This document shows, one piece after another, positions 1 through 62,354 of a stretch of DNA of 62,354 bases. The position numbers and the translations under genes are program-made. Origin of the DNA: Phycisphaera sp. (GTDB taxonomy: Bacteria > Planctomycetota > Phycisphaerae > Phycisphaerales > Phycisphaeraceae); contig WGMF01000003.1 of the NCBI GenBank assembly GCA_016125215.1, forward strand, positions 1 through 62,354, written 5' to 3'. The notes beneath the pieces are model-generated. The model searched no databases and was not told where the DNA came from. It was given only the letters and a program-made list of their open reading frames with translations. Every line of letters begins with the position of its first letter. The stretch's first letter is position 1.

Positions 1-114
1 CAGGTTTTAAGCGTCTCGCTTTTCGAAAAAACCCCGCTTTTACAGGCGTTTTCGAGACAAAACGAAAATACCAAGACCGACCCATTCGCTAACCAGTTGT
101 CGCTGTTCGAGTAA
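1..114 (+). CDS. Partial CDS: C-terminal end of a probable DDE transposase
   Basis: The frame is open from base 1 to the stop at 112-114 and gives 37 residues. It contains SVSLFEKTPLLQAF near the start and ends NQLSLFE. From memory, a VSLFEKTPLLQ-like stretch followed by a terminal NQL-LF tail is the usual end of IS4-type DDE transposases, so this is probably the right end of an insertion sequence whose body lies outside the window. QLSLF also resembles a sliding-clamp-binding motif, so the end of a DNA repair or polymerase protein is the main alternative. No terminal inverted repeat can be verified because only one side is visible. Confidence 0.5.
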   Translation, partial: QVLSVSLFEKTPLLQAFSRQNENTKTDPFANQLSLFE

Positions 115-147
115 TGTTGGGACAGTAGTGATCCATCATCATTCAGC

Positions 148-181
148 AATCATCAATGGTTTGCCTCTAACATCATCCATT
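148..181. repeat. Short interspersed repeat, copy 1
   Basis: A stretch that begins aatcatcaatgg and ends catcatccatt with a short ctct-containing spacer. A near copy lies at 13173-13209, with the same two ends and a similar spacer. Both are in intergenic DNA next to a gene boundary. Confidence 0.5.
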
Positions 182-185
182 CCCC

Positions 186-833
186 ATGCCCCATTGGTCC
201 TGTGCCGACATCGCCGACGCCGTGGAAAAAGCGCTGCGATCCCGTGCGCAGCAGGACGACCTCGAGCAGACGGTCTACGGTTTTGACGCACTCGACGAGC
301 TGGGCCTGCACCCGCTGTTGCACGACGCCTTGCGTCAGGCCGGCTGGGGGGTCTATCCCGAACAGCGTTACCCAGGCGACGACGGCAAGCCCAAAAAATC
401 GCACGGCAAACGATGCGACATTGCTCTCACGCCCGGGCACGACCTGGTCATCCGTGACATCTCGGTCAAGGGCACGCTCTTCGACACGGCTGATGCCATC
501 GACCCCGAGGACGCGTATTACCTCGAAGTCAAGACCGTTGCGCAGCACGAAAGAACCGGCCCGTTCCCCCGTTACAGCGCCGAGCTTCTCTCGCCCGTGG
601 CCAACGACGTGAAGAAACTCTGGACCGACAGCCGGATCCGTTACGGCGGATTGCTCATCGTGCTTTTCACCGAAGACCCGCGCATCGCCGAGCACGACCT
701 GCGCATCTGGCACACACGCTGCATCGAGAAGGGCTACCCCGTCGCGCCGCCCTCGCTGCGCGGCATCGAGATCAACAACCGCATCGGCAACGCCTGGTGC
801 CAGGTCGCGGTCTTCGGCGTGCGCGGCCTATAG
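186..833 (+). CDS. Hypothetical protein, possibly PD-(D/E)xK nuclease-like
   Basis: 215 residues, no signal peptide or membrane segment. The middle of the protein reads RCDIALTP and later YYLEVKTV, a spacing (Asp then Glu-x-Lys on a predicted strand) that recalls the PD-(D/E)xK nuclease core, but this is a pattern match only. The N-terminal third is helical and acidic. The start at 186 follows an interspersed repeat directly and has no clear ribosome binding site. It lies between a transposase remnant and two PilZ genes; no partner gene is evident. I do not recognise a named family. Confidence 0.65.
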   Translation: MPHWSCADIADAVEKALRSRAQQDDLEQTVYGFDALDELGLHPLLHDALRQAGWGVYPEQRYPGDDGKPKKSHGKRCDIALTPGHDLVIRDISVKGTLFDTADAIDPEDAYYLEVKTVAQHERTGPFPRYSAELLSPVANDVKKLWTDSRIRYGGLLIVLFTEDPRIAEHDLRIWHTRCIEKGYPVAPPSLRGIEINNRIGNAWCQVAVFGVRGL

Positions 834-991
834 ACGCCCACAACATCCCGTGATCTCAGGCCGGGTCACTGTTAACACGTCGAGCGCATTCGGAGTGTCC
901 GATAACAGCGCACCGTATGTTCGGTGTGCTCTTAACCGGGGGTGCGATTGTGCCGACGATGACGGTAGAGCCGTTTACACAAGGGCCTAAC

Positions 992-1363
992 ATGAACACT
1001 CCCCTTGATCGTTCCGCCACGGATCGCCGAACCGACCTGCGATTGGCCGGCCGCGGGACTATTGAAGCCGTCGTCGAGGACCCGATGGGCAACCCCGTGC
1101 AGGCGCTCGAAGACACGCGCGTGCTTAACGTCTCGGCCGGCGGCATGGCTGTGGTGACCAGCACGCCGATGATGGCGGGCTTGCGGGTGCGCGTCCGACC
1201 GATGCGACGGTCGCTGGCCCACATCGAGCCGGACTGGGTCAAACTCGAAGCACTCGAATGCGTCACACGTGGACCCGACCGTCACCGGTTGCGTCTACGC
1301 CTCGTCGAGGGCGCGATGCCGGCGCAGCTCGTTTACGACTGGCACGCCGCCGACGCCGCCTGA
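992..1363 (+). CDS. PilZ-like domain protein
   Basis: 123 residues from the ATG at 992, chosen because an AAGGGCC ribosome-binding-like sequence lies just upstream; an in-frame start at 917 would add 25 residues with no family resemblance. The N-terminal DRRTDLR (RxxxR) followed about 30 residues later by NVSAGG (N/DxSxxG) is the two-part c-di-GMP binding signature of PilZ domains. The rest is a small beta-rich domain. It is immediately upstream of a second PilZ gene, with 16 bp between them, so the two are probably co-transcribed. The role is presumably c-di-GMP sensing in the cytoplasm; the target is unknown. Confidence 0.75.
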   Translation: MNTPLDRSATDRRTDLRLAGRGTIEAVVEDPMGNPVQALEDTRVLNVSAGGMAVVTSTPMMAGLRVRVRPMRRSLAHIEPDWVKLEALECVTRGPDRHRLRLRLVEGAMPAQLVYDWHAADAA

Positions 1364-1379
1364 CCAGACGGAACACCCC

Positions 1380-1679
1380 ATGAAACCCGCCACCCAACAA
1401 GCCGACCGCAGGCAGAATCACCGTGTCGAACCGACCGGGCACATCAGCGTCAACCGCGCGATGCCGTTCCTGCCGCTGTCCGATGCGGAGGTGGTCAACG
1501 TCTCGAAGCAGGGCGTGGCGCTGCGGACTTGCGTGCCGCTTGTGCCCGGCGAACGCCTCTCCTTCCGGACCGAGCCACACCTCCCCCCGATCCTCGCCGA
1601 GGTGCTGGGCGTGGAACGCGCAGACGGAAAGACCTTCACCGTGCGCTGCCGTTGCCTGCTGGGCGGGTTCGACGTGTGA
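1380..1679 (+). CDS. PilZ-like domain protein
   Basis: 99 residues starting at the ATG at 1380. DRRQNHR near the N-terminus (RxxxR) and NVSKQG further on give the PilZ c-di-GMP binding signature, as in the preceding gene, but the two proteins are diverged elsewhere. The length is that of a bare PilZ domain with no output domain, so any signalling must go through a protein partner. It follows the gene at 992 with a 16 bp gap, suggesting a two-gene operon. A hairpin follows its stop. Confidence 0.75.
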   Translation: MKPATQQADRRQNHRVEPTGHISVNRAMPFLPLSDAEVVNVSKQGVALRTCVPLVPGERLSFRTEPHLPPILAEVLGVERADGKTFTVRCRCLLGGFDV

Positions 1680-1708
1680 GGGCGGGGTACTCTGACAATC
1701 GATTAGAT

Positions 1709-1776
1709 CACACCACCCCGACCGCTCCGCGCGATCGGTCGGTGTTCGTGGGGTGTGCAATCTAACAATCTGTTAG
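1709..1776. terminator. Hairpins between convergent genes, possible bidirectional terminator
   Basis: CACACC (1709-1714) can pair with GGTGTG (1752-1757), and inside it CCGACCG (1718-1724) pairs with CGGTCGG (1736-1742). A second small hairpin, CTAACA/TGTTAG, lies at 1762-1776. Neither has a long T run, so termination is inferred from position between converging genes. Confidence 0.4.
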
Positions 1777-1780
1777 TTGG

Positions 1781-2461
1781 CTAGTTTGTTCTCGCCGCCA
1801 GGCCGCCGGGCAGGGGTGGGCGCAGCGCCTCGACACCCGGGTCGTTGTCCGGCAGGTTCACGACCACCTGTGAAGGGGTGGTCTTGCCGATGTAACGCGT
1901 GCAGGCTTCGACCAGGTAGGGCAGCACCTTGCGCATGTCGTCGGTGGGGTCGGTCGTCGTAGCGGTCGTACGCCAGATGGGCTTGTATTGCCCGGACTCG
2001 CGGTAGGGTGCCAGGTCCAGCGCCTCGATCCGCAGGTAGTGGTAAAAACGTGTGACGGTCTGTGAGCTGTTGACCTGGTTGAACTCGGTGTTCCGCGCAC
2101 CGCTGCCAGCGTTGACCGAGCCGCCGAAGTAGCCATAGATCGGCACCGTCTGCCCGGGCGTGTCCACCTGGGGCCTGCTCATCCCGACGCTGATGAAGAT
2201 CACCGAGTTGGCCTGTTCGGGGTCGGACACCCGCTCGTAGCCCAGCTTGGCCAGCCCACGCTCGACGACGCTGGCAAACTCGACGAACTCGAGGTCTTCC
2301 CGGTGGACCGATTTGTCCCGTGGGTAGATGACATAGGTGATTGGTGTCTTGTGCGGTTCAGCCGACAGGGCACTGACCCGGGTCTTATACACCGTGCCGC
2401 AACCGGATAAGATCAAGGCAATCGCGGCTGAAATCGTCAGGGTGGTCAGTCTTCTGGTCAT
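1781..2461 (-). CDS. DUF4136-like lipoprotein
   Basis: 226 residues from the ATG at 2461, which has GGAGCAC upstream; a longer frame to 2506 would put 15 extra residues before the signal peptide. The N-terminus is basic (MTRRL), then hydrophobic, ending in the lipobox ILSGC, so it should be lipidated and exported. The mature part has the layout of DUF4136-type lipoproteins: a conserved FASVVERGLAKLGY segment, a polar hinge and a Gly-rich segment. No enzymatic role is known. It converges on the PilZ pair. Confidence 0.7.
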   Translation of the reverse strand: MTRRLTTLTISAAIALILSGCGTVYKTRVSALSAEPHKTPITYVIYPRDKSVHREDLEFVEFASVVERGLAKLGYERVSDPEQANSVIFISVGMSRPQVDTPGQTVPIYGYFGGSVNAGSGARNTEFNQVNSSQTVTRFYHYLRIEALDLAPYRESGQYKPIWRTTATTTDPTDDMRKVLPYLVEACTRYIGKTTPSQVVVNLPDNDPGVEALRPPLPGGLAARTN

Positions 2462-2721
2462 AGGTGTGCTCCGGCGAATTGTTAGAAATATGTGAGCGAC
2501 ACGCACACTATATCGACTTTTAACTCTTTTTCCATCATAAAACAGAAGGAATAACCTAAAATTGATTTTTTCATAAAGTTAATATCAACGGGGGTTTGAA
2601 CGGTATCTCAGGCGTGAAGTGAAGCCTGAATACCTTCATCATGGAGCGTTGTTGGCGAAAACCAGGCCAAAATAATCGGTCAATCTGGTTAAATTGGGGC
2701 CTTACCCAGAATGGAGTGATG

Positions 2722-3339
2722 ATGCGTAGACAATCTGAATTTCTCGCACTCAAGAATCGGCAACGGACCTACTCACCTCGTATCGTTGCAGGCATCCTCT
2801 TTTTGATCGTGATCTCCGCTGCCCAACTCGGCTGTTCCTCTTACCGTATCAACGGTGGCAGAACGGATGCCCAGCGTCTGGTCGATGAAGCCAACGACGC
2901 GATCCGCGCTTTCAGGCGCAGCGACCCGACCATGTCGAGTTTCTTCCGAACCGCCACAGCCTGGGTGGTCTTCCCCGAAGTCACACAGGGCGGCATCGCC
3001 ATCGGCGCTGCTCACGGCAGGGGGGTTGTTTTTGCCAATGGCGGCAGGGTGGTCGGCTACGCCAGCGTGACGCAGGGCAGCGTCGGCGTTCAACTCGGCG
3101 GGCAGACCTTCAGCCAGATCATTTTCATCCGTGACAGTCTTACGCTCGACCGTTTCAAACGCGGTGAAGCCGAGTTCCTCGCGCAGGCCTCCGCCGTGGC
3201 CGTCTCGAGTGGCGCCGCGGGCAAAGCCGACTACGCCGACGGGGTGGCCATCTTCGTCACACAACAACAGGGCCTCATGTTCGACGCCTCGATAGGCGGC
3301 CAGAAATTCAAGTTCGAGCCGGCCGAGGCTGTGGAATAA
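2722..3339 (+). CDS. SYLF (Ysc84-type) domain lipoprotein
   Basis: 205 residues from the ATG at 2722, preceded by GGAG at 2713-2716; an overlapping ATG at 2719 is too close to that site. After a basic N-terminus and hydrophobic stretch comes the lipobox AQLGC. The mature protein is a SYLF/Ysc84 domain: AWVVFPEVTQGGIAIGAAHG, then repeated glycine-rich strands (VTQGSVGVQLGGQ) and a final VFVTQQQGLM-type segment. The eukaryotic version binds lipids and actin; bacterial members are exported lipoproteins of unknown role. It stands alone with a hairpin about 100 bp after the stop. Confidence 0.8.
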   Translation: MRRQSEFLALKNRQRTYSPRIVAGILFLIVISAAQLGCSSYRINGGRTDAQRLVDEANDAIRAFRRSDPTMSSFFRTATAWVVFPEVTQGGIAIGAAHGRGVVFANGGRVVGYASVTQGSVGVQLGGQTFSQIIFIRDSLTLDRFKRGEAEFLAQASAVAVSSGAAGKADYADGVAIFVTQQQGLMFDASIGGQKFKFEPAEAVE

Positions 3340-3443
3340 ACCACCTCACGAACTGCACTGTAGAAAGCCTGCGTTCTTGGTAGCCCCGCATGGCAATGTC
3401 CGACTGCGTGCTGGGTATACCACGTTTGATCTTGCCAATGAAC

Positions 3444-3467
3444 AGCCCCGCCTTTCCAGGTGGGGCT
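3444..3467 (+). terminator. Hairpin downstream of the SYLF gene
   Basis: AGCCCCGCC pairs with GGTGGGGCT (one G-U) around a TTTCCA loop. There is no T run, so it is a candidate only. Nothing else is seen in 3340-3578. Confidence 0.35.
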
Positions 3468-3578
3468 TCCAAAGATATGGGTTTCTATAGAGCGCCACCG
3501 AACACGAGATCGGTCACCAGCGCAAACATCCCGGCAATGTCGGAGAATCAAGCGCCGCTAACCCGATCCGATTCCCGG

Positions 3579-3866
3579 TCACTCGGCTGTGAAAAATCTT
3601 GAGTCCGTCCCCCCCGATCCCACCCGCACCTTCACCGCTCGGCCACACCTCGGGCACTTGCCCTCGTAGGCGTCGCCCGACGCGTTGCGGTAGACCCGGC
3701 TGTAAACCGAGCAGCACTTCCAGTGGATGGCCAACCAGGGCCTTCCGTGCATATTGTCGTGCTTGCCTGCGGGATCGCTGGACGAGGTCCCCGGAACGGG
3801 CGGTGACGCGGATTGACCGCGCCCGTTGAGCGAAGAGATATCCACGATGTAATCCGGGCCGACCAT
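3579..3866 (-). CDS. Small Cys-containing protein, conserved in planctomycetes
   Basis: 95 residues. The C-terminal half reads RPWLAIHWKCCSVYSRVYRN, then GKCPRCGR and a basic end with SRFF. Two Cys pairs (CC and CPRC) suggest metal binding. I recall near-identical short proteins in planctomycetes with the same W-x(4)-CC-Y-R-Y and CP-C-G pattern, but no function. The N-terminal third is Gly/Ser-rich and probably disordered. It is divergent from the PPK2 gene, with 80 bp between starts. Confidence 0.65.
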   Translation of the reverse strand: MVGPDYIVDISSLNGRGQSASPPVPGTSSSDPAGKHDNMHGRPWLAIHWKCCSVYSRVYRNASGDAYEGKCPRCGRAVKVRVGSGGTDSRFFTAE

Positions 3867-3946
3867 ACCCGATCTACATCGGCTAACTCAACACCCATAC
3901 GCGAGTGTCGCAACGTGCCGCATCAACGGATAAGCTAGAGCTTGTC

Positions 3947-4765
3947 ATGTCCAAGCACCGCATCGACGTCAGCAAACTTATCGTCAAGCCCGGCTCAAAA
4001 GCCCGCCTGGCTTCCCGGCCCACGAGCCTCAGCACCAGGCTCAACAAAGCCGATATCCAGGGCCTGCTCGACAAGACCACCCAACGCCTCGACCAGCTTC
4101 AGGAAGTCATGTACGCCGAGGGTCGGCAGCGACTGCTCCTCGTGCTCCAGGCGATGGACGCGGCGGGCAAAGACTCGACCATCCGTCACGTGTTCGGCCC
4201 GGTCAACCCGCAGGGTGTGCGCATCGTCTCCTTCAAAGCCCCCGTCGGTGAAGAACTGACGCACGACTACCTCTGGCGCATCCACCAACAGGTCCCCTCG
4301 CGCGGCAGACTCGTCGTCTTCAACCGCTCGCACTACGAAGATGTTCTCATCGTCCGTGTCAAAAACCTCGTCCCCCCGGAAGTCTGGAAACGGCGTTACC
4401 AGCAGATCAACGACTTCGAGCGCATGCTCACCGAAGAGGGCGTCACGATCGTCAAAGCTTACCTGCACATCTCCAAGGCCTACCAGAAAAAACGCCTGCA
4501 ACGCCGGCTCGACAACCCCGACAAGCACTGGAAGTTCAACGTCGAAGACCTCAAGGAGCGTGCCCGCTGGGACGCCTACCGCAAGGCTTACGAGGTTGCC
4601 CTGACCCGGTGTTCAACCCCGCACGCCCCGTGGCACGTCATCCCGGCCGAGGACCGCCGACTGCGTGACCTCGCGGTGGCCACGCTGCTCGTGAAAACGC
4701 TCGAAGGGTTGAAGATGAAATACCCCAAGCCCAACTTCGACCCCCGGAAGGTGAAGATCGTGTGA
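3947..4765 (+). CDS. ppk2: Polyphosphate kinase 2 family (polyP:nucleotide phosphotransferase)
   Basis: 272 residues from the ATG at 3947; a start at 3905 would add 14 residues. PPK2 enzymes transfer phosphate between inorganic polyphosphate and nucleotides in the cytoplasm. The fold shows in the Walker A DAAGKDS (71-77), the FNRSHYEDVL segment (125-134), and a C-terminal VKTLEGLKMKYPKP tail typical of the family. The length of about 270 fits single-domain class I or III members; the exact nucleotide specificity cannot be read here. A CCCCCGGAAG motif lies at 4373 and another at 4741, seven codons before the stop. Confidence 0.9.
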   Translation: MSKHRIDVSKLIVKPGSKARLASRPTSLSTRLNKADIQGLLDKTTQRLDQLQEVMYAEGRQRLLLVLQAMDAAGKDSTIRHVFGPVNPQGVRIVSFKAPVGEELTHDYLWRIHQQVPSRGRLVVFNRSHYEDVLIVRVKNLVPPEVWKRRYQQINDFERMLTEEGVTIVKAYLHISKAYQKKRLQRRLDNPDKHWKFNVEDLKERARWDAYRKAYEVALTRCSTPHAPWHVIPAEDRRLRDLAVATLLVKTLEGLKMKYPKPNFDPRKVKIV

Positions 4766-4812
4766 CCCTCGGGCGGGCGGTCTTATCACACCGACGACAA
4801 CACGGTTCTCCT

Positions 4813-4830
4813 CCGGTCGCAAGCGACCGG
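4813..4830. terminator. Perfect hairpin between convergent ppk2 and gltD
   Basis: CCGGTCGC pairs perfectly with GCGACCGG around an AA loop. No T run follows in either direction, so termination is inferred from the position. Confidence 0.4.
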
Positions 4831-4880
4831 GCTAAATGCCGATGTGGATAGGCAACACCTCTGGCCCCTATGCAGCGGTT

Positions 4881-4900
4881 TCATCTGCGTTTATCGGCGG
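4881..4900. repeat. Single arm of the cgcagat-type interspersed repeat
   Basis: tcatctgcgtttatcggcgg matches the right arm of the palindromic repeats described at 7634 and 16738. No left partner is seen, so this is a broken copy, 15 bp after the gltD stop. Confidence 0.5.
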
Positions 4901-4914
4901 CTAGTTTTCGGGTC

Positions 4915-6441
4915 TCACGGCAGAGCGGTTTCGCCCATGAGGAAGCGGTCGCACTCGCGCGCGGCACCTCGGCCTTCGTTGATCGCCCAGACGACGAGGC
5001 TCTGGCCGCGTCGGCAGTCACCGGCGGCGAAGACGCCCTCGACGTTCGTCGTGAACTTGCCGTGCTCGGCTTTGTAGTTGGTGCGTGGGTCGAACTCGAC
5101 ACCGAGTTGCTCAGCCACCGTTGGCTCAGGCCCCCGGAAGCCTAGCGCGAGGAAGCACAGTTGTGCGGGCCACTCCTGTTCGGTATTCGGGATCACCGAG
5201 AAAGGCGTCTTCTTCTCGGCGTCGGGCTTGGTCCAGTCGAGGCGGACGGTCTTGAGCGCACGCAGATTGCCGTCGGCGTCGCCGAGGAACTCGGTGGTCT
5301 GGATGGCGTACTCGCGCGGGTCGGTGTGCAGCGTCTTGTTGGACATGTGCTGGTAATCGAACAACGCGGTGGCTTCCTGGTGGCCGTAGTCTTGTTTGTA
5401 GACACGGGGCCACTGGGGCCAGGGGTTGTTGGGGGCACGCTGGGCAGGGGGCTGGGGGACGACCTCGAAGTTCACGAGGCTCTTGCACCCGTGACGCAGC
5501 GACGTGCCGACGCAGTCCGTGCCCGTGTCGCCGCCGCCGATGACGATAACGTGCTTGCCTTTGGCGGAGATGTATTGGCCGTCTTTGTGCTCGGAATCCA
5601 GCAGGCTTTTGGTGTTGGCCTTGAGGAACTCCATTGCGAAATGGATGCCCTTGAGGTTCCTTCCGGGGGTTTTGCCAAAGAAGTCGTTGGGGTTCGTGGC
5701 GCCGGTGGCCAGGATGACCGCGTCGAACTCTTTGCGCAGGTCGGCTGCGGAGATCGTCTTGCCCACCTCGACGCCGGTCTTGAACACGACGCCCTCGGCT
5801 TCGAGAAGGTCGACGCGGCGCTGCACGACGTGGGCCTTGTCTAACTTCATGTTAGGGATGCCATACATGAGCAGGCCGCCGACGCGGTCGGAACGCTCGA
5901 AGACGGTGACGCTGTGCCCGACGGAGTTGAGCTGGTCGGCGGCGGCCAGGCCCGACGGGCCGGAGCCGATGACAGCGACTTTCTTGCCGGTGCGGTAGGG
6001 GGGGGGTTCGGGCTGGACGTAGCCCTCCTCGAAGCCCTTGTCGATGATGGTGCACTCGATGTTCTTGATCGTGACCGGAGGATCGATGATACCCAGCACG
6101 CACGAGCCCTCGCACGGTGCGGGACAGACGCGCCCTGTGAACTCGGGGAAGTTGTTGGTCTTGTGCAATCGGTCGAGTGCCTCTCGCCAGCGTCCTTGAT
6201 AGACCAGGTCGTTCCACTCGGGGATGAGGTTGTTGATCGGGCAGCCGGCCGCCATGCCGTTCATGAGTTGGCCGGTGTGACAGAAGGGCACGCCACAGTC
6301 CATGCACCGTGCGCCTTGCGTTTTAAGTTCGCCCTCGGGCATGTGCTCGTGGAATTCGTTCCAGTTGAGCACGCGCAGCCTGGGCTGCGTCTCGTTGGGG
6401 GTCTTTCGGGCGAACTCTTTGAATCCAGTCGGCTTTCCCAT
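4915..6441 (-). CDS. gltD: Glutamate synthase (NADPH) small subunit
   Basis: 508 residues, a usual length. It passes electrons from NADPH through FAD and Fe-S centres to the large subunit GltB, which makes glutamate from glutamine and 2-oxoglutarate. N-terminal Fe-S cysteines are CMDCGVPFC (46-54), C67, and CPAPCEGSC (106-114). A FAD-type GSGPSG (about 156) and an NADPH-type IGGGDTG (about 300) follow. gltB is not adjacent, so the two subunits are split or it serves another partner. A promoter -10 TATGAT on the minus strand may lie near 6497. Two CCCCCGGAAG motifs occur inside it (5131 and 5660). Confidence 0.93.
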
Positions 6442-6780
6442 GGGCGGTCACTTTTCCGGTGATTGGAGACTACGGAGCGGTCAGATGGAACCCTTCATCA
6501 TAACGGGCAAAGCCCCGGACGGGAACCCGCTGTGGGCATGCGTGGGTATTTGGGGGGTGCGACGCGCGGAAACCCAAGCCAGAAAAAGGCTTGTCGCGTG
6601 AACCCGTGACGGGATTTTCAACCCCTTGTCTGTTTCATCCGGTGGATAACCTGTTTTGTCTTGTCATGAACACAGATCGGTAGAAACCGCAGAAAAATAT
6701 TTGCTATCGTTAAGAAACCGTTTGCACAGGCTTTAGAAAACACGCAAACATCCAGCCCCAAGATTTAGTCAAGCTGGGGG

Positions 6781-6841
6781 TTGCGTATACAAGATATAGT
6801 ATTATGATGCCTGACGCGACGGATCGAAGCGGCATGTCAGG
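6781..6841 (+). promoter_or_regulatory. Probable dcd promoter and leader hairpin
   Basis: TTGCGT (6781-6786) and TATGAT (6803-6808) are 16 bp apart, close to the sigma-70 consensus, giving a leader of about 140 nt before dcd. CCTGAC (6810-6815) can pair with GTCAGG (6836-6841) at the start of the leader. The rest of 6442-6780 holds no gene I can support; a degenerate half repeat (aaaccgcag) is near 6690. Confidence 0.5.
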
Positions 6842-6953
6842 ATGACGGTCGAGAGAACTATCAGAGAATTGCGAAAAGGGCGGACCAGGAAGTGTCCCCC
6901 CGCTCGATTGGCGTCTTTGTTCGGCGTTTGATAGGATAACAGGGGCCTGAGTT

Positions 6954-7532
6954 ATGCCGGTACTTTGCGATACCCAGATACGCGAGCTTGTCTCCATCGA
7001 ACCCTTCGAAGACAACGTCAAACGCCCACGGAAGATATCCTTCGGCGTCTCTTCCTACGGCTACGACGTGCGCGTGGGCACGCTCTTTAAGATCTTCTCC
7101 AGCGTCACGCCTTCCGCCGGCGGGGGACAGGCCATTGTCGACCCGAAGAACTTCGGCGAGGACTGCTTCGTCACCATCGACACCGCGCAGACCGGCCGGG
7201 ACCACGTCATCATCCCGCCCAACTCTTTTGCCCTGGCCGAGACCGTCGAGGAGCTGCGCATCCCGCGCGACGTGCTGGCGATCTGCGTGGGCAAGTCAAC
7301 CTACGCCCGCTGCGGCATCATCGTCAACGTCACCCCCCTCGAGCCCGAGTGGCGCGGCAAGGTGACGATCGAGATCAGCAACACGACGCCCCTGCCGGCC
7401 AAGATCTACGCAGGCGAAGGCATCGCGCAGATGATCTTCCTCAAAGCCGACCGCGTCTGTGCGGTGAGCTACGCGGACAAAAAAGGCAAGTACCAGGACC
7501 AGCCGGGCCTGGTCTTACCGCGCGTGGACTAA
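6954..7532 (+). CDS. dcd: dCTP deaminase
   Basis: 192 residues. It deaminates dCTP to dUTP, feeding dTMP synthesis together with thyA (36.5 kb). The central GKSTYAR (113-119) and the [16 protein letters not shown] block carry the conserved Arg119 and catalytic Glu140 of the family, and [10 protein letters not shown] follows. The N-terminus has the SYGYDVRVG block typical of trimeric Dcd. No fusion to dUTPase is present. A terminator follows 21 bp after the stop and a long structured repeat separates it from nrdJ, so these two deoxynucleotide genes are neighbours but not one transcript. Confidence 0.95.
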
Positions 7533-7552
7533 CCGCGTGTTGGCATATCGAG

Positions 7553-7588
7553 CCGACCGCGTGATGGAAAATCGCGGTCGGGGTTTTG
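7553..7588 (+). terminator. Rho-independent terminator of dcd
   Basis: CCGACCGCG (7553-7561) pairs perfectly with CGCGGTCGG (7573-7581), followed by GGTTTTGTT. Confidence 0.7.
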
Positions 7589-7633
7589 TTGTGGGTGGTT
7601 TGGGTTTTGGTGAAACGGGAGCGACGAGACAGA

Positions 7634-7822
7634 AACCGCAGATTGCGCAGATAACGCAGATTCAAGACAAAAGAGATTTACCACAGAGAACACAGAGGAC
7701 ACAGAGAGAACAAATGATTGCCAATCCCTCTCGCCATCTTCTTCTCTGTGATCTCTGTGTCCTCTGTGGTGAAAACTGTATGGATCGGCTCTGAATCTGC
7801 GTCATCTGCGAAATCTGCGGTT
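7634..7822. repeat. Nested palindromic interspersed repeat
   Basis: Two inverted repeats, one inside the other. The outer arms 7634-7664 and 7792-7822 are 31 nt with two mismatches and consist of direct cgcagat-like units. The inner arms about 7680-7710 and 7741-7770 consist of cacagagg/cacagaga units. Other copies are at 13079, 16738, 37841 and 46578. It fills most of the 408 bp gap before nrdJ; no gene is seen there. Confidence 0.85.
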
Positions 7823-7940
7823 AAGGATCGGATAACCATACTTATTCACGAGACCCACCGAACTTCAAGAAAAAATCTGCCTCAAGGTACGGACGCTTTG
7901 AGGTTCGCATAAACGTTTACGACTCGATCAGGGGTGTTGC

Positions 7941-10900
7941 ATGAAGATCACGCGGAAGTTTACGAAGGCCGGCCAGGATGTGTACGAGGGCGTCGAGTGG
8001 ACGACTCGGTCGAGTCGGATTCTGAATCCGGACGGTTCGAAGGTGTTCGAGATGAACGACGCACAGGTGCCCAAGGCCTGGTCGCAGCTTGCCACCGACA
8101 TCATGGTCTCCAAGTACTTCCGCAAAGCCGGCGTCCCGCAGCGCGACGAGAAGGGCAACCTCCTGCGAGATGAGAACGGCAAAACGGTCACCGGCCCCGA
8201 ACGCAGTGCCAAGCAGGTCATCCATCGTCTGGCCGGCTGCTGGCGGTACTGGGGTGAGAAGCACAACTACTTCGACACCCAGGACGACGCCCAGGCGTTT
8301 TACGATGAACTGGCCCACATGCTCCTCACGCAGATGGCCGCGCCCAACAGCCCGCAGTGGTTCAACACCGGTTTGAACTTTGCCTACGGCATCTCGGGGC
8401 CGGCCCAAGGCCACTGGGTGGTCGATCCTGCCAACGGTGAAGCGAAGCTCGCTGACGATGCCTACACACACCCCCAGCCGCACGCGTGTTTCATCCAGAG
8501 CGTGGACGACGACCTTGTGAACCCAGGCGGGATCATGGACCTGTGGACGCGCGAGGCGCGCCTCTTCAAGTATGGCTCGGGCACGGGAACCAACTTCTCC
8601 CGGCTGCGCGGCGACAACGAACCGCTCTCCGGCGGCGGCAAGAGTTCGGGCCTGATGAGCTTCCTCAAGATCGGCGACCGGGCGGCGGGGGCCATCAAGT
8701 CCGGCGGGACGACTCGCCGCGCTGCCAAGATGGTCTGTCTCGACCTCGACCACCCCGACATTGAAAACTTTGTCGAGTGGAAGGTGCGTGAGGAACTCAA
8801 GGTCGCGGCGCTGGTCGAGGGCCTCAAGCACCTGCCCGAAGCCCAGCAGCGCACCGCCGCTGAGATGGGCCTGAAGCTTGATTACGACTTCAACGGTGAA
8901 GCCTACCTCACCGTCAGCGGCCAGAACTCGAACAACTCCGTCCGTATCCCCAACGAGTTCTTCAAGTCGCTCGACGCCGACGAATCGTGGGACCTGACCC
9001 GCCGAACCGACGGCAAGACGCACAGGAGCGTCAGCGCCCGGTCGCTGTGGGACAAGATCGCCTACGCCGCGTGGCGCTGCGCCGACCCGGGCGTGCAGTA
9101 CGACACCACGATCAACCAGTGGCACACCTGCCCGGTCTCGGGACGCATCAACGCAAGCAACCCGTGCAGCGAGTACATGTTCCTCGACAACACGGCCTGC
9201 AATCTTGCGTCGTTCAACCTGCTCAAGTTTTACGACGCCAAGACCAAGAGTTTCGATGTCGAGGCCTACGAGCACGCGATCAAGCTCTGGACCATCGTGC
9301 TGGAGATCAGCGTGCTGATGGCGGCCTTCCCGAGCAAGGAGATTGCCCGGCTGTCGTACGAATACCGCACGCTGGGCCTGGGTTACGCCAACATCGGCGC
9401 GATGCTGATGCAGGCGGGCATCCCCTACGACTCCGAGCAGGCCCGCGCCCTGTGTGGCGCGCTCACGGCCATCCTCACCGGCCGCTCTTATGCGACCAGT
9501 GCCGAGCTTGCCGCTGAGCACGGACCGTTCCGTGGGTACTTCAAGAACAAGGAGCACATGCTCCGCGTCATCCGCAACCACCGACGGGCCGCGTACGGGG
9601 TGTCGCGCACCAAGACGGCGATGGACCTCGACGCCGACCACGAGTCGGGCGGGCTGGGCGATTACGAGGGCCTTGAAATCAGGCCCGTCGGCATCCACGC
9701 CCACGACCTCGACGCCCACGCCCACGAACACCACATCACCAACAGCGAGACGTTGCTCAACCGTGCCCGCTCCGCGTGGGACGATGCGCTCAAGCTCGGC
9801 AAGCAGCACGGCTTCCGCAACGCGCAGACGACGGTCATTGCCCCCACGGGCACGATCGGGTTGCTCATGGACTGCGACACCACGGGCGTCGAGCCGGATT
9901 TCGCGCTGGTGAAGTTCAAGAAGCTCGCCGGCGGGGGGTATTTCAAGATTGCCAACCAGTCGCTGCGGCCGGCCCTCGAATCGCTGGGCTACAACGAGCA
10001 ACAGGTGCGCGACATCCTGACCTACGTCATGGGCACGCTCTCGCTCGACGTGAATTTGCCCAACGAAGACGGCTCGGTGTCCTCCCCCGGAACCTCTGAA
10101 ACGACTTTTGCCGGCTTCCTCCACGAAAAAGGCCTGACCGACAAGGACCTGGCCAGGATCACCGACTCGCTCGGTGGGGCGATGGAACTCTCGTTCGTCT
10201 TCAACGCCTACACGCTCGGCGAGGACGCGATCAAGCGCCTCAACGTCGCCGGTAAGCCGGACGTGCTCCGGGCACTGGGGCTGACGAAGAAACAGATCGA
10301 CAAGCTCAACACGCTCGTGTGCGGCACGGGCACGGTCGAGGGTGCCCCGCACCTCAAGGGCGAACACCTGGCGGTCTTCGACTGTGCCAACAAGTGCGGT
10401 CGGACCGGCAAGCGGTTCATCGCGGTGGAGGGGCACATCCGCATGATGGCGGCGGCGCAACCCTTCATCAGTGGCGCGATCTCCAAGACGATCAACCTGC
10501 CCAACGAAGCCACGATCGACGACATCAAGAGCAGCTATCGCCTCTCGTGGGAGCTGGGCCTCAAGGCCAACGCCCTGTACCGCGACGGTTGCAAACTCTC
10601 ACAGGTGCTCAACTCTTCCGCCGACGCCTCCGCGGACGACGAAGCGGACGACGAGGAGGGCATCGAAGCGGGAAAAGACGAGGTTTCTTCCGAGGTGGCC
10701 ACGGTGGCCAACCACGTTGCGAGTGCGGGGACTAGCCCCCGGAAGTTGGAAGCGGAAACCGTTGGCTCGGTTGAGCGTATTGTCGAGCGCATCATCGAAC
10801 GCCCCATGCGCCGCAGGCTGCCCGACACGCGCCGCTCGATCACGCACAAGTTCAACGTCGCCGGCCACGAGGGCTATCTGACCGTTGGCCTGTACGAAGA

Positions 10901-11627
10901 CGGTCAGCCCGGCGAGCTGTTCATCACCATGGCCAAGGAGGGCTCCACGATCGGCGGCCTGATGGACTCACTCGGCACAGCCATCTCCGTCGCGCTGCAA
11001 TACGGCGTGCCCATCGAGTCGCTGGTCAACAAGTTCACGCACCAGCGTTTCGAGCCCGCGGGCATGACGCACAACAGCGACATCCCCTTTGCCAAGAGCC
11101 TGGTGGACTACATCTTCCGCTGGATGGGCATGGAGTTCATCGCCGGCTACCGCGCCGCCAACGCCCCGCAACGCTCAAAGCCCCGCACCACCGAAACGAG
11201 CAAGACCACCGTCCAATCCGAACCGACCGTGGTCACGACCGCGGCCGCTAAGGTCGACGCCATCGTCAAACCCACGCCCGTCAAGGCTGGCAACGGCCAC
11301 GATCACAAGCACGACAATGGCGATATGGATAGCGACGGTGGGGGGGATGGCGATGACCGCGGCGGACGCCCCCTGAGCATCGTCGACGCGCCCCGCCGGT
11401 TGAAAGCCACAGGGACATCGTCCTCGACCAAAGGTGCCAAGATCACCTCGCTCGTCTCGGGCAGTTCGATCGCCGGCGACACGATGACCTCGACCGCGTC
11501 GATCAACACCGCGCTCAAAGACATGCAAGCCGACGCACCGGCGTGCGATTCGTGCGGAACCATCACCGTCCGCAGCGGCACCTGCTACAAGTGCCTCAAC
11601 TGCGGCAACTCCATGGGTTGCAGCTAA
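7941..11627 (+). CDS. nrdJ: Adenosylcobalamin-dependent (class II) ribonucleotide reductase
   Basis: 1228 residues, in the long-chain NrdJ size range. It reduces ribonucleotides to deoxyribonucleotides using adenosylcobalamin and so works without oxygen dependence. The catalytic barrel has CPVSG at about 397 and NPCSEYMF at about 407. The C-terminus ends in a Cys cluster (CDSCG, then CYKCLNCG), the usual metal/redox tail. Residues about 1070-1200 are a low-complexity linker. A CCCCCGGAAG motif sits in the linker near 10736, and two more start immediately after the stop. There is no cobalamin riboswitch that I can see upstream. No intein is apparent. Confidence 0.96.
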   Translation: MKITRKFTKAGQDVYEGVEWTTRSSRILNPDGSKVFEMNDAQVPKAWSQLATDIMVSKYFRKAGVPQRDEKGNLLRDENGKTVTGPERSAKQVIHRLAGCWRYWGEKHNYFDTQDDAQAFYDELAHMLLTQMAAPNSPQWFNTGLNFAYGISGPAQGHWVVDPANGEAKLADDAYTHPQPHACFIQSVDDDLVNPGGIMDLWTREARLFKYGSGTGTNFSRLRGDNEPLSGGGKSSGLMSFLKIGDRAAGAIKSGGTTRRAAKMVCLDLDHPDIENFVEWKVREELKVAALVEGLKHLPEAQQRTAAEMGLKLDYDFNGEAYLTVSGQNSNNSVRIPNEFFKSLDADESWDLTRRTDGKTHRSVSARSLWDKIAYAAWRCADPGVQYDTTINQWHTCPVSGRINASNPCSEYMFLDNTACNLASFNLLKFYDAKTKSFDVEAYEHAIKLWTIVLEISVLMAAFPSKEIARLSYEYRTLGLGYANIGAMLMQAGIPYDSEQARALCGALTAILTGRSYATSAELAAEHGPFRGYFKNKEHMLRVIRNHRRAAYGVSRTKTAMDLDADHESGGLGDYEGLEIRPVGIHAHDLDAHAHEHHITNSETLLNRARSAWDDALKLGKQHGFRNAQTTVIAPTGTIGLLMDCDTTGVEPDFALVKFKKLAGGGYFKIANQSLRPALESLGYNEQQVRDILTYVMGTLSLDVNLPNEDGSVSSPGTSETTFAGFLHEKGLTDKDLARITDSLGGAMELSFVFNAYTLGEDAIKRLNVAGKPDVLRALGLTKKQIDKLNTLVCGTGTVEGAPHLKGEHLAVFDCANKCGRTGKRFIAVEGHIRMMAAAQPFISGAISKTINLPNEATIDDIKSSYRLSWELGLKANALYRDGCKLSQVLNSSADASADDEADDEEGIEAGKDEVSSEVATVANHVASAGTSPRKLEAETVGSVERIVERIIERPMRRRLPDTRRSITHKFNVAGHEGYLTVGLYEDGQPGELFITMAKEGSTIGGLMDSLGTAISVALQYGVPIESLVNKFTHQRFEPAGMTHNSDIPFAKSLVDYIFRWMGMEFIAGYRAANAPQRSKPRTTETSKTTVQSEPTVVTTAAAKVDAIVKPTPVKAGNGHDHKHDNGDMDSDGGGDGDDRGGRPLSIVDAPRRLKATGTSSSTKGAKITSLVSGSSIAGDTMTSTASINTALKDMQADAPACDSCGTITVRSGTCYKCLNCGNSMGCS

Positions 11628-11661
11628 CCCCCGGAAGTCAACCCCCGCCCCCGGAAGTTAA

Positions 11662-11687
11662 CCCCGGCAACCCAAACCAAGCCGGGG
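11662..11687 (+). other. Hairpin after nrdJ
   Basis: CCCCGGC (11662-11668) pairs perfectly with GCCGGGG (11681-11687) around a 12-nt loop. There is no T run, so it may be part of the structured region that follows or a weak terminator for nrdJ. Confidence 0.45.
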
Positions 11688-11935
11688 AGGAAGCCGCCAA
11701 ATGCGGATGAATCCCCGGATGAAAGGCTACGAAAGTTTCAACATGATTGATCGTTCTTAGGAGAAACTCCCGCTCCCTCACGTCGCAAGACGTTGTAGAC
11801 CAGGGGGAAGCGGCGCATGGATGACGTGTGGGCAGTTACGGAGGACTTCGTAAAGGATTAACCGGCCACGGGCGGACACATCGCGCCACGGGTCGTCGGC
11901 CAAGGCCGGCCACAAACCGCTTCCTTCTCCCTCCT
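11681..11935 (+). ncRNA. Candidate structured non-coding RNA, unassigned
   Basis: No coding frame fits. Ends can pair: GGAGGAAGC (about 11687-11693) with GCTTCCTTC (about 11918-11926), nine pairs with one G-U. Inside are CGTC-GCAA-GACG (GNRA loop, 11781-11792), GGAG-AAA-CTCC (11760-11770), CGGCC-AA-GGCCG (11897-11908) and a repeated GCCACGGG. It is closed by a strong terminator. It does not show the conserved cores of RNase P RNA, tmRNA, SRP RNA or a cobalamin riboswitch that I could recognise. Confidence 0.45.
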
Positions 11936-11975
11936 CCCCTCTCGGGCTCCCACCACCCGAGGGGGGGTTTTATTT
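11936..11975 (+). terminator. Strong Rho-independent terminator
   Basis: CCCC-T-CTCGGG (11936-11946) pairs with CCCGAG-GGGG (11956-11965), one bulged T, followed by GGTTTTATTT. It ends the non-coding segment after nrdJ. Confidence 0.75.
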
Positions 11976-12367
11976 GAGCGTCGAGGCGTCATTGAACGGG
12001 CATATGCACCCGCGCGTCTGATATTGTCGCAGGTGCCATGAAGGGTATCGATGTGAAATGCACGTTTGAAACGAGAGATTCAGATTCTATCTGGTGAATA
12101 TTCTTCGCGGTCAGGACGTGTCCCGTCGAGGCAGGCTCTGGCCGACAGCTTGCCCGCTTGTGAAAATCCTTCCCATTCAAGCACAGGCGGGTAAAACAAC
12201 CTGTGGCACACACAATGTGGTTGGTTTTGCGATTGGTACGGGTTTGCTGATAACTCTTATCCCAGGTCCGGTTCTCCCCCCTGCTGTTCGTCCGATAATG
12301 CACGTTATGTAAAACTAACGGGTGGGGCGGGCAAAACCGGTTCGGGGACGGTCCGTTTGGATCGGCT
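11976..12367. other. Intergenic stretch, no gene seen
   Basis: Both strands have short open frames (up to about 100 codons) but none has a ribosome site, plausible composition or family resemblance. Slightly lower GC than its neighbours. The next gene starts at 12380. Confidence 0.5.
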
Positions 12368-12373
12368 TACAAT
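12368..12373 (+). promoter_or_regulatory. -10 hexamer TACAAT, leaderless pattern
   Basis: TACAAT ends 6 nt before the ATG at 12380, placing the expected transcription start at the start codon. Confidence 0.5.
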
Positions 12374-12379
12374 TCCCTT

Positions 12380-13126
12380 ATGCCTGATCGGGTTGACCAT
12401 CACTTGCGGTTGTCATCGGATGTCGATCAACGTCCGACCCCCCGTCGGCGAGTGCGTCGGCCGTTTCTCTGGGCGTTGGGAATCTCGGTGGTCTTGCACA
12501 CCCTGTTCCTGATTAGCCTGAATATCAAGCGTGACCCGCCGACCGTGACGACCGGCACGAACAACCCGCCGGCAGCCTTGGCCGACGACCCCGCCGCGAC
12601 CGAGCCGATCCAGCCCACGGATGAGCACATCCGAGAGCTTTTGGCTGACGAGTCGCGTTACGTGGCCATGCGTTCACCCGAAGCCCAGGTGGCACAGGTC
12701 GAGCGGAACCTCGACGCGCTCAACAAGATCGACGGCGCCAGCGTCAGACAGATGGCCGAGGCGATCGAGTCAGCGATGGGTGTTCAAAAAAACGGGCGTA
12801 AATACGAACCCGACCCGGCCGCCACGGGATCATTCGATCACGAGACCGCGCTCCTGTATGACATCGCACCCCATACCCTAGACGATGGCTCGCCCGGTTA
12901 CCGTTACACGCTCGTCGACAAAGACGGTCGGTCGATGACCTACGACACCTCAGCCGGTGAGATGACGAAGGCCGACCTCAACGCGGCGCGCATCTTCGAT
13001 ATGGCTCGGCAAAACCCGCAACTCAAACCGCTGCTCGACTCGGTTCGGAAAATCCTCGACGCCAAAGCCGGGGATATCACCACAGAGGACACGGAGAGCA
13101 CAGAGAAGACAGAAAGCAGGAGATAG
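12380..13126 (+). CDS. Membrane-anchored hypothetical protein
   Basis: 248 residues. A basic cytoplasmic N-terminus with RRRVRRP precedes one transmembrane helix (about 30-48, WALGISVVLHTLFLISL), then a long polar outside portion, a TonB/periplasmic-anchor-like topology without a TonB domain. Residues about 80-240 are charged and partly helical. The last 15 residues (ITTEDTESTEKTESRR) are encoded by the left arm of the interspersed repeat at 13079, so the native end of the protein was probably shorter. TACAAT 6 nt before the start suggests leaderless transcription. Function unknown. Confidence 0.7.
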   Translation: MPDRVDHHLRLSSDVDQRPTPRRRVRRPFLWALGISVVLHTLFLISLNIKRDPPTVTTGTNNPPAALADDPAATEPIQPTDEHIRELLADESRYVAMRSPEAQVAQVERNLDALNKIDGASVRQMAEAIESAMGVQKNGRKYEPDPAATGSFDHETALLYDIAPHTLDDGSPGYRYTLVDKDGRSMTYDTSAGEMTKADLNAARIFDMARQNPQLKPLLDSVRKILDAKAGDITTEDTESTEKTESRR

Positions 13127-13254
13127 GAGTTAGGAACAGTCCACACACCGAGTTCTGAGATCATCAATCATCAATCATCAATGGATTTCAGACTCTGACA
13201 TCATCCATTATTCATCATCCATTGCCCCTCTGTGTCCTCTGTGTCCTCTGTGGT
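13079..13254. repeat. Palindromic interspersed repeat between convergent genes
   Basis: Left arm from 13079 (accacagagg, cacagaga units) and right arm 13227-13254 (tctgtgtcctctgtggt) are inverted. The left arm lies inside the end of the upstream gene and the right arm stops 2 bp before the purN stop codon. Between the arms is copy 2 of the short repeat seen at 148-181 (13173-13209), preceded by tandem atcatca units. Confidence 0.8.
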
Positions 13255-13256
13255 GT

Positions 13257-13916
13257 TTACCCGCTCTGACCTGTAATCCTGACCCGTCGCCCCTCGAAAC
13301 GCACCCTTCCCTGTGCGATGAGCTGCAACGCCTGCGGATAAGCGACGCACTCCTGCTCGAAGACGCGGGCGGCAAGGGTGTCGGGGGTGTCGTCTTCGCG
13401 GACTTCGCACGGGCGTTGGACGATGATCGGGCCGGTGTCGTAGGTCTGGTCGCAATAGTGGACGGTGCAGCCGGTGATTTTGCATCCTGATGCAAGCACA
13501 GCTTCGTGGACGTGGTGGCCATACATCCCCGGTCCGCCGAACGCCGGCAGCAAGGCCGGGTGGATGTTGACGACGCGGTGTGCGAAGTCATCGGGGATGT
13601 CGAGCAGGCTCATGAAACCCGCGAGACAGACGAGGTTGGCGTCGCTGTCACGGATAATCTCCCAGATCGCTGAGGAAAAGCATTGCGTGTCCGGGTAACG
13701 CTTCCGGGGGACGACGTGCGTGGGGAGTTGGAGTTCGCCGGCTCGTTCGATGGCCCCGACTCCGGGTCGTGATGAGATGACGGTGACGATCCCGGCATCG
13801 AGTCGGCCCCGCTCGATGTGACCGGCGATGTTGACCATGCTGCGGCCCCCGCCGGTGACGAGGACCGCCAACTTCAGGGGTTGCCTGGACGATTGCTCAT
13901 TCGCGGTGTTGGGCAT
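13257..13916 (-). CDS. purN: Phosphoribosylglycinamide formyltransferase
   Basis: 219 residues from the ATG at 13916. It formylates GAR from 10-formyl-THF in purine synthesis, in the cytoplasm. It has LAVLVTGGGRSM at the N-terminus, VVNIHPALLPAFGGPGMYG with catalytic Asn and His, and VHYCDQTYDTGPIIVQ, all PurN signatures. The length fits. The start is confirmed by a TATCGT box exactly 6 nt upstream. It is head-to-head with gluQ and may share a -10 region with it. A CCCCCGGAAG motif is at 13701, read as PRK. Confidence 0.95.
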   Translation of the reverse strand: MPNTANEQSSRQPLKLAVLVTGGGRSMVNIAGHIERGRLDAGIVTVISSRPGVGAIERAGELQLPTHVVPRKRYPDTQCFSSAIWEIIRDSDANLVCLAGFMSLLDIPDDFAHRVVNIHPALLPAFGGPGMYGHHVHEAVLASGCKITGCTVHYCDQTYDTGPIIVQRPCEVREDDTPDTLAARVFEQECVAYPQALQLIAQGRVRFEGRRVRITGQSG

Positions 13917-13921
13917 GGGTG

Positions 13922-13928
13922 TACGATA
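13922..13928. promoter_or_regulatory. Overlapping divergent -10 shared by purN and gluQ
   Basis: TACGATA read on the plus strand gives TACGAT (13922-13927), 6 nt before the GTG at 13934; on the minus strand the same bases give TATCGT (13928-13923), 6 nt before the purN ATG at 13916. The two boxes overlap by five bases. Confidence 0.55.
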
Positions 13929-13933
13929 CCCGT

Positions 13934-14896
13934 GTGCTTGTCGCACCTCAAAAGACATCGAGGCATGTCACGCGCCTCGCGCCCTCACCGACGGGGGCGC
14001 TGCACCTTGGCAACGCCCGGACGTTTTTAATCAACTGGTCACTGGCGCGTCGCAATGGCTGGAAGATCGTGATGCGGATCGAAGACCTCGACACGCCTCG
14101 CGTTAAACCGGGGGCCGACCGGCAGGCAATCGAGGACCTTCGCTGGTTGGGTTTGGATTGGGACGAAGGCCCCTATACGCAGAAAGCCGACCTGTCGCCC
14201 TATCACACAGCCCTCGATCAGCTCAAGCGTGACGGGCTGGTCTACCCTTGCACCTGTACAAGAAGGGAAATCGATGAGGCCCAATCCGCGCCGCATCGGG
14301 ACGGCAACGAATCGCGCTACCCCGGCACGTGCAGGCACCGCATGGCCAGCGACCTGACCGATCAAACGATCGCTTGGCGAGTGAAAGTCCCCGATGAAGC
14401 GATCACATTCGACGACGCCTTCGCCGGTCGGTACACGCTCAACGTGCAACAGGACGTGGGCGATTTTGTTGTGGCCACCAAGGTGGGTCTGCCCGCGTAT
14501 CAACTCGCCGTCGTCGTGGACGACGTGCGTCAGGGTGTCACGCAGGTCGTGCGTGGCGACGACCTGTTGCCCTCGGCTGCGCGCCAGGTCTGGCTCTACC
14601 ACATGCTCGGCTGGCACGACCGCATCCCGACCTTGACCCACCTGCCACTGGTGGTTGGCCGGGATGGGCGCAGGCTGGCCAAACGGCACGGTGACACACG
14701 CTTGTCGAGTTACCGCGAAACCGACATCCCGCACGAGCGCATCGTTGGGCTGCTTGCATCGTGGTCGGGTATCGTGAACAAGCCCGAGCCGATGTCGGCT
14801 CACCAATTTGCCCAGCGGTTTGACCTGTCCCGACTGTCCCACCAACCCGTCGTATTCACCGAGCAGGATGAACAATGGCTTCTACGCAAACCATGA
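13934..14896 (+). CDS. gluQ: Glutamyl-queuosine tRNA(Asp) synthetase
   Basis: About 320 residues. It charges the queuosine base of tRNA(Asp) with glutamate; it is a truncated paralogue of glutamyl-tRNA synthetase without an anticodon-binding domain. RLAPSPTGALHLGNA is the class I HIGH-type motif, LAKRHGDTRL the KMSKS-type motif, and YPCTCTRRE the zinc-binding-like segment. I chose the GTG at 13934 because of the -10 box; GTG at 13919 is in frame and would add five residues. Overlaps the next gene by 22 bp. Confidence 0.9.
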   Translation: MLVAPQKTSRHVTRLAPSPTGALHLGNARTFLINWSLARRNGWKIVMRIEDLDTPRVKPGADRQAIEDLRWLGLDWDEGPYTQKADLSPYHTALDQLKRDGLVYPCTCTRREIDEAQSAPHRDGNESRYPGTCRHRMASDLTDQTIAWRVKVPDEAITFDDAFAGRYTLNVQQDVGDFVVATKVGLPAYQLAVVVDDVRQGVTQVVRGDDLLPSAARQVWLYHMLGWHDRIPTLTHLPLVVGRDGRRLAKRHGDTRLSSYRETDIPHERIVGLLASWSGIVNKPEPMSAHQFAQRFDLSRLSHQPVVFTEQDEQWLLRKP

Positions 14897-15399
14897 CCCC
14901 GCACCCCACCCCAACCCGCTCGGCCCGGCGCGTCACCCCCCTCTTTGCGCTGCTGCTTATCGGACTGATCTCGTGCCAGCCTCAATCGACCCCGCTCTCC
15001 ACTAGGCAGCACGTACGCATTGCGGACAGGACCTTCACGCTCGAACTTGCCCTCGACCCGCAGGCCCGTTTCCGCGGCCTGAGCGACCGCAAGGAGATCG
15101 CCCCCGACGGCGGGATGCTTTTTGTCTTCCCCGTGCCGCAGAAAATGGGGTTTGTCATGCGTCGCTGCCTTGTGCCGATCGACATCCTCTTCCTCGACGG
15201 CGGCGGGCGGATCGTCTCCACCCACGCGATGCAGCTTGAGCCATACGACACGCCGGAGGACAAACTGACCGTCTACAACTCCGGATATCCCGCACAGTTT
15301 GCCATTGAAATCCGAGGCGGCACACTCGGCACACTCGGCCTGCGCAACGGCGACAAGATCGATCTGCCCCTCGGTGCGCTTAAGGATCGCGCCCGCTAG
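14875..15399 (+). CDS. DUF192 domain lipoprotein
   Basis: 174 residues, starting inside the gluQ end (22 bp overlap), so translation is probably coupled. A hydrophobic stretch ends in LISCQP, a lipobox. The mature domain (HVRIADRTFTLELALD, RFRGLSDR, GMLFVFP, MRRCLVPIDILFLD, NGDKIDLP) is DUF192, a small beta-barrel domain found in exported proteins; its biochemical role is unsettled. The usual family pattern of MxNT is replaced by MRRC here. Confidence 0.85.
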   Translation: MASTQTMTPHPTPTRSARRVTPLFALLLIGLISCQPQSTPLSTRQHVRIADRTFTLELALDPQARFRGLSDRKEIAPDGGMLFVFPVPQKMGFVMRRCLVPIDILFLDGGGRIVSTHAMQLEPYDTPEDKLTVYNSGYPAQFAIEIRGGTLGTLGLRNGDKIDLPLGALKDRAR

Positions 15400-15459
15400 C
15401 CCGATTCAACTGATAAGTCGTGCATTGAATCCCCCACCGATCTTCAGGCCGATCGGACC

Positions 15460-16677
15460 ATGTCAGACCAGACCCTCCTGATCGTCACCCCCCCGCCCCA
15501 GAGCGCCGCGCTTGCGTGGGCGGACGCCGTTGCTGAGCGTCTCGATCCGCGGATCCGGGTCGCACACCGATCGGTCAACGATGTGCTTCAAGACGTGGGC
15601 CTGCTCGACCGGGCCGGCGTCGTGTGGGTGGTGCTGGACGACGAAGCCGACCGCGAGGTTCAGGGTCTGCTCGACCAGCTCGAAGAGCGCAGGACGCTGA
15701 CGGTGCTGTCACAGCCGGGCCCATCGCAGCGCTTGGGCAGTGCGGTCTATCCCGGTATCGTCGCCCTGCCCATCGCGACGCCCGCCGATCCAAGCCGACT
15801 GCTGCTCAAGACGATGTTGACCGTGGCGCCATCGGTCCGCGCGATGCAGACGGAGATCAAGCTCCTGCACCTTCACCAGTCGGGCCTGTGCGAGCAGATC
15901 GGCAAGATCGATGAGGAGCTTCGTCTGGCAGCCAAACTCCAGCGCGAGTTCCTGCCCACGCGCCTGCCGAGCGTCGAGGGGCTTGAGTTCCGCGTGCTCT
16001 TCCGCCCGGCCGGCTACGTCTCCGGCGACATCTACGACGTGGTTCGGCTCGACGAGGACCACGTGGGCTTCTTCGTGGCCGACGCGGTGGGCCACGGCGT
16101 GCCGGCGGCGCTCATGACGATGTTCATCAAGCGATCTTTGCACATCAAAGAGGTCGACCCCGATGCGCCGCGCGGCTACCGCCTCATCTCCCCCGACGCC
16201 GCGATTGCCCGGCTCAACCACGACATGGTCCACCAGCAGGCCGACATGGTCCGCACGGCCACGGCCTGTTACGGGCTAATCAACTGTAAGACCCTGGAAC
16301 TGACGTTCGCCCGGGCCGGCCACCCCTTCCCCTTCATCCTCCACGCCGACGGGTCTTGCGATACCCTGGCGCCGGAAGGCCCGATCCTGGGCGTTTTCCC
16401 CGAGGAAACCTTCGAACTGGCGCGCGTCAGGCTCAAGCCCGGCGACAGGCTGCTGCTCTATTCGGATGGTTTCGAAGTTGCGTTCCCCGGCACCGGTGAG
16501 GACGACCGCATTGCCAACAACCGCTTTGCCCAGGAGTTCCACGACCTCGCACACGGGCCGCTTGACGAGGCCATCCAGCGTCTGGCCAACAAGCTCGATG
16601 TGCAGACGGGATCGCTCAACCAGCGCGACGACCTGACCGTGGTGTGCCTGGGCATCCCGATGCCCAAGGAAGTTTGA
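15460..16677 (+). CDS. SpoIIE/RsbU-type PP2C serine phosphatase
   Basis: 405 residues. The C-terminal half is a PP2C-like SpoIIE domain: LQREFLPTRLP (coiled-coil linker), FRPAGYVSGDIYD with metal-binding Asp, FFVADAVGHGVPAALMT, FARAGHPFPFI, DRLLLYSDGFEVAF and RDDLTVVCL. Such enzymes dephosphorylate anti-sigma-factor antagonists. The N-terminal 120 residues resemble a response-regulator fold but lack the phosphoacceptor Asp and Lys that I would expect, so input is unclear. No anti-sigma or STAS gene is adjacent. Confidence 0.88.
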   Translation: MSDQTLLIVTPPPQSAALAWADAVAERLDPRIRVAHRSVNDVLQDVGLLDRAGVVWVVLDDEADREVQGLLDQLEERRTLTVLSQPGPSQRLGSAVYPGIVALPIATPADPSRLLLKTMLTVAPSVRAMQTEIKLLHLHQSGLCEQIGKIDEELRLAAKLQREFLPTRLPSVEGLEFRVLFRPAGYVSGDIYDVVRLDEDHVGFFVADAVGHGVPAALMTMFIKRSLHIKEVDPDAPRGYRLISPDAAIARLNHDMVHQQADMVRTATACYGLINCKTLELTFARAGHPFPFILHADGSCDTLAPEGPILGVFPEETFELARVRLKPGDRLLLYSDGFEVAFPGTGEDDRIANNRFAQEFHDLAHGPLDEAIQRLANKLDVQTGSLNQRDDLTVVCLGIPMPKEV

Positions 16678-16737
16678 CAGTGAACGCCTGTCAACTTGAC
16701 CGGATACGAGGACATAGAAAAAACGAGGCCGGGGAAG

Positions 16738-16829
16738 AAACCGCAGATTGCACAGATTACACAGATCGATACAGATTGATGCTCGGTAAATCTGCTTTGA
16801 ATCTGCGTCATCTGCGGAATCTGCGGTTT
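16738..16829. repeat. Palindromic interspersed repeat, compact copy
   Basis: Left arm 16738-16777 (aaaccgcagatt, then cagat units) and right arm 16800-16829 (aatctgcgtcatctgcgg) are inverted and can fold into one long hairpin of about 92 nt. Same family as 7634-7822. Confidence 0.85.
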
Positions 16830-16903
16830 CTGTATCGGCTCATGGTTTGATCAGTGGCGATCGGTTTATTCTGTAACCCAGTCGTAGGTATCCCGGGTCG
16901 ACA

Positions 16904-17587
16904 TCAACCCTTTATAAAACCCGATTCGCGCAGCAGCGCATCGGTCACGGCTTGTTCATGACTCGGTACCGGCTTGCGTGCGTAACCCATCACCGTCAGT
17001 TGATGCACAATCGTTCGGCTGACGATGTCGGTCTCGATGTTGACCTTGCCGCCTTCTTTCGCAAGGCCCAGCGAGGTCAGGCGGAGCGTCGTGGGGATCA
17101 GCGCCAGGTCGAACGTGGTGGGTGAAACGTCCGCCACGGTCATGCTCACCCCGTCTACCGCGACCGAGCCTTTGGGGATGATACAGGGCATGAGTTCAAA
17201 CGGGGGTTCGACGGTGATGCGCCACTCGTCTTGGCTAGCTTGGATGTTCGTGAACGTGCCGACGCCCTCGACGTGGCCCTGCACGAAGTGCCCGCCCATC
17301 GGTGTGGCGGCGGTGACGGAGGGTTCGAGGTTCACGACGCTCCCGGGGGATAGTGATCCGAGTGTCGTCATGCGCAAGGTCTGCGCGATGACATCGAAAC
17401 CCAACTTCCGGGGCTGGATGTCCGCCACGGTGAGGCAGACGCCGCTGACGCAGATGGAATCGCCCAGCGCGATGGGTTGCGCGTGATCGGGCTGCCAGTT
17501 ACCGGTGTCGATGACCAGGCGGACGCCCAGGTCCTGCGGGACGATGGAATGAACCGTTGCGCGGGTCTGGACGATGCCTGTGAACAT
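16904..17587 (-). CDS. ribE: Riboflavin synthase alpha subunit
   Basis: 227 residues, usual length. It dismutates 6,7-dimethyl-8-ribityllumazine to riboflavin. Start MFTGIVQ, and two lumazine-binding repeats: GDSICVSGVCLTV with TPMGGHFVQGHVEGVG, and GSVAVDGVSMTV with VGYARK-type end in the second. The gene is single, apart from other rib genes. A TAGACT box 9 nt before the ATG may be the promoter. A CTTCCGGGG motif (17405) occurs in it. Confidence 0.95.
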   Translation of the reverse strand: MFTGIVQTRATVHSIVPQDLGVRLVIDTGNWQPDHAQPIALGDSICVSGVCLTVADIQPRKLGFDVIAQTLRMTTLGSLSPGSVVNLEPSVTAATPMGGHFVQGHVEGVGTFTNIQASQDEWRITVEPPFELMPCIIPKGSVAVDGVSMTVADVSPTTFDLALIPTTLRLTSLGLAKEGGKVNIETDIVSRTIVHQLTVMGYARKPVPSHEQAVTDALLRESGFIKG

Positions 17588-17649
17588 GGTGGGCCGAGTC
17601 TAGCAACGTGGCGTGCGTGATGCGAGCGGGTCGGGGGGTAGACAGTCGG

Positions 17650-17655
17650 TATGAT
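17650..17655 (+). promoter_or_regulatory. -10 hexamer TATGAT, leaderless pattern
   Basis: TATGAT ends 6 nt before the ATG at 17662, which also settles that start. Confidence 0.55.
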
Positions 17656-17661
17656 GTCAGC

Positions 17662-18348
17662 ATGACGACGCACGTCGCCATCCTCTGGGCAAAATATATC
17701 GACCTGATCCTCGACGGCACCAAGACCGTCGAGAGCCGACTGATGACCAACCGCCAACCCCCGTACGGTATGGTGAAGGAAGGCGACGTGATCTACTTCA
17801 AGCAGTCGGGCGGGCCTTTCCGAGCGGTGGCGCGAGCGGGCAAGGTGGTGGAGTTCGAGGGTTTGAACGTCCCGAAGCTGCGTGCGATTTACAAAGAGTT
17901 CAACGCAAGGGTCTGCGGCGACAGGGCATACTGGCAGCGTAAAGAACACAGCCGATTTGCCACGTTTATCACGATCAACGACGCCAGGCCGACCGAGGCT
18001 GGGCCGATCTTCAAGGCATCCGCGTGGAAGGCTTGGCACGTGTTAAAGAGTGACATGGCTACCGAGCGAACCCTTGAAATCAAACTCACCGGCGGCGCGA
18101 TCCGCAACCGTTACGTGAGCGTGACGGGCCACGAAGGATTTTTCCCCTCTGGCATGTTCTCGGTGGTCTTGCCGGATGGTTCGGAAATCACAACGGACGT
18201 CAATCCACGCAAGCTCATCCGCTACCGGGGGTGGCGGCCGTGGTTCGAGCGCGCGGGCGTGATGGAGGGCGACACGGTCCGTTTCGAGCAAGTCGGTAAC
18301 AAGCGTTACCGCGTGAGCTTTCCCGTCAACGGGAGTAACCGGGCGTGA
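17662..18348 (+). CDS. ASCH-domain protein
   Basis: 228 residues from the ATG at 17662, which has a TATGAT box 6 nt upstream; an earlier in-frame ATG at 17608 is unlikely. It starts AILWAKYIDLILDGTKTVESRL, the ASCH signature (a PUA-like RNA-binding fold) with the Gly-Thr-Lys-Thr-x-Glu-x-Arg motif. The second half (about 135-228) looks like a small beta domain with TGHEGFFP and is not recognised. Its stop overlaps the nadC GTG by 4 bp, so the two are translationally coupled. Role is presumably RNA- or nucleotide-related. Confidence 0.8.
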   Translation: MTTHVAILWAKYIDLILDGTKTVESRLMTNRQPPYGMVKEGDVIYFKQSGGPFRAVARAGKVVEFEGLNVPKLRAIYKEFNARVCGDRAYWQRKEHSRFATFITINDARPTEAGPIFKASAWKAWHVLKSDMATERTLEIKLTGGAIRNRYVSVTGHEGFFPSGMFSVVLPDGSEITTDVNPRKLIRYRGWRPWFERAGVMEGDTVRFEQVGNKRYRVSFPVNGSNRA

Positions 18349-19295
18349 ACAAGGCCAACGCACAAAGACCAACCCCCCGTCTGGAGAATTACATCCATTC
18401 GGCTGAACTCGATGCGATCATCGACGTGTCCCGCCGTGAAGACCTTGGCCAGCACGGACGCGATGTCACGACCGAGTTGATGGGCGCGGATCGGTGTGAC
18501 GGGCGGGCGCTTCTCACCACGAGGCAGGAAGGCATTCTCTGCGGCGCTGCGTTGTGGCAACGGATCGCCAGGGCTTATCACCCGGACATCACGATCGAAT
18601 ACCGCTCGCACGATGGTGATCGGATTCAAAAAGGCACGGTTGTGGCAGCCTACGCAGGCTCGCTCGACGCCATCCTCCGTATGGAGCGCGTCGCGCTCAA
18701 CTTCACGTGCCACCTTTCAGGTGTGGCCACGCTGACCAGGCTCTACGTCGACGCGGTAGCCGGCACCCGTGCCCGTATCACCGACACACGCAAGACCCTG
18801 CCAGGCCTGCGAGGGCTGCAGAAATACGCGGTGGCCTGTGGCGGCGGACTCAACCACCGCATCGGCCTTTACGACGCGGTGCTCGTCAAAGACAACCACA
18901 TCGCCCACCTCAAACCCCAGGAACTCCCCCACGCCCTGTCAGACATGGCTCACAAGGCCCGCTCGCTCAACCCACCGCCCGCATTCATTGAGGTCGAAGT
19001 CGATCACCTCGAACAACTCCGTGCCGTTCTCACCACGCCGATCGACATCGTGCTGCTCGACAACATGTCGCCCGACGCGCTGCAGCGGGCAGTTCAATTG
19101 CGTAACACCCTCGCTCCGGGGGTCCTGCTCGAAGCCAGCGGCGGCGTCACACTCCAGACCGTCCGCGACATCGCCCTCACCGGCGTCGACCGCATCGCCA
19201 TCGGCGCCCTGACCCACTCTGCCCCCTCCCTCGACCTCGGCCTCGACACCCTCGGAAGCCCCCCCGGAAGTGTTCCCGGGAAGTGTTCCCCGTAG
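18345..19295 (+). CDS. nadC: Nicotinate-nucleotide pyrophosphorylase (carboxylating)
   Basis: 316 residues, from GTG at 18345 overlapping the ASCH stop (GTGA). It converts quinolinate and PRPP to nicotinate mononucleotide in NAD synthesis. ITDTRKTLPGLRGLQKYAV, GGGLNHRIGLYDAVLVKDNH, EVEVD and LEASGGV are QPRTase motifs. The last residues (SPPGSVPGKCSP) are encoded by a cluster of cccccggaag-like sequence at 19261-19285 and do not belong to the family fold. nadA and nadB are not here. Confidence 0.95.
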   Translation: MNKANAQRPTPRLENYIHSAELDAIIDVSRREDLGQHGRDVTTELMGADRCDGRALLTTRQEGILCGAALWQRIARAYHPDITIEYRSHDGDRIQKGTVVAAYAGSLDAILRMERVALNFTCHLSGVATLTRLYVDAVAGTRARITDTRKTLPGLRGLQKYAVACGGGLNHRIGLYDAVLVKDNHIAHLKPQELPHALSDMAHKARSLNPPPAFIEVEVDHLEQLRAVLTTPIDIVLLDNMSPDALQRAVQLRNTLAPGVLLEASGGVTLQTVRDIALTGVDRIAIGALTHSAPSLDLGLDTLGSPPGSVPGKCSP

Positions 19296-19316
19296 AAAAT
19301 TGCTTTTCGTAATTGA

Positions 19317-20345
19317 ATGGCTGAAAACATCCCGATCTGTGATGTTCCTCTTCTGGACCTGCTGCTGCGCAGCGATCACCCACGCAGCGTGCATGAGATT
19401 GCCAACTCGCTGGGTCAGAGCCGCGAACAGACGTGCGATGCGATCCAAACCCTGCGCGCACTCGGCTGCGAGTTTGACGACCATCCCCATGTCGGCTTGC
19501 GATTGACTCGTGCCTCGCTCAACACGTGGCGGGATTACCTCGAAGCCCGTCACCGATCATCACATCCCACGCGGTGGGTCATGGTCTATGAGCGCACGAC
19601 CAGCACGCAGGACGCGCTGCGCCGTTGGGCCGAAAGCCACCCGCAGCAAGCCGGTCATGCTGTTGTGGTCGCCAGGGAACAGACCGCCGGTCGTGGGAGA
19701 TTGGGTCGCAAGTGGCTTTCGCCGCGCGGGCCCGGGTCGGTTCTGACTTGGAGCTATTGCGTCATCGATGCCTCTGACCCCACGCGCGCGGTCTGGACAC
19801 TCGACCGCCTGATGCTCTGTGTGAGCCTTGCGATCGCCTCCGCGGTGGATGAACTTGTCTACTCGAATCAAGTTTTGGCCCCACACCCGGTCGGGATCAA
19901 GTGGCCCAACGACCTGGTGGTGGACGGGAGAAAACTTGCGGGGATTCTCATCGAAAGTTTCACACCGGTGCATTGCTCCACGACCCGGGCTTATCTGATC
20001 GGGATCGGTTTGAACATCGAGGACCCCGGTTCGATCGACGGCCAAAACCCCATCGGCCTGCGCGAAATGGGCTGCCGACTCGACCCGCTCCTGATCCTCT
20101 CGAACCTGCTCGATCACCTCGACCGAGTGATCACATCACCGCTCGACAACGCGACACTCACCCGTCACTGGCACGAACGCAACGTGCTCCCCAACCACAC
20201 GGTCGAACTGCAGAGCAACGGCCAAACCCTCCGGGGGCAGGTGATCGATGTCGATCCTCACGAGGGGCTGGTCGTGCGCACGTTGGACGGGGCCATCGTG
20301 GCGTTGCCGGCGGCGGTCACGTCGGTGGTCCGTTCGTCGCTGTGA
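19317..20345 (+). CDS. birA: Biotin-protein ligase with N-terminal helix-turn-helix
   Basis: 342 residues. It biotinylates carrier proteins and, with its N-terminal winged-helix region (SVHEIANSLGQSREQTCDAIQTLRALG), may act as biotin-responsive repressor. The catalytic domain has TTSTQD, AREQTAGRGRLGRKW with the Arg/Lys loop and GIKWPNDLVVDGRKLAGIL. The C-terminal beta domain is present. It starts 21 bp after nadC, so may be co-transcribed. Its last 88 bp overlap the convergent VanZ-containing gene. No bio genes are close. Confidence 0.94.
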   Translation: MAENIPICDVPLLDLLLRSDHPRSVHEIANSLGQSREQTCDAIQTLRALGCEFDDHPHVGLRLTRASLNTWRDYLEARHRSSHPTRWVMVYERTTSTQDALRRWAESHPQQAGHAVVVAREQTAGRGRLGRKWLSPRGPGSVLTWSYCVIDASDPTRAVWTLDRLMLCVSLAIASAVDELVYSNQVLAPHPVGIKWPNDLVVDGRKLAGILIESFTPVHCSTTRAYLIGIGLNIEDPGSIDGQNPIGLREMGCRLDPLLILSNLLDHLDRVITSPLDNATLTRHWHERNVLPNHTVELQSNGQTLRGQVIDVDPHEGLVVRTLDGAIVALPAAVTSVVRSSL

Positions 20346-22834
20346 CGCGGTCCGTCCGATTCGCCAAGCTTCTTACGCGAGAAGAACAGGTCCGCCACGA
20401 CGTACCCCCCCATCGCCCCGAGGATGTAGGCCATCACGTCGGTGATGTCGGGAGTCGCGCCCTCACGCAGCACCATCCCCTTGCTCAGCGTCGGCGAGGT
20501 GACGTCTATGCTCTGGTGAAGCGATGAAAGGTCGTCGGCGATGAAGGGCCTGCCTTTCACGACTTTGTCGGGGTCGAGGTAGACCTCCTTGCGGATGACG
20601 CCGGCCTGCCCCATCTCGATGGCGACACCGATCACACAGGCGATGACCGCGCTCACGAACAGACCGCGTCCCCACTTCCGGGGGCTGCCCATCTTCCAGC
20701 AGGTCATCACCCCTACCGGCGCAAAGAGCACCATGCAGACAGTGACCTTGTTGAGCGCTTCCCACTCTCCGCTGTAGTAGTACCACTTGAAGGGCCAGTT
20801 GATGAAGGTCGACCACCCCTCGCGCAGGTGCTCGATGCGCAGGTCGAACCTGAGCGGGTGCCAGAGCACAGCGAGCAAGGCCAGCAGATAGGTCGGCCAG
20901 GCCAGCCCAAGCGCGGTGTTGCGGATCGAGGATGAGACCTCATCTGAAGACGGCAGCGTGCCCTCGTCGGACATCCCGCGGGTGGCGATCAGGATTCCCA
21001 TCAACGCCCCGAACGTGGAACTGGCCATACCGAGCAGACTGGACACCCCGCTGTAAACGAAAAACTGAACGAACTCCACGCCAAAAGCCAGTGCGAACGC
21101 CATCGCCAACGCCTGACTGACCGTACGCCGGCGTGAGGTCGATTCCCACCCCAACAACAAGATCACGCCCACCGGGACAAAGGCCACCATGTTCTTGACC
21201 AGCCCGGTGTTGATCGTCAGCCAACTCATCCCGTGCAGGCCCGTGAGCAGGCTCATGGTTTTCCACTTGCCCGCCCAGAGCGACGGGTCCATCGTGAAGT
21301 CCATCGGCAGGAGCGAATACCCCACGAGGAAGAGCAGGTAGAGCTGCGCGAGGCGTTTGCGTGAGGTCGGGCTGTGCCAGTGCGCCAGCGCGTCGTCGAG
21401 TTTGCCGTGGACCCAGGACCCGATGGCAAACCACAGCACCACCCCCGCCGCGGCCCCGAGCGCCTGGGCATAAAGATCGTTTTGCGAAACCGTGCGTGGC
21501 GGGAAAAAAATCTGCACAAATTCGATCGCGGCTGACCATGCGAGATAGAACGCAAGCACCATCGGCACCGTCACGGCGAGCAGCCACGTTCGCACACGCC
21601 TGCCCACTTCGCACGCGCCCATCGCCAGGTAGCCCAGCGGGACAAAGAGCACGAAGTTTGCCATCAGGTCCGCACGCCGTCCGATGCCCAGGTGGTAGTA
21701 AGGGATTTTTTTGAAGTGCTCCACCGCCTCGGCCCAGGGCATCGCGTGATACTTCATCGGTACGAGTGAGGCATAGAACGCCAGGACGCTGGCGACGAAA
21801 GCCAGGGTTGCGTAGTGGCGGGCCTTGAGCACGGGCGCGTGGCTTGATATCTCGCTCGAAACGACCGTGCCGTGAAGATGACTTGAAGTGGCCACAGCCG
21901 GGCTGGTTTGTGCGGGCAACGCACCGCTGGAGCTATCGTCTTGGGCTTGCCCGGCAGCGGACAGGGGTGCGCCTGTAACCGTGCGCTTCAGGGAAGACGC
22001 GGTGGGTGTGATCCGGAACGCCACGCACGCGCCCAGCGAGAGGCAACACACCGCGCCGAGGTAGGACTGCACAAACCGTAACGCCACAGCACCGAGCCAG
22101 GAGTTGGAATCCGGGCCCGGCCCGAACCCCCACAACCCTTTCGCCGCCAGACCCGCGACGCCCGCGCCCCGGATCGCCAGGCCAAAGAGCAACATGCTCA
22201 CGCCCATCAGCACGAGCGTCGGGAAGGCCAGTGCCACCAGGCCCATCCTGCGGTCCTGCCTGTCGTGGCTGGCCAGCACCCTGCCGAGCAACCCCGCATT
22301 CAGACCCGTCGAGACCACCACACCCGTGACACTCAGCAGCACCACCAGGCCCAGCGGCGAGGGATCGCCCACATCGACAGGCATGCCCACAAGTGTCACC
22401 GACCACATCAGCGCACAGAGGATGCCCCCGACGATGACGGCGGGCAGCATAGCGATGAGTGAGGTCAAGGCTTCGACCGAGCCGCGCCTCCGTCCCCGGT
22501 CGAGCACGCCGCCGATGGTCATCACGACAACCTGTAAGCCAAGCGCCATCACTGCGATGCGCACAGAAGCCCGCCACAGTGCCCCCGGGAGCGTCGGCCC
22601 GATCGCGGTGAGCAGTTCGACGTGCGTATCGGGTGAAGCGATCACCCACCACAGCCCGACGAACAGGCTCATCAGCGCCATGCCCAGGTTGGCGTGCCAG
22701 ACCCGTGCGTGATCGGCTATCACCGCGCGGGCCCAGGCGGCTGCGCTGGCCCCGCACAGCGTCAGCGCCACCGCGACCTGGCAGGCTGCCAGAAGATAAA
22801 ACACCCCCACCATAGCCGTGCCCGTAGAGTTCAC
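20258..22834 (-). CDS. Large membrane protein with three tandem VanZ-like units
   Basis: 858 residues. The N-terminal ~290 residues have several membrane helices unlike VanZ. Then come three VanZ-like units, each with an F-P-GY/V helix and a later E-x-x-Q with a D/S-x(3)-G segment: DLMANFVLFVPLGY (about 390), KNMVAFVPVGVILL (about 553) and VCMVLFAPVGVMT (about 706). Single VanZ proteins are about 150-200 residues, so this is a fusion or internal triplication. VanZ confers low-level teicoplanin tolerance; the general role is unclear. The GTG at 22834 has GATACT 6 nt before it; ATG at 22813 is the alternative. Ends 88 bp inside birA. Confidence 0.8.
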   Translation of the reverse strand: MNSTGTAMVGVFYLLAACQVAVALTLCGASAAAWARAVIADHARVWHANLGMALMSLFVGLWWVIASPDTHVELLTAIGPTLPGALWRASVRIAVMALGLQVVVMTIGGVLDRGRRRGSVEALTSLIAMLPAVIVGGILCALMWSVTLVGMPVDVGDPSPLGLVVLLSVTGVVVSTGLNAGLLGRVLASHDRQDRRMGLVALAFPTLVLMGVSMLLFGLAIRGAGVAGLAAKGLWGFGPGPDSNSWLGAVALRFVQSYLGAVCCLSLGACVAFRITPTASSLKRTVTGAPLSAAGQAQDDSSSGALPAQTSPAVATSSHLHGTVVSSEISSHAPVLKARHYATLAFVASVLAFYASLVPMKYHAMPWAEAVEHFKKIPYYHLGIGRRADLMANFVLFVPLGYLAMGACEVGRRVRTWLLAVTVPMVLAFYLAWSAAIEFVQIFFPPRTVSQNDLYAQALGAAAGVVLWFAIGSWVHGKLDDALAHWHSPTSRKRLAQLYLLFLVGYSLLPMDFTMDPSLWAGKWKTMSLLTGLHGMSWLTINTGLVKNMVAFVPVGVILLLGWESTSRRRTVSQALAMAFALAFGVEFVQFFVYSGVSSLLGMASSTFGALMGILIATRGMSDEGTLPSSDEVSSSIRNTALGLAWPTYLLALLAVLWHPLRFDLRIEHLREGWSTFINWPFKWYYYSGEWEALNKVTVCMVLFAPVGVMTCWKMGSPRKWGRGLFVSAVIACVIGVAIEMGQAGVIRKEVYLDPDKVVKGRPFIADDLSSLHQSIDVTSPTLSKGMVLREGATPDITDVMAYILGAMGGYVVADLFFSRKKLGESDGPRHSDERTTDVTAAGNATMAPSNVRTTSPS

Positions 22835-22891
22835 ACGGGTAGTATCGGTTATCCGGGCCGATGGATCACATGTCCAGGCGTCGGGATTCGT

Positions 22892-23791
22892 CTAGACGAC
22901 GGGATTGGGCACAAACGCCCCGCCGCGGCAGTTCTTGAGGTAGTTCAACCCGTGGACCTGGCCGGTCATCTCGAGTTCGCCGCGGTAGACCGGGTCGTGC
23001 CAGCCCTCGATGTCGATGCTCCCCTTGAACTTGTTCTGGCGGAGGATGGAGATCACGTCGGTCCAGTTGGTGTCGCCGAAGCCCGGCGTACGGTGGAAGA
23101 CATACTTCGCTCCGCCCCGGATGCCGCGCGTGCGGATTGTGTGCCAATCGACAGTCGCGTCCTTGCCGTGGACGTGGTAGACCTTTTTCACCCACTGGCG
23201 CAGTTGGGGCAGCGGGTCGATAAGGCTGACCATCTGGTGGCAGGGTTCCCACTCGAGGCCGAGGTGGTCGCTGGGGATGAGGTCGAACATTTTTTCCCAC
23301 GCGGCGGGCGAGTGCGCCAGGTTCCACGCGGCGCTGTGCCACCAGCCGCCCATGTCGCAGTTCTCAAACGCGATGCGCACGCCCTTGTCCTCCGCACGCT
23401 TGACCAACGGCTTGAACACCTTGGCCCACGGCTTGAAACTCTCGTCCATCGGCTTGCCCGTCACGCAGCCGGCAAAGCCCGCGACGATGTCACACCCGAA
23501 CAGTTCGCAGGCGTCGATGACCTTCGCCCAGTCGCGCGCGTTGAGTTTGTCCTCGACCGGGTTGCCGAAGATGCCCAGCGAGCTGATGACAGGGCGTACA
23601 GGCATATCCGCGTCGTCAAGTACCGCCTTGACCTCTTTGGCAACCTTCTTGAGATTCACATCACCGATCTGCTTCCAGACGGTCAGGCCGAAGCTCTCGA
23701 ACCCGTGCGGGATGATCTGGCGGAGGTAGCTGGGTGCGTTGTGGTCGAGTTTGGCAAGCGTGCCGATGCGGATGTCGTCGTGGCCGGTCAT
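22892..23791 (-). CDS. Sugar phosphate isomerase/epimerase family (TIM barrel)
   Basis: 299 residues from the ATG at 23791; a TTG at 23833 would add 14. This is the xylose-isomerase-like AP endonuclease 2 family: barrel motifs VIDACELFGCDIVAGF, VRIAFENCDMGG (metal-ligand Glu), HLGLEWEPCH (Glu), YHVHGKDA (His) and SIDIEGWHDP. Close relatives appear in planctomycetes beside sugar catabolism genes, but the substrate is unknown. A TAGAGT minus-strand box lies about 55 nt before the ATG. It is separated from the downstream-gene direction by a bidirectional terminator at 23892. Confidence 0.87.
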   Translation of the reverse strand: MTGHDDIRIGTLAKLDHNAPSYLRQIIPHGFESFGLTVWKQIGDVNLKKVAKEVKAVLDDADMPVRPVISSLGIFGNPVEDKLNARDWAKVIDACELFGCDIVAGFAGCVTGKPMDESFKPWAKVFKPLVKRAEDKGVRIAFENCDMGGWWHSAAWNLAHSPAAWEKMFDLIPSDHLGLEWEPCHQMVSLIDPLPQLRQWVKKVYHVHGKDATVDWHTIRTRGIRGGAKYVFHRTPGFGDTNWTDVISILRQNKFKGSIDIEGWHDPVYRGELEMTGQVHGLNYLKNCRGGAFVPNPVV

Positions 23792-23891
23792 GGGAATCGG
23801 TTCCGTGGAGGGTGTGTGTTGGGTGGAGTTCAAAAACGACCCGTCACTCTAGTGAGTGTGCGGGTCGCTGCAAGTGTGGGGATGACATGAC

Positions 23892-23921
23892 AAAGCCGAG
23901 GGATGGTGATCCCTCGGCTTT
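23892..23921. terminator. Perfect bidirectional terminator hairpin
   Basis: AAAGCCGAGGGAT (23892-23904) pairs perfectly with ATCCCTCGGCTTT (23909-23921) around GGTG. It is about 80 bp past the stop of the minus-strand gene at 24003, and its flanking A and T runs give U tracts on both strands. Confidence 0.85.
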
Positions 23922-24002
23922 GGAATACATGGAGTCAACCACCGAAGTGCTGCGCCAGAAAACGAACCACACCTTAAACCGCACTGTCGGCGCTATCAGG
24001 CA

Positions 24003-27000
24003 TCAGCCCGCGATTTCGTACCCCGTCACCGGGCCTCCGATGTTCGCGACGCTATCCACCGTCGAGTTCATCATCCGCCACCACTTGGCTTGGTTGGATG
24101 AAGTGTCGAACCAGACAAGGTCGGGAAAACCGTCTCTGTCGAGGTCGTCGATACGTTCGAGCGAATATCCCGATGAACCGCTGCTGCTGATGCCGTAAGA
24201 GGAATCCTTTGTCGTCTGGGACATCAGCCAAACAATGAGGGTACTGTCACTGGTGTTGCGCCAATAAAGGTCCATATCACCGTCCGCGTCGGAGTCAGCG
24301 GCACCAGCCAACTTCCAATTAGTATCAGCTACCGTATCAAGATTGGCAGAACCGGTCTTATACGTTCCGTGATTCGTAGAGCCAGAATCACCCATGTACC
24401 AGACGACATTTTTCCCTTGATCGGTACCGGTTGAGTAATTGCGCCAGACCAAATCCACAAAACCGTCAAGGTTCACGTCGGCGATGGCCTCAACTTCCCA
24501 CCCCGACGGTGCCGCCGTAATGCTTTCAGAGCTTTGTTTTATCGTACCGTCCATAAACCAGACAATGTTTGCAAGCGTGCTGCTGTTGTGCCAGAAGAGA
24601 TCGATATCACCATTTCGATCGAAATCCCCGAAACCTTCCAACCTCCAGTTGGTGTCCGCCACGGTATTGAACGAGCCGCTGCTGTTTTTAACGCCGTCTT
24701 CGAGGAGCCATACGACATTCAACCCATTGGTATAATCTCGCCACGCCATATCCGGATGGGTGTCATCATTAAAATCGGCCAACGTGGGGAGGAAAGAACG
24801 GAATATTGGGAAAGCATCGGCTTTCCCAATTCCGTAGGTTGAATCGTAGCCGGCGCTGCCAAGATCGGTCGCCGTGTTGTAGAGCACTTCATTCACGCGA
24901 TCGGGCGTCATGTTGGGTTTTACGGATAACCACAGTGCCGCGATACCTGCGACATGGGGTGCTGCCGCGGACGTGCCTGGGAAGCTAAGACTCCCGTATG
25001 TGGCGGTGGACACTCCATCAAGAGCCATCACATCTAGCACGTCTATAAAAGATTTAGTTTGTGCAGAAAAATCAGTGTATATAGTTGCTTGGCCTCTTGA
25101 AGAGTAATCTCTGGATAACCCACTGCTATCCACAGCACCAACAACAATGGCGTCTTCAACTAATTGATGACCAACAATAGAGTCATCAGTAGTTACATAT
25201 TCAAGTGTGACGCCATAGCCTAAAGAATACAGTTCAATTTCGCGAGCGGCTGACCCGGAGTAAAGTCGTATAGCTAGGTTAACAGTAATTGGACTGCCGG
25301 TATTGTTCTGATATCCCAAAAATTCTATTGGATTTTGAGTTCCATTTTGCACGAATGAGCTTACAGCAAGTAGCGACGTTTTACTGGAATTATATAAGAG
25401 TAAATCATAATCATTTGAACTGCCCCCATATGGATCGCTCCATTGAACCACAGCAGTCAATTCTTTTCCACTGGGGATTACAACTTCATTGTATAGATCT
25501 ACCCCAGGACTAGCGTCAAAATCATGAAGTACATAGCCGGTACCTAAATCCACGTAAGCATCGTACTGGGCCTGATAGTGCTTCTCAGCACTATTTCCCG
25601 CAGCAGTGATGTAGGTAATTCCACTATCTATAGTATCTTGTACGTGCTCGGCCAGCGACCCCAGCTCGAAGAATGGTTCGGTATAAACGCTGACATCGTC
25701 AACAATGATGTCAACATTCTGTCCGACCAGCCAAGTGATCGATTCGATCATGTTATCGCCGGATGAAAAGTACAATTCTACATTTGGCGCAAGATCATAA
25801 ATGATCTCCATCATTGCAGTGCCTTCGACGCCAGATCCGGGTAAACTCTCATTGACCAATACGTCTTCGGGTAGGTCTCCATCCGCAATACGTGCGGCTA
25901 AACCACCCGCACCGTCTGAAATAACACCGACTTTAATATTTGATCCATTAACACTGAATATTGATCGAGCATCATCAGCATTGAGGAATGTATCTCCTTC
26001 GGTTGTCACCGATCCAACATTTGTAACAGTCAGGTTCTTTATAAGAGATTGTATTTCTTCGGCGGTCCTTCGGTCAGGGATTTTTTCAGTCTCAAGAGGC
26101 GGACGCGTTTGCAAATCCCCTTCGGGAGAAGATGTTAGTTTGGATCGATCAATTTCGTACTTACCGGTCATGGGGTTGAAAGTAAGAATATCCGCGAATG
26201 GAATCTGGAAAGGGTTCAGCGGTGGCGGGGTAGTGCTTTCCCCTGTGCCGTCAACCTGTTGGGGGGTATCGGACGGATCGTCGGGTTGTGTTTCTTCACC
26301 GCTTGGTCCGGAGTCGGGGCTGGCGGTTTCAGGCTGAAATACATAAAGCTTGCCGTAGGGCAAAGCCGTGTTACCAGTCACCACGGATTGACGCGGTGGG
26401 GTTTCCGACGCGGTATAACCCTCTTGCAGGACCACACCGATGGAGTATTCACCCTCGGGCAAGTCGAAGAAGGTGTATTGCCCCATGCCATCCGTGAGTA
26501 TGCTCTGTTCGCCTTCGTCAAGGGTGCCGTTTTCATTCGTATCCACATAAACACGCCAACCCGTCAGCAGATAGTCCGTCGCCCCCGGACCGGGTGAGGG
26601 GATGGCGAGCGAGCCGCGCATGACGGGGGTCTTCAATCCGTGCCCCTCCGGGAGTGCGGAAGGGTCGGTCGGCGTGATGAAGATGATATTGCCGGGCTCC
26701 ACGACAAATCCCGGTTTGACACGGACAGCCTGGGCGTTGTGGTCGATCTTGAAACCCTCGCGCTCGACCACGCGAACGGTGTAATCGCCTTTGGCCATAT
26801 CACGGAACACGAATTGGCCCACCTGGTCCGTGATCTGGACAGGCTCACCCTCGTCGAGTTGACCGTTCTGATCGAGATCGACATAGACCTGCCAGCCTTC
26901 GGCGCGACCGTAAAGCGTCGGGTTGTTGTACGAGATCGAACTGAAGAACCCGCCGGTGTCAGCCGAAAGGAGCAACCGGGGTTCGAGCGGGGTTACGCCG

Positions 27001-27095
27001 TCGAAGACCGGGGCTGAACACGATGAAGCGCACTGGGCTTGGCGGGAAGGACGGCGGGCGGGTTTACGGGTGCGCGTCTGGTTTCGCTTGGTCAT
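24003..27095 (-). CDS. LEPR-XLL secreted subtilisin-like protein with FG-GAP repeats
   Basis: 1030 residues from the ATG at 27095. Order: basic N-terminus; LEPR-XLL motif (LEPRLLLSAD, 37-46); two SdrD-type B repeats (about 68-110 and 179-222); a Pro/Thr-rich linker (about 258-300); a subtilisin-like domain (about 385-760) with VISDG (Asp394), AAGN (Asn501) and FPGTSAAAPHVAG (Ser709); and five FG-GAP-like repeats of the form D-x-D-x-D-G-x-x-D-L to the end. Where the His-Gly-Thr of subtilisins should be, the sequence is SGVEGTAMME with Glu424. The DNA for residues about 500-750 is unusually AT-rich. LEPR-XLL proteins are exported in planctomycetes; no other partner is adjacent. Confidence 0.9.
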   Translation of the reverse strand: MTKRNQTRTRKPARRPSRQAQCASSCSAPVFDGVTPLEPRLLLSADTGGFFSSISYNNPTLYGRAEGWQVYVDLDQNGQLDEGEPVQITDQVGQFVFRDMAKGDYTVRVVEREGFKIDHNAQAVRVKPGFVVEPGNIIFITPTDPSALPEGHGLKTPVMRGSLAIPSPGPGATDYLLTGWRVYVDTNENGTLDEGEQSILTDGMGQYTFFDLPEGEYSIGVVLQEGYTASETPPRQSVVTGNTALPYGKLYVFQPETASPDSGPSGEETQPDDPSDTPQQVDGTGESTTPPPLNPFQIPFADILTFNPMTGKYEIDRSKLTSSPEGDLQTRPPLETEKIPDRRTAEEIQSLIKNLTVTNVGSVTTEGDTFLNADDARSIFSVNGSNIKVGVISDGAGGLAARIADGDLPEDVLVNESLPGSGVEGTAMMEIIYDLAPNVELYFSSGDNMIESITWLVGQNVDIIVDDVSVYTEPFFELGSLAEHVQDTIDSGITYITAAGNSAEKHYQAQYDAYVDLGTGYVLHDFDASPGVDLYNEVVIPSGKELTAVVQWSDPYGGSSNDYDLLLYNSSKTSLLAVSSFVQNGTQNPIEFLGYQNNTGSPITVNLAIRLYSGSAAREIELYSLGYGVTLEYVTTDDSIVGHQLVEDAIVVGAVDSSGLSRDYSSRGQATIYTDFSAQTKSFIDVLDVMALDGVSTATYGSLSFPGTSAAAPHVAGIAALWLSVKPNMTPDRVNEVLYNTATDLGSAGYDSTYGIGKADAFPIFRSFLPTLADFNDDTHPDMAWRDYTNGLNVVWLLEDGVKNSSGSFNTVADTNWRLEGFGDFDRNGDIDLFWHNSSTLANIVWFMDGTIKQSSESITAAPSGWEVEAIADVNLDGFVDLVWRNYSTGTDQGKNVVWYMGDSGSTNHGTYKTGSANLDTVADTNWKLAGAADSDADGDMDLYWRNTSDSTLIVWLMSQTTKDSSYGISSSGSSGYSLERIDDLDRDGFPDLVWFDTSSNQAKWWRMMNSTVDSVANIGGPVTGYEIAG

Positions 27096-27233
27096 GATAT
27101 AAAATCCCGGCCCCCCGGTTGTTGAACTTGATGCGTGCAAAAGCAACGCCCTCATGCCGCCACTTGTTTCCACCCGGGGGCCTGTCGCGCGGAAGTGGCG
27201 GGAGTCACACCTATACAGATGTAAGATAGCCTA

Positions 27234-27245
27234 CCCCCCCCCCCC
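27234..27245. repeat. Homopolymer tract of 12 C
   Basis: A run of twelve C on the plus strand about 140 bp upstream of the LEPR-XLL gene (transcribed leftwards), so a G run in its leader or promoter region. Such tracts can change length by slippage. Confidence 0.7.
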
Positions 27246-27334
27246 TCCGTCAAAGGCTTTGGGGAGATTTCTAACCAATTTAATGATAAATCTGCCTGTT
27301 GACGGTCTGGGCGGGCCCTCATGGTGCGATAAGG

Positions 27335-29236
27335 TCAGAGTTCGACCTGCGCCCCGATCTCGATGACGCGGTTGGAGGGGATGCCGAAGTAGGACGTGAC
27401 GGGTTGGGCGTTGCGTGACAGGGCGATGAAGATGCGTTTTCGCCACGCCATCATGCCCGGGCGTTTGCTGACCAGGAGCATCTCGCGTCCGAGGAAGAAG
27501 GTGGTTTCGAGCATGTTGAACTTCATGCCGTGCGCCTCGGAGCCGAGGATGCGCGGGACGTTGGGTTCTTCCATGTAACCGTAGTGCGCGATGATCTGGT
27601 GGCAACCCATGCCCAGGTCCTTGAAGACGATGCGTTCGGCTTCATCGATGCGTGGGACTTCGTGTGTGCGGAGGGTGAGCCAGATGACGTGTTCGTGGAG
27701 GGTCTTGTTGTGGTTGAGCTGGTGAACGAGGGCGAGGGGGACGCTGTCGGGGTTTCCGGTGAGGAAGATGGCGGTTCCGGGCACGCGGACGGGCGGGTGG
27801 TTGGACAGGTCCTTGATGAAGGCTTCGGATTTGATGAGCTTGGAGTAGACGCGTTTGCCCAGCAGCGCCCGCCCGTGTTTCCATGTGGTCATGAGGACGT
27901 AGACGATCAGGCCCATGAGCAGGGGGAACCAGCCGCCCTCGGCGATCTTGACGATGTTGGCGCTGAAGAAGGTCAGGTCGAAGCAGAGGAAGAAGACGAG
28001 CACCGCAAGGGATTGCCAGAGCTTCCATTTCCAGAGGTAATAGGTGACGGGGAAGGCGAGCGTGGAGGTGATGACCATGGTGGTGGCGATCGCCACGCCG
28101 TAGGCCGACGCCATGTTGCTGGAGGTCTGGAACCCGATGACGAGGAGGATGGTGCCGACCATCATGCAGGCGTTGATGCCGGGGAGGTAGACCTGGCCCA
28201 TCTCTTTGGAGGAGGTGTGGACGATCTTGACACGGGGGAAGTAACCGAGTTGGACCGCCTGGCTGGTGAGTGAGAAGACGCCTGAGATCACGGCCTGCGA
28301 TGCGATGATGGTGGCCAGCGCCGCGAGCACCACGGTGGGGTAGAGCGCCCAGCCGGGGACCATGTGATAGAACGGGTTGAAGGCGTAGTCGGGGTTGCGC
28401 AAGAGCAGCGCGCCTTGGCCGAAGTAGTTGAGCACGAGAGCAGGCATGACAAATGCAAACCAGTCTATCTGGATGGGCCAGCGCCCGAAGTGTCCCAGGT
28501 CGGCATAAAGCGCTTCGCCACCCGTCGCCACGAGGAAGACCGCGCCGAGCACGAGGAAGCCCGACCCCGAGTTGAGGTAAAAGAACTTGGCGGCGTACCA
28601 CGGGTTGATGCCCATGAGCACCGAGGGTGTCTGCAAGATGCTCACCAGCCCGGTCACCGCCAGCAGCAGGAACCAAACGATGGTGATCGGCCCGAAGATG
28701 ATGCCGACGCCCCCGGTGCCCCGGCTCTGGAACATGAACAGCCCGACGAGGATGGCGATGGTGATCGGCACGACATAAGGTGCCAACCCCGGTGTGGCGA
28801 CTTCGAGGCCCTCGATCGCGCTGGTGACGGAGATGGCGGGCGTGAGCAGGCCGTCGCCGTAGAGCAGCGCCGCGCCGAACAGACCCATCGGCAAGAGCAC
28901 GACCCACGCGCGTTTGCCCTCCAACGCCCGGTGCATGAGCGCCACCATCGCGAGGATGCCGCCCTCGCCCTTGTTGTCGGCGTGGAGGACGAAGACCAGG
29001 TACTTGAGCGCGACCTGGACCACCATCGTCCAGAAGACCAGCGACAGGACGCCTAACACATTGTCACTGAGCACCACCCCGTCGTGTAGGATGGGGACGG
29101 CGTGCTCACCGTGGAAACACTCGCGGATGGCGTAGAGCGGGCTGGTGCCGATGTCCCCGTAGACGATGCCCACGGCGATCAGGCACAGGTGCGCCAGCGC
29201 TCGGCCACGGGGTTGATCTTTGTGTAAACCGCTCAT
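27335..29236 (-). CDS. kup: Kup-type potassium transporter
   Basis: 633 residues from the ATG at 29236; the frame continues to 29293 but with no family resemblance. It moves K+ with protons across the inner membrane. Twelve membrane segments are readable: GIVYGDIGTSPLYAIREC at the start, LYGDGLLTPAISVTSAIEG, and the cytoplasmic C-terminal domain from about 450 with PVRVPGTAIFLT, ERIVFKDLGMGCHQIIAHYG and a usual VIEIGAQVEL end. The first membrane motif GDIGTSPLY is the conserved signature. No regulatory RNA is evident. Confidence 0.96.
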   Translation of the reverse strand: MSGLHKDQPRGRALAHLCLIAVGIVYGDIGTSPLYAIRECFHGEHAVPILHDGVVLSDNVLGVLSLVFWTMVVQVALKYLVFVLHADNKGEGGILAMVALMHRALEGKRAWVVLLPMGLFGAALLYGDGLLTPAISVTSAIEGLEVATPGLAPYVVPITIAILVGLFMFQSRGTGGVGIIFGPITIVWFLLLAVTGLVSILQTPSVLMGINPWYAAKFFYLNSGSGFLVLGAVFLVATGGEALYADLGHFGRWPIQIDWFAFVMPALVLNYFGQGALLLRNPDYAFNPFYHMVPGWALYPTVVLAALATIIASQAVISGVFSLTSQAVQLGYFPRVKIVHTSSKEMGQVYLPGINACMMVGTILLVIGFQTSSNMASAYGVAIATTMVITSTLAFPVTYYLWKWKLWQSLAVLVFFLCFDLTFFSANIVKIAEGGWFPLLMGLIVYVLMTTWKHGRALLGKRVYSKLIKSEAFIKDLSNHPPVRVPGTAIFLTGNPDSVPLALVHQLNHNKTLHEHVIWLTLRTHEVPRIDEAERIVFKDLGMGCHQIIAHYGYMEEPNVPRILGSEAHGMKFNMLETTFFLGREMLLVSKRPGMMAWRKRIFIALSRNAQPVTSYFGIPSNRVIEIGAQVEL

Positions 29237-29621
29237 CGTGGGGTACTCATTTTTTATCTGGGCAGGCCAACCCTCGTGGTCAATAAAACACAACTCACCC
29301 GAGGGTTCGGGTGCGAATGATAGTTCTCAAGGGTGAACCTGTGCACGCATGACTCGCGGCAGAGAGAACGCCCTTCCAAAAGCCTACGGAGTTAGCTGGC
29401 GGGCTAGGCCTTGGAAGTGGCCCGGGCGGTCAGTTGCCTGTCGCCCCACGCCCCGTCCACCGTCGGTCAAGGTGGAGTTGGGTCCTCCGTACCCGCCCCA
29501 CACGTTCGGGACGGGTCTCGGCTGCGGAATAGTCTGTCGATTTCGTTCACATGTGTCAAACCCCGAGGTCCCATCCAACGAATCCCGCACAACGCCGTAC
29601 AACGCCAGGCCCGCATCACTG
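29237..29621. other. Divergent intergenic region with two hairpins, no gene
   Basis: ACCCGA-gggt-TCGGGT lies at 29297-29312. A stronger one at 29373-29417 has CTTCCAA/TTGGAAG outside and GCCTA/TAGGC inside, with GTTAGCTGGC in the loop. Both strands have Cys/Pro/Arg-rich spurious frames but none looks coding. It separates kup (-) and gatA (+). Confidence 0.5.
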
Positions 29622-29627
29622 TAAGAT
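29622..29627 (+). promoter_or_regulatory. -10 hexamer TAAGAT, leaderless pattern
   Basis: TAAGAT ends 7 nt before the ATG at 29635, which argues for this start over the ATG at 29626, which lies inside the box. Confidence 0.5.
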
Positions 29628-29634
29628 GTCGCCC

Positions 29635-31098
29635 ATGTCAGGAGACTTCCACACGCTTTCGCTCAAAGCCACACGCGACGCCATTGCTGACGGCTCGCTC
29701 CGCGCGGTCAACGTGACACGCGCCTACCTCGACCGCATCGAAATACTCAACCCCACACTCAACGCCTACCACGAGGTCTTTGCCGACCGCGCGTTGCACA
29801 CCGCCCAGCGTGTCGACGCCGGCGAAATCAAAGGCCCCCTTGCGGGTGTGCCCCTGGCGATCAAAGACAACCTCTGCACGGACTTCGGCCACACCACCTG
29901 TTCTTCAAAAATGCTGGCCGACTTCCGATCGCCCTACACCGCCACGGCGGTCCGCAGGCTCGAAGAAGCCGGCGCGGTGATCCTGGGCAAGACGAACATG
30001 GACGAGTTTGCCATGGGCTCGTCGACCGAGACGTGCGTGTTCGGCGTGGTGCGCAACCCGTGGGACACACGCTGCGTTCCCGGCGGATCATCCGGCGGTT
30101 CTGCCGCGGCGGTGGCCGCTGGGCTGTGCGCCGCGGCGCTGGGCAGTGACACCGGGGGCAGCATCCGTCAGCCCGCGTCGTTCTGTGGCATCGTCGGCCT
30201 CAAACCGACCTACGGGCGCATCAGCCGGTGGGGACTCATCGCCTTTGCCAGCAGCCTCGACCAGATCGGCCCACTCACGCGCACCACCGAAGACGCCGCC
30301 CTGCTCATGCAGGTCATGTCCGGTCAAGACGAACTCGACTCCACCTGCGCACCCGACGACGTGCCCGACTACAGCGCCCAGATAGATCAGCCGATCAATC
30401 CGCTTCGCATCGGTTTGCCGAGGCAATACCTCTCCGACAAGAACCACCCCACCGTCGCCGCGATGATGGACCGCGCGACAGCGATGTTCAAGGAGATGGG
30501 TGCCACGCTCGTCGAGATCGACCTGCCCCACACCGAGTTCGGCATCCCGACCTACTACATCGTCGCCCCCGCCGAGGCCAGCTCCAACCTTGCACGCTAC
30601 GACGGCGTGCGCTACGGCTACCGATGCGAAAACCCCACCGACCTCGTCGACCTCTACTCACGCTCGCGCAGCGAGGGCTTCGGTGACGAGGTCAAACGCC
30701 GGATCATGCTCGGCACACACGTGCTCTGCAGCGGGTATTACGATGCGTACTACACCCGTGCCCTGCGCGTCCGCAGGCTCATCAAGCAGGACTTCGACAA
30801 CGCCTTTGCATCCTGCGATGTCGTGATGTGCCCCACCACGACAGGGCCGGCCTTCCCGATGGGGCAGAACAGCGACGACCCGCTGGCGATGTATCTCAAC
30901 GACATCTACACCGTCACGTGCAACCTCGCGGGACTTCCGGGCATCAGCCTGCCGGGCGGGTTTGTTGAGGCCGACGGCCGCAAACTCCCGGTCGGACTGC
31001 AACTGCTCGGGCCTGTCTTTGAAGAGGCCCGCCTGCTCCGTGTGGCACGCATGCACGAAAAAGCCTCGGGATTGAGCAACCTCATCGCGGATATCTGA
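29635..31098 (+). CDS. gatA: Aspartyl/glutamyl-tRNA amidotransferase subunit A
   Basis: 487 residues from 29635. With GatB and GatC it converts Glu-tRNA(Gln) or Asp-tRNA(Asn) to the amide. The amidase triad is readable: Lys77 in VPLAIKDN, Ser152 in PGGSSGGSAAA and Ser176 in SDTGGSIRQPA. The rest matches GatA throughout, with the usual length. gatB and gatC are not adjacent. A TAAGAT box 7 nt upstream favours this start. 24 bp separate it from the ROK kinase gene. Confidence 0.95.
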   Translation: MSGDFHTLSLKATRDAIADGSLRAVNVTRAYLDRIEILNPTLNAYHEVFADRALHTAQRVDAGEIKGPLAGVPLAIKDNLCTDFGHTTCSSKMLADFRSPYTATAVRRLEEAGAVILGKTNMDEFAMGSSTETCVFGVVRNPWDTRCVPGGSSGGSAAAVAAGLCAAALGSDTGGSIRQPASFCGIVGLKPTYGRISRWGLIAFASSLDQIGPLTRTTEDAALLMQVMSGQDELDSTCAPDDVPDYSAQIDQPINPLRIGLPRQYLSDKNHPTVAAMMDRATAMFKEMGATLVEIDLPHTEFGIPTYYIVAPAEASSNLARYDGVRYGYRCENPTDLVDLYSRSRSEGFGDEVKRRIMLGTHVLCSGYYDAYYTRALRVRRLIKQDFDNAFASCDVVMCPTTTGPAFPMGQNSDDPLAMYLNDIYTVTCNLAGLPGISLPGGFVEADGRKLPVGLQLLGPVFEEARLLRVARMHEKASGLSNLIADI

Positions 31099-31122
31099 TC
31101 CCCACACTCATCAGGAACCCCC

Positions 31123-32088
31123 ATGCCCAAGAACGATAAAGCCTACGTCGGCGTGGACCTCGGCGGGACCAACATCTCAGCCGGCGTCCTCTCGGGTGAT
31201 AACAGGTTGTTATCCCGTGACAAGAACAAAACCAAAGCCAGCGAAGGCCCTGAAAAAGTGCTCTCGCGTATCGTGAAGACCATCTACGATGCGCTGGACG
31301 ATGCCAAGCTCTCCGTGGCGGATATCGGCGGCGTCGGTATCGGTGCCCCCGGGACGATCAACATGGAAACGGGCGTGGTGTCCAATGCGGTCAATCTCTG
31401 TTGGGACACGTTCGACATCGGCCCACGTCTGAGCAAGGAGCTCGGCGGTGTCGGCGTCACGATCGACAACGATGTCAACGTCGGCGCGTGGGGCGAGTAT
31501 GTGCTCGGCGCTTCGCAGGGCTACGACGACAACCTTGCCGTCTTCGTCGGCACGGGCATCGGCGGCGGCTTTGTCATCAATGGCAAGCTCTACCACGGCC
31601 ACTTCCAGACCGCCGGCGAGATCGGGCAGACCATCCTCATGCCCGAGGGCGGGATCGGTCGGCAAAAACTTGAACAATTTTCCAGCCGAACCGCGGTGGT
31701 GAATCTCATCAAATCCCTGATCCTCTCCAACCATCCCTCTAAAATCCGGGAAATTACCGATGGCGACCTCGATAACATCCGTTCCAAGGTTTTGGCCAAG
31801 GCCGTGGCGGATGAAGACGCCTTGGCCATGCGTGTGATCCGTGAGTCGGCCACCTTCGTCGGCATCTCGATCGCCAACGCCGTCACGCTGTTGAGCTTGC
31901 CTTGCGTAGTGATCGGCGGAGGTTTAACGGAAGCATTGGGAAGTGTTTACGTTAAATGGGTCAAGGACGCCTTCAGGGCGGCGGTCCATCCCCCGACCCT
32001 ATCTGAATGCAAGATCGTCGCTTCCAAACTCGGGGACGACGCAGGGGTGATCGGCGCGGCGTTGCTGGCAAGGGACCGGCTGGGTTGA
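31123..32088 (+). CDS. ROK-family sugar kinase (glucokinase-like)
   Basis: 321 residues. It should phosphorylate glucose or another hexose with ATP. YVGVDLGGTNISAGV (phosphate 1), IDNDVNVGAWGE (catalytic Asp117) and FVGTGIGGGFVINGKL are typical of ROK proteins. The zinc site is missing: where most ROK proteins have AGE-x-GH and a C-x-CG-x-x-GC cluster, this protein has AGEIGQTIL and PEGGIGRQKLEQF, with no Cys at all in that stretch. The GGGLTEALGS end is normal. It follows gatA by 24 bp, perhaps in one operon; a strong terminator follows. Confidence 0.88.
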   Translation: MPKNDKAYVGVDLGGTNISAGVLSGDNRLLSRDKNKTKASEGPEKVLSRIVKTIYDALDDAKLSVADIGGVGIGAPGTINMETGVVSNAVNLCWDTFDIGPRLSKELGGVGVTIDNDVNVGAWGEYVLGASQGYDDNLAVFVGTGIGGGFVINGKLYHGHFQTAGEIGQTILMPEGGIGRQKLEQFSSRTAVVNLIKSLILSNHPSKIREITDGDLDNIRSKVLAKAVADEDALAMRVIRESATFVGISIANAVTLLSLPCVVIGGGLTEALGSVYVKWVKDAFRAAVHPPTLSECKIVASKLGDDAGVIGAALLARDRLG

Positions 32089-32107
32089 CGGGTCTGAGCC
32101 AGTATCG

Positions 32108-32126
32108 AGCAAAAATTAATTTTGCT
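32108..32126 (+). terminator. Small AT hairpin after the ROK kinase
   Basis: AGCAAAA pairs with TTTTGCT around ATTAA. It may act as a first, weak terminator. Confidence 0.4.
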
Positions 32127-32230
32127 AAAGCCCGCAACCCCCTTGATTAACGCCCCACTTCAGCGTAAAAAATGGAGACGGAAGGGTTTGATTGCCGAAC
32201 TCTTCCTTTAGAAAAGCTTTCTCCCCTCCG

Positions 32231-32264
32231 CCCCGTTGTCGCTTCGGCGGCAGCGGGGTTTTTT
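32231..32264 (+). terminator. Strong Rho-independent terminator
   Basis: CCCCGTTGTCGC pairs with GCGGCAGCGGGG (two G-U) around a TTCG tetraloop, followed by six T. The rest of 32127-32443 shows no gene. Confidence 0.85.
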
Positions 32265-32443
32265 ATTTGTCAAAATTTGTCATCCCCCGCGCGAAGGCAG
32301 AGCAACCCCCATATCTACCACTCCAACGCCCCCGGCAACCACAAGCCCTTGCGTGTTGTTTCACGACATCATCGGGTTGTCAAGCTGCAACAGATGGGCA
32401 GTTTTCAGAGTTTGGGGTTTTTGGCAAAGCAATGCATGACCCA

Positions 32444-32851
32444 TCACCACTCGACATGCACCCAGACCTTGCGTGTCCTGGGTCCGTCATACTCGCAGAG
32501 GTAAACGCCCTGCCACGTTCCCAGTCGGAGTGTGCCCGAGTCCGCAAGCAGTGTCACACTCGAACCCATCATCGACGCCTTCACGTGTGCGGCGCTGTTG
32601 CCCTCGTTGTGTCTGAAGAATGGCTGATCCCACGGCACCATGCGGTCGAGCTGCTCGAGCATGTCGTGGACCACATCCGGGTCAGCGTTTTCGTTGATCG
32701 TGATGCCCGCCGTGGTGTGCGGGACAAACACCGTGACACGGGCCACCCCGACCTGCGATCGGCTGAGGAGGGCTTGCACCCGGTCCGTGACCTCGACCAT
32801 TTCGCTGCGCTTGTGTGTGCGGACTTCGAATCCGTGTTGTTGCATGGTCAT
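32444..32851 (-). CDS. yjbQ: YjbQ/UPF0047 family protein
   Basis: 135 residues from the ATG at 32851, chosen for its TATCAT box 7 nt upstream (ATGs at 32860 and 32845 are in frame). HTTAGITINENADPDV, HNEGNSAAHVKASMMGSSVTL and LGTWQGVYLCEYDGPRTRKVWV are the YjbQ signature; some members have low thiamine phosphate synthase activity. It is beside the transhydrogenase operon but on the other strand. The natural role is uncertain. Confidence 0.92.
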   Translation of the reverse strand: MTMQQHGFEVRTHKRSEMVEVTDRVQALLSRSQVGVARVTVFVPHTTAGITINENADPDVVHDMLEQLDRMVPWDQPFFRHNEGNSAAHVKASMMGSSVTLLADSGTLRLGTWQGVYLCEYDGPRTRKVWVHVEW

Positions 32852-32978
32852 GCGGACCATGATAACCCCGGGCCTCAGAATGTGACTCCGAAGTCTTTTT
32901 GTAGTAAAACTGTTTCACCCCGTTGCAGGCGACGCGGTGGACTTTGCAGCGATGAACCGCCCGATCAGGAATCAGCGT

Positions 32979-34115
32979 ATGAAAATCTTTGTCGCAAGAC
33001 AGACGGTTGACGGTGAAACACGCGCCGCGACCACACCCGCGGTTGTCAAGAAGCTCATCCAGCTCGGCGCCACGGTAGCCGTGGAATCCGGCACTGGCGC
33101 GGGGGCCGGCCACGACGACGCGGCCTTCGGTCTCAGTGGCGCGGAGGTCTCGCCGCCCAATGAAATCCCCGGCGATGCTCAGATCATTCTCACCATCCAC
33201 GCGCCCAACACCGAACAGGCCGCCCGCATCCCGACCGGCTGCGTGCTCGTCGGCATGCTCTCCCCTCTGAAGAACCAGGAGGTCACGCGGGCCCTGGCGG
33301 CTAAAAACATCACGAGCTTCTCGATGGAGTTCATCCCGCGCATCAGCCGGGCGCAGCCGATGGACGTGCTCTCGTCGCAGGCCAACATCGCGGGCTACAA
33401 AGCCGTCATCCTTGCGGCCGACGCCTGCCCGAAGATGTACCCCATGATGATTACCGCCGCAGGCACGATCTCACCGAGCAAGGTCTTCATCATCGGGGCC
33501 GGCGTCGCGGGCTTGCAGGCCATCGCCACCGCCAAACGTCTGGGCGCGGTGGTCGAAGCCATCGACGTGCGCGCGGAGACCAAGGAACAGGTCCAGTCGC
33601 TCGGTGCCAAATTCGTCGAACTCCCCTCCACCCAGCAGGGCGCCGCGACCGGGGGCTACGCAAAGGAACAGACCGAGGAACAACGCAAAGCCCAGCAGGA
33701 ATTGCAGAAAAAACACATCCTCGCGGCCGACTGCGTCATCACCACCGCCGCAGTGTTCGGCAAGGCCCCGCCCATGCTCATCCCCAAGTCGGTCGTCGAC
33801 GAGATGCAGCCCGGCTCCGTGCTCGTGGACATGGCCGCCGACCCCGACGCCGGGAGGGGCAACTGCGAAGCCACCCGCCCGGGCAAGCGATACACCACCC
33901 CCAAGGGTGTGACCGTCATCGGCTCGCTCAACCTCCCCGCCCTCGTCCCCGCCCACGCGACGCAGGCCTATGCTAACAACATGTTATCCTTCCTCAAGGA
34001 AATCCTCATCGACAAACAGCTCAAGCTCAACCTCGAAGACGAAATCCAGAAAGGCGCATGTATCACGCACGGCGGAAAGATCGTCAACGAAATGGTCGCC
34101 AAAGCGATCGGTTAA
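32979..34115 (+). CDS. pntAA: NAD(P) transhydrogenase subunit alpha part 1
   Basis: 378 residues from the ATG at 32979 (MKIFVARQTVDGE); an earlier ATG at 32937 is in frame. It binds NAD(H) in the proton-translocating transhydrogenase, which makes NADPH from NADH. The AlaDH/PNT fold is clear: MLSPLKNQEV, MDVLSSQANIAGYKAV, PSKVFIIGAGVAGLQA and DMAADPDAGRGN. It is a split-alpha type: the membrane portion is the separate next gene, 24 bp on. Confidence 0.95.
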   Translation: MKIFVARQTVDGETRAATTPAVVKKLIQLGATVAVESGTGAGAGHDDAAFGLSGAEVSPPNEIPGDAQIILTIHAPNTEQAARIPTGCVLVGMLSPLKNQEVTRALAAKNITSFSMEFIPRISRAQPMDVLSSQANIAGYKAVILAADACPKMYPMMITAAGTISPSKVFIIGAGVAGLQAIATAKRLGAVVEAIDVRAETKEQVQSLGAKFVELPSTQQGAATGGYAKEQTEEQRKAQQELQKKHILAADCVITTAAVFGKAPPMLIPKSVVDEMQPGSVLVDMAADPDAGRGNCEATRPGKRYTTPKGVTVIGSLNLPALVPAHATQAYANNMLSFLKEILIDKQLKLNLEDEIQKGACITHGGKIVNEMVAKAIG

Positions 34116-34139
34116 CGCCCCCCCATCAGGACCCCGCAC

Positions 34140-34496
34140 ATGCTCAACTATTCACTCGCCCTCTTCGGTGCCAACCCCGCCCAACCGGTGCAGCAGATCA
34201 TCATTGCCCTAGTCGTCTTCACGCTGGCGATCTTCATCGGCTTTGAAGTCATCAACCGCGTGCCCGTGCTCCTGCACACGCCGCTGACCTCAGGCTCAAA
34301 CGCCATCAGCGGCATCACCATCGTCGGCGCACTGCTGGCCGCCTACTCCACCAAAGAAGCCCTCGGGCATACCGGTGAGTTCATTGCCACCGTGCTCGGC
34401 ACACTGGCCATCATCTTTGCCACCATCAACGTCATCGGCGGCTACGTCGTCACCGACCGCATGCTCAAGATGTTCAAAAAATCCCCAAGAAAATAG
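34140..34496 (+). CDS. pntAB: NAD(P) transhydrogenase subunit alpha part 2 (membrane)
   Basis: 118 residues, three to four membrane helices: IIIALVVFTLAIFIGFEVI, HTPLTSGSNAISGITIVGALL and FIATVLGTLAIIFATINVIGGYVVTDRML. It forms part of the proton channel. The TPLMSGTNAIHG-like segment, here TPLTSGSNAISG, is the conserved mark of this subunit. It is between pntAA and pntB, 24 and 73 bp from them, and belongs to one operon. Confidence 0.95.
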   Translation: MLNYSLALFGANPAQPVQQIIIALVVFTLAIFIGFEVINRVPVLLHTPLTSGSNAISGITIVGALLAAYSTKEALGHTGEFIATVLGTLAIIFATINVIGGYVVTDRMLKMFKKSPRK

Positions 34497-34569
34497 CCCT
34501 TCATAAAGCCGGCGATGTCGTCGCCGGTCCGTCAGACCGTCCACAACAACGCAACAACCCCCAAGCACT

Positions 34570-36033
34570 ATGCCAATCCTCGCCTTCACACTCAACGACT
34601 TCATCGGCCTGGCCTACCTCGTCGCCTCGGTGCTCTTTATCCTCGGCCTGAAGATGATGAGCCAGGTCGCCACCGCGCGGCGGGGCAATTTCATCTCTTC
34701 CGCGGGCATGGCGCTGGCGGGCGTTGTCACGCTACTCTACATCGGCGACAACCAGCTCATCAGCCTCACCTGGGTCTTTGCCGCCCTGCTCATCGGCACC
34801 GCCATCGGGCTGCTCCTGGCGCTCAAGACCCCCATGACCGGCATGCCCCAGATGGTCGCCCTGCTCAACGGCTTCGGGGGCATGGCGTCGCTGCTCGTGG
34901 CCTGCGGCGACTATGTCAACTCCGTCTCGCGCCACAGCCACCTCAACCCGCTCGTGCTCCAGGTCATGACCCGTCCGTGGAGCGAACTGCTCGCTGTCGG
35001 GTTGACCGTGCTCGTCGGCGGCGTCACGTTCACCGGCTCGATGATCGCGTTCGGCAAGCTCCAGGGCCTGAAGATCACCCCCAGCAAACCCATCCAGTTC
35101 CCCGGTCAAAAGGCCACCATCGCGGCGCTGCTCGTGCTGTGCCTGATCCTGAGTTGCGTCATGATCCCCACACCGATGAGCGGGCAGTGGATGGTGCCCA
35201 CGATCGCGGTGGCGGCGCTGTTGCTAGGCGTCCTGCTTGTCATCGGCATCGGCGGCGCGGACATGCCGGTCGTGATCTGCCTGCTCAACAGTTACTCGGG
35301 CATCGCGGGCGCTTTTGCGGGCTTCGTGCTCAACAACATGGCGTTGATTATCACCGGCTCACTCGTCGGGGCGTCGGGGCTGATCCTGACCAACATCATG
35401 TGCAAGGCGATGAACCGCTCGCTGGCCAACGTGCTCTTCGGCGGCGTCGGGGCCAATGAAGGGCAAGCCTCCAGCGGCAGTGACGGCGCACCGCAAGGCA
35501 ACGCACGGCAATTCCTCGTCGAAGACGTGACGTATCTTCTGGGCAACGCCTCGCAGGTGATGGTCGTGCCGGGCTACGGCATGGCGGTCGCACAGGCACA
35601 GCACGCCGTGGCCGACATGGGCAAGCTCCTCGAAGAGCGCGGTATCAAGGTGCGTTACGCGATCCACCCCGTGGCGGGACGCATGCCGGGACACATGAAC
35701 GTGCTTTTAGCCGAGGCCAACGTGCCCTACGACGTGCTGCTGGACCTTGACGGCTCTAACGCCGAGTTCGAGCAGACGGACGTGGCGCTGATCATCGGGG
35801 CCAACGACGTGACCAATCCCGCCGCACGACACGCCAAGAGTTCACCCATCTACGGCATGCCGATCCTGGATTGCGACAAGGCCAAACAGGTTGTCGTTAT
35901 CAAGCGTTCGCTCAACCCCGGATTTGCCGGCGTCGAGAACGAGCTTTACTTCCGGGACAATTGCGGGATGCTCTTTGGCGACGCGAAAAAGATGGTCACC
36001 GAATTAATCAGCCGCCTTAAACAGGAAGGCTGA
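34570..36033 (+). CDS. pntB: NAD(P) transhydrogenase subunit beta
   Basis: 487 residues. It has about nine N-terminal membrane helices (LAYLVASVLFILGLKMM, GMPQMVALLNGFGGMAS) and a C-terminal NADP(H)-binding domain with VPGYGMAVAQAQHAVADM, FAIHPVAGRMPGHMNVLLAEA (here YAIHPVAGRMPGH) and LIIGANDVTNPAAR. These are PntB signatures. It closes the pnt operon. The product would regenerate NADPH for gltD and the reductive pathways seen here. No special regulation is visible. Confidence 0.96.
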   Translation: MPILAFTLNDFIGLAYLVASVLFILGLKMMSQVATARRGNFISSAGMALAGVVTLLYIGDNQLISLTWVFAALLIGTAIGLLLALKTPMTGMPQMVALLNGFGGMASLLVACGDYVNSVSRHSHLNPLVLQVMTRPWSELLAVGLTVLVGGVTFTGSMIAFGKLQGLKITPSKPIQFPGQKATIAALLVLCLILSCVMIPTPMSGQWMVPTIAVAALLLGVLLVIGIGGADMPVVICLLNSYSGIAGAFAGFVLNNMALIITGSLVGASGLILTNIMCKAMNRSLANVLFGGVGANEGQASSGSDGAPQGNARQFLVEDVTYLLGNASQVMVVPGYGMAVAQAQHAVADMGKLLEERGIKVRYAIHPVAGRMPGHMNVLLAEANVPYDVLLDLDGSNAEFEQTDVALIIGANDVTNPAARHAKSSPIYGMPILDCDKAKQVVVIKRSLNPGFAGVENELYFRDNCGMLFGDAKKMVTELISRLKQEG

Positions 36034-36092
36034 ACACGAGCGAACGGTGACAAAGCGAGCCGGGCTGTCTCAGCCCGGTCCCCCTGCGTGTC

Positions 36093-36449
36093 TCATTTCT
36101 TCGGCAAACGCTCGATCACCGACACCACGTCCCGCGCGTACATCGACAGAGGACAGTGCGCGACGGAGCGTTCACCGCAGTAGTCCCCCGATGTCTCGCT
36201 CGACTGGCACTTGGCGCACACACGGTCGCGCATGATCCGTTCGTACGTGACCATCGATTTGTCCGCCGTCGTGGCAACCATCTCCATGATGCGGGGCATG
36301 TTGAGGAACACCTGACAGCCCGGCTCACACGCCCGAGGTTCCTCCGGGCCGAGTAACTCGCTCTGGTGCGGACGGAACGCACACGACCGACAGACAATCC
36401 AACGCACCGCCCGCCGCGCGTCTTCGAGGGGGGGATGGGTCGCAACCAT
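36093..36449 (-). CDS. Cys-rich hypothetical protein
   Basis: 118 residues. Cysteines are arranged as CRSC (20-23), CEPGC (41-45), CAKC about 77 and a CGERSVAHCP set about 91-100, a pattern suited to zinc or Fe-S binding. The N-terminus reads ARRAVRWIVCRSCAF. It lies 68 bp downstream of thyA on the same strand, so it may be co-transcribed. I do not recognise a named family. The start at 36449 has no strong ribosome site. Confidence 0.6.
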   Translation of the reverse strand: MVATHPPLEDARRAVRWIVCRSCAFRPHQSELLGPEEPRACEPGCQVFLNMPRIMEMVATTADKSMVTYERIMRDRVCAKCQSSETSGDYCGERSVAHCPLSMYARDVVSVIERLPKK

Positions 36450-36517
36450 AGCACACCGCCTTTCTGGACTTCATTATATCCAGACTGCATGGTATTAATA
36501 CTTCAAACGCAATTTTT

Positions 36518-37312
36518 TTATACCGCGATCGGGGCCTTGATAGAAGGCAGCGGGTCATAGCCAACCAGCTCGAAGTCTTCGTACTTGAACGCGAAAAGGT
36601 CCGTGACCGAGGGGTTGAGCTTCATCGTCGGCAGCGGTCGCGGCAGGCGTTGAAGTTGCTCACGGGCCTGTTCGAGGTGGTTGAGATAGAGGTGGGCGTC
36701 GCCAAACGTGTGGACGAACTCCCCCGCTTCGAGGCCCGTGACCCGGGCCACCATCATCGTGAGCAAAGCGTAGCTGGCAATATTGAACGGCACGCCGAGA
36801 AAGATGTCGGCTGACCTCTGGTAAAGCTGGCAGGAGAGCTTGCCGTCGGCGACATAGAACTGGAAGAGCGCGTGGCAAGGTGGCAGCGCCATCTTGTCGA
36901 TCTCCCCGACGTTCCACGCGCTGACGATGAGCCGGCGTGAGTCGGGGTTGGTCTTGATCTTCTCGACGACCTGCGAGATTTGATCAACGACGCGACCGTC
37001 CGCACACTTCCACGATCGCCACTGCGCCCCGTAGACCGGCCCGAGGTTGCCGTCTTCGTCGGCCCACTCGTCCCAGATCGTGACCTTGTTTTCGCGCAGG
37101 TAGGCGATATTCGTTTCGCCGCGCAGGAACCAGAGCAACTCGTGGATGATGGAACGCGTGTGGAGTTTTTTCGTGGTGAGCAGCGGGAAGCCTACCGCAA
37201 GGTCGTAGCGCATCTGGTAGCCAAAGATCGAGAGCGTGCCGGTGCCGGTGCGGTCGTCCTTGCGTGTGCCGGTATCGAGTGCCGTCCGTAGCAGGTCGAG
37301 GTATTGTTGCAT
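36518..37312 (-). CDS. thyA: Thymidylate synthase
   Basis: 264 residues from the ATG at 37312. It methylates dUMP to dTMP using methylene-THF. The catalytic Cys is in [12 protein letters not shown] (Cys146, as in E. coli ThyA), with [29 protein letters not shown] and [13 protein letters not shown] nearby. The length is that of the classical enzyme. A TTACAAT box is about 9 nt before the ATG; the frame could be extended to 37336 without benefit. It complements dcd and nrdJ in the same window, though unlinked. Confidence 0.97.
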
Positions 37313-37393
37313 GACTTGTGCATTGTAACCCAACACGGCGACGACCCGACCGGGATGGTCGGGCTATGGGCTTGCCGGTTGGTGGCGGGATGT

Positions 37394-37399
37394 TAAACT
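37394..37399 (+). promoter_or_regulatory. -10 hexamer TAAACT, leaderless pattern
   Basis: TAAACT ends 6 nt before the nuoA ATG at 37406; TTGCCG at about 16 bp upstream could be a -35. Confidence 0.5.
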
Positions 37400-37405
37400 C
37401 ACGCC

Positions 37406-37813
37406 ATGATCTTAATGTTGCCTGTTCTGGCCGAGGCTTCGTTCAACCAGTTCGCCGTGGTCGGTGTGCTGCTGCTGATTGCCATTGTGTTCGGCGTGGG
37501 GAACCTGGTGATCTCCAAGCTGATGGGGCCGTCGCGTGAGGGGCCGATCAAGGGCCTGGTCTACGAATCGGGCATGAACCCGATCACCCCGGCCCGTCGT
37601 CGTTTCAACGTTCGCTTCTACGTCGTGGCGATGACGTTTCTGGTCTTCGACGTCGAGATCGTCTTCCTCTACCCTTGGGCAACGACGTTCCCGAGCCTCG
37701 CACAAGACAGCCCCCTGAACGTTCTGTTTCTCGGACGCATGCTCTTTTTCGTGCTTACCACGGTCATCGCGTTCCTGTACGCCTGGCGCAAGGGCGTGTT
37801 CCGATACGACTGA
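37406..37813 (+). CDS. nuoA: NADH-quinone oxidoreductase subunit A, not in a nuo cluster
   Basis: 135 residues, three membrane helices. It is the small membrane subunit of complex I. KGLVYESGMNPITPARRRFNVRFYVVAMTFLVFDVEIVFLYPWA is the NuoA core (kept here to a description: YESG, FNVRFY and FDVEIVFLYPWA). nuoB-nuoN are not next to it; after the stop comes a palindromic repeat and a convergent ABC gene. It has its own -10 box. Confidence 0.93.
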   Translation: MILMLPVLAEASFNQFAVVGVLLLIAIVFGVGNLVISKLMGPSREGPIKGLVYESGMNPITPARRRFNVRFYVVAMTFLVFDVEIVFLYPWATTFPSLAQDSPLNVLFLGRMLFFVLTTVIAFLYAWRKGVFRYD

Positions 37814-37840
37814 CGCGGCGGGTTGACGGGGGCGGGGAAG

Positions 37841-37932
37841 TCACCGCAGAGAGCGCGGAGAACGCAGAGAAAACCGTTAAGCAGAGGCTCCGCTCATTGT
37901 CTTCTCTGCGCACTCCGCGATCTCTGCGGTGA
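37841..37932. repeat. Palindromic interspersed repeat, cgcagaga type
   Basis: Left arm 37841-37870 (tcaccgcagaga, cgcggaga units) and right arm 37901-37932 (ttctctgcg, tctctgcggtga) are inverted, about 30 nt with three or four mismatches. It separates nuoA from the ABC gene stop (15 bp away). Confidence 0.85.
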
Positions 37933-37946
37933 ATTTCTTCTGTCTC

Positions 37947-38888
37947 CTACTGCACGAGACCCTTGGTCAACCGCATAAACGCGGTTTCGAGGTTGACGCG
38001 TTCTTCCTCGAGTCTGTTCAATCCGAAGCCGGCTGCGACGAGGCGGGCGGCGATGTCAGCCGGGTCGGTGTTCGAGGTGGCATCGAGGCTCACACGGACA
38101 CTGCCATCGTGAACTTTCGTTTCAGTAACCCCGGGCACTTGCGACAACAACAGACGGGCCTCTTCGATCTTCCGGGTGTCGCCTGTGACACCTACGTGGA
38201 GGACCATGCCGACGCGGGCCTTTTCCAAGATCTCGCGGACGGTGCCGAAGAACTGCAACTGACCCTGTTCGATGATGCCGACCTTGGTGCAGAAGTCGGC
38301 CAGTTCGAGCAGGATGTGGGAGCTGATGAGGATGGTCTTGCCCAACCGGTGCAGTTCCTTGAGCAGTTCACGGATTTCGATGCGAGCGCGGGGGTCGAGG
38401 CCTGAGGCCGGTTCGTCGAGGAGCAGGACCTTGGGGTCATGCAATAGCACGCGCGCAATCGAGAGGCGTTGCTTCATGCCGCGTGACAGGCCGTTCACCT
38501 CGGCGTCGGCCTTGTAGGACAGGTCGGTGAGGGCAAGGACGTCGTCGATGACGGTCTGGCGTTTTGAGCCGTGGATGTTGTAGGCGGCGGCAAAAAACTC
38601 GAGATATTCCTTCACGACCATGTCGTCGTAGGAACCGAAATAGTCGGGGACGTAACCGATGAGGTTGCGGACCTGACGCGCATTGACGGGTCCGACGGAC
38701 AGGCCATCGATCCGGGCTTCGCCCCAGGTGGGCTTGAGCAGGGTGGCCAGGATTTTGATCGTGGTGGTCTTGCCCGCGCCGTTGGGACCGATGAACCCGA
38801 AGCAGTCGCCCTGCTCGATCTTGAGGTTGAGGTTGGCCAGGGCGACGAGTTCGCCGTAGCGCTTGGTGAGGTTGATGGTTTCGATCAT
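37947..38888 (-). CDS. ABC transporter ATP-binding protein
   Basis: 313 residues from the ATG at 38888. Walker A GPNGAGKTTT, signature LSRGMKQRLSIARVL, Walker B LLLDEPASGLDP and the H-loop ISSHIL are all present. A C-terminal domain (about 230-313) resembles that of CcmA/NatA-type export ATPases, with VPGVTETKVHDGSVRVSL. The membrane partner should be the 768-residue gene upstream (24 bp away), since no classical permease is here. Substrate unknown. Confidence 0.92.
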   Translation of the reverse strand: MIETINLTKRYGELVALANLNLKIEQGDCFGFIGPNGAGKTTTIKILATLLKPTWGEARIDGLSVGPVNARQVRNLIGYVPDYFGSYDDMVVKEYLEFFAAAYNIHGSKRQTVIDDVLALTDLSYKADAEVNGLSRGMKQRLSIARVLLHDPKVLLLDEPASGLDPRARIEIRELLKELHRLGKTILISSHILLELADFCTKVGIIEQGQLQFFGTVREILEKARVGMVLHVGVTGDTRKIEEARLLLSQVPGVTETKVHDGSVRVSLDATSNTDPADIAARLVAAGFGLNRLEEERVNLETAFMRLTKGLVQ

Positions 38889-38912
38889 CGCCACGCAAAA
38901 ATCTCCAGGCTT

Positions 38913-41216
38913 TCACTCCACGGGGACAAGGATACGCACAACGGTCCAGCCGCGCGAGGGCAGCGTTCGGTCATCGACCTTCAACGGCACCGGCAGCGGT
39001 CCGTCGCGGATGTGCCCGATGATGAGCACGCGCCGCAGGGCCAGTTGTTCGGTCAGGTCATAGATACGCCCAGCCGATCGGATGACGGTCAACGGCAGGT
39101 CCGTGAAGTTCTGCATGTCGCGTGGCTTGGTATCCGGCGCGGGCAGCGCGTCGTAGAAAGTCATCGCTTCGACGGCGTAGATTTCCTGGTCCGAGGCGTT
39201 GGTGGTGGGCGACTGTTGCATGGCCTGACCGCCGGCAAAGCCCATGAGCGTGCCCCAGCCGGGCTTCCTGTCATAAAACAGTTGCCCGAGGAACCCGCCC
39301 CACGCTTCACGGTTCGGTGGCGGCGGTGTAAGCATGCGTACCGCGTTGCTCGGCAACTTCCCTTCGAACTTGAGTGCCGACCCGACCGCCCACGTCCCGA
39401 TGCGCCAGGCCCAGGGCGATTGGCCGTTGCCGGGCGAGTAAACGACAAACGCATCGGTCAGGTCCGCGGGGAAGCCGTGGACGAGTGCGCCACTTGGGAA
39501 GCCGTCGTCGTTGCGCAGCGTGCCCTGCGGGGGGACCCAATCTTTTGAAAGCCCATCACCACCGGCAACAAGGCGCGTGGCGTAATCGATCTCGAACTCT
39601 TTAGCCGTCGCACGCATCGGCACCTCGCGGTCGGCGGGGTTCATGGTGTCGACGGTGTAACTCTGCGGGTCGAGGAAGGTGTTGGTCTCGTCACTGTCGA
39701 GTACGCCGGAGGTCGTGACGGTGGTGAAGTTGCCCAGGCCGTCGGGCGGTGTGATGTTGATGGGTACGCGGCCGAAACGTGGGATAAAGGTGGCTAACCA
39801 ACTGTGAGTACGGGTCCAGCCCGTGCCGGTTTCGTGCGTAAGGATGCTCACGTGCTGGAGCGCCGCGGTGCGTGGACGAAGCAGCACCGCCCCGCCCCAC
39901 GCGATGACGTTGAACACGGCGACGACGACCAGGAACGCCATCCAACTGTAGTGGAGCTTGCCTTTGGATTTGAGGTAGGCGTAACTGATCGGGCCGGCGA
40001 TAAGCCAGTAGAGCGCGAAGATGATGATGGCCAGCAGCAGCGCCGGGGCGGCGGTCTCGGTCTTGGCAATTCGGCTGGGGATAAAGGCGTCGAGTGAATG
40101 CACCGCCCTTGAGACGGGGTTGTTCATCTGCTGGCTCTGCACCGCCTGCTCGGCGACGGCCTTGGGCATCCACATCGCTTCCCAGCCGTAGACCGCTTTC
40201 CACAATTCATTGCCGTTGGGCAGGCCGGAGGTCACCACCGCGCGTTCCGTCAGGTCGATCCCGATGAGCGTGACCCGGCCAAGCCCATATGGGGACGCCA
40301 CGACAACGGGGAAGCCCTCGTTGGTCGAGAGCAATGTCGAAACCTCACGCGACTCGGGGCGAGAGGTGTCCGGTGTGAGCACGCGCAGTGAGATGGTCGG
40401 TTCGCGCAGGCCCTGAGCACGGCCAAGCCACATGGGGAGACGCTGGTTGGTGAGCGTGGTCATCGTGACAGCGGGGAGCAGGTCCGCCAGTTCCGATTTG
40501 CTCCACGTCTCCAACCCATTGGGCAGCACGACCACCAGGTGCCCGCCACGCCGGACCCACTCATGGATCGCCGGCACCGCTGCGCGTGGGAGCGTCGAGA
40601 CATCCCCCCCATCCGGCGACCAGATCAACGAATGCAGCAGACTCAATCCGTACCACCGGTCGGGCATCGCATCGGGCGAGAGGCCCTGGAGGATGAGAGC
40701 CTTTTCATGTTGGCAGTATTCGTGAGCGTAACCGTTGAGCCCCAGCGGGTTGAACCCGACCAGCCCGATGACGTGGCCGTATTGCGGCGCGACCTCGGGC
40801 AGTTCGTAGCGTTGCGATTGAAGGAGCTTGCCCGTCTCTTCATCGACCAGACGAATCTCATAGCGATCCTTCATCCGCGACGAGACCGGCAGACACGCAT
40901 AAAGCCAGAAGCGCTCGACACGCTGCGGGTTGAGCGCCTTGATGAGTCGTTGATTGACCACCTGGTCGCCGTCGGCATCGGGGTGGACCCACTGCAAACG
41001 CACCTGTCGAATCACCGACGACTGGTTCTGCAGTGTTACCACCATCGGCGACCAGACCCCCGGTCGCAGCACCCCACCAAGCCCGACATTCTCGGGCTGC
41101 AGCGTCATCTTGATGTTGTCTACCTGACCCAAGGCTGCCCGAGTGAGCAACGCGCAGAGCAACAGGGCAACAACCCGAACACCCCATCGGAATGGACTAC
41201 CTCTGCGCGTGGTCAT
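38913..41216 (-). CDS. Large membrane-anchored protein linked to the ABC ATPase
   Basis: 767 residues from the ATG at 41216, with a TAAACT box 6 nt upstream. A signal peptide (VVALLLCALLTRAALGQ) precedes a domain with AIHEWVRRGGHLVVVLPNG, a pattern seen in GATase-like or DUF4350-type proteins with an auxiliary role. Membrane helices follow near 395-415 and 430-455 (LLLAIIIFALYWLIAGPISYA and SWMAFLVVVAVFNVIAW), then an outside C-terminal half. The arrangement with the ABC ATPase resembles planctomycete pairs of unknown function, possibly export or gliding-type machinery. No substrate can be given. Confidence 0.75.
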   Translation of the reverse strand: MTTRRGSPFRWGVRVVALLLCALLTRAALGQVDNIKMTLQPENVGLGGVLRPGVWSPMVVTLQNQSSVIRQVRLQWVHPDADGDQVVNQRLIKALNPQRVERFWLYACLPVSSRMKDRYEIRLVDEETGKLLQSQRYELPEVAPQYGHVIGLVGFNPLGLNGYAHEYCQHEKALILQGLSPDAMPDRWYGLSLLHSLIWSPDGGDVSTLPRAAVPAIHEWVRRGGHLVVVLPNGLETWSKSELADLLPAVTMTTLTNQRLPMWLGRAQGLREPTISLRVLTPDTSRPESREVSTLLSTNEGFPVVVASPYGLGRVTLIGIDLTERAVVTSGLPNGNELWKAVYGWEAMWMPKAVAEQAVQSQQMNNPVSRAVHSLDAFIPSRIAKTETAAPALLLAIIIFALYWLIAGPISYAYLKSKGKLHYSWMAFLVVVAVFNVIAWGGAVLLRPRTAALQHVSILTHETGTGWTRTHSWLATFIPRFGRVPINITPPDGLGNFTTVTTSGVLDSDETNTFLDPQSYTVDTMNPADREVPMRATAKEFEIDYATRLVAGGDGLSKDWVPPQGTLRNDDGFPSGALVHGFPADLTDAFVVYSPGNGQSPWAWRIGTWAVGSALKFEGKLPSNAVRMLTPPPPNREAWGGFLGQLFYDRKPGWGTLMGFAGGQAMQQSPTTNASDQEIYAVEAMTFYDALPAPDTKPRDMQNFTDLPLTVIRSAGRIYDLTEQLALRRVLIIGHIRDGPLPVPLKVDDRTLPSRGWTVVRILVPVE

Positions 41217-41222
41217 CGACAA

Positions 41223-41228
41223 AGTTTA
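41223..41228 (-). promoter_or_regulatory. -10 hexamer TAAACT (minus strand), leaderless pattern
   Basis: TAAACT on the minus strand ends 6 nt before the ATG at 41216. Confidence 0.5.
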
Positions 41229-41325
41229 CCCGGTCAAACCCCGGCGGGACAGCGGGGTCAACGCATTCCAGCCGGCGACCATCCCCGCCTTCAGCCGCCC
41301 CCGGATCGGGTCGATAACTCATGTG

Positions 41326-41529
41326 ATGAACGACCACGGCTTGCTGATCCTGCTGGGTGCCTTGGCGCTACTGGCCTATCTCATGGTCACGTGCATCCTG
41401 CGCACACTGGCGGTCCGGATCGGGTTGGCCATCGACATCCACGAGCGCGTCCGCGAGTCCAAACTCCTCCGCCAGGAATACCTCGACAACCTCGAACTCC
41501 GCAGGCACAACATTGAGATCGATGAGTAA
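41326..41529 (+). CDS. Small single-helix membrane protein
   Basis: 67 residues. One membrane helix (LLILLGALALLAYLMVTCIL) is followed by an amphipathic charged segment ending RRHNIEIDE. The start at 41326 (ATG) follows a divergent promoter region for the 38913 gene. It is 55 bp before pyrC, which has its own -10 box. Not recognised as a family. Confidence 0.5.
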   Translation: MNDHGLLILLGALALLAYLMVTCILRTLAVRIGLAIDIHERVRESKLLRQEYLDNLELRRHNIEIDE

Positions 41530-41571
41530 GGCCAACCGGTGAGGCGCTCGTCCAATCCCGCGTGACAATGG

Positions 41572-41577
41572 TAAACT
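41572..41577 (+). promoter_or_regulatory. -10 hexamer TAAACT, leaderless pattern
   Basis: TAAACT ends 7 nt before the pyrC ATG at 41585. Confidence 0.5.
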
Positions 41578-41584
41578 CTGTGGC

Positions 41585-42940
41585 ATGGCCACCACCGTCA
41601 TCCGCAACGGACGTGTTATCGACCCGCTCAACGAGATCGATACGGTTACGGACATCGTGCTTGCCAACAGCAAGGTCCAGCGCATCGGCAAGGTCTCCGA
41701 CCCCGACGCGCAGGGAGAACACGTCACCGTGATCGATGCGTCGGGCTGCCTCGTCACACCGGGGCTGATCGACATCCACGTCCACCTGCGCGAGCCGGGC
41801 GAAGAAGACAAAGAGACGATTGCCACCGGCGCCGCCGCCGCGGTGAACGGCGGGTTTACCAGTGTCTGCTGCATGCCCAACACCAAGCCCGCGCTCGACG
41901 ACGAGGGCCGAATCGAGATGGTCTACCGCCAGGCCGCGCGGGCCAACCTGGCCAACGTCTACCCCGTCGGCGCGGTCACCCGTGGCCGCGCCGGGAAAGA
42001 ACTTGCCGAGATCGGCTTGATGTCCGAGGCCGGCGCGGTAGCGTTCAGTGACGACGGTGTCGCGGTCGCCTCGTCGGCCGTCTGTGCCAAAGCGATGGCC
42101 TACATTGCCATGACGGGCAAGGTCTTCATGCAACACTGCGAAGACCCCGAACTGGGCGGTGGCGTGATGAACGCCGGGACACTGGCCACACGACTGGGCC
42201 TCTCCGGTTGGCCACGCGTCGCGGAAGAACTCATCATCCAGCGCGACATCCTGCTCAACATCTCGGGCGGGGCCAAGTGCCGATACCACGTGCAGCACAT
42301 CTCCTCAGGCGGGAGCGTCGAGATGGTCCGGCGGGCGCGTCACGACCTGTTCGGCCAGGCCCACGTCACCGCAGAGGCCTCCCCCCACCATCTCCTACTG
42401 ACCGAAGAATCCTGCGCCACCTACGACACGAACTTCAAGATGAACCCCCCCCTGCGAAACCGACGGGATATCGAGGCCATCCTCGAAGCCATCCGCGACG
42501 GGGTCATCACCGTCCTGGCCACCGACCACGCCCCGCACACGCAGGAAGAAAAAGAACTCGAGTTCGCCGCCGCCCCATTCGGGATCATCGGTCTCGAATC
42601 CGCCCTGCCGCTCTACGCCCGCGCCCTGGTCGAATCCGGTGTCATCGATTGGCCCCACATGATCGGGATGATGACGATCCACTCTGCCAAACTCGTCAAC
42701 CTCGACAAGACCAAAGGCCACCTCACCGTGGGTGCCGACGCCGACGTGACAATCATCGACCCGAACGAAAATTGGACCCTCGATGCCCACGCTTTTGCGA
42801 GCAAGAGCCGGAACTGCCCCTTCCACGGCTGGCAGGTGACCGGTCGCGCACTGGCGACGGTCGTCGGCGGGGATGTCAAAATGTGCCGGGACGAAGGGCG
42901 GATCAGAGAGCCGCAGATGAACGCAGATGAACGCAGATGA
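41585..42940 (+). CDS. pyrC: Dihydroorotase
   Basis: 451 residues, class I type. It forms dihydroorotate from carbamoyl aspartate in pyrimidine synthesis. Metal ligands are readable: DIHVHLREPGEEDKET, the FMQHCEDPE and HVTAEASPHHLLLTEE His residues, and VLATDHAPHTQEEKE. The last 8 residues (QMNADERR) come from a repeat arm of gcagatgaac units (42912-42940), not the family fold. Other pyr genes are absent; pyrC is often with pyrB. Confidence 0.95.
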   Translation: MATTVIRNGRVIDPLNEIDTVTDIVLANSKVQRIGKVSDPDAQGEHVTVIDASGCLVTPGLIDIHVHLREPGEEDKETIATGAAAAVNGGFTSVCCMPNTKPALDDEGRIEMVYRQAARANLANVYPVGAVTRGRAGKELAEIGLMSEAGAVAFSDDGVAVASSAVCAKAMAYIAMTGKVFMQHCEDPELGGGVMNAGTLATRLGLSGWPRVAEELIIQRDILLNISGGAKCRYHVQHISSGGSVEMVRRARHDLFGQAHVTAEASPHHLLLTEESCATYDTNFKMNPPLRNRRDIEAILEAIRDGVITVLATDHAPHTQEEKELEFAAAPFGIIGLESALPLYARALVESGVIDWPHMIGMMTIHSAKLVNLDKTKGHLTVGADADVTIIDPNENWTLDAHAFASKSRNCPFHGWQVTGRALATVVGGDVKMCRDEGRIREPQMNADERR

Positions 42941-43181
42941 AAAGGCCCAAGACCGAGAAGCCGGTCGATCCACGACGGCTGAGTCTGGACGTGCAAAACG
43001 TGCCGCCGTTGGGCAGGCGCTGACTTTTCTTGGACCGCTTGTTTTTGCCGGTGGGATGCTGGCGATCTGGCGGACGGGTGAGAAGAGCGTGTTTTATGCG
43101 TTGCTTGCGTTGGTCGGGCTGTTGATCTGGTTGGCGGGATTCTGGCTGGTCTACCGTGGTAAACACTCACAAGAAACCTGA
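42927..43181 (+). CDS. Small membrane protein, overlapping pyrC
   Basis: 84 residues starting inside the last codons of pyrC (14 bp overlap). Two hydrophobic segments (ALTFLGPLVFAGGMLAI and YALLALVGLLIWLAGFWLVY) predict two membrane helices. Its first residues, MNADEK, come from the repeat unit, so the natural start may differ. No family recognised. It lies 15 bp before ald. Confidence 0.55.
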   Translation: MNADEKAQDREAGRSTTAESGRAKRAAVGQALTFLGPLVFAGGMLAIWRTGEKSVFYALLALVGLLIWLAGFWLVYRGKHSQET

Positions 43182-43196
43182 GCGAGGAGTTGGACG

Positions 43197-44297
43197 ATGA
43201 TCGTCGGCGTGCCGTGTGAAGTGAAGTCGGACGAGTACCGTGTGTCGATGCTGCCGGTCGGTGTGGACCTGCTCACACAGGCGGGCCACCGCGTGCTGGT
43301 GGAGAAAGACGCGGGGGTCGGCAGCGGTTACGAGAACGAACAATACGTCGCCGCCGGTGCCACGATCATCGACAGCCACGCCAGAGTTTTTGCCGAGGCC
43401 GACATGATCGTCAAGGTCAAGGAACCCCTCGGCGACGAGCTGGGCATGATGCGCAGCGGGCAGGTCGTCTTCACCTACTTCCACTTTGCCGCCGACGCCC
43501 ATCTCACGCGGGCGTGCATCGACCGCAAGATCACCGCGGTGGCGTACGAAACACTGACCGACAGGAACGGCCGATTGCCGTTGCTTACGCCGATGAGTGA
43601 GGTCGCGGGGAAGATGTCGATCCAGGAGGGCGCGAAGTATCTCGAACGACCGATGATGGGCCGGGGCATCTTGCTTGGCGGCGTGCCGGGGGTCGAGCCG
43701 GCCAAGGTGCTTGTGTTGGGTGGTGGCGTCGTGGGGACCAACGCGGCGCGCGTCGCGGCGGGGCTGGGTGCGCACGTCGTGCTCATGGATATCAACCTCG
43801 ACCGTTTGCGTTATCTCGACGAAGTCATGCCCGCCAACGTGACGACGATCTATTGCGACCCGCACGCCGTGGCCGAACACGCCGAGCAGGCGGACCTGGT
43901 CGTCGGCGCGGTGCTCGTGCCCGGCGGCCGTGCGCCGTCGCTTTTGCCGCGCCACCTGCTCAAACGCATGAAGAACGGCTCGGTCATCGTCGACGTGGCC
44001 ATCGATCAGGGCGGCTGCGTCGAGACGAGCAAACCCACCACGCACGCCTCACCGACGTATGTGGTCGATGGCGTCGTGCATTACTGTGTCGCCAACATGC
44101 CCGGGGCTGTGGGTCGCACGAGCACGCAAGCCCTCTGTCACGCGACGCAACCCTACACCCTCTGCCTCGCCGCCGCCGTGCGCGACAAGTCGCTCGAAAG
44201 ACTATTCTCGCAAGACTCGGCCTTCGCGTCGGCCCTGAACATGCGCGACGGCGAAATCACCAACACCGCTGTGGCCGAATCAATGAAAGCCGCGTGA
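43197..44297 (+). CDS. ald: Alanine dehydrogenase
   Basis: 366 residues. It interconverts alanine and pyruvate with NADH. VGVPCEVKSDEYRVSMLP (substrate-site Arg), VKVKEPLGDE (Lys), YFHFAADAHLTRAC (His), VPGVEPAKVLVLGGGVVGTNAAR (NAD) and DQGGCVETSKPTTH are the family's marks. GAGGAG lies 10 nt before the ATG, a strong ribosome site. It is paralogous to pntAA. A terminator is not obvious after it. Confidence 0.96.
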   Translation: MIVGVPCEVKSDEYRVSMLPVGVDLLTQAGHRVLVEKDAGVGSGYENEQYVAAGATIIDSHARVFAEADMIVKVKEPLGDELGMMRSGQVVFTYFHFAADAHLTRACIDRKITAVAYETLTDRNGRLPLLTPMSEVAGKMSIQEGAKYLERPMMGRGILLGGVPGVEPAKVLVLGGGVVGTNAARVAAGLGAHVVLMDINLDRLRYLDEVMPANVTTIYCDPHAVAEHAEQADLVVGAVLVPGGRAPSLLPRHLLKRMKNGSVIVDVAIDQGGCVETSKPTTHASPTYVVDGVVHYCVANMPGAVGRTSTQALCHATQPYTLCLAAAVRDKSLERLFSQDSAFASALNMRDGEITNTAVAESMKAA

Positions 44298-44394
44298 CAC
44301 CAAGCCGACGACAGCATCGCCGGTCCGTCTGATTTCTTTTATGGATTAATGAGCAGACAAGAGCGCGGCCACTGACCACTGCTTTACAACTATG

Positions 44395-45267
44395 TTATTT
44401 CACGGCTTTGGCCGGCTTGGGCTTCGGCTTGGCGTTCTCGATCGCCTCTTCGATCTCGGTGATCCACTTCTTCAACGTCGCCAGCGCTTCGGGCAGCGCC
44501 TCCTCGGCGGGCTTGAGGGAAGGCAGCCAGAGGCGGTCCCATTCGACGCTGACGTAGCCGGTGTAACCAATCCCCATCAGGCGTTTGATGAAGTGCTGCA
44601 CCTGCACGGTGCCCTCACCCAGCGGGACGAAGCCGGTGCCCTCGCCGATCTTGGCGTCCTTAACCTTGGCAAAACGGATGCGCTGGTTGAGCAGTGGCAC
44701 ACTCACAGCAGGCCCCTCGTCAGAGGCCGCGGCGTTGGCCACGTTCCACGACAGGCCGAGCATCGGGTGGTCGACCAGATTGAGCAGCCACCACCACGGC
44801 TTGGCCAACGCAAAAGAGCCTGAGTTCTCCAGCAGGAGTTGCACGCCCAGTTCGCCGGCTTTGTCTGCCAGAGGACGCAGGCGTTGCGAGACGCGCGTCA
44901 TGACGTTCTGCCGACTCTCGCCCACTTCGATGTGACTCACAAATACACGCACCGCGCCGCAGCCGAGCTTCGACGCCAGTTCGAGCGCGTCGGTCGTCTG
45001 ACGCATCGCGGTGAATCCCGCTGAGTTGGACTTGGGGTGGAGCGAGATCGACGTGGAGAGCAACGCAATCTCGACGCCGGCATGTTCGAAGGCCTCTGCC
45101 ACCTTCCGGGGGTCGGACGCGGACGGGTCACACGCCAGCGCGGCACCCGCCGGTCCGAGCGTGCGGAGTTCGACACCGTGGTAGCCCATCGCTTTGGCTT
45201 GCGCCGCGACTTGATCGAGCGTCCAGTTCGGGCAGGCGACGGTGCTGAAGGCGAGTTTGATCGGCAT
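44395..45267 (-). CDS. Sugar phosphate isomerase/epimerase family (TIM barrel)
   Basis: 290 residues from the ATG at 45267; the frame extends further without benefit. It is another xylose-isomerase-like barrel: CPNWTLDQVAAQAKAMGYHGVELR at the start, LLLENSGSFALAKPWWWL (Glu), MLGLSWNVANA, RIRFAKVKDAKIGEG (Lys/Asp) and GYVSVEWDRLWLP. The family includes many uncharacterised planctomycete proteins; substrate unknown. The C-terminus is Lys/Pro-rich and probably disordered. Confidence 0.85.
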   Translation of the reverse strand: MPIKLAFSTVACPNWTLDQVAAQAKAMGYHGVELRTLGPAGAALACDPSASDPRKVAEAFEHAGVEIALLSTSISLHPKSNSAGFTAMRQTTDALELASKLGCGAVRVFVSHIEVGESRQNVMTRVSQRLRPLADKAGELGVQLLLENSGSFALAKPWWWLLNLVDHPMLGLSWNVANAAASDEGPAVSVPLLNQRIRFAKVKDAKIGEGTGFVPLGEGTVQVQHFIKRLMGIGYTGYVSVEWDRLWLPSLKPAEEALPEALATLKKWITEIEEAIENAKPKPKPAKAVK

Positions 45268-45420
45268 TGAGGTCTCTCTGTTGTGTGATACGTGAGCGTG
45301 AAAAATAGCGTGGACAGCCTGAATAATCCAATCGCCGGCCACATGTGGCGGGGGGACTGTCCAGCGGGTATGATAAAAAGTTTACCTGACTGGTATTCAA
45401 ACTCCCCGGACTAGTTCATC

Positions 45421-46575
45421 ATGGGCGTACCGATCTCGCAGATGTGGACCGTGGCCAGCTACGTGCTCAAGCAGCGGCTCAAGGGCAACAGGCACTACCC
45501 CCTTGTGCTCATGCTCGAACCGCTGTTCCGCTGCAACCTCGCCTGTGCCGGCTGCGGGAAGATCCAGTACCCCGCACATATCCTCAAACGCCAGCTCACG
45601 CCGGAGGAATGCTTCAAGGCGGTGGAAGAATGCGGCGCACCGATGGTCTCGATCCCCGGCGGCGAGCCGCTGCTCCACGCCCAGATCGGCGAAATCGTCG
45701 AGGGCCTCGTGGCGCGAAAGAAATACGTCTACCTCTGCACCAACGCCCTGCTGCTCAAGAAGAAACTCGAAGAGGGCCTGTTCCAGCCCAGCAAGTACCT
45801 TTCGTTCAGCGTCCACATGGACGGGCAGGAGGAGCACCACGATTTTGCCGTCTGCCGCGAGGGGACGTTCAAGATTGCCAGTGAGGCGATCCGGATGGCG
45901 GTCGGGCAGGGCTTCCGCGTCACGACCAACACGACCCTCTTCGACGGGGCCGACCCCAACTCGGTCAGGGCGTTCTTCGATGAGATGATGGACCTCGGCG
46001 TCGAGGGCATGATGGTCAGCCCCGGCTACGCCTACCCCAAGGCCGCCGACCAGAAGGGCTTTTTACGCGAACGCAAGAAGACGCACGAACTCTTCGAGAT
46101 GATCTTTTCAAACAGGAAACGGCGGTGGAAGTTCAACCAGTCGGTGCTCTACATCGAACACCTCATGGGCATGCGTCACTACGAGTGTACGCCCTGGGGC
46201 ATGCCGACTTACAACCTGTTTGGGTGGCAGAAGCCCTGTTACCTGCTGCAGGACGGCTATGCCGACACGTTCGAGGAACTCATCAAGGAGACGAAGTGGG
46301 AAAACTTCGGCCAGGCGTCGGGCAACCCCGCCTGTCAGCAGTGCATGGTCCACTCCGGCTACGAGTCGAGCGCCGTCAACCACACCTTTGCCAGCTTCGG
46401 CGGGATGTTTGCCACCCTCAAGGCGATGGTCTTCAACACCTACGCCAACCCGACCGCCCAACGCCGACTCGATGAGGAAAAAACCATGCCGCACGGGCCA
46501 TTGGTGCATCTGGGTTTGACCGTCGAGGGCAAACCGATGGGCAAGCCCAGCAATGAGGTCGTCCACGCGGCGTGA
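45421..46575 (+). CDS. hpnH: HpnH-type radical SAM adenosyl-hopene transferase
   Basis: 384 residues. It adds adenosine to diploptene in hopanoid side-chain synthesis. FRCNLACAGCGK carries the C-x(3)-C-x(2)-C radical-SAM cluster (Cys38, 42, 45), with SIPGGEPL and VTTNTTLFDGADP further on and a C-terminal WQKPCYLLQDGY / GNPACQQCMVHSG Cys region that HpnH proteins have. The N-terminal MGVPISQMW is typical. No squalene-hopene cyclase or other hpn gene is visible, so the pathway is split or lies elsewhere. No clear ribosome site is next to the ATG; TATGAT about 50 bp upstream may be the promoter. Confidence 0.93.
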   Translation: MGVPISQMWTVASYVLKQRLKGNRHYPLVLMLEPLFRCNLACAGCGKIQYPAHILKRQLTPEECFKAVEECGAPMVSIPGGEPLLHAQIGEIVEGLVARKKYVYLCTNALLLKKKLEEGLFQPSKYLSFSVHMDGQEEHHDFAVCREGTFKIASEAIRMAVGQGFRVTTNTTLFDGADPNSVRAFFDEMMDLGVEGMMVSPGYAYPKAADQKGFLRERKKTHELFEMIFSNRKRRWKFNQSVLYIEHLMGMRHYECTPWGMPTYNLFGWQKPCYLLQDGYADTFEELIKETKWENFGQASGNPACQQCMVHSGYESSAVNHTFASFGGMFATLKAMVFNTYANPTAQRRLDEEKTMPHGPLVHLGLTVEGKPMGKPSNEVVHAA

Positions 46576-46577
46576 GG

Positions 46578-46866
46578 GTTAACCGCCAAGACGCCGAGGT
46601 CGCCAAGGGCGATCCGCAGAGAAGAATTATCCGCAGATTACGCAGATGGGAAGAGCCCGAATTGGTTTTGGGCTTGAGCCATGTCCATTTCATACGATGA
46701 TGTCACAAAGAACAATTTCCATCTTATCTTGTCTGGCATTCATCAAATCATCCGACCGAGTAGAGGCGCCGATCATACTTTGATCATTCGCCCTGTCCCA
46801 TCTGCGTCATCTGCGGATCACTCTTCTCCCCTTTCGACCTCGGTGCCCTCTGTGTCTCGGTGGTTC
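46578..46866. repeat. Nested palindromic interspersed repeat, large copy
   Basis: Inner arms 46629-46650 (atccgcagattacgcagat) and 46797-46818 (atctgcgtcatctgcggat) match at 21 of 22 positions. Outer arms (about 46580-46610 and 46836-46866) are more diverged (ccgccaagacgcc versus ctcggtgg). The core of about 145 bp has no coding frame that I can support. It lies exactly between the hpnH stop and the uvrB stop. Confidence 0.8.
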
Positions 46867-46867
46867 A

Positions 46868-49036
46868 TCACCTCGACCGGCGTTTGCGGTGCATGACCTT
46901 GCTCCCGGGGGTGCCGGGCTTGGGTTTGGGCTTCGCGCCGACGCGACCGGTGATCGCGCCTAATCCGGGTGAGTCGCGCAGCATCTTCACCTTGTCACGC
47001 AGCTCGGCGGCTTTCTCGAACTCCAGCGCGTCCGCCGCTTCGAGCATGAGCTTCTCAAGATCGCTGATGAGTTCGTCACGGTCGAAGGTCTCTTCGTCCT
47101 TCTCCACCGCATCCATCGCCGTTTTGCGGGCACGCAACTCCAACTCGATGCCCCGCCGGATTTCTTTCTTGATGGTCTGTGGTGTGACGCCGTGCTCAGT
47201 GTTGTACGCCAATTGTTTTTCACGGCGACGCTGGGTCTCGTCCATCGCCTGTTTCATCGCGGGCGTCACCGTGTCGGCATAGAGATAAACCGTCGCATCG
47301 ACGTTCCTCGCCGCCCTGCCGATCTGCTGGATGAGCGACGTGGCGCTGCGCAGAAAGCCCGTCTTGTCCGCGTCCATGATCGCCACGAGCGAGACCTCGG
47401 GTAAGTCCAACCCTTCACGCAGCAGGTTCACACCCACCAGAACGTCGTACTCGCCCTCGCGCAGCTCGCGCAGGATCTGCACCCGGTCGAGCGTCTCGAT
47501 CTCGCTGTGCAGGTACCGGCACTTGAGGCCCTGTTCCTGGAGATACGTCGACAAATCCTCGGCCAACCGTTTGGTCAGCGTCGTCACCAGTGTGCGCTGC
47601 CCCTTGAACGACCGCTCGGCGGCGGCCTTGAGCAGGTCCGGGACCTGGCCCTGCGCGGGGCGCACTTCGATCACCGGATCGACCAGACCCGTCGGGCGGA
47701 TCACCTGTTCCACCACCTCGCCCCCGCACTGTTGCAGTTCGTAAGGGCCGGGGGTCGCGCTCACAAACACCACCTGCGGCCAAACCTTCTCGATCTCCTC
47801 AAACCGCAGCGGCCGATTGTCCATCGCACTGGGCAAACGAAATCCATGGTCCACCAGCACCTGCTTCCGTGCCCGGTCCCCGTTGAACATCGCCCGCATC
47901 TGCGGCAACGTCACGTGACTTTCATCGATCATGAGCATCCACCCCCCCCCCGAAGTTTCCCCTGTGTTCACTGCGTCCAACTTGGGGATGTCATCACGCG
48001 ATCCGTCCACGTACCCGCCGTGATATTCTCCCGACTGCGCATCGGGGAAATAGTCCATCAATGTGTAAGGCTTGCTCCCGGGGGGCCGACCGTCGAGGTG
48101 GCGGGAGTAGTTTTCGATGCCCTGGCAGTAGCCCACTTCCTTGATCATCTCCAGGTCGTACTTGGTGCGTGCCAGCAATCGCTGCGCTTCGAGGAGCTTG
48201 CCCTCGTGACGCAGTTGCATGACGCGGTGGTCGAGTTCCTCCTTGATCGAGGTGAATGCCCGCTCCATTTTTTCCTCGGGCACGACGTAATGGACCGCGG
48301 GGTAGATGAAGAGCTGGTCGACACTCGCGAGCACCTCGCCCGAGATGGGGTTGACGTATTCGAGTCTGTCGACGGTGTCGCCGAAGAGTTCGATGCGGTA
48401 GGCAAACTCCTCGGCGGCGGGGTAGACCTCGACCACGTCGCCCCGCACCCGGTAGTTCCCACGCACGAAGTCCGCCTCGGCCCGCTTGTATTGCAGGTCG
48501 TTGAGAGCCAGGAAGAAGTCCCGCCGGGCAAACTCCTGGCCCTTGAAAACACTGACCACGCTCTTTTTGTATTCGTCAGGCGAACCCAGCCCGAAGATGC
48601 ACGAGACCGAGGCCACGACGATCACGTCGTTGCGCGTGACGAGGTTGGTCGTGGCGGCCAGACGCAGGCGGTCGAGGTCGTCGTTGCGCGAGGAGTCTTT
48701 CTCGATATAGATGTCCCTCGCGGGGATGTAGGCCTCGGGCTGGTAGTAGTCGTAGTAAGAGACGAAATAACAGACCGCGTTGTGTGGGAAGAGTTCCTTG
48801 AACTCCTCGTAAAGCTGCGCAGCCAGTGTCTTGTTGTGGCTGATGACGAGCGTGGGTTTGTTGAGGCGCGCGATGACATTCGCCATCGTGAAGGTCTTAC
48901 CCGTGCCGGTGGCACCGAGCAGGGTCTGGTACTTCTTCCCCGACGTGATCGACTCGACCAGCGCGTCGATGGCGCCCGGCTGGTCGCCGCGCGGCTGGTT
49001 CTCGCTCACAAGCTGAAAGGACTGTTGATCGGGCAT
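46868..49036 (-). CDS. uvrB: Excinuclease ABC subunit B
   Basis: 722 residues. It is the DNA damage-verifying helicase of nucleotide excision repair, in complex with UvrA and then UvrC. LLGATGTGKTFTMAN (Walker A), SYYDYYQPEAY (beta-hairpin), VNLLREGLDLPEVSLVAI, GRAARNVDATVYLYAD and the C-terminal UVR motif LEFEKAAELRDK are intact. A TATGAT box 6 nt before the ATG suggests a leaderless transcript. An SOS box is not seen. Its stop lies in the edge of a repeat. uvrA and uvrC are not present. Confidence 0.97.
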   Translation of the reverse strand: MPDQQSFQLVSENQPRGDQPGAIDALVESITSGKKYQTLLGATGTGKTFTMANVIARLNKPTLVISHNKTLAAQLYEEFKELFPHNAVCYFVSYYDYYQPEAYIPARDIYIEKDSSRNDDLDRLRLAATTNLVTRNDVIVVASVSCIFGLGSPDEYKKSVVSVFKGQEFARRDFFLALNDLQYKRAEADFVRGNYRVRGDVVEVYPAAEEFAYRIELFGDTVDRLEYVNPISGEVLASVDQLFIYPAVHYVVPEEKMERAFTSIKEELDHRVMQLRHEGKLLEAQRLLARTKYDLEMIKEVGYCQGIENYSRHLDGRPPGSKPYTLMDYFPDAQSGEYHGGYVDGSRDDIPKLDAVNTGETSGGGWMLMIDESHVTLPQMRAMFNGDRARKQVLVDHGFRLPSAMDNRPLRFEEIEKVWPQVVFVSATPGPYELQQCGGEVVEQVIRPTGLVDPVIEVRPAQGQVPDLLKAAAERSFKGQRTLVTTLTKRLAEDLSTYLQEQGLKCRYLHSEIETLDRVQILRELREGEYDVLVGVNLLREGLDLPEVSLVAIMDADKTGFLRSATSLIQQIGRAARNVDATVYLYADTVTPAMKQAMDETQRRREKQLAYNTEHGVTPQTIKKEIRRGIELELRARKTAMDAVEKDEETFDRDELISDLEKLMLEAADALEFEKAAELRDKVKMLRDSPGLGAITGRVGAKPKPKPGTPGSKVMHRKRRSR

Positions 49037-49042
49037 AGTGAC

Positions 49043-49048
49043 ATCATA
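49043..49048 (-). promoter_or_regulatory. -10 hexamer TATGAT (minus strand), leaderless pattern
   Basis: TATGAT on the minus strand ends 6 nt before the uvrB ATG. Confidence 0.5.
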
Positions 49049-49071
49049 GTGCTCAGTCTATTGACGGGAGT

Positions 49072-49161
49072 ACGGGATGGGCGGGATTGACAGGAATCAA
49101 GAGACTCAGAAACTGGCAGGATTCCGACATCCTGTTGAACAGGCCAATCCCGATATCCCGT
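49072..49161. repeat. Palindromic repeat of acgggat/acaggat type
   Basis: Left arm 49072-49094 (acgggat, cgggattg, acagg units) and right arm 49131-49161 (cctgttgaacaggccaatc, cccgt) are inverted and imperfect. It is a different unit type but the same build (direct heptad-like units inside inverted arms) as the cgcagat repeats. Confidence 0.55.
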
Positions 49162-49234
49162 CCAATCTTGCATCTTCCGACGGGCATGGGAAAATACCCG
49201 CTCATCAAACACGGTTTCACGGAAGGAACCCCCC

Positions 49235-50524
49235 ATGTCACGCACCATCCGCCTCCTGGTTCTTGTGCTCTTCGCCGCCGTCCCGCTCGGTTGCAAGCGG
49301 GAGATCGTCACCGCCCCGGACTATTCGCGTCCGCTCCCGCCGGGTCAGTATGCTCTGCGCAAGATTCTCGACCAGTCGCAACTGCCCGACCTGACGGTGG
49401 CGTTCAACGCGCGTGACCAGAGCGCGATCGAAGCCATGACGCGCAGCATCAAGTGGTTCGACATCCCCTCCACGCGCCAGTTCTTCCCCTTCCCGGGCAT
49501 CGAGATCACGCACGAACAGGCGCGTTCAAGCGTCTTTGCCTTCCGCCAATTGTTTGCCACCTGCGCCACAGGCCCCGAGTTCCAGCAGCGCGTCCGCGAG
49601 GAGTTCGACACCTACATCAGCGTCGGCTGGAACGACAACGGCGTCGTGCTCTTCACCGGTTACTACACGCCCGAGTTCAACGCTTCGCTCCAGCCCACGG
49701 CCGAGTTCCGTTACCCGATCTACACCCGCCCGCCGGACCTTGTGAGCGACCCTGCCACGGGCAAGGTTCTCGGCCAGAGGACCGCGTCGGGCGTGCGTTC
49801 CTATCCCACCCGGCGTGAACTCGAAACATCCGGGGCGCTCAAGGGCAGGGAACTGGTTTACTTCCGTGACCCGCTCGAATCCTATATCGTGCAGGTCAAC
49901 GGCTCTGCCAAGCTCACACTGACCGACGGCAAGGTGATCTACGTCGGCTTTGCAGGCACCAACGGGCACGACTACACCAGCATCGGCAAACTGCTCGTCA
50001 AGGACGGCAAACTCGAAGCCAACCGCGTGAGCCTGCCCGCCATCCGCGCCTACTTCAACGCCCACCCCGACGAGCTATCCACCTATGTCAACCAGAACGA
50101 CCGCTATGTCTTCTTCCAGGAGTACGACGGCTCGAACTGGCCCGCCGGCTCACTGGGTTTTGCGGTGACCCCGATGCGTACATTGGCCACGGATAAGGAT
50201 GTCTTCCCGCGCGGGGGTGTGGTGCTCGTCCAGACGACCTCGCCGGTCTCTTCGCCGTTGGGTTCGGGCACACCGCTGACCGCCACGTTCTCGCAGGTCA
50301 TGCTCGACCAGGACACGGGCGGCGCGATCCGTGCCCCCGGTCGCGGGGATATTTACATGGGCCAGGGTGCCGCTGCGGAACAACTCGCCGGCAGGCAGTT
50401 TGCCGAGGGGTATCTCTATTACTTTTTCCTTAAACCCCAGCGTGTCGCGGCTTGGCAGAGCCTGATGCGCAGCGCCGCCACCGGGCCGGCACCCTCTCGC
50501 GTGATCGGATCGTCGAGAGATTGA
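49235..50524 (+). CDS. mltA: MltA-type lytic murein transglycosylase
   Basis: 429 residues, exported lipoprotein: LVLFAAVPLGCKR is the lipobox. It cleaves peptidoglycan to anhydromuropeptides in the outer layers. VLFTGYYTPEFNASLQPTAEFRYPIYTRP, YPTRRELE, VYFRDPLESYIVQVNGSAKL, YVGFAGTNGHDYTSIG and RGDIYMGQGAAAEQLAGRQFAEGYLYYF are MltA and 3D-domain signatures with the catalytic Asp in the last block. GGAAGG lies about 9 nt before the ATG. Planctomycetes have thin or unusual peptidoglycan, so this is an informative gene. Confidence 0.94.
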   Translation: MSRTIRLLVLVLFAAVPLGCKREIVTAPDYSRPLPPGQYALRKILDQSQLPDLTVAFNARDQSAIEAMTRSIKWFDIPSTRQFFPFPGIEITHEQARSSVFAFRQLFATCATGPEFQQRVREEFDTYISVGWNDNGVVLFTGYYTPEFNASLQPTAEFRYPIYTRPPDLVSDPATGKVLGQRTASGVRSYPTRRELETSGALKGRELVYFRDPLESYIVQVNGSAKLTLTDGKVIYVGFAGTNGHDYTSIGKLLVKDGKLEANRVSLPAIRAYFNAHPDELSTYVNQNDRYVFFQEYDGSNWPAGSLGFAVTPMRTLATDKDVFPRGGVVLVQTTSPVSSPLGSGTPLTATFSQVMLDQDTGGAIRAPGRGDIYMGQGAAAEQLAGRQFAEGYLYYFFLKPQRVAAWQSLMRSAATGPAPSRVIGSSRD

Positions 50525-50554
50525 CCCCGCGCGTAACCCCGCAAGCCGGCCTGC

Positions 50555-50560
50555 TACACT
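50555..50560 (+). promoter_or_regulatory. -10 hexamer TACACT, leaderless pattern
   Basis: TACACT ends 7 nt before the cmk ATG at 50568, which argues against the in-frame TTG at 50562. Confidence 0.5.
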
Positions 50561-50567
50561 CTTGCCC

Positions 50568-51260
50568 ATGTCGGACCTGATTATCACCCTCGACGGCCCG
50601 GCGGGTTCGGGCAAGAGCAGCGTCGCCCGCAAGCTGGCGCAACGCCTGGGGCTGGAGTTTCTCGACACCGGCGCGATGTACCGCGGCATCACCGCCCAGT
50701 GCCTCGACCACGGCGTCAACCCCACGCAGGAGCCCGAGCGTGTCATCGAAGTCGCACGGTCGGTGCGGATGCGTTTTGCCTGGGGCGACGATCCGCCGCG
50801 ATTGATTATTGACGGCCGCGACGTGACGCATCGGCTGCGCGACCCGGACGTGACCGTGAGCGTGAGTGACGTGGCCATGCTTGCGGGGGTGCGTGAGGTC
50901 ATGGTTCGGCTGCAGCAGCGCATCGGGGCCGAGCACAGCCGACTCGTCACCGAGGGGCGTGACCAGGGGTCGGTGGTGTTCCCCGATGCGCGGGTGAAGT
51001 TTTATCTTGATGCGTCCGCGAAGGTGCGGGCCGGCCGCCGAGCCAGGCAGTTGCGTGAAGCCGGCCGCGAGGCGGACGAGGCGGTCATCCTCGCGCAGAT
51101 CATCCAGCGTGACCAGAAAGACTCGACGCGCAAAGACGGGCCTTTGATCTGCCCGCCGGACGCGGTGCGGATCGATACGTCCGAGATGACCCTCGAAGAG
51201 GTGCTGAACCTGCTCGAAGCCAAGTCACGTGAAAAAGCGGGCCGTGCGATTCAGGTATGA
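50568..51260 (+). CDS. cmk: Cytidylate kinase
   Basis: 230 residues from the ATG at 50568. It phosphorylates CMP and dCMP. ITLDGPAGSGKSSVARKLA is the P-loop; LEFLDTGAMYRGIT, VTEGRDQGSVVFPDARVKFYLDAS and QRDQKDSTRKDGPLICPPDAVRIDT are the usual Cmk blocks. A TACACT box precedes the start. It follows mltA by 43 bp, and the LUD gene is 35 bp downstream. Confidence 0.96.
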   Translation: MSDLIITLDGPAGSGKSSVARKLAQRLGLEFLDTGAMYRGITAQCLDHGVNPTQEPERVIEVARSVRMRFAWGDDPPRLIIDGRDVTHRLRDPDVTVSVSDVAMLAGVREVMVRLQQRIGAEHSRLVTEGRDQGSVVFPDARVKFYLDASAKVRAGRRARQLREAGREADEAVILAQIIQRDQKDSTRKDGPLICPPDAVRIDTSEMTLEEVLNLLEAKSREKAGRAIQV

Positions 51261-51295
51261 TGTTTGATATTATTTCACCGCACTAAACCACTGCG

Positions 51296-52015
51296 ATGTC
51301 CCAGACCCGATTGATTGATAATTTGTCACAGGGTGAAGACCGCGAGCAATTCATGCAACGCGTCCGCGCCGCCCTCGGTCGTTCGGAAACCCGGCCCGCC
51401 CCGCCGCCGCCGCGTGTGGATGAAAATCTCTTTCGGCTCGGCCGACCGTCGCAGGACCTTGTGGCGGTGTTCGTGAAAAACGCCGAGTTCGTGGGGATGG
51501 AGGTCCGCCGTTCGTCCGCTGGGGAGGTGGTCAAGGACGTGCTCACGGTGCTCGGTGAGATCCACGCCAGGCGCATCGTGATGGGCGTGGGCAGCCTCGC
51601 GCAGGGGTTGACGATGCGCGAGTCGATCCGCAGGAAGAATATCGAGATCGTCGACTGGTCCGCAGCGCCTGGACTCGAAGCGCAGTTCGACACCGACGCG
51701 GGGATCACGGATGTCCACGCGGCGCTGGCGGAGACGGGGACGCTGGTGTGTTGCTCCGACGCCGGCCACAGTCGTGGGCTTTCGCTGGTGCCGCCGGTGC
51801 ATATCGCCATCGTACGCAAGAGCGACATCATTCCCGACATGCTCGACCTCTGGCCGATGATCGAGTCGGCGGTGCGGGACGGCAAGTTCCAATCGATGCC
51901 CAGCAGCATCGCGCTCATCACAGGGCCTTCCAAGACCGCGGACATCGAGGGGCAGCTCGTGACCGGCGTACACGGACCCGGGCGTGAAGTGATTTTACTC
52001 GTTGAGGATGCGTGA
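51296..52015 (+). CDS. LUD-domain protein (LutC/YkgG family)
   Basis: 239 residues. The LUD domain, in LutC, takes part in lactate oxidation by the LutABC complex. The GVGSLAQGLTMRESIRRKNIEIVDW segment and GITDVHAALAETGTLVCCSDAGHSRGLSLVPPVHIAIV and TGPSKTADIEGQLVTGVHGP are the hallmark. LutA and LutB are not here, so a free-standing role is possible. The start follows cmk by 35 bp. An upstream TAAACC 6 nt before the ATG is only a weak -10 candidate. Confidence 0.88.
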   Translation: MSQTRLIDNLSQGEDREQFMQRVRAALGRSETRPAPPPPRVDENLFRLGRPSQDLVAVFVKNAEFVGMEVRRSSAGEVVKDVLTVLGEIHARRIVMGVGSLAQGLTMRESIRRKNIEIVDWSAAPGLEAQFDTDAGITDVHAALAETGTLVCCSDAGHSRGLSLVPPVHIAIVRKSDIIPDMLDLWPMIESAVRDGKFQSMPSSIALITGPSKTADIEGQLVTGVHGPGREVILLVEDA

Positions 52016-52254
52016 TCGATCCGGTTCACGCGGGGGTCGCGGAGAGCGCGGGGGAGAGTGATACGGATTTCTTGCCAAGCCCGCCAAGGTTGCCAAGCAC
52101 CGTCTGGGTTACGCAATGCATTGCGGGAGCGATTGAGGGGTATTTCACCGGGGTGCTCAGGGGTCTGGAATATCAAGCCTATAGCCCCGGCGGTCGATAA
52201 ATCCATTAGCGCGGTGAGTGGCGATCACCCCGTGCCGATGGAGACGACCCAGGC

Positions 52255-52692
52255 ATGTCCGCACATCACCCCACTTCCAGACCCGACACGCGACCGATTA
52301 CCGACGCCCAGTGGCAGGCGATGCTGCTCAAGCCCACCCCGGTGACCACCGCGGTGACGAACGAAAGGCGGGGTGAATCCCGGGCCCGGCACCACGGCAT
52401 CGCGCGGGTCTTCCTCGAACTCTCGGGCAAGGACGGGTCGCACGGGCGTTACCTCGTACGCTGCCGGGACATCAGTCCGACGGGTATCGGTTTTGTCCAC
52501 CACCAGGGCGCACAAGCGGGCACGCGCTGTGAGGTCCACCTGCTCACGCGCGGCGGACGGATCCTCCGCAGGCGAGCCACAGTGGCCTCGTGTAAACCAC
52601 AAAAGAACGGTTATTTCACGATCGGACTGCGACTGGACGGCCCGATCGTGCTACGCGGGGTCGCGCAGGACCAGTCGACTCAGTGCGCCTGA
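52255..52692 (+). CDS. PilZ-like domain protein
   Basis: 145 residues. RRGESRARHH (RxxxR) and DISPTGIGF (DxSxxG) form the PilZ c-di-GMP signature; the end HLLTRGGRILRRRATVASCK is the beta-barrel part. The N-terminal 40 residues are Pro/Thr-rich. Unlike the pair at 992-1679 it is alone. The preceding 240 bp hold a degenerate repeat arm (ttgccaag units) and no gene I can support. Third PilZ protein in the window. Confidence 0.75.
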   Translation: MSAHHPTSRPDTRPITDAQWQAMLLKPTPVTTAVTNERRGESRARHHGIARVFLELSGKDGSHGRYLVRCRDISPTGIGFVHHQGAQAGTRCEVHLLTRGGRILRRRATVASCKPQKNGYFTIGLRLDGPIVLRGVAQDQSTQCA

Positions 52693-52698
52693 GAGTGG

Positions 52699-53172
52699 TT
52701 ATTTCTTTCGGCTTCGGCGGGACCCCGGTTTTCTCCCGAGCGCCGAGACGATGTCGCGTTTGCCCATCTCCCGCATGGCGGCCCATTTCTGAAGCTGCGC
52801 ATTACGCGGTCGGCTCTTACCTTGTTCCCAGTGATAAATCGTCAGGGGCGAGACGCCGACAAGCTTGGCGTAATCGGCCGCGGAGATACCGAGTTTGGCA
52901 CGGTGCTTCTTGACCCAGTTCGGTGAGAAGCGCACCGAGGACGCGTCGCCATAGGCAGCATCGTTTGCGCCGGTGACGACGGCCCCGCCCTTGCGGACCG
53001 CTTTTTCGAGCGAAGCGACCTGACGCTGGAGCTTGGCCATCATCCGCTTGACCCCCGCGAGGTCCCGGCGGTGCTGCGAAACAAGCCTGCGCGGGGTCGA
53101 CATCTCCGCACGGACCACACGCTTGGACAACCGTTTGATCTCCTCCTTCAACGCGCCTGCAAAATTAGCCAT
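52699..53172 (-). CDS. XRE-type DNA-binding protein with N-terminal coiled coil
   Basis: 157 residues. The first 60 residues are basic with heptad-like leucines (VSQHRRDLAGVKRMMAKLQRQVASLEKAV), then a helix-turn-helix AADYAKLVGVSPLTIYHWEQGKSRPR about 95-120 and a basic tail GRKPGSRRSRKK. It would dimerise through the coiled coil and bind DNA. AAGGAA lies 7 nt before the ATG at 53172, a good ribosome site. Downstream of galK (118 bp). I recall similar planctomycete proteins but not the role. Confidence 0.78.
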   Translation of the reverse strand: MANFAGALKEEIKRLSKRVVRAEMSTPRRLVSQHRRDLAGVKRMMAKLQRQVASLEKAVRKGGAVVTGANDAAYGDASSVRFSPNWVKKHRAKLGISAADYAKLVGVSPLTIYHWEQGKSRPRNAQLQKWAAMREMGKRDIVSALGRKPGSRRSRKK

Positions 53173-53290
53173 GCCAATTCCTTTCGTGGGTTGATTTCGA
53201 GTAATTTGCTCGATTCACAATATCCAGACGCGCAAAAGTATGCAAACCGACGCGCTGGGCTGAAGCCAACTCAGCGAGTTGCCAAGTGGA

Positions 53291-54505
53291 TTATTTATGC
53301 AGGATGCGAGCGCCGGCGGCGGGCTGGGAGACGAAAATCGTCGGGGAAATGCCCGTTTTCTGGCGGTATTGGGTTTCCAGGATTGATGCGATCTTCTCCG
53401 CGCGATCACTTTGCACGATCGAGACCGTACACCCGCCGAAGCCCCCGCCGGTCATCCGAGAGCCATAGACCCCGCCCCCCTGACCGATGCCCAGCGCCAG
53501 TTCCACCATGATGTCCAGTTCATCACAACTGACCTCGAAGTCGTCACGCAGGGAGACGTGGCTGGCCACCATGAGCTGACCCATCGTGAACCAGTCCCGT
53601 TTTTCAATGGCCCCGACCGCTTCGAGTGTTCTTCGGTTTTCGGTGACAACGTGGCGTGCGCGTCGCTTGGCCAATGTAGAGAGTTTCGAGGCCACCGCGG
53701 CGCTTTCGAGTCGTTCGACCGTGGCATCGCGGAGTGCCGGGACCCCGATCACCCCGGCGGCTTCCTCGCACTGGGCACGGCGCTGGGCGTATTCTCCGCC
53801 GGTCAGTTCGTGCTTGACGTTGGTGTTGGCAATCAATACACAGACGCTCGGGTCGGCCATTCGCACGGCACGCGGCTCACGCGATCGGCAATCGATCAGC
53901 AGCGCGCAACCCACCCGGCCCAGCGAGCTGATGAACTGATCCATGATCCCACAGGGGACACCCGCAAAGCGGTGTTCGGCTTGTTGTGCCAATAACGCTT
54001 TATCGGTCGGGTCGATGGCGTGGTCGGTCAGGGCTTCGAGCAGTGTGGCGGTGGCGCATTCCAGAGCGGCGCTGGAAGAAAGTCCCCCGCCCAGCGGCAC
54101 GGTTGAGTCGATAACCATGTCCACGCCTTCGTCGAGGCCCGGCAGCGTTCCGGGCAACACGCCGTCGCGGTTTTTCCAGCCGGCAAACACGCCCTTGACA
54201 TAGTTGGCCCACGTCGGCTTGCCGGGGACGAGGTGGTCGGTCACGTCCCACTCGGCGGTGTCGGGCATCCCCGTGCTGGAGAGCGTGCAACGCGATGAGC
54301 CGGAGGGCGCTGCGGCGATCATCGTCTGGCGCTCGATGGCCATGGGCAGGACGAAGCCGTCGTTGTAGTCGGTGTGTTCCCCGATGAGATTGACACGGCC
54401 GGGCGCGACGGTGGTGACCGTGGGGGCCTTACCGAATTTCTCTTTGAAGAAGGTGTGCAGTCGCGTGCGCTGGGCGTCGATGGTTTCGTTGGGTGAGATA
54501 CTCAT
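53291..54505 (-). CDS. galK: Galactokinase
   Basis: 404 residues from the ATG at 54505. It phosphorylates galactose. APGRVNLIGEHTDYNDGFVLPMAIE, VPLGGGLSSSAALECATATLLE, GVPCGIMDQFISSLG (catalytic Asp) and RMTGGGFGGCTVSIV are the GHMP/galactokinase motifs. The start overlaps the stop of the upstream flippase-like gene (ATGA), so the two are coupled. Other gal genes are not close; with the upstream gene the locus may serve a glycan or lipid-linked sugar. Confidence 0.95.
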   Translation of the reverse strand: MSISPNETIDAQRTRLHTFFKEKFGKAPTVTTVAPGRVNLIGEHTDYNDGFVLPMAIERQTMIAAAPSGSSRCTLSSTGMPDTAEWDVTDHLVPGKPTWANYVKGVFAGWKNRDGVLPGTLPGLDEGVDMVIDSTVPLGGGLSSSAALECATATLLEALTDHAIDPTDKALLAQQAEHRFAGVPCGIMDQFISSLGRVGCALLIDCRSREPRAVRMADPSVCVLIANTNVKHELTGGEYAQRRAQCEEAAGVIGVPALRDATVERLESAAVASKLSTLAKRRARHVVTENRRTLEAVGAIEKRDWFTMGQLMVASHVSLRDDFEVSCDELDIMVELALGIGQGGGVYGSRMTGGGFGGCTVSIVQSDRAEKIASILETQYRQKTGISPTIFVSQPAAGARILHK

Positions 54506-55353
54506 GCGGCATAATGTAGCGACTTGATGGACCCGATTCCCGCCAGGGTCATCACGATGGCTTCGAGGCCGCGGTCGAGCGATGCGCCCAGTCCGGCAAT
54601 AGCCAGGCTCCCGGGGGCCAGAAGCTCGGACAGGCCTGCGATGGTCCACTCGCGCAAGCCCAGGCCGTTGGGTGTGAGTCCGACGGCGGCTACGAGTGAA
54701 CCGGCGGCGGCGCAGGCCAGCGCGGTCGAGGGGGACAGGGGTTGACCGACGACGGACGTGGCGGCCCAGAGCCTGAGCGCGGTGGCCAGCACGTCGATGG
54801 ATTTCAAAGGCAGCCAGGACCAGGCGTGCCAGACCGGTCTGCGAAAGATCACACGGGCAACCGGGGCGGTGACCCACATCAGGACCAACACCCCCAAGAC
54901 CGAGACGGAGTATGTGTAGGCGGGGATCGTCGTACTAACCACGACAAGAATGGCAACCAGCAAACCGAGCACGAGAACAATTGCCAGGATGAACAGGGAC
55001 TGCTTGACGGGCAGGTTGTGACGGGCTTTGAGGTAGGCGGCCCGACCGACCAGGCCCGGGCGCAGGGGCAGGTAGTTCAACAGGCCGCTCGCGGCAATGA
55101 GCTGGACCATCCGGATGACTGAGACCGGCGGGCTTGCGTCGAAAGATTTTGTCACCACCCAGAAGAGCAGGCCACTGGCGATCAGGTTGCCCAGGACACC
55201 TGCACCGATAACAAGCAGCAAAGACGGTGAAGCGTTGAGAAGGCTCTCACGGTCGACCCGGCCCCATGCGTTGTAGATCGCCGCGCCGAGCAGGAGCAGG
55301 CCCAGCCCGAATCCCGCAGCTTTGATTGCCGGGTGGCGGAAAAACGTTGTCAT
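54502..55353 (-). CDS. Flippase-like (lysylphosphatidylglycerol synthase TM family) protein
   Basis: 283 residues from the ATG at 55353. Seven or eight membrane helices: LGLLLLGAAIYNAW, LLLVIGAGVLGNLIASGLLF, and the conserved LNYLPLRPGLVGRAAYLK and LTPNGLGLREWTIAGL segments, which are the signatures of the UPF0104/AglD family. The family includes flippases and the MprF synthase membrane part. Its 3' end overlaps galK by 4 bp. A glycolipid-related role is inference. Confidence 0.85.
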   Translation of the reverse strand: MTTFFRHPAIKAAGFGLGLLLLGAAIYNAWGRVDRESLLNASPSLLLVIGAGVLGNLIASGLLFWVVTKSFDASPPVSVIRMVQLIAASGLLNYLPLRPGLVGRAAYLKARHNLPVKQSLFILAIVLVLGLLVAILVVVSTTIPAYTYSVSVLGVLVLMWVTAPVARVIFRRPVWHAWSWLPLKSIDVLATALRLWAATSVVGQPLSPSTALACAAAGSLVAAVGLTPNGLGLREWTIAGLSELLAPGSLAIAGLGASLDRGLEAIVMTLAGIGSIKSLHYAA

Positions 55354-55588
55354 GGCGTGAGATGGGTAAATGGGAGTTTCCTCGGAGGCCCCGATGGGAT
55401 AAAATAGAAACACAGGGATGTGTCATGCTCATGTGCCCAGGCCCGACAGTCAAGCTGTGAATCTCCGACCCATTTCCTGTCCGGACGGCCGGGTGTGTTG
55501 GCCATGACGCGAGCGAACTTCGGAGGCTGAGAACAGGAGTTGCCCGTTCCCCTTCGATAGTCGGCATTTCTCGATAAAGGATGACGCC

Positions 55589-56638
55589 ATGTCTGAAAAC
55601 ACCCCAAGCACTCAAGCGGACGCCACTTCCAACAAGTCGAAAAAACTCTTACGGACGCCGCGCAGCCAGGTGATGTTTGCATTCGTGTTGTTCATCGTGG
55701 CGGGGGCGCTGGCGCTTAGCGTTCAATACGGGTACGCGTCCTACGACATCCCGCCGTTGACCTCCGCGGTGGTGGTGTTCCTCTCGGGCCTGATCGGGCT
55801 TGTGGGGTTGGCGTTCTTCCTGTTGGGGATTGTGCGCTGGGCGGTCTTCGGGTTCGACTCGCTCGAATCTCCAGCCGAGGTCAACCGGGACGGCGAGGTC
55901 ATCGCCCTGCTCGATTCGATCAACGACAGGCTGTTGATCTCCGACACCGCCAAGCGGATCGCCTACCGTGAACAGGACCGCGAAACCCTGCGTCGGGCGA
56001 TCCGTGAAGACATCTCCAAGGGCGACTTCGAGGCGGCGCTGGTTCTGGTCTCCGAGATGAGCCAGGCGTATGGCTATCGGCGTGAGGCCGAGCAGTTCCG
56101 TGATGAGATCATCACCGCGCGCGACAAGGAGATCGACCAGCAGGTCTCCGAAGCGATCGCGGCCCTCGACCGGGTCCTGACAACCTACGACTGGGACCGG
56201 GCCCTGCGCGAGGCGGGTAAAATTCAGAGGCTGTTCCCCGATTCACCCCGTGTGAAGATGCTCGACAAGCGCGTGCGCGATGCGCGTGACCAGCACAAGC
56301 GTGAGCTTGAGCGTGAGTTCTTCAACGCGGCGCAGAAGGACGACATCGAACAGGCGATGCGTCTGCTCAAAGAACTAGACCGATACCTCACCGAACAGGA
56401 AGCCGAGCCGTTCCGTGAGACGGCACGCGGCGTGATCGGGAAGAAACGACAGAACCTCGGCGTGCAGTTCAAGATGGCTGTCCACGATCACGAATGGACG
56501 CAGGCGGTCGTGGTGGGCGAGCAGATCATCCGAGAGTTCCCCAACACCAAGATGGCCGACGAAGTGCGTTCGATGCTCGATCTGTTGCGTGAACGCAGCG
56601 CCGGGGAACAAGCCGCCCGTCCACGCGAGATGGCTTGA
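55589..56638 (+). CDS. Membrane protein with charged helical C-terminal domain
   Basis: 349 residues. Two membrane helices (VMFAFVLFIVAGALALSV and VVFLSGLIGLVGLAFFLLGIVRW) precede a long charged region rich in Arg, Glu and Asp (about 110-340), with the motif FPDSPRVKMLDKRVRDARDQ and a tetratricopeptide-like repeat feel (LVSEMSQAYGY, EQAMRLLKELDRYL). It is on the opposite strand to the flippase gene. AAGGATG lies 6 nt upstream of the ATG. Not recognised as a named family; probably a planctomycete-specific protein. Confidence 0.72.
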   Translation: MSENTPSTQADATSNKSKKLLRTPRSQVMFAFVLFIVAGALALSVQYGYASYDIPPLTSAVVVFLSGLIGLVGLAFFLLGIVRWAVFGFDSLESPAEVNRDGEVIALLDSINDRLLISDTAKRIAYREQDRETLRRAIREDISKGDFEAALVLVSEMSQAYGYRREAEQFRDEIITARDKEIDQQVSEAIAALDRVLTTYDWDRALREAGKIQRLFPDSPRVKMLDKRVRDARDQHKRELEREFFNAAQKDDIEQAMRLLKELDRYLTEQEAEPFRETARGVIGKKRQNLGVQFKMAVHDHEWTQAVVVGEQIIREFPNTKMADEVRSMLDLLRERSAGEQAARPREMA

Positions 56639-56903
56639 GTGGACGTGGAAGCCCGCTCAATCCTTGCCTATTTTGCCCAATTTAACATTGTGTATGTTTT
56701 TACGTTAATCCTTTGATAACAACGCGCTAATTTTATTGTTGGGTCTTGCCTGAGGCGAATCACGGGGATATCTTAAGAACCGCAGAATGCAATGGGGCGG
56801 TGGGGTCGAAAGCCCTTTCTCGGATGTAGCACCAACGATCTGAGATCAGTCGTCTCTCGTAGTCCATCTCTCGAAGACCCGTGGCCAAATGTGGTGGGCT
56901 ACA

Positions 56904-56968
56904 CCGGGTAACTTACATTTTGTAAGTTCTTCACTCTAAGGTTGCCTGAACAGGAAACCTTACCCCGG
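56904..56968 (+). ncRNA. Candidate three-way-junction RNA element before isocitrate dehydrogenase
   Basis: CCGGGT (56904-56909) can pair with ACCCCGG (56962-56968, one bulged C). Inside are AACTTACA-TTT-TGTAAGTT (56910-56928) and a longer hairpin AAGGTT-g-CCTG-AA-CAGG-a-AACCTT (56938-56961). The single 9-nt link is cttcactct. It resembles a small regulatory element; no known riboswitch core is recognised. A further hairpin CGCCTCG/CGAGGCG is at 56992-57010. 56640-56903 shows no gene. Confidence 0.45.
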
Positions 56969-57017
56969 CAAGGTGGCGGGCTTGATCGTAACGCCTCGTG
57001 CGCCGAGGCGCGGTCGG

Positions 57018-57023
57018 TATACT
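57018..57023 (+). promoter_or_regulatory. -10 hexamer TATACT, leaderless pattern
   Basis: TATACT ends 7 nt before the ATG at 57031; if used, the structured element at 56904 would be upstream of transcription and not in the mRNA. Confidence 0.5.
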
Positions 57024-57030
57024 CCCCTGC

Positions 57031-58056
57031 ATGAATCAGCACACAGTCGTATTGATCCCCGGCGACGGCATCGGTCCCGAGGTGGCCGACGCGGTCCGGT
57101 TTGTCTTTGATAAAGCCCACGCCCCGGTGGTCTGGGAAGAGCACCTTGCCGGTCTGAGCGCCCTCGACAAAGGGCTTGACCTTCTGCCCGAAGAAACTCT
57201 CGAAGCGATCCACCGCCACAAGATCGCGCTCAAGGGTCCGTGTACGACGCCGGTCGGCAAGGGGTTCTCATCGATCAACGTGGCCCTGCGTAAAAAACTC
57301 AACCTCTACGCCGCGGTCCGGCCGGTGCGGTCGTTGCCGGGGGTCAAGACGCGTTACGACGATGTCGACCTTGTCATCGTGCGTGAGAACACAGAGGGTC
57401 TCTACTCCGGAGTTGAAAACGAGGTGCTCCCGGGGGTGGTGATGAGCATGAAGGTCGCCTCCGAGACGGCCTGCCTGCGCATTGCCCACTACGCCTTCCG
57501 TTACGCGACGCAGCGCCGCCGAAAGAAGGTCACGCTCTTCCACAAGGCCAACATCATGAAACTCACCGACGGCATGATGCTGCGCTGTGCCGAGAAAATC
57601 CACACCGAAGAGTACCCCAACATCGAATACGAACCGCTCATCATCGACGCGGGCTGCATGAAGCTGGTGCAGGACCCCTCACGGTTCGACGTGCTGCTCA
57701 TGGAGAACCTGTACGGCGACGTGGTGAGCGACCTGGCGGCGGGTTTGGTGGGCGGTCTGGGTGTCGTGCCGGGGGCGAACATCGGTGACGAGGGCGCGGT
57801 CTTCGAGGCGGTCCACGGATCGGCCCCGGACATCGCGGGCAAAGGCATTGCCAACCCCCTGGCGCTGGTGATGAGCGCGGTGATGATGCTCAATCACCTC
57901 GGCCAGACCCGGCACGACGATGCGTGCAAAAAATCGGCTGTCCGCATCCGTGACGCCTATAACAAGACGTTAGCTGACGGCTGTGGGACGCGCGACCTCG
58001 GCGGGCAGTTGAATACCCAATCTTTTGCGCAGGCCGTGGCTGATCGATTGTCGTGA
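57031..58056 (+). CDS. NAD-type isocitrate/isopropylmalate dehydrogenase family
   Basis: 341 residues from the ATG at 57031. The family oxidises isocitrate (or isopropylmalate); the short single-domain form and ENTEGLYSGVEN, the residue set of NAD-linked isocitrate dehydrogenases, favour isocitrate. LIPGDGIGPEVADAV (N-terminal), KKVTLFHKANIMKLTDG (Lys), ENLYGDVVSDLAAGLVGGLGVVPGANIG (Asp metal ligands) and EAVHGSAPDIAGKGIANP are conserved. It should supply 2-oxoglutarate, the GltD/GltB substrate. A TATACT box precedes the ATG. It converges on the 58072 gene with 15 bp between stops. Confidence 0.9.
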   Translation: MNQHTVVLIPGDGIGPEVADAVRFVFDKAHAPVVWEEHLAGLSALDKGLDLLPEETLEAIHRHKIALKGPCTTPVGKGFSSINVALRKKLNLYAAVRPVRSLPGVKTRYDDVDLVIVRENTEGLYSGVENEVLPGVVMSMKVASETACLRIAHYAFRYATQRRRKKVTLFHKANIMKLTDGMMLRCAEKIHTEEYPNIEYEPLIIDAGCMKLVQDPSRFDVLLMENLYGDVVSDLAAGLVGGLGVVPGANIGDEGAVFEAVHGSAPDIAGKGIANPLALVMSAVMMLNHLGQTRHDDACKKSAVRIRDAYNKTLADGCGTRDLGGQLNTQSFAQAVADRLS

Positions 58057-58071
58057 GGCCTGCCGCCGGTC

Positions 58072-58695
58072 TTATCGCTTGGGGAAGCAGGGCGTGGGCA
58101 ATTGCGCGTCACCGCATGCCCTTTGCGTGCCGTCCATAATCATCATCGCCGGCTCACTGTTGCCGGGGAACCATTTGTCGCCAGCGAGTGTGCCCTTGGT
58201 ATCGATGGCCAGCGGGAGCATGGTGCGGACCAGCATCCCCGTGTTGTAAAAATCTTCCATCATGGGGTCGTACATGGCGGGGTCGTTGTATTTCTCGGGG
58301 TGGTCGCGCATGTCTTCGAGTTTGGCCTTGGCGTCGGGGGTGTAGGCTTCGAGCCAGCCGATGTAGACCTTCTTGGCGGCCAACTGTTCAGGCGTCATGC
58401 CCACCAGGCTCGACGGACATTCGCCACAGGCAAACAGGTACGCCCGGACGCCCGGCGGCATGCCCTCCGGCGTGTTGGGTGATCCGGTGTCGATCGGCGG
58501 GAACTGGTCGCTCTTGGCGGTGATGACCTTGCCGCTGCTGAGGTCGAAGTAATACACGTCCACCACGCGAGGCCCGCCACGCCGACCCGAACTCTGCAAG
58601 ATGATCGCCCCCAGCGAAACGCACAACAGCCCCACCGCAACAATCGTCACCATCGCGGAATTCTTGTTGAGCCATTCGCGGAGTTGATTAAACAT
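58072..58695 (-). CDS. Membrane-anchored hypothetical protein
   Basis: 207 residues. The N-terminus WLNKNSAMVTIVAVGLLCVSLGAIIL is a single signal-anchor helix; the rest lies outside. It has YYFDLSSGKVITAKSDQFPPID, then FACGECP with two Cys, and later YDPMMEDFYNTGMLVRT. I recall proteins of this form with such FDL-GK-F segments in planctomycete genomes, without function. No ribosome site is obvious. It is convergent with the dehydrogenase. Confidence 0.65.
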   Translation of the reverse strand: MFNQLREWLNKNSAMVTIVAVGLLCVSLGAIILQSSGRRGGPRVVDVYYFDLSSGKVITAKSDQFPPIDTGSPNTPEGMPPGVRAYLFACGECPSSLVGMTPEQLAAKKVYIGWLEAYTPDAKAKLEDMRDHPEKYNDPAMYDPMMEDFYNTGMLVRTMLPLAIDTKGTLAGDKWFPGNSEPAMMIMDGTQRACGDAQLPTPCFPKR

Positions 58696-58792
58696 ACGCA
58701 GCCCTTTCGGATAGGCGTCTTAAGCGTGTCATGATGTGATCGGTCAAGACATGGACCTCTGACGCATTCGGTAGAACGGAAGTGGATTAACA

Positions 58793-58814
58793 AAAAAATA
58801 GCACCCCGCGGGGT
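58793..58814 (-). terminator. Terminator-like hairpin downstream of sppA
   Basis: ACCCCGCGGGGT is palindromic (58803-58814) and is followed on the minus strand by TGCTA then seven T. It is 51 bp beyond the sppA stop. Confidence 0.6.
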
Positions 58815-58864
58815 CTTCCGCAAGTTCTTTTTGGTCTTTATGTCCTATCCACTGGTGTGCAGCG

Positions 58865-59989
58865 TCAGAAGCCCACCGTGTAGCGGTATTCGAGTCGTGG
58901 GGTTTGTAATTCGCTGACCCATCGCTGGATCGATTGGCTGTCGATCGCGGCCGCCGGTGCGCTGTGCCAGCCGATCAGGTTGAGCAGCGAAATCGGCTGA
59001 GCCTGCCCGATCACCGACACCTGCGGCGAGACCGTGGACCCGATCTTGGCAAGCTGTTTGGCTTCATTGATCGCGTCTTCTAGGTAGCCCTCACCATCGA
59101 TGAGCTTGTTGGTTATCGCCTGCTCCGTGGTGAAGACCGAGCCATCGGCAAGTTGCTTGACCTCGTCATCAGTCAGGTGGCCAGCCCGTCCCTCCGCGAC
59201 GACGCTGACGAATCGGGCGTAAGCATGGTTGAGCATGGCCTTCACCTCGGCGCGGTCGTTGTCGTCCCACTTGCGCAGCACGTTGTTGGCCACGTCTTTC
59301 TTGGGGCTGCCGTCGGCCACGAGCACCTCGGGTGTCACGCCGACTTTATCGAGCAGGCCCTGGAACGTCATGATCGGCGCCATCACACCGATGCTGCCCG
59401 TCACGCCCGTCGGCTCGGCGATGATCTTGTCGGAACAGGACGAGATGTAATACCCGCCCGACGCCGCCATCGAGCCGAAGCTTGCGACGATCGGGACGCC
59501 GGTCTCTTTTCTGAAGGTCTTGAGTTCGTGCCAGATGCGGTCGGAGGCCGAGACCGTGCCGCCGCCCGAATCCACACGCAATACGATGGCCTTGGGCAGG
59601 TCCTCGCGCAGCGCCTTGAGCGCCTTGCGGACAAAGCGAGCCGAATCGTCGTCGATCAGGCCCGACACCGGCAGCACCACGATGCGCTGCGTCTTGTCGC
59701 CTTTTTCGTAGACACTCTCGTGGATGTCACCCGAGACCATCGCGGCAAAGTAAGCGCCAAGATAGATGTTGGCCACGAGCGATGCGATGAGCAGTGATGA
59801 AATCAAACCGGTCATCACACGCGATGCGATCCCTCCACGCCTGGCAGGCTGCGGCGGCGGGTACATCGGCATGTACGCAGGCGGAGGGGGCGGGGGCGGC
59901 GTCATCCCACGGGGGTCCACCGGGCCTCGCGATGAACGACCGGGTTCGGCGGGGTTGCGTGAGGGGTCTTCGTGGGGTGTCTGGTCCAT
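58865..59989 (-). CDS. sppA: Signal peptide peptidase SppA (S49, short form)
   Basis: 374 residues. The N-terminal 55 residues are Pro-rich, followed by one membrane helix (VMTGLISSLLIASLVANIYLGAYF) and an outside S49 domain. VLPVSGLIDDDS, VLRVDSGGGTVSASD, IVASFGSMAASGGYYISSCSD (nucleophile Ser in ASGGYY) and VADGSPKKDVANN (Lys of the dyad) are present. The length fits the single-domain SppA of Bacillus rather than the doubled E. coli enzyme. It degrades leftover signal peptides in the membrane. Confidence 0.93.
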   Translation of the reverse strand: MDQTPHEDPSRNPAEPGRSSRGPVDPRGMTPPPPPPPAYMPMYPPPQPARRGGIASRVMTGLISSLLIASLVANIYLGAYFAAMVSGDIHESVYEKGDKTQRIVVLPVSGLIDDDSARFVRKALKALREDLPKAIVLRVDSGGGTVSASDRIWHELKTFRKETGVPIVASFGSMAASGGYYISSCSDKIIAEPTGVTGSIGVMAPIMTFQGLLDKVGVTPEVLVADGSPKKDVANNVLRKWDDNDRAEVKAMLNHAYARFVSVVAEGRAGHLTDDEVKQLADGSVFTTEQAITNKLIDGEGYLEDAINEAKQLAKIGSTVSPQVSVIGQAQPISLLNLIGWHSAPAAAIDSQSIQRWVSELQTPRLEYRYTVGF

Positions 59990-60151
59990 GATGGGGTCCT
60001 GTTTGTGGGGTGTGTGATGATTTATGTTATGCCCGAGCGTTCTCGGGGCCGACGGGGTTCGTATGCCTTATGACTAGCTGCTATCATCGGTCAGATCGAC
60101 CCGTGATCCCCGATAACTCAATTCCTTTTTATTCTACGACGGAACCCCGCT

Positions 60152-61060
60152 ATGAAGTTCGGTATTCTCATCTCAATCGCGCTGGTCCTCGTCATCGGCG
60201 TGGCTGGCTTTCTGACCTACCGTGGCACACCGACGCCCCCGACCGCGGCTTCCATGCCCGCGGCGCTCAAGGCTCAAACGCTTCCGGACAGCCTGCCCAG
60301 GATCAACCCGCAAGCCGGTTCGGGTCAGGGTCAAGCCGTCAAGCTCTACCTCGATGCCTTCAAGTTGTACAACGACAACAGCTCGAAACTCACCAATACC
60401 CCGATGCCCCCGGCCCTGGCCGACCCGATAGCACAGAAGATGATCCAGGCAGCCAAAGCCCCCGAACCCGAGTTCGGGTTCCTTGATTCGCATTGGCCGA
60501 TGGTCCCGGGCGGTGAAGCCGACATCGGGGATGCTCTGGCGCTGGCGGCGCAGGTGGTTCAGTTGCGCGCGGGCGACCTTGTCGAGGCGGGTGACAAAAC
60601 CAAAGCGGCGGACTACCTCCGCGCCACGTGGACGCTCGGTGAACGCGCCCTGCGACTCAACACGCGCCTGGACCCGCGCGTGCAGGGTATGCAGATCATG
60701 ATGGCGTCCGGCTCGGCGCTCTTCGAGGCCGACCCTTCGATGCAGGACAAACTCAACGAATGGGTCACGGCCCTCAACGGCATCGAGCGGACCTGGTCAG
60801 CCAAGATCGCCGCGGTCCGATCCACGAGGCCCAACGTGAGCGACCTGATCAACATCGCCGAGCACGACGAAGACAAGACCTTCCGTCTCGACGCCACGCT
60901 CTACATGGGTCGGGTCAAGTTCAACCCCGGCAGCCGCGGCAACATGCGCGTGCTCAACAACGCCATCGACCGGGCCTGCACGAGCGACGACCCGCAGATC
61001 GCCGACGCCGGCCGGTGGGCCAAGGCCCTCACCGTCGAGGAATACCGCAAACTCCGGTGA
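60152..61060 (+). CDS. Exported hypothetical protein
   Basis: 302 residues. An N-terminal helix ISIALVLVIGVAGFLTY acts as signal anchor, followed by an alpha-helical exported part (LKAQTLPDSLPRINPQ; KLYLDAFKLYND; EADIGDALALAAQVVQLRAGDLVEAGDKTKAADYLRATWTLGERALRL) that reads like tetratricopeptide-type helices. Not recognised as a family. It is 21 bp before the M48 gene, so co-transcription is likely. Promoter not obvious; a TATCAT lies about 70 bp upstream. Confidence 0.7.
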   Translation: MKFGILISIALVLVIGVAGFLTYRGTPTPPTAASMPAALKAQTLPDSLPRINPQAGSGQGQAVKLYLDAFKLYNDNSSKLTNTPMPPALADPIAQKMIQAAKAPEPEFGFLDSHWPMVPGGEADIGDALALAAQVVQLRAGDLVEAGDKTKAADYLRATWTLGERALRLNTRLDPRVQGMQIMMASGSALFEADPSMQDKLNEWVTALNGIERTWSAKIAAVRSTRPNVSDLINIAEHDEDKTFRLDATLYMGRVKFNPGSRGNMRVLNNAIDRACTSDDPQIADAGRWAKALTVEEYRKLR

Positions 61061-61081
61061 CGCCCCGCCCGGACCACGCCG

Positions 61082-62218
61082 ATGCACGTATTCGTCATAG
61101 CCCTTTTTGTCGGCCTGTTCCTCCACGACACACCGGATTTCACGCCGACTTTGTGGGCGCTTCCTTGGCCTGCGCGGCTGGCGCTGTGGCTGGGGTCCAA
61201 GGCGGTCGTGGTGGCGTTGTACGCGATGCTCTGTCAATGGACCTATCGCGGGCTGGGCACCACGTCGGGCCACCGTCGGCTCAAATGGCTCAACCGTTGT
61301 TCGGCTGCGCTGCGCGTGGTACTGCTGGGTCTGTATGCGATGGACCTCTACACCGGGGTGCTGGTCTGGCTGCGCCTGCGCGTGATCGGGCCGGACCTGG
61401 CGCTTGTGGATGAACTGGTCCTTCTGCTGCCGACGTTTGTCGCGGTGGTGGCGTCGTGGTGGTGTTACTACCCCATCGACCGTCGGCTGCGCGAAGCGAC
61501 ACTGTTCCGTCGTGCGGACTATGGATTGCCGGTACAACCCGTCTGGAGCCGGTGGCAATTCATCTTGACACAACTGCGCTTCCAGGTCGCCATCATCGCC
61601 CTGCCGTTGGTGTCGATCCTGGTCTGGTACGAAATCGTGGCTGGGCTTTTCGGGCAACAGGCCGCGGACGGTTCGATCACAGTGCCCACGTCGAACATCG
61701 CAGGCTCGGTCTCCACCGCCGGGGCGCTGGGTATTTTTCTGCTCTGGCCGGTCGCCATGCGTTATCTCCTTCAAACTTCACCACTCCCGGGGGGGGAGCT
61801 GCGTGACAACCTGTTAGGGATGTCAAAGCGTTACCGTGTGGGCTTCCGTGAACTCTTGCTCTGGCACACACACGGCGGAGTGGTCAACGCGCTGGTCACG
61901 GGATTCTTCGCGCCGATCCGCTACGTGCTCATCAGCGACGCGCTGCTCGACAACATGACCAAGGACCAGGTCGAAGCGGTCATGGCCCACGAACTGGCGC
62001 ACGCCAAGAAGCACCATTTTTTCTGGTTACTAGTCGCGGGCGGTGCGGCGGTTGTCGCCCTCGAATGGGTCGGCCCGGGGGTCTACCACGCCTTGACCTG
62101 GGCGATCCTGCACCTGAACCCCCCCGCCGCGTGGCAACGGTTGCTCGAACAGAGTGTGATCGAGCAGGGCTTCACGATCACGCTCGTCGCGGCGGGATGG
62201 TTGCTGGTGTTTGGTTAG
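61082..62218 (+). CDS. M48-type membrane metalloprotease, apparently truncated
   Basis: 378 residues. Several membrane helices surround a HELAH zinc motif at 303-307 (VMAHELAHAKKHH), as in HtpX/CAAX-type M48 proteases. After the motif only about 70 residues follow, ending in a third helix (LVAAGWLLVF) and a stop. M48 enzymes need a downstream Glu in an E-x-x-AD segment that normally comes just after such a helix; it is not here. So the gene is probably broken or its second half is missing, and activity is doubtful. It is translationally near the preceding hypothetical. Confidence 0.8.
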   Translation: MHVFVIALFVGLFLHDTPDFTPTLWALPWPARLALWLGSKAVVVALYAMLCQWTYRGLGTTSGHRRLKWLNRCSAALRVVLLGLYAMDLYTGVLVWLRLRVIGPDLALVDELVLLLPTFVAVVASWWCYYPIDRRLREATLFRRADYGLPVQPVWSRWQFILTQLRFQVAIIALPLVSILVWYEIVAGLFGQQAADGSITVPTSNIAGSVSTAGALGIFLLWPVAMRYLLQTSPLPGGELRDNLLGMSKRYRVGFRELLLWHTHGGVVNALVTGFFAPIRYVLISDALLDNMTKDQVEAVMAHELAHAKKHHFFWLLVAGGAAVVALEWVGPGVYHALTWAILHLNPPAAWQRLLEQSVIEQGFTITLVAAGWLLVFG

Positions 62219-62354
62219 CGGCCGTGCAGGAATAACTGCAACAAATGAAAGGATCGCCCACGTAACGGGGAGACACTTCCCCGGTGGGGCAGAATCGGCA
62301 GGAAAGAGTCTGTTCAACGCAGGCGAAGACGTTTCGGCACTGATGCGCGGCGCC
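62160..62354 (+). pseudogene. Open frame running off the right edge, possible gene fragment
   Basis: A frame, different from that of the M48 gene, is open from 62160 to the end of the window (65 codons, no ATG until the end). From 62217 it reads GRAGITATNERIAHVTGRHFPGG and then KSLFNAGEDVSALM (kept short here). The HFPGG and KSLF-x(4)-D segments remind me of polymorphic-toxin-type C-terminal domains, but I cannot name one. It may be a fragment joined to the M48 end. Confidence 0.25.

Follow-up and report, generated by a model that had tools for sequence, protein, structure and literature searches.

The closest described systems come from two genome surveys. Zheng et al. (2011; PMC3160421) described TA-led genes, marked by a TANNNT motif some 12 nt ahead of the start codon. 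Zhong et al. (2025; PMC12340547) reported the motif classes TANNNT and GGAG for Deinococcus-Thermus, the former placed a few bases before the open reading frame, found at about 30% of ORFs and useful for correcting start codons; that system was tested by mutation and reporters. In other bacteria, leaderless mRNAs are translated by a 70S or an IF2-dependent route (PMC10783764, PMC12340547). With regard to Planctomycetes, a 2017 survey (PMC5397173) offered "leaderless mRNA and/or RPS1" as a suggestion from base-composition bias, for one species and, in the part of the article available, with neither a promoter motif nor a spacing. Planctomycetes are unnamed among the groups with leaderless genes in the available sections of PMC3160421, which give 8/20 genomes for "Other Bacteria" with no breakdown, and the available text of PMC12340547 does not mention them, the by-phylum scan of the bacterial domain in its Fig. 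S7 lying outside this check. We found no report of the box layout described here in Phycisphaerales in the literature covered, which largely leaves out subscription journals.

Here we consider the window, that is, the whole 62,354-nt stretch of DNA analysed, number 35 among the 58 contigs of an assembly totalling 4.04 Mb. Its host belongs to the Phycisphaerales-type planctomycetes and not to the actinobacteria or Deinococcus with which the sequence-only reading compared the layout: named relatives of a 1228-aa protein (7941-11627) come mostly from Phycisphaeraceae, Phycisphaerales or Planctomycetota bins, and a gene tree (one gene, quick method, some long branches) places the window among those planctomycete bins. 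As in the TA-led genes of PMC3160421, the first T of the box lies about 12 nt upstream of the start, the box genes stand beside Shine-Dalgarno (SD)-led genes, and the middle three bases of the box are weak, as reported there for high-GC genomes. The two upstream motif classes of Deinococcus-Thermus, TANNNT and GGAG, both recur in the host, again with the box a few bases ahead of the ORF. The share of about 10% in the host is within the range of Table 2 of that study but lower than the roughly 30% in Deinococcus-Thermus and, unlike the experimentally tested system of PMC12340547, the host pattern is known from sequence alone. The layout itself is known from other bacteria; what is added here is that a planctomycete order appears to use it.

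Boxes before twelve start codons

The sequence-only reading had listed twelve genes with TANNNT ending 6 or 7 nt before the start codon, and all twelve sites are arranged in this way, seven at 6 nt and five at 7 nt. They are given below with the span from box to start codon, the strand and the spacing; "over cut-off" refers to the named protein-family model.

12368-12382, plus: TACAAT, 6 nt, ATG of a 248-aa protein with a hydrophobic stretch at its N-terminus (gene 12380-13126); no Pfam family; the coding-score choice lies 108 nt farther downstream
13914-13928, minus: TATCGT (13923-13928), 6 nt, ATG of purN (13257-13916); TIGR00639 over cut-off
13922-13936, plus: TACGAT (13922-13927), 6 nt, GTG of gluQRS (13934-14896); TIGR03838 over cut-off; 5-bp overlap with the purN -10, starts 18 bp apart
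17650-17664, plus: TATGAT, 6 nt, ATG of a 228-aa protein; no family in Pfam or NCBIfam
29622-29637, plus: TAAGAT, 7 nt, ATG of gatA; TIGR00132 over cut-off
32849-32864, minus: TATCAT, 7 nt, ATG of yjbQ; TIGR00149 over cut-off; the motif-blind caller preferred another in-frame ATG, at 32860, which the box overlaps
37394-37408, plus: TAAACT, 6 nt, ATG of the gene for NADH-quinone oxidoreductase chain 3 (NuoA-type); PF00507 over cut-off
41214-41228, minus: TAAACT, 6 nt, ATG of a 767-aa protein with a signal-peptide-like N-terminus (gene 38913-41216); no Pfam family; here too the coding-score choice lies 108 nt farther downstream
41572-41587, plus: TAAACT, 7 nt, ATG of pyrC (dihydroorotase); TIGR00857 over cut-off; box at 6-9 nt in 20/29 orthologues
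49034-49048, minus: TATGAT, 6 nt, ATG of uvrB; NF003673 over cut-off; box at 6-9 nt in 19/29 orthologues
50555-50570, plus: TACACT (50555-50560), 7 nt, ATG of the (d)CMP kinase gene cmk (50568-51260); TIGR00017 over cut-off; box at 6-9 nt in 8/29 orthologues
57018-57033, plus: TATACT, 7 nt, ATG of an isocitrate/isopropylmalate-dehydrogenase-family gene; box at 6-9 nt in 4/18 orthologues

For the last of these, the name leuB was dropped, as isocitrate dehydrogenase models match best in NCBIfam, without any of them passing its cut-off.

Start-codon choice deserves attention in such a list. The gene caller used here is blind to the motif and relies on coding statistics and start-codon type only. 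It gave exactly the listed start at five of the twelve sites (13916 minus, 17662, 41585, 49036 minus and 50568). At 13934, 29635, 32851 minus, 37406 and 57031 the listed start is an in-frame alternative 9-21 nt off, at a score loss of 0.3-2.8, and the distant starts at 12380 and 41216 (minus) are absent from the listed alternatives. These two box-supported starts add what look, by sequence, like an N-terminal membrane segment (12380) and a likely signal peptide (41216 minus), so the automatic annotations of 12380-13126 and 38913-41216 (minus) may err.

When any plausible start was allowed (within 60 nt, small score loss), 12 of the 50 called window genes had a box at spacing 6-7, as compared with 1-3 of 50 at five other spacing pairs. 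Ten of these twelve are listed sites; the other two are an alternative start at 43248 and the gene at 54505 (minus), which overlaps the previous one and whose box is probably a chance match. The same count in the genome sample, window included, gave 80/642 at spacing 6-7 and 12-32/642 at eight spacing pairs off the 6-9 peak, from which about 1.7 sites per 50 genes are expected by chance, close to the figure of about one given in the sequence-only reading. Chance should be behind one or two of the twelve window sites, and the window is somewhat richer in box genes than the genome sample (P = 0.018).

Two features of the neighbourhood are recorded in passing. The gene at 27335-29236 (minus), divergent from the box-bearing gatA, looks from its sequence like a Kup-type potassium transporter and is headed directly upstream by a c-di-AMP riboswitch (RF00379, 56.3 bits, cut-off 38; window 29366-29533, minus). 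Between purN (minus) and gluQRS (plus), at 13914-13936, a nearly symmetric TACGATA forms overlapping -10-like boxes on both strands. A shared symmetric -10 as a general architecture of divergent pairs was considered and rejected: opposed box-plus-start sites in the genome sample are most often 18 bp apart, but in 3 cases only; the symmetric pattern occurs 3 times in the whole host genome against 1 for the reversed control; and over 64 genomes it shows no excess, the control often being higher.

A spacing peak across the host genome

The genome sample consisted of 834,505 bases from 43 other contigs (the first 20 kb of each, or the whole contig if shorter) plus the window, 896,859 bases in all, with 647 called genes, 637 of them with enough upstream sequence. 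A genome-wide peak, on whose presence the sequence-only reading had let its proposal depend, is indeed there: it stands at 6-7 nt, and 8-9 nt form a shoulder. With motif-blind starts, TANNNT ended 6, 7, 8 and 9 nt before the start in 34, 19, 13 and 18 genes, over a background averaging 5.5 genes per spacing at 12-40 nt. That is, spacing 6-7 held 53 of about 637 genes against 11 expected (Poisson P ~7e-20), and the excess at 6-9 nt amounts to 9.7% of the sample genes. When 256 gapped three-base patterns were compared over 33 positions, TANNNT at 6 nt also came first (34 versus 4.4); words of 4 and 5 bases, scanned separately, gave GGAG at 7 and at 8 nt as the strongest signals (26 versus 1.6 each). 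Gene calls are not needed to see the pattern, as a whole-genome count gives 289 matches to TANNMT-N6-ATG, compared with 100 at N12 spacing and 94 for the reversed pattern; the looser TANNNT gives 453 against 358 reversed.

Carried through the same pipeline, 150 kb of D. radiodurans plasmid MP1 yielded the same peak (9/112 genes at 6-7 nt, 1.0 expected), and 100 kb of E. coli K-12 yielded 0/69 genes where 2.1 were expected. TANNNT was scarce just before starts in E. coli K-12 (L311, L354) as well as in two of the planctomycete genomes surveyed (G303, L319-L324; G278, L325-L331), and is possibly avoided there.

The boxes have the form of a promoter element. Position 5 is A or C in 87% of box genes, and 53% have a G at the second position upstream of the box, which recalls extended -10 elements. 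Against a promoter, no clear -35 element was seen in the box genes of the genome sample. ATG is the start codon in 51/53 box genes as compared with 441/585 others, the GTG of 13934 being the exception in the window. A C directly before the start codon was rejected as a mark of leaderless genes, being common to SD genes too (frequencies of 72% in box genes, 61% in SD genes and 45% in the remainder).

Box and SD sequence hardly meet. Taking GGAG, AGGA or GAGG at -17 to -4 as an SD core, we found one in 0/53 box genes versus 171/585 others (Fisher P = 4e-8), which bears out the earlier claim that the box is missing where the ribosome site is good and leaves 414 genes with neither. By context, a box precedes 24/212 divergent genes, 17/266 genes with a same-strand gap above 60 nt, 10/83 with a gap of 11-60 nt and 1/52 with a gap of at most 10 nt or an overlap, 25 other sample genes having no called upstream neighbour. 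The restriction of the box to first operon genes is weak in this sample.

Orthologues and competing explanations

For cmk, uvrB, pyrC and the 57031 dehydrogenase, orthologues were sought in 41 genomes of the host's order, host included, with 30 listed loci per gene; for the dehydrogenase, 18 of the 29 other loci (at least 60% identity) were kept and the lower-identity loci left out as apparent paralogues. The start of each orthologue was taken from its alignment to the window protein, for which the start of the sequence-only reading was used, and not from the motif. Among the resulting 105 orthologues, TANNNT ended 5, 6, 7, 8, 9, 10 and 11 nt before the start in 3, 20, 13, 7, 11, 3 and 4 cases, in none at 0-4 nt and in at most 4 at any single farther distance. 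The near-exclusion seen in the host recurs, in that 50 orthologues have only the box at 6-9 nt, 29 only an SD core, 1 both and 25 neither. Conservation is uneven, with the box kept in about two thirds of orthologues for pyrC (20/29) and uvrB (19/29) and in about a quarter for cmk (8/29) and the dehydrogenase (4/18).

An instructive case is pyrC in family f5 (L231, L233-L237). There, 6/6 rows carry their TATNAT or TATGCT box 24-30 nt ahead of the start, the intervening stretch containing an SD core, and in the other families most rows have the box beside the start. A box at such a distance with an SD core in between is what would be expected of a promoter, not of a ribosome site. The f5 arrangement is apparently a promoter whose transcript has gained a short leader, or the reverse, in either case a switch between a leaderless and a leadered state.

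We regard it as very likely that the boxes are the -10 elements of leaderless or nearly leaderless promoters, serving about 10% of the host's genes beside the SD-led ones. TANNNT would be the -10 element of an ordinary housekeeping-sigma promoter, from which RNA polymerase would initiate on the start codon or no more than about 3 nt away; with transcription beginning there, the mRNA would be leaderless or nearly so. The ribosome would then start on the 5′-terminal AUG with no SD contact, and translation would follow the leaderless route, 70S or IF2-dependent, as in other bacteria. The shoulder at 8-9 nt (13 + 18 genes) would correspond to leaders of 2-3 nt, so not all of these mRNAs would be strictly leaderless. 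The leaderless-mRNA interpretation in the sequence-only reading is supported to this extent, as one drawn from promoter geometry, by the spacing peak, the SD exclusion and the partial conservation among orthologues.

A different account of the same boxes would make them A/T-rich ribosome-binding elements of a non-SD kind, bound for example by ribosomal protein S1, with no promoter involved. The near mutual exclusion of box and SD core would be expected here too, and the 2017 survey kept "leaderless mRNA and/or RPS1" open for one planctomycete (PMC5397173). Yet the boxes take the -10 form TANN(A/C)T within a peak one or two bases wide instead of being diffuse A/T, the f5 pyrC boxes stand away from the start with an SD core between in all six rows, and the same geometry in D. 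radiodurans is a promoter by experiment (PMC12340547), so that we give this account little credence. It is less probable still, indeed close to negligible, that the pattern arose by chance together with a selective choice of start codons: seven of the twelve listed starts do differ from the motif-blind choice, two of them by 108 nt, but the peak is kept with motif-blind starts, in the call-free whole-genome counts and in orthologues. For the set this explanation is refuted; single sites could be chance, at about 1.7 per 50 genes.

The promoter reading leaves room for a further possibility, which is compatible with it and limits its weight, namely that a box drives one of several transcripts and that many main mRNAs carry a longer leader from an upstream promoter. 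Some boxes do lie in short same-strand gaps (the 10/83 at 11-60 nt, among them cmk at 50568, with a gap of 43 nt). The SD core expected of a leadered transcript is found in none of the 53 box genes, although 414 of the 585 non-box genes have none either, and on balance we consider such secondary promoters unlikely to be the main story.

Distribution among planctomycetes

Coming back to the leaderless promoters we favour, a survey of 392 genomes of the phylum with the reversed pattern as control showed the control exceeded in 6/6 same-family and 24/24 same-order genomes. A spacing control was then applied to 64 of the 392, picked by hand to span strong and weak families, so that the proportions are not estimates for the phylum; a genome was called positive at z of at least 4 and a ratio of at least 1.2. 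Positive were the host (1/1), 5/6 genomes of its family and 10/10 of other families in its order (f2, f3, f4), hence 16/17 in the order, then 0/8 in other families of the same class (f6, f7, f8) and 21/39 in the rest of the phylum. The one same-family genome to miss (G348) lies just under the threshold, with a ratio of 1.21 and z 3.6. For family f5, where the reversed control only was used, the counts were 242 versus 154 (G295) and 201 versus 85 (G368).

Families f31 and f72 gave 0/9 positives, and in the gene tree one member of each (G024 of f31; G121 of f72, on a long branch) falls with named Planctomycetia. G369 (f98), also with named Planctomycetia in that tree, passes (ratio 1.62, z 4.9), and G233 (f69), loosely with Planctomycetia on a long branch, passes strongly. 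Against a clean split stand a slight excess in 3/8 of the same-class negatives (z 1.8-2.3), G028 of f35 (z 2.8) and G268, which misses (z 2.2) in a family, f37, where two others pass. Tests with gene calls at 6-7 nt agree on both sides, with 5/85 genes in G364 (0.6 expected) and 7/94 in G348 (1.4), as against 0/78 in G024 (1.2), 1/73 in G303 (3.6) and 0/90 in G278 (3.7); the sparse 140 kb of the same-family genome G352 held 1/78, with 0.1 expected. In addition, across 71 named Phycisphaerales-type loci, which share one neighbourhood and hence are not independent, spacing 6-7 occurred in 56/662 genes, 9 of the 56 having an SD core too. Left out from the original 80 loci were seven from Planctomycetia (1/51 genes) as well as L104 and L064, both assigned to other phyla. 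L064, on a contig filed as a Bacteroidia bin, falls inside a tight planctomycete group of the gene tree and is therefore probably mis-binned.

The SD system appears intact alongside. A 16S rRNA search in 14 genomes found a readable 3′ end in 10 (8 of the order, 2 of the class), reading CACCTCCTTTCT in 11/11 loci (two from G127), so that the anti-SD CCTCC is intact in 10/10 genomes and no lost or altered anti-SD was found among them. An intact anti-SD in the host itself is suggested by this kinship, its own 16S being incomplete in the assembly, and SD words are enriched upstream of host starts in the word scan.

We lean, by a narrow balance, toward viewing leaderless expression as a lineage-defining mode in Planctomycetota that was gained or lost more than once. 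It would extend across the host's order and several distant families and would be faint or missing in f31, f72 and the sister families of the class, with single orthologous promoters switching mode by a shift of the -10 of about 20 nt and the gain or loss of an SD leader. For the host's order, this would mean that about a tenth of genes, as measured in the host, are expressed in this way while a normal anti-SD is kept and sister families are without the signal. In practical terms, the box can correct start codons in poorly annotated planctomycete genomes, as for 41216 (minus) and 12380. The interesting part, in our view, is the lineage pattern together with the switches within the order, in which orthologues found in both states form a natural experiment on what makes a gene leaderless.
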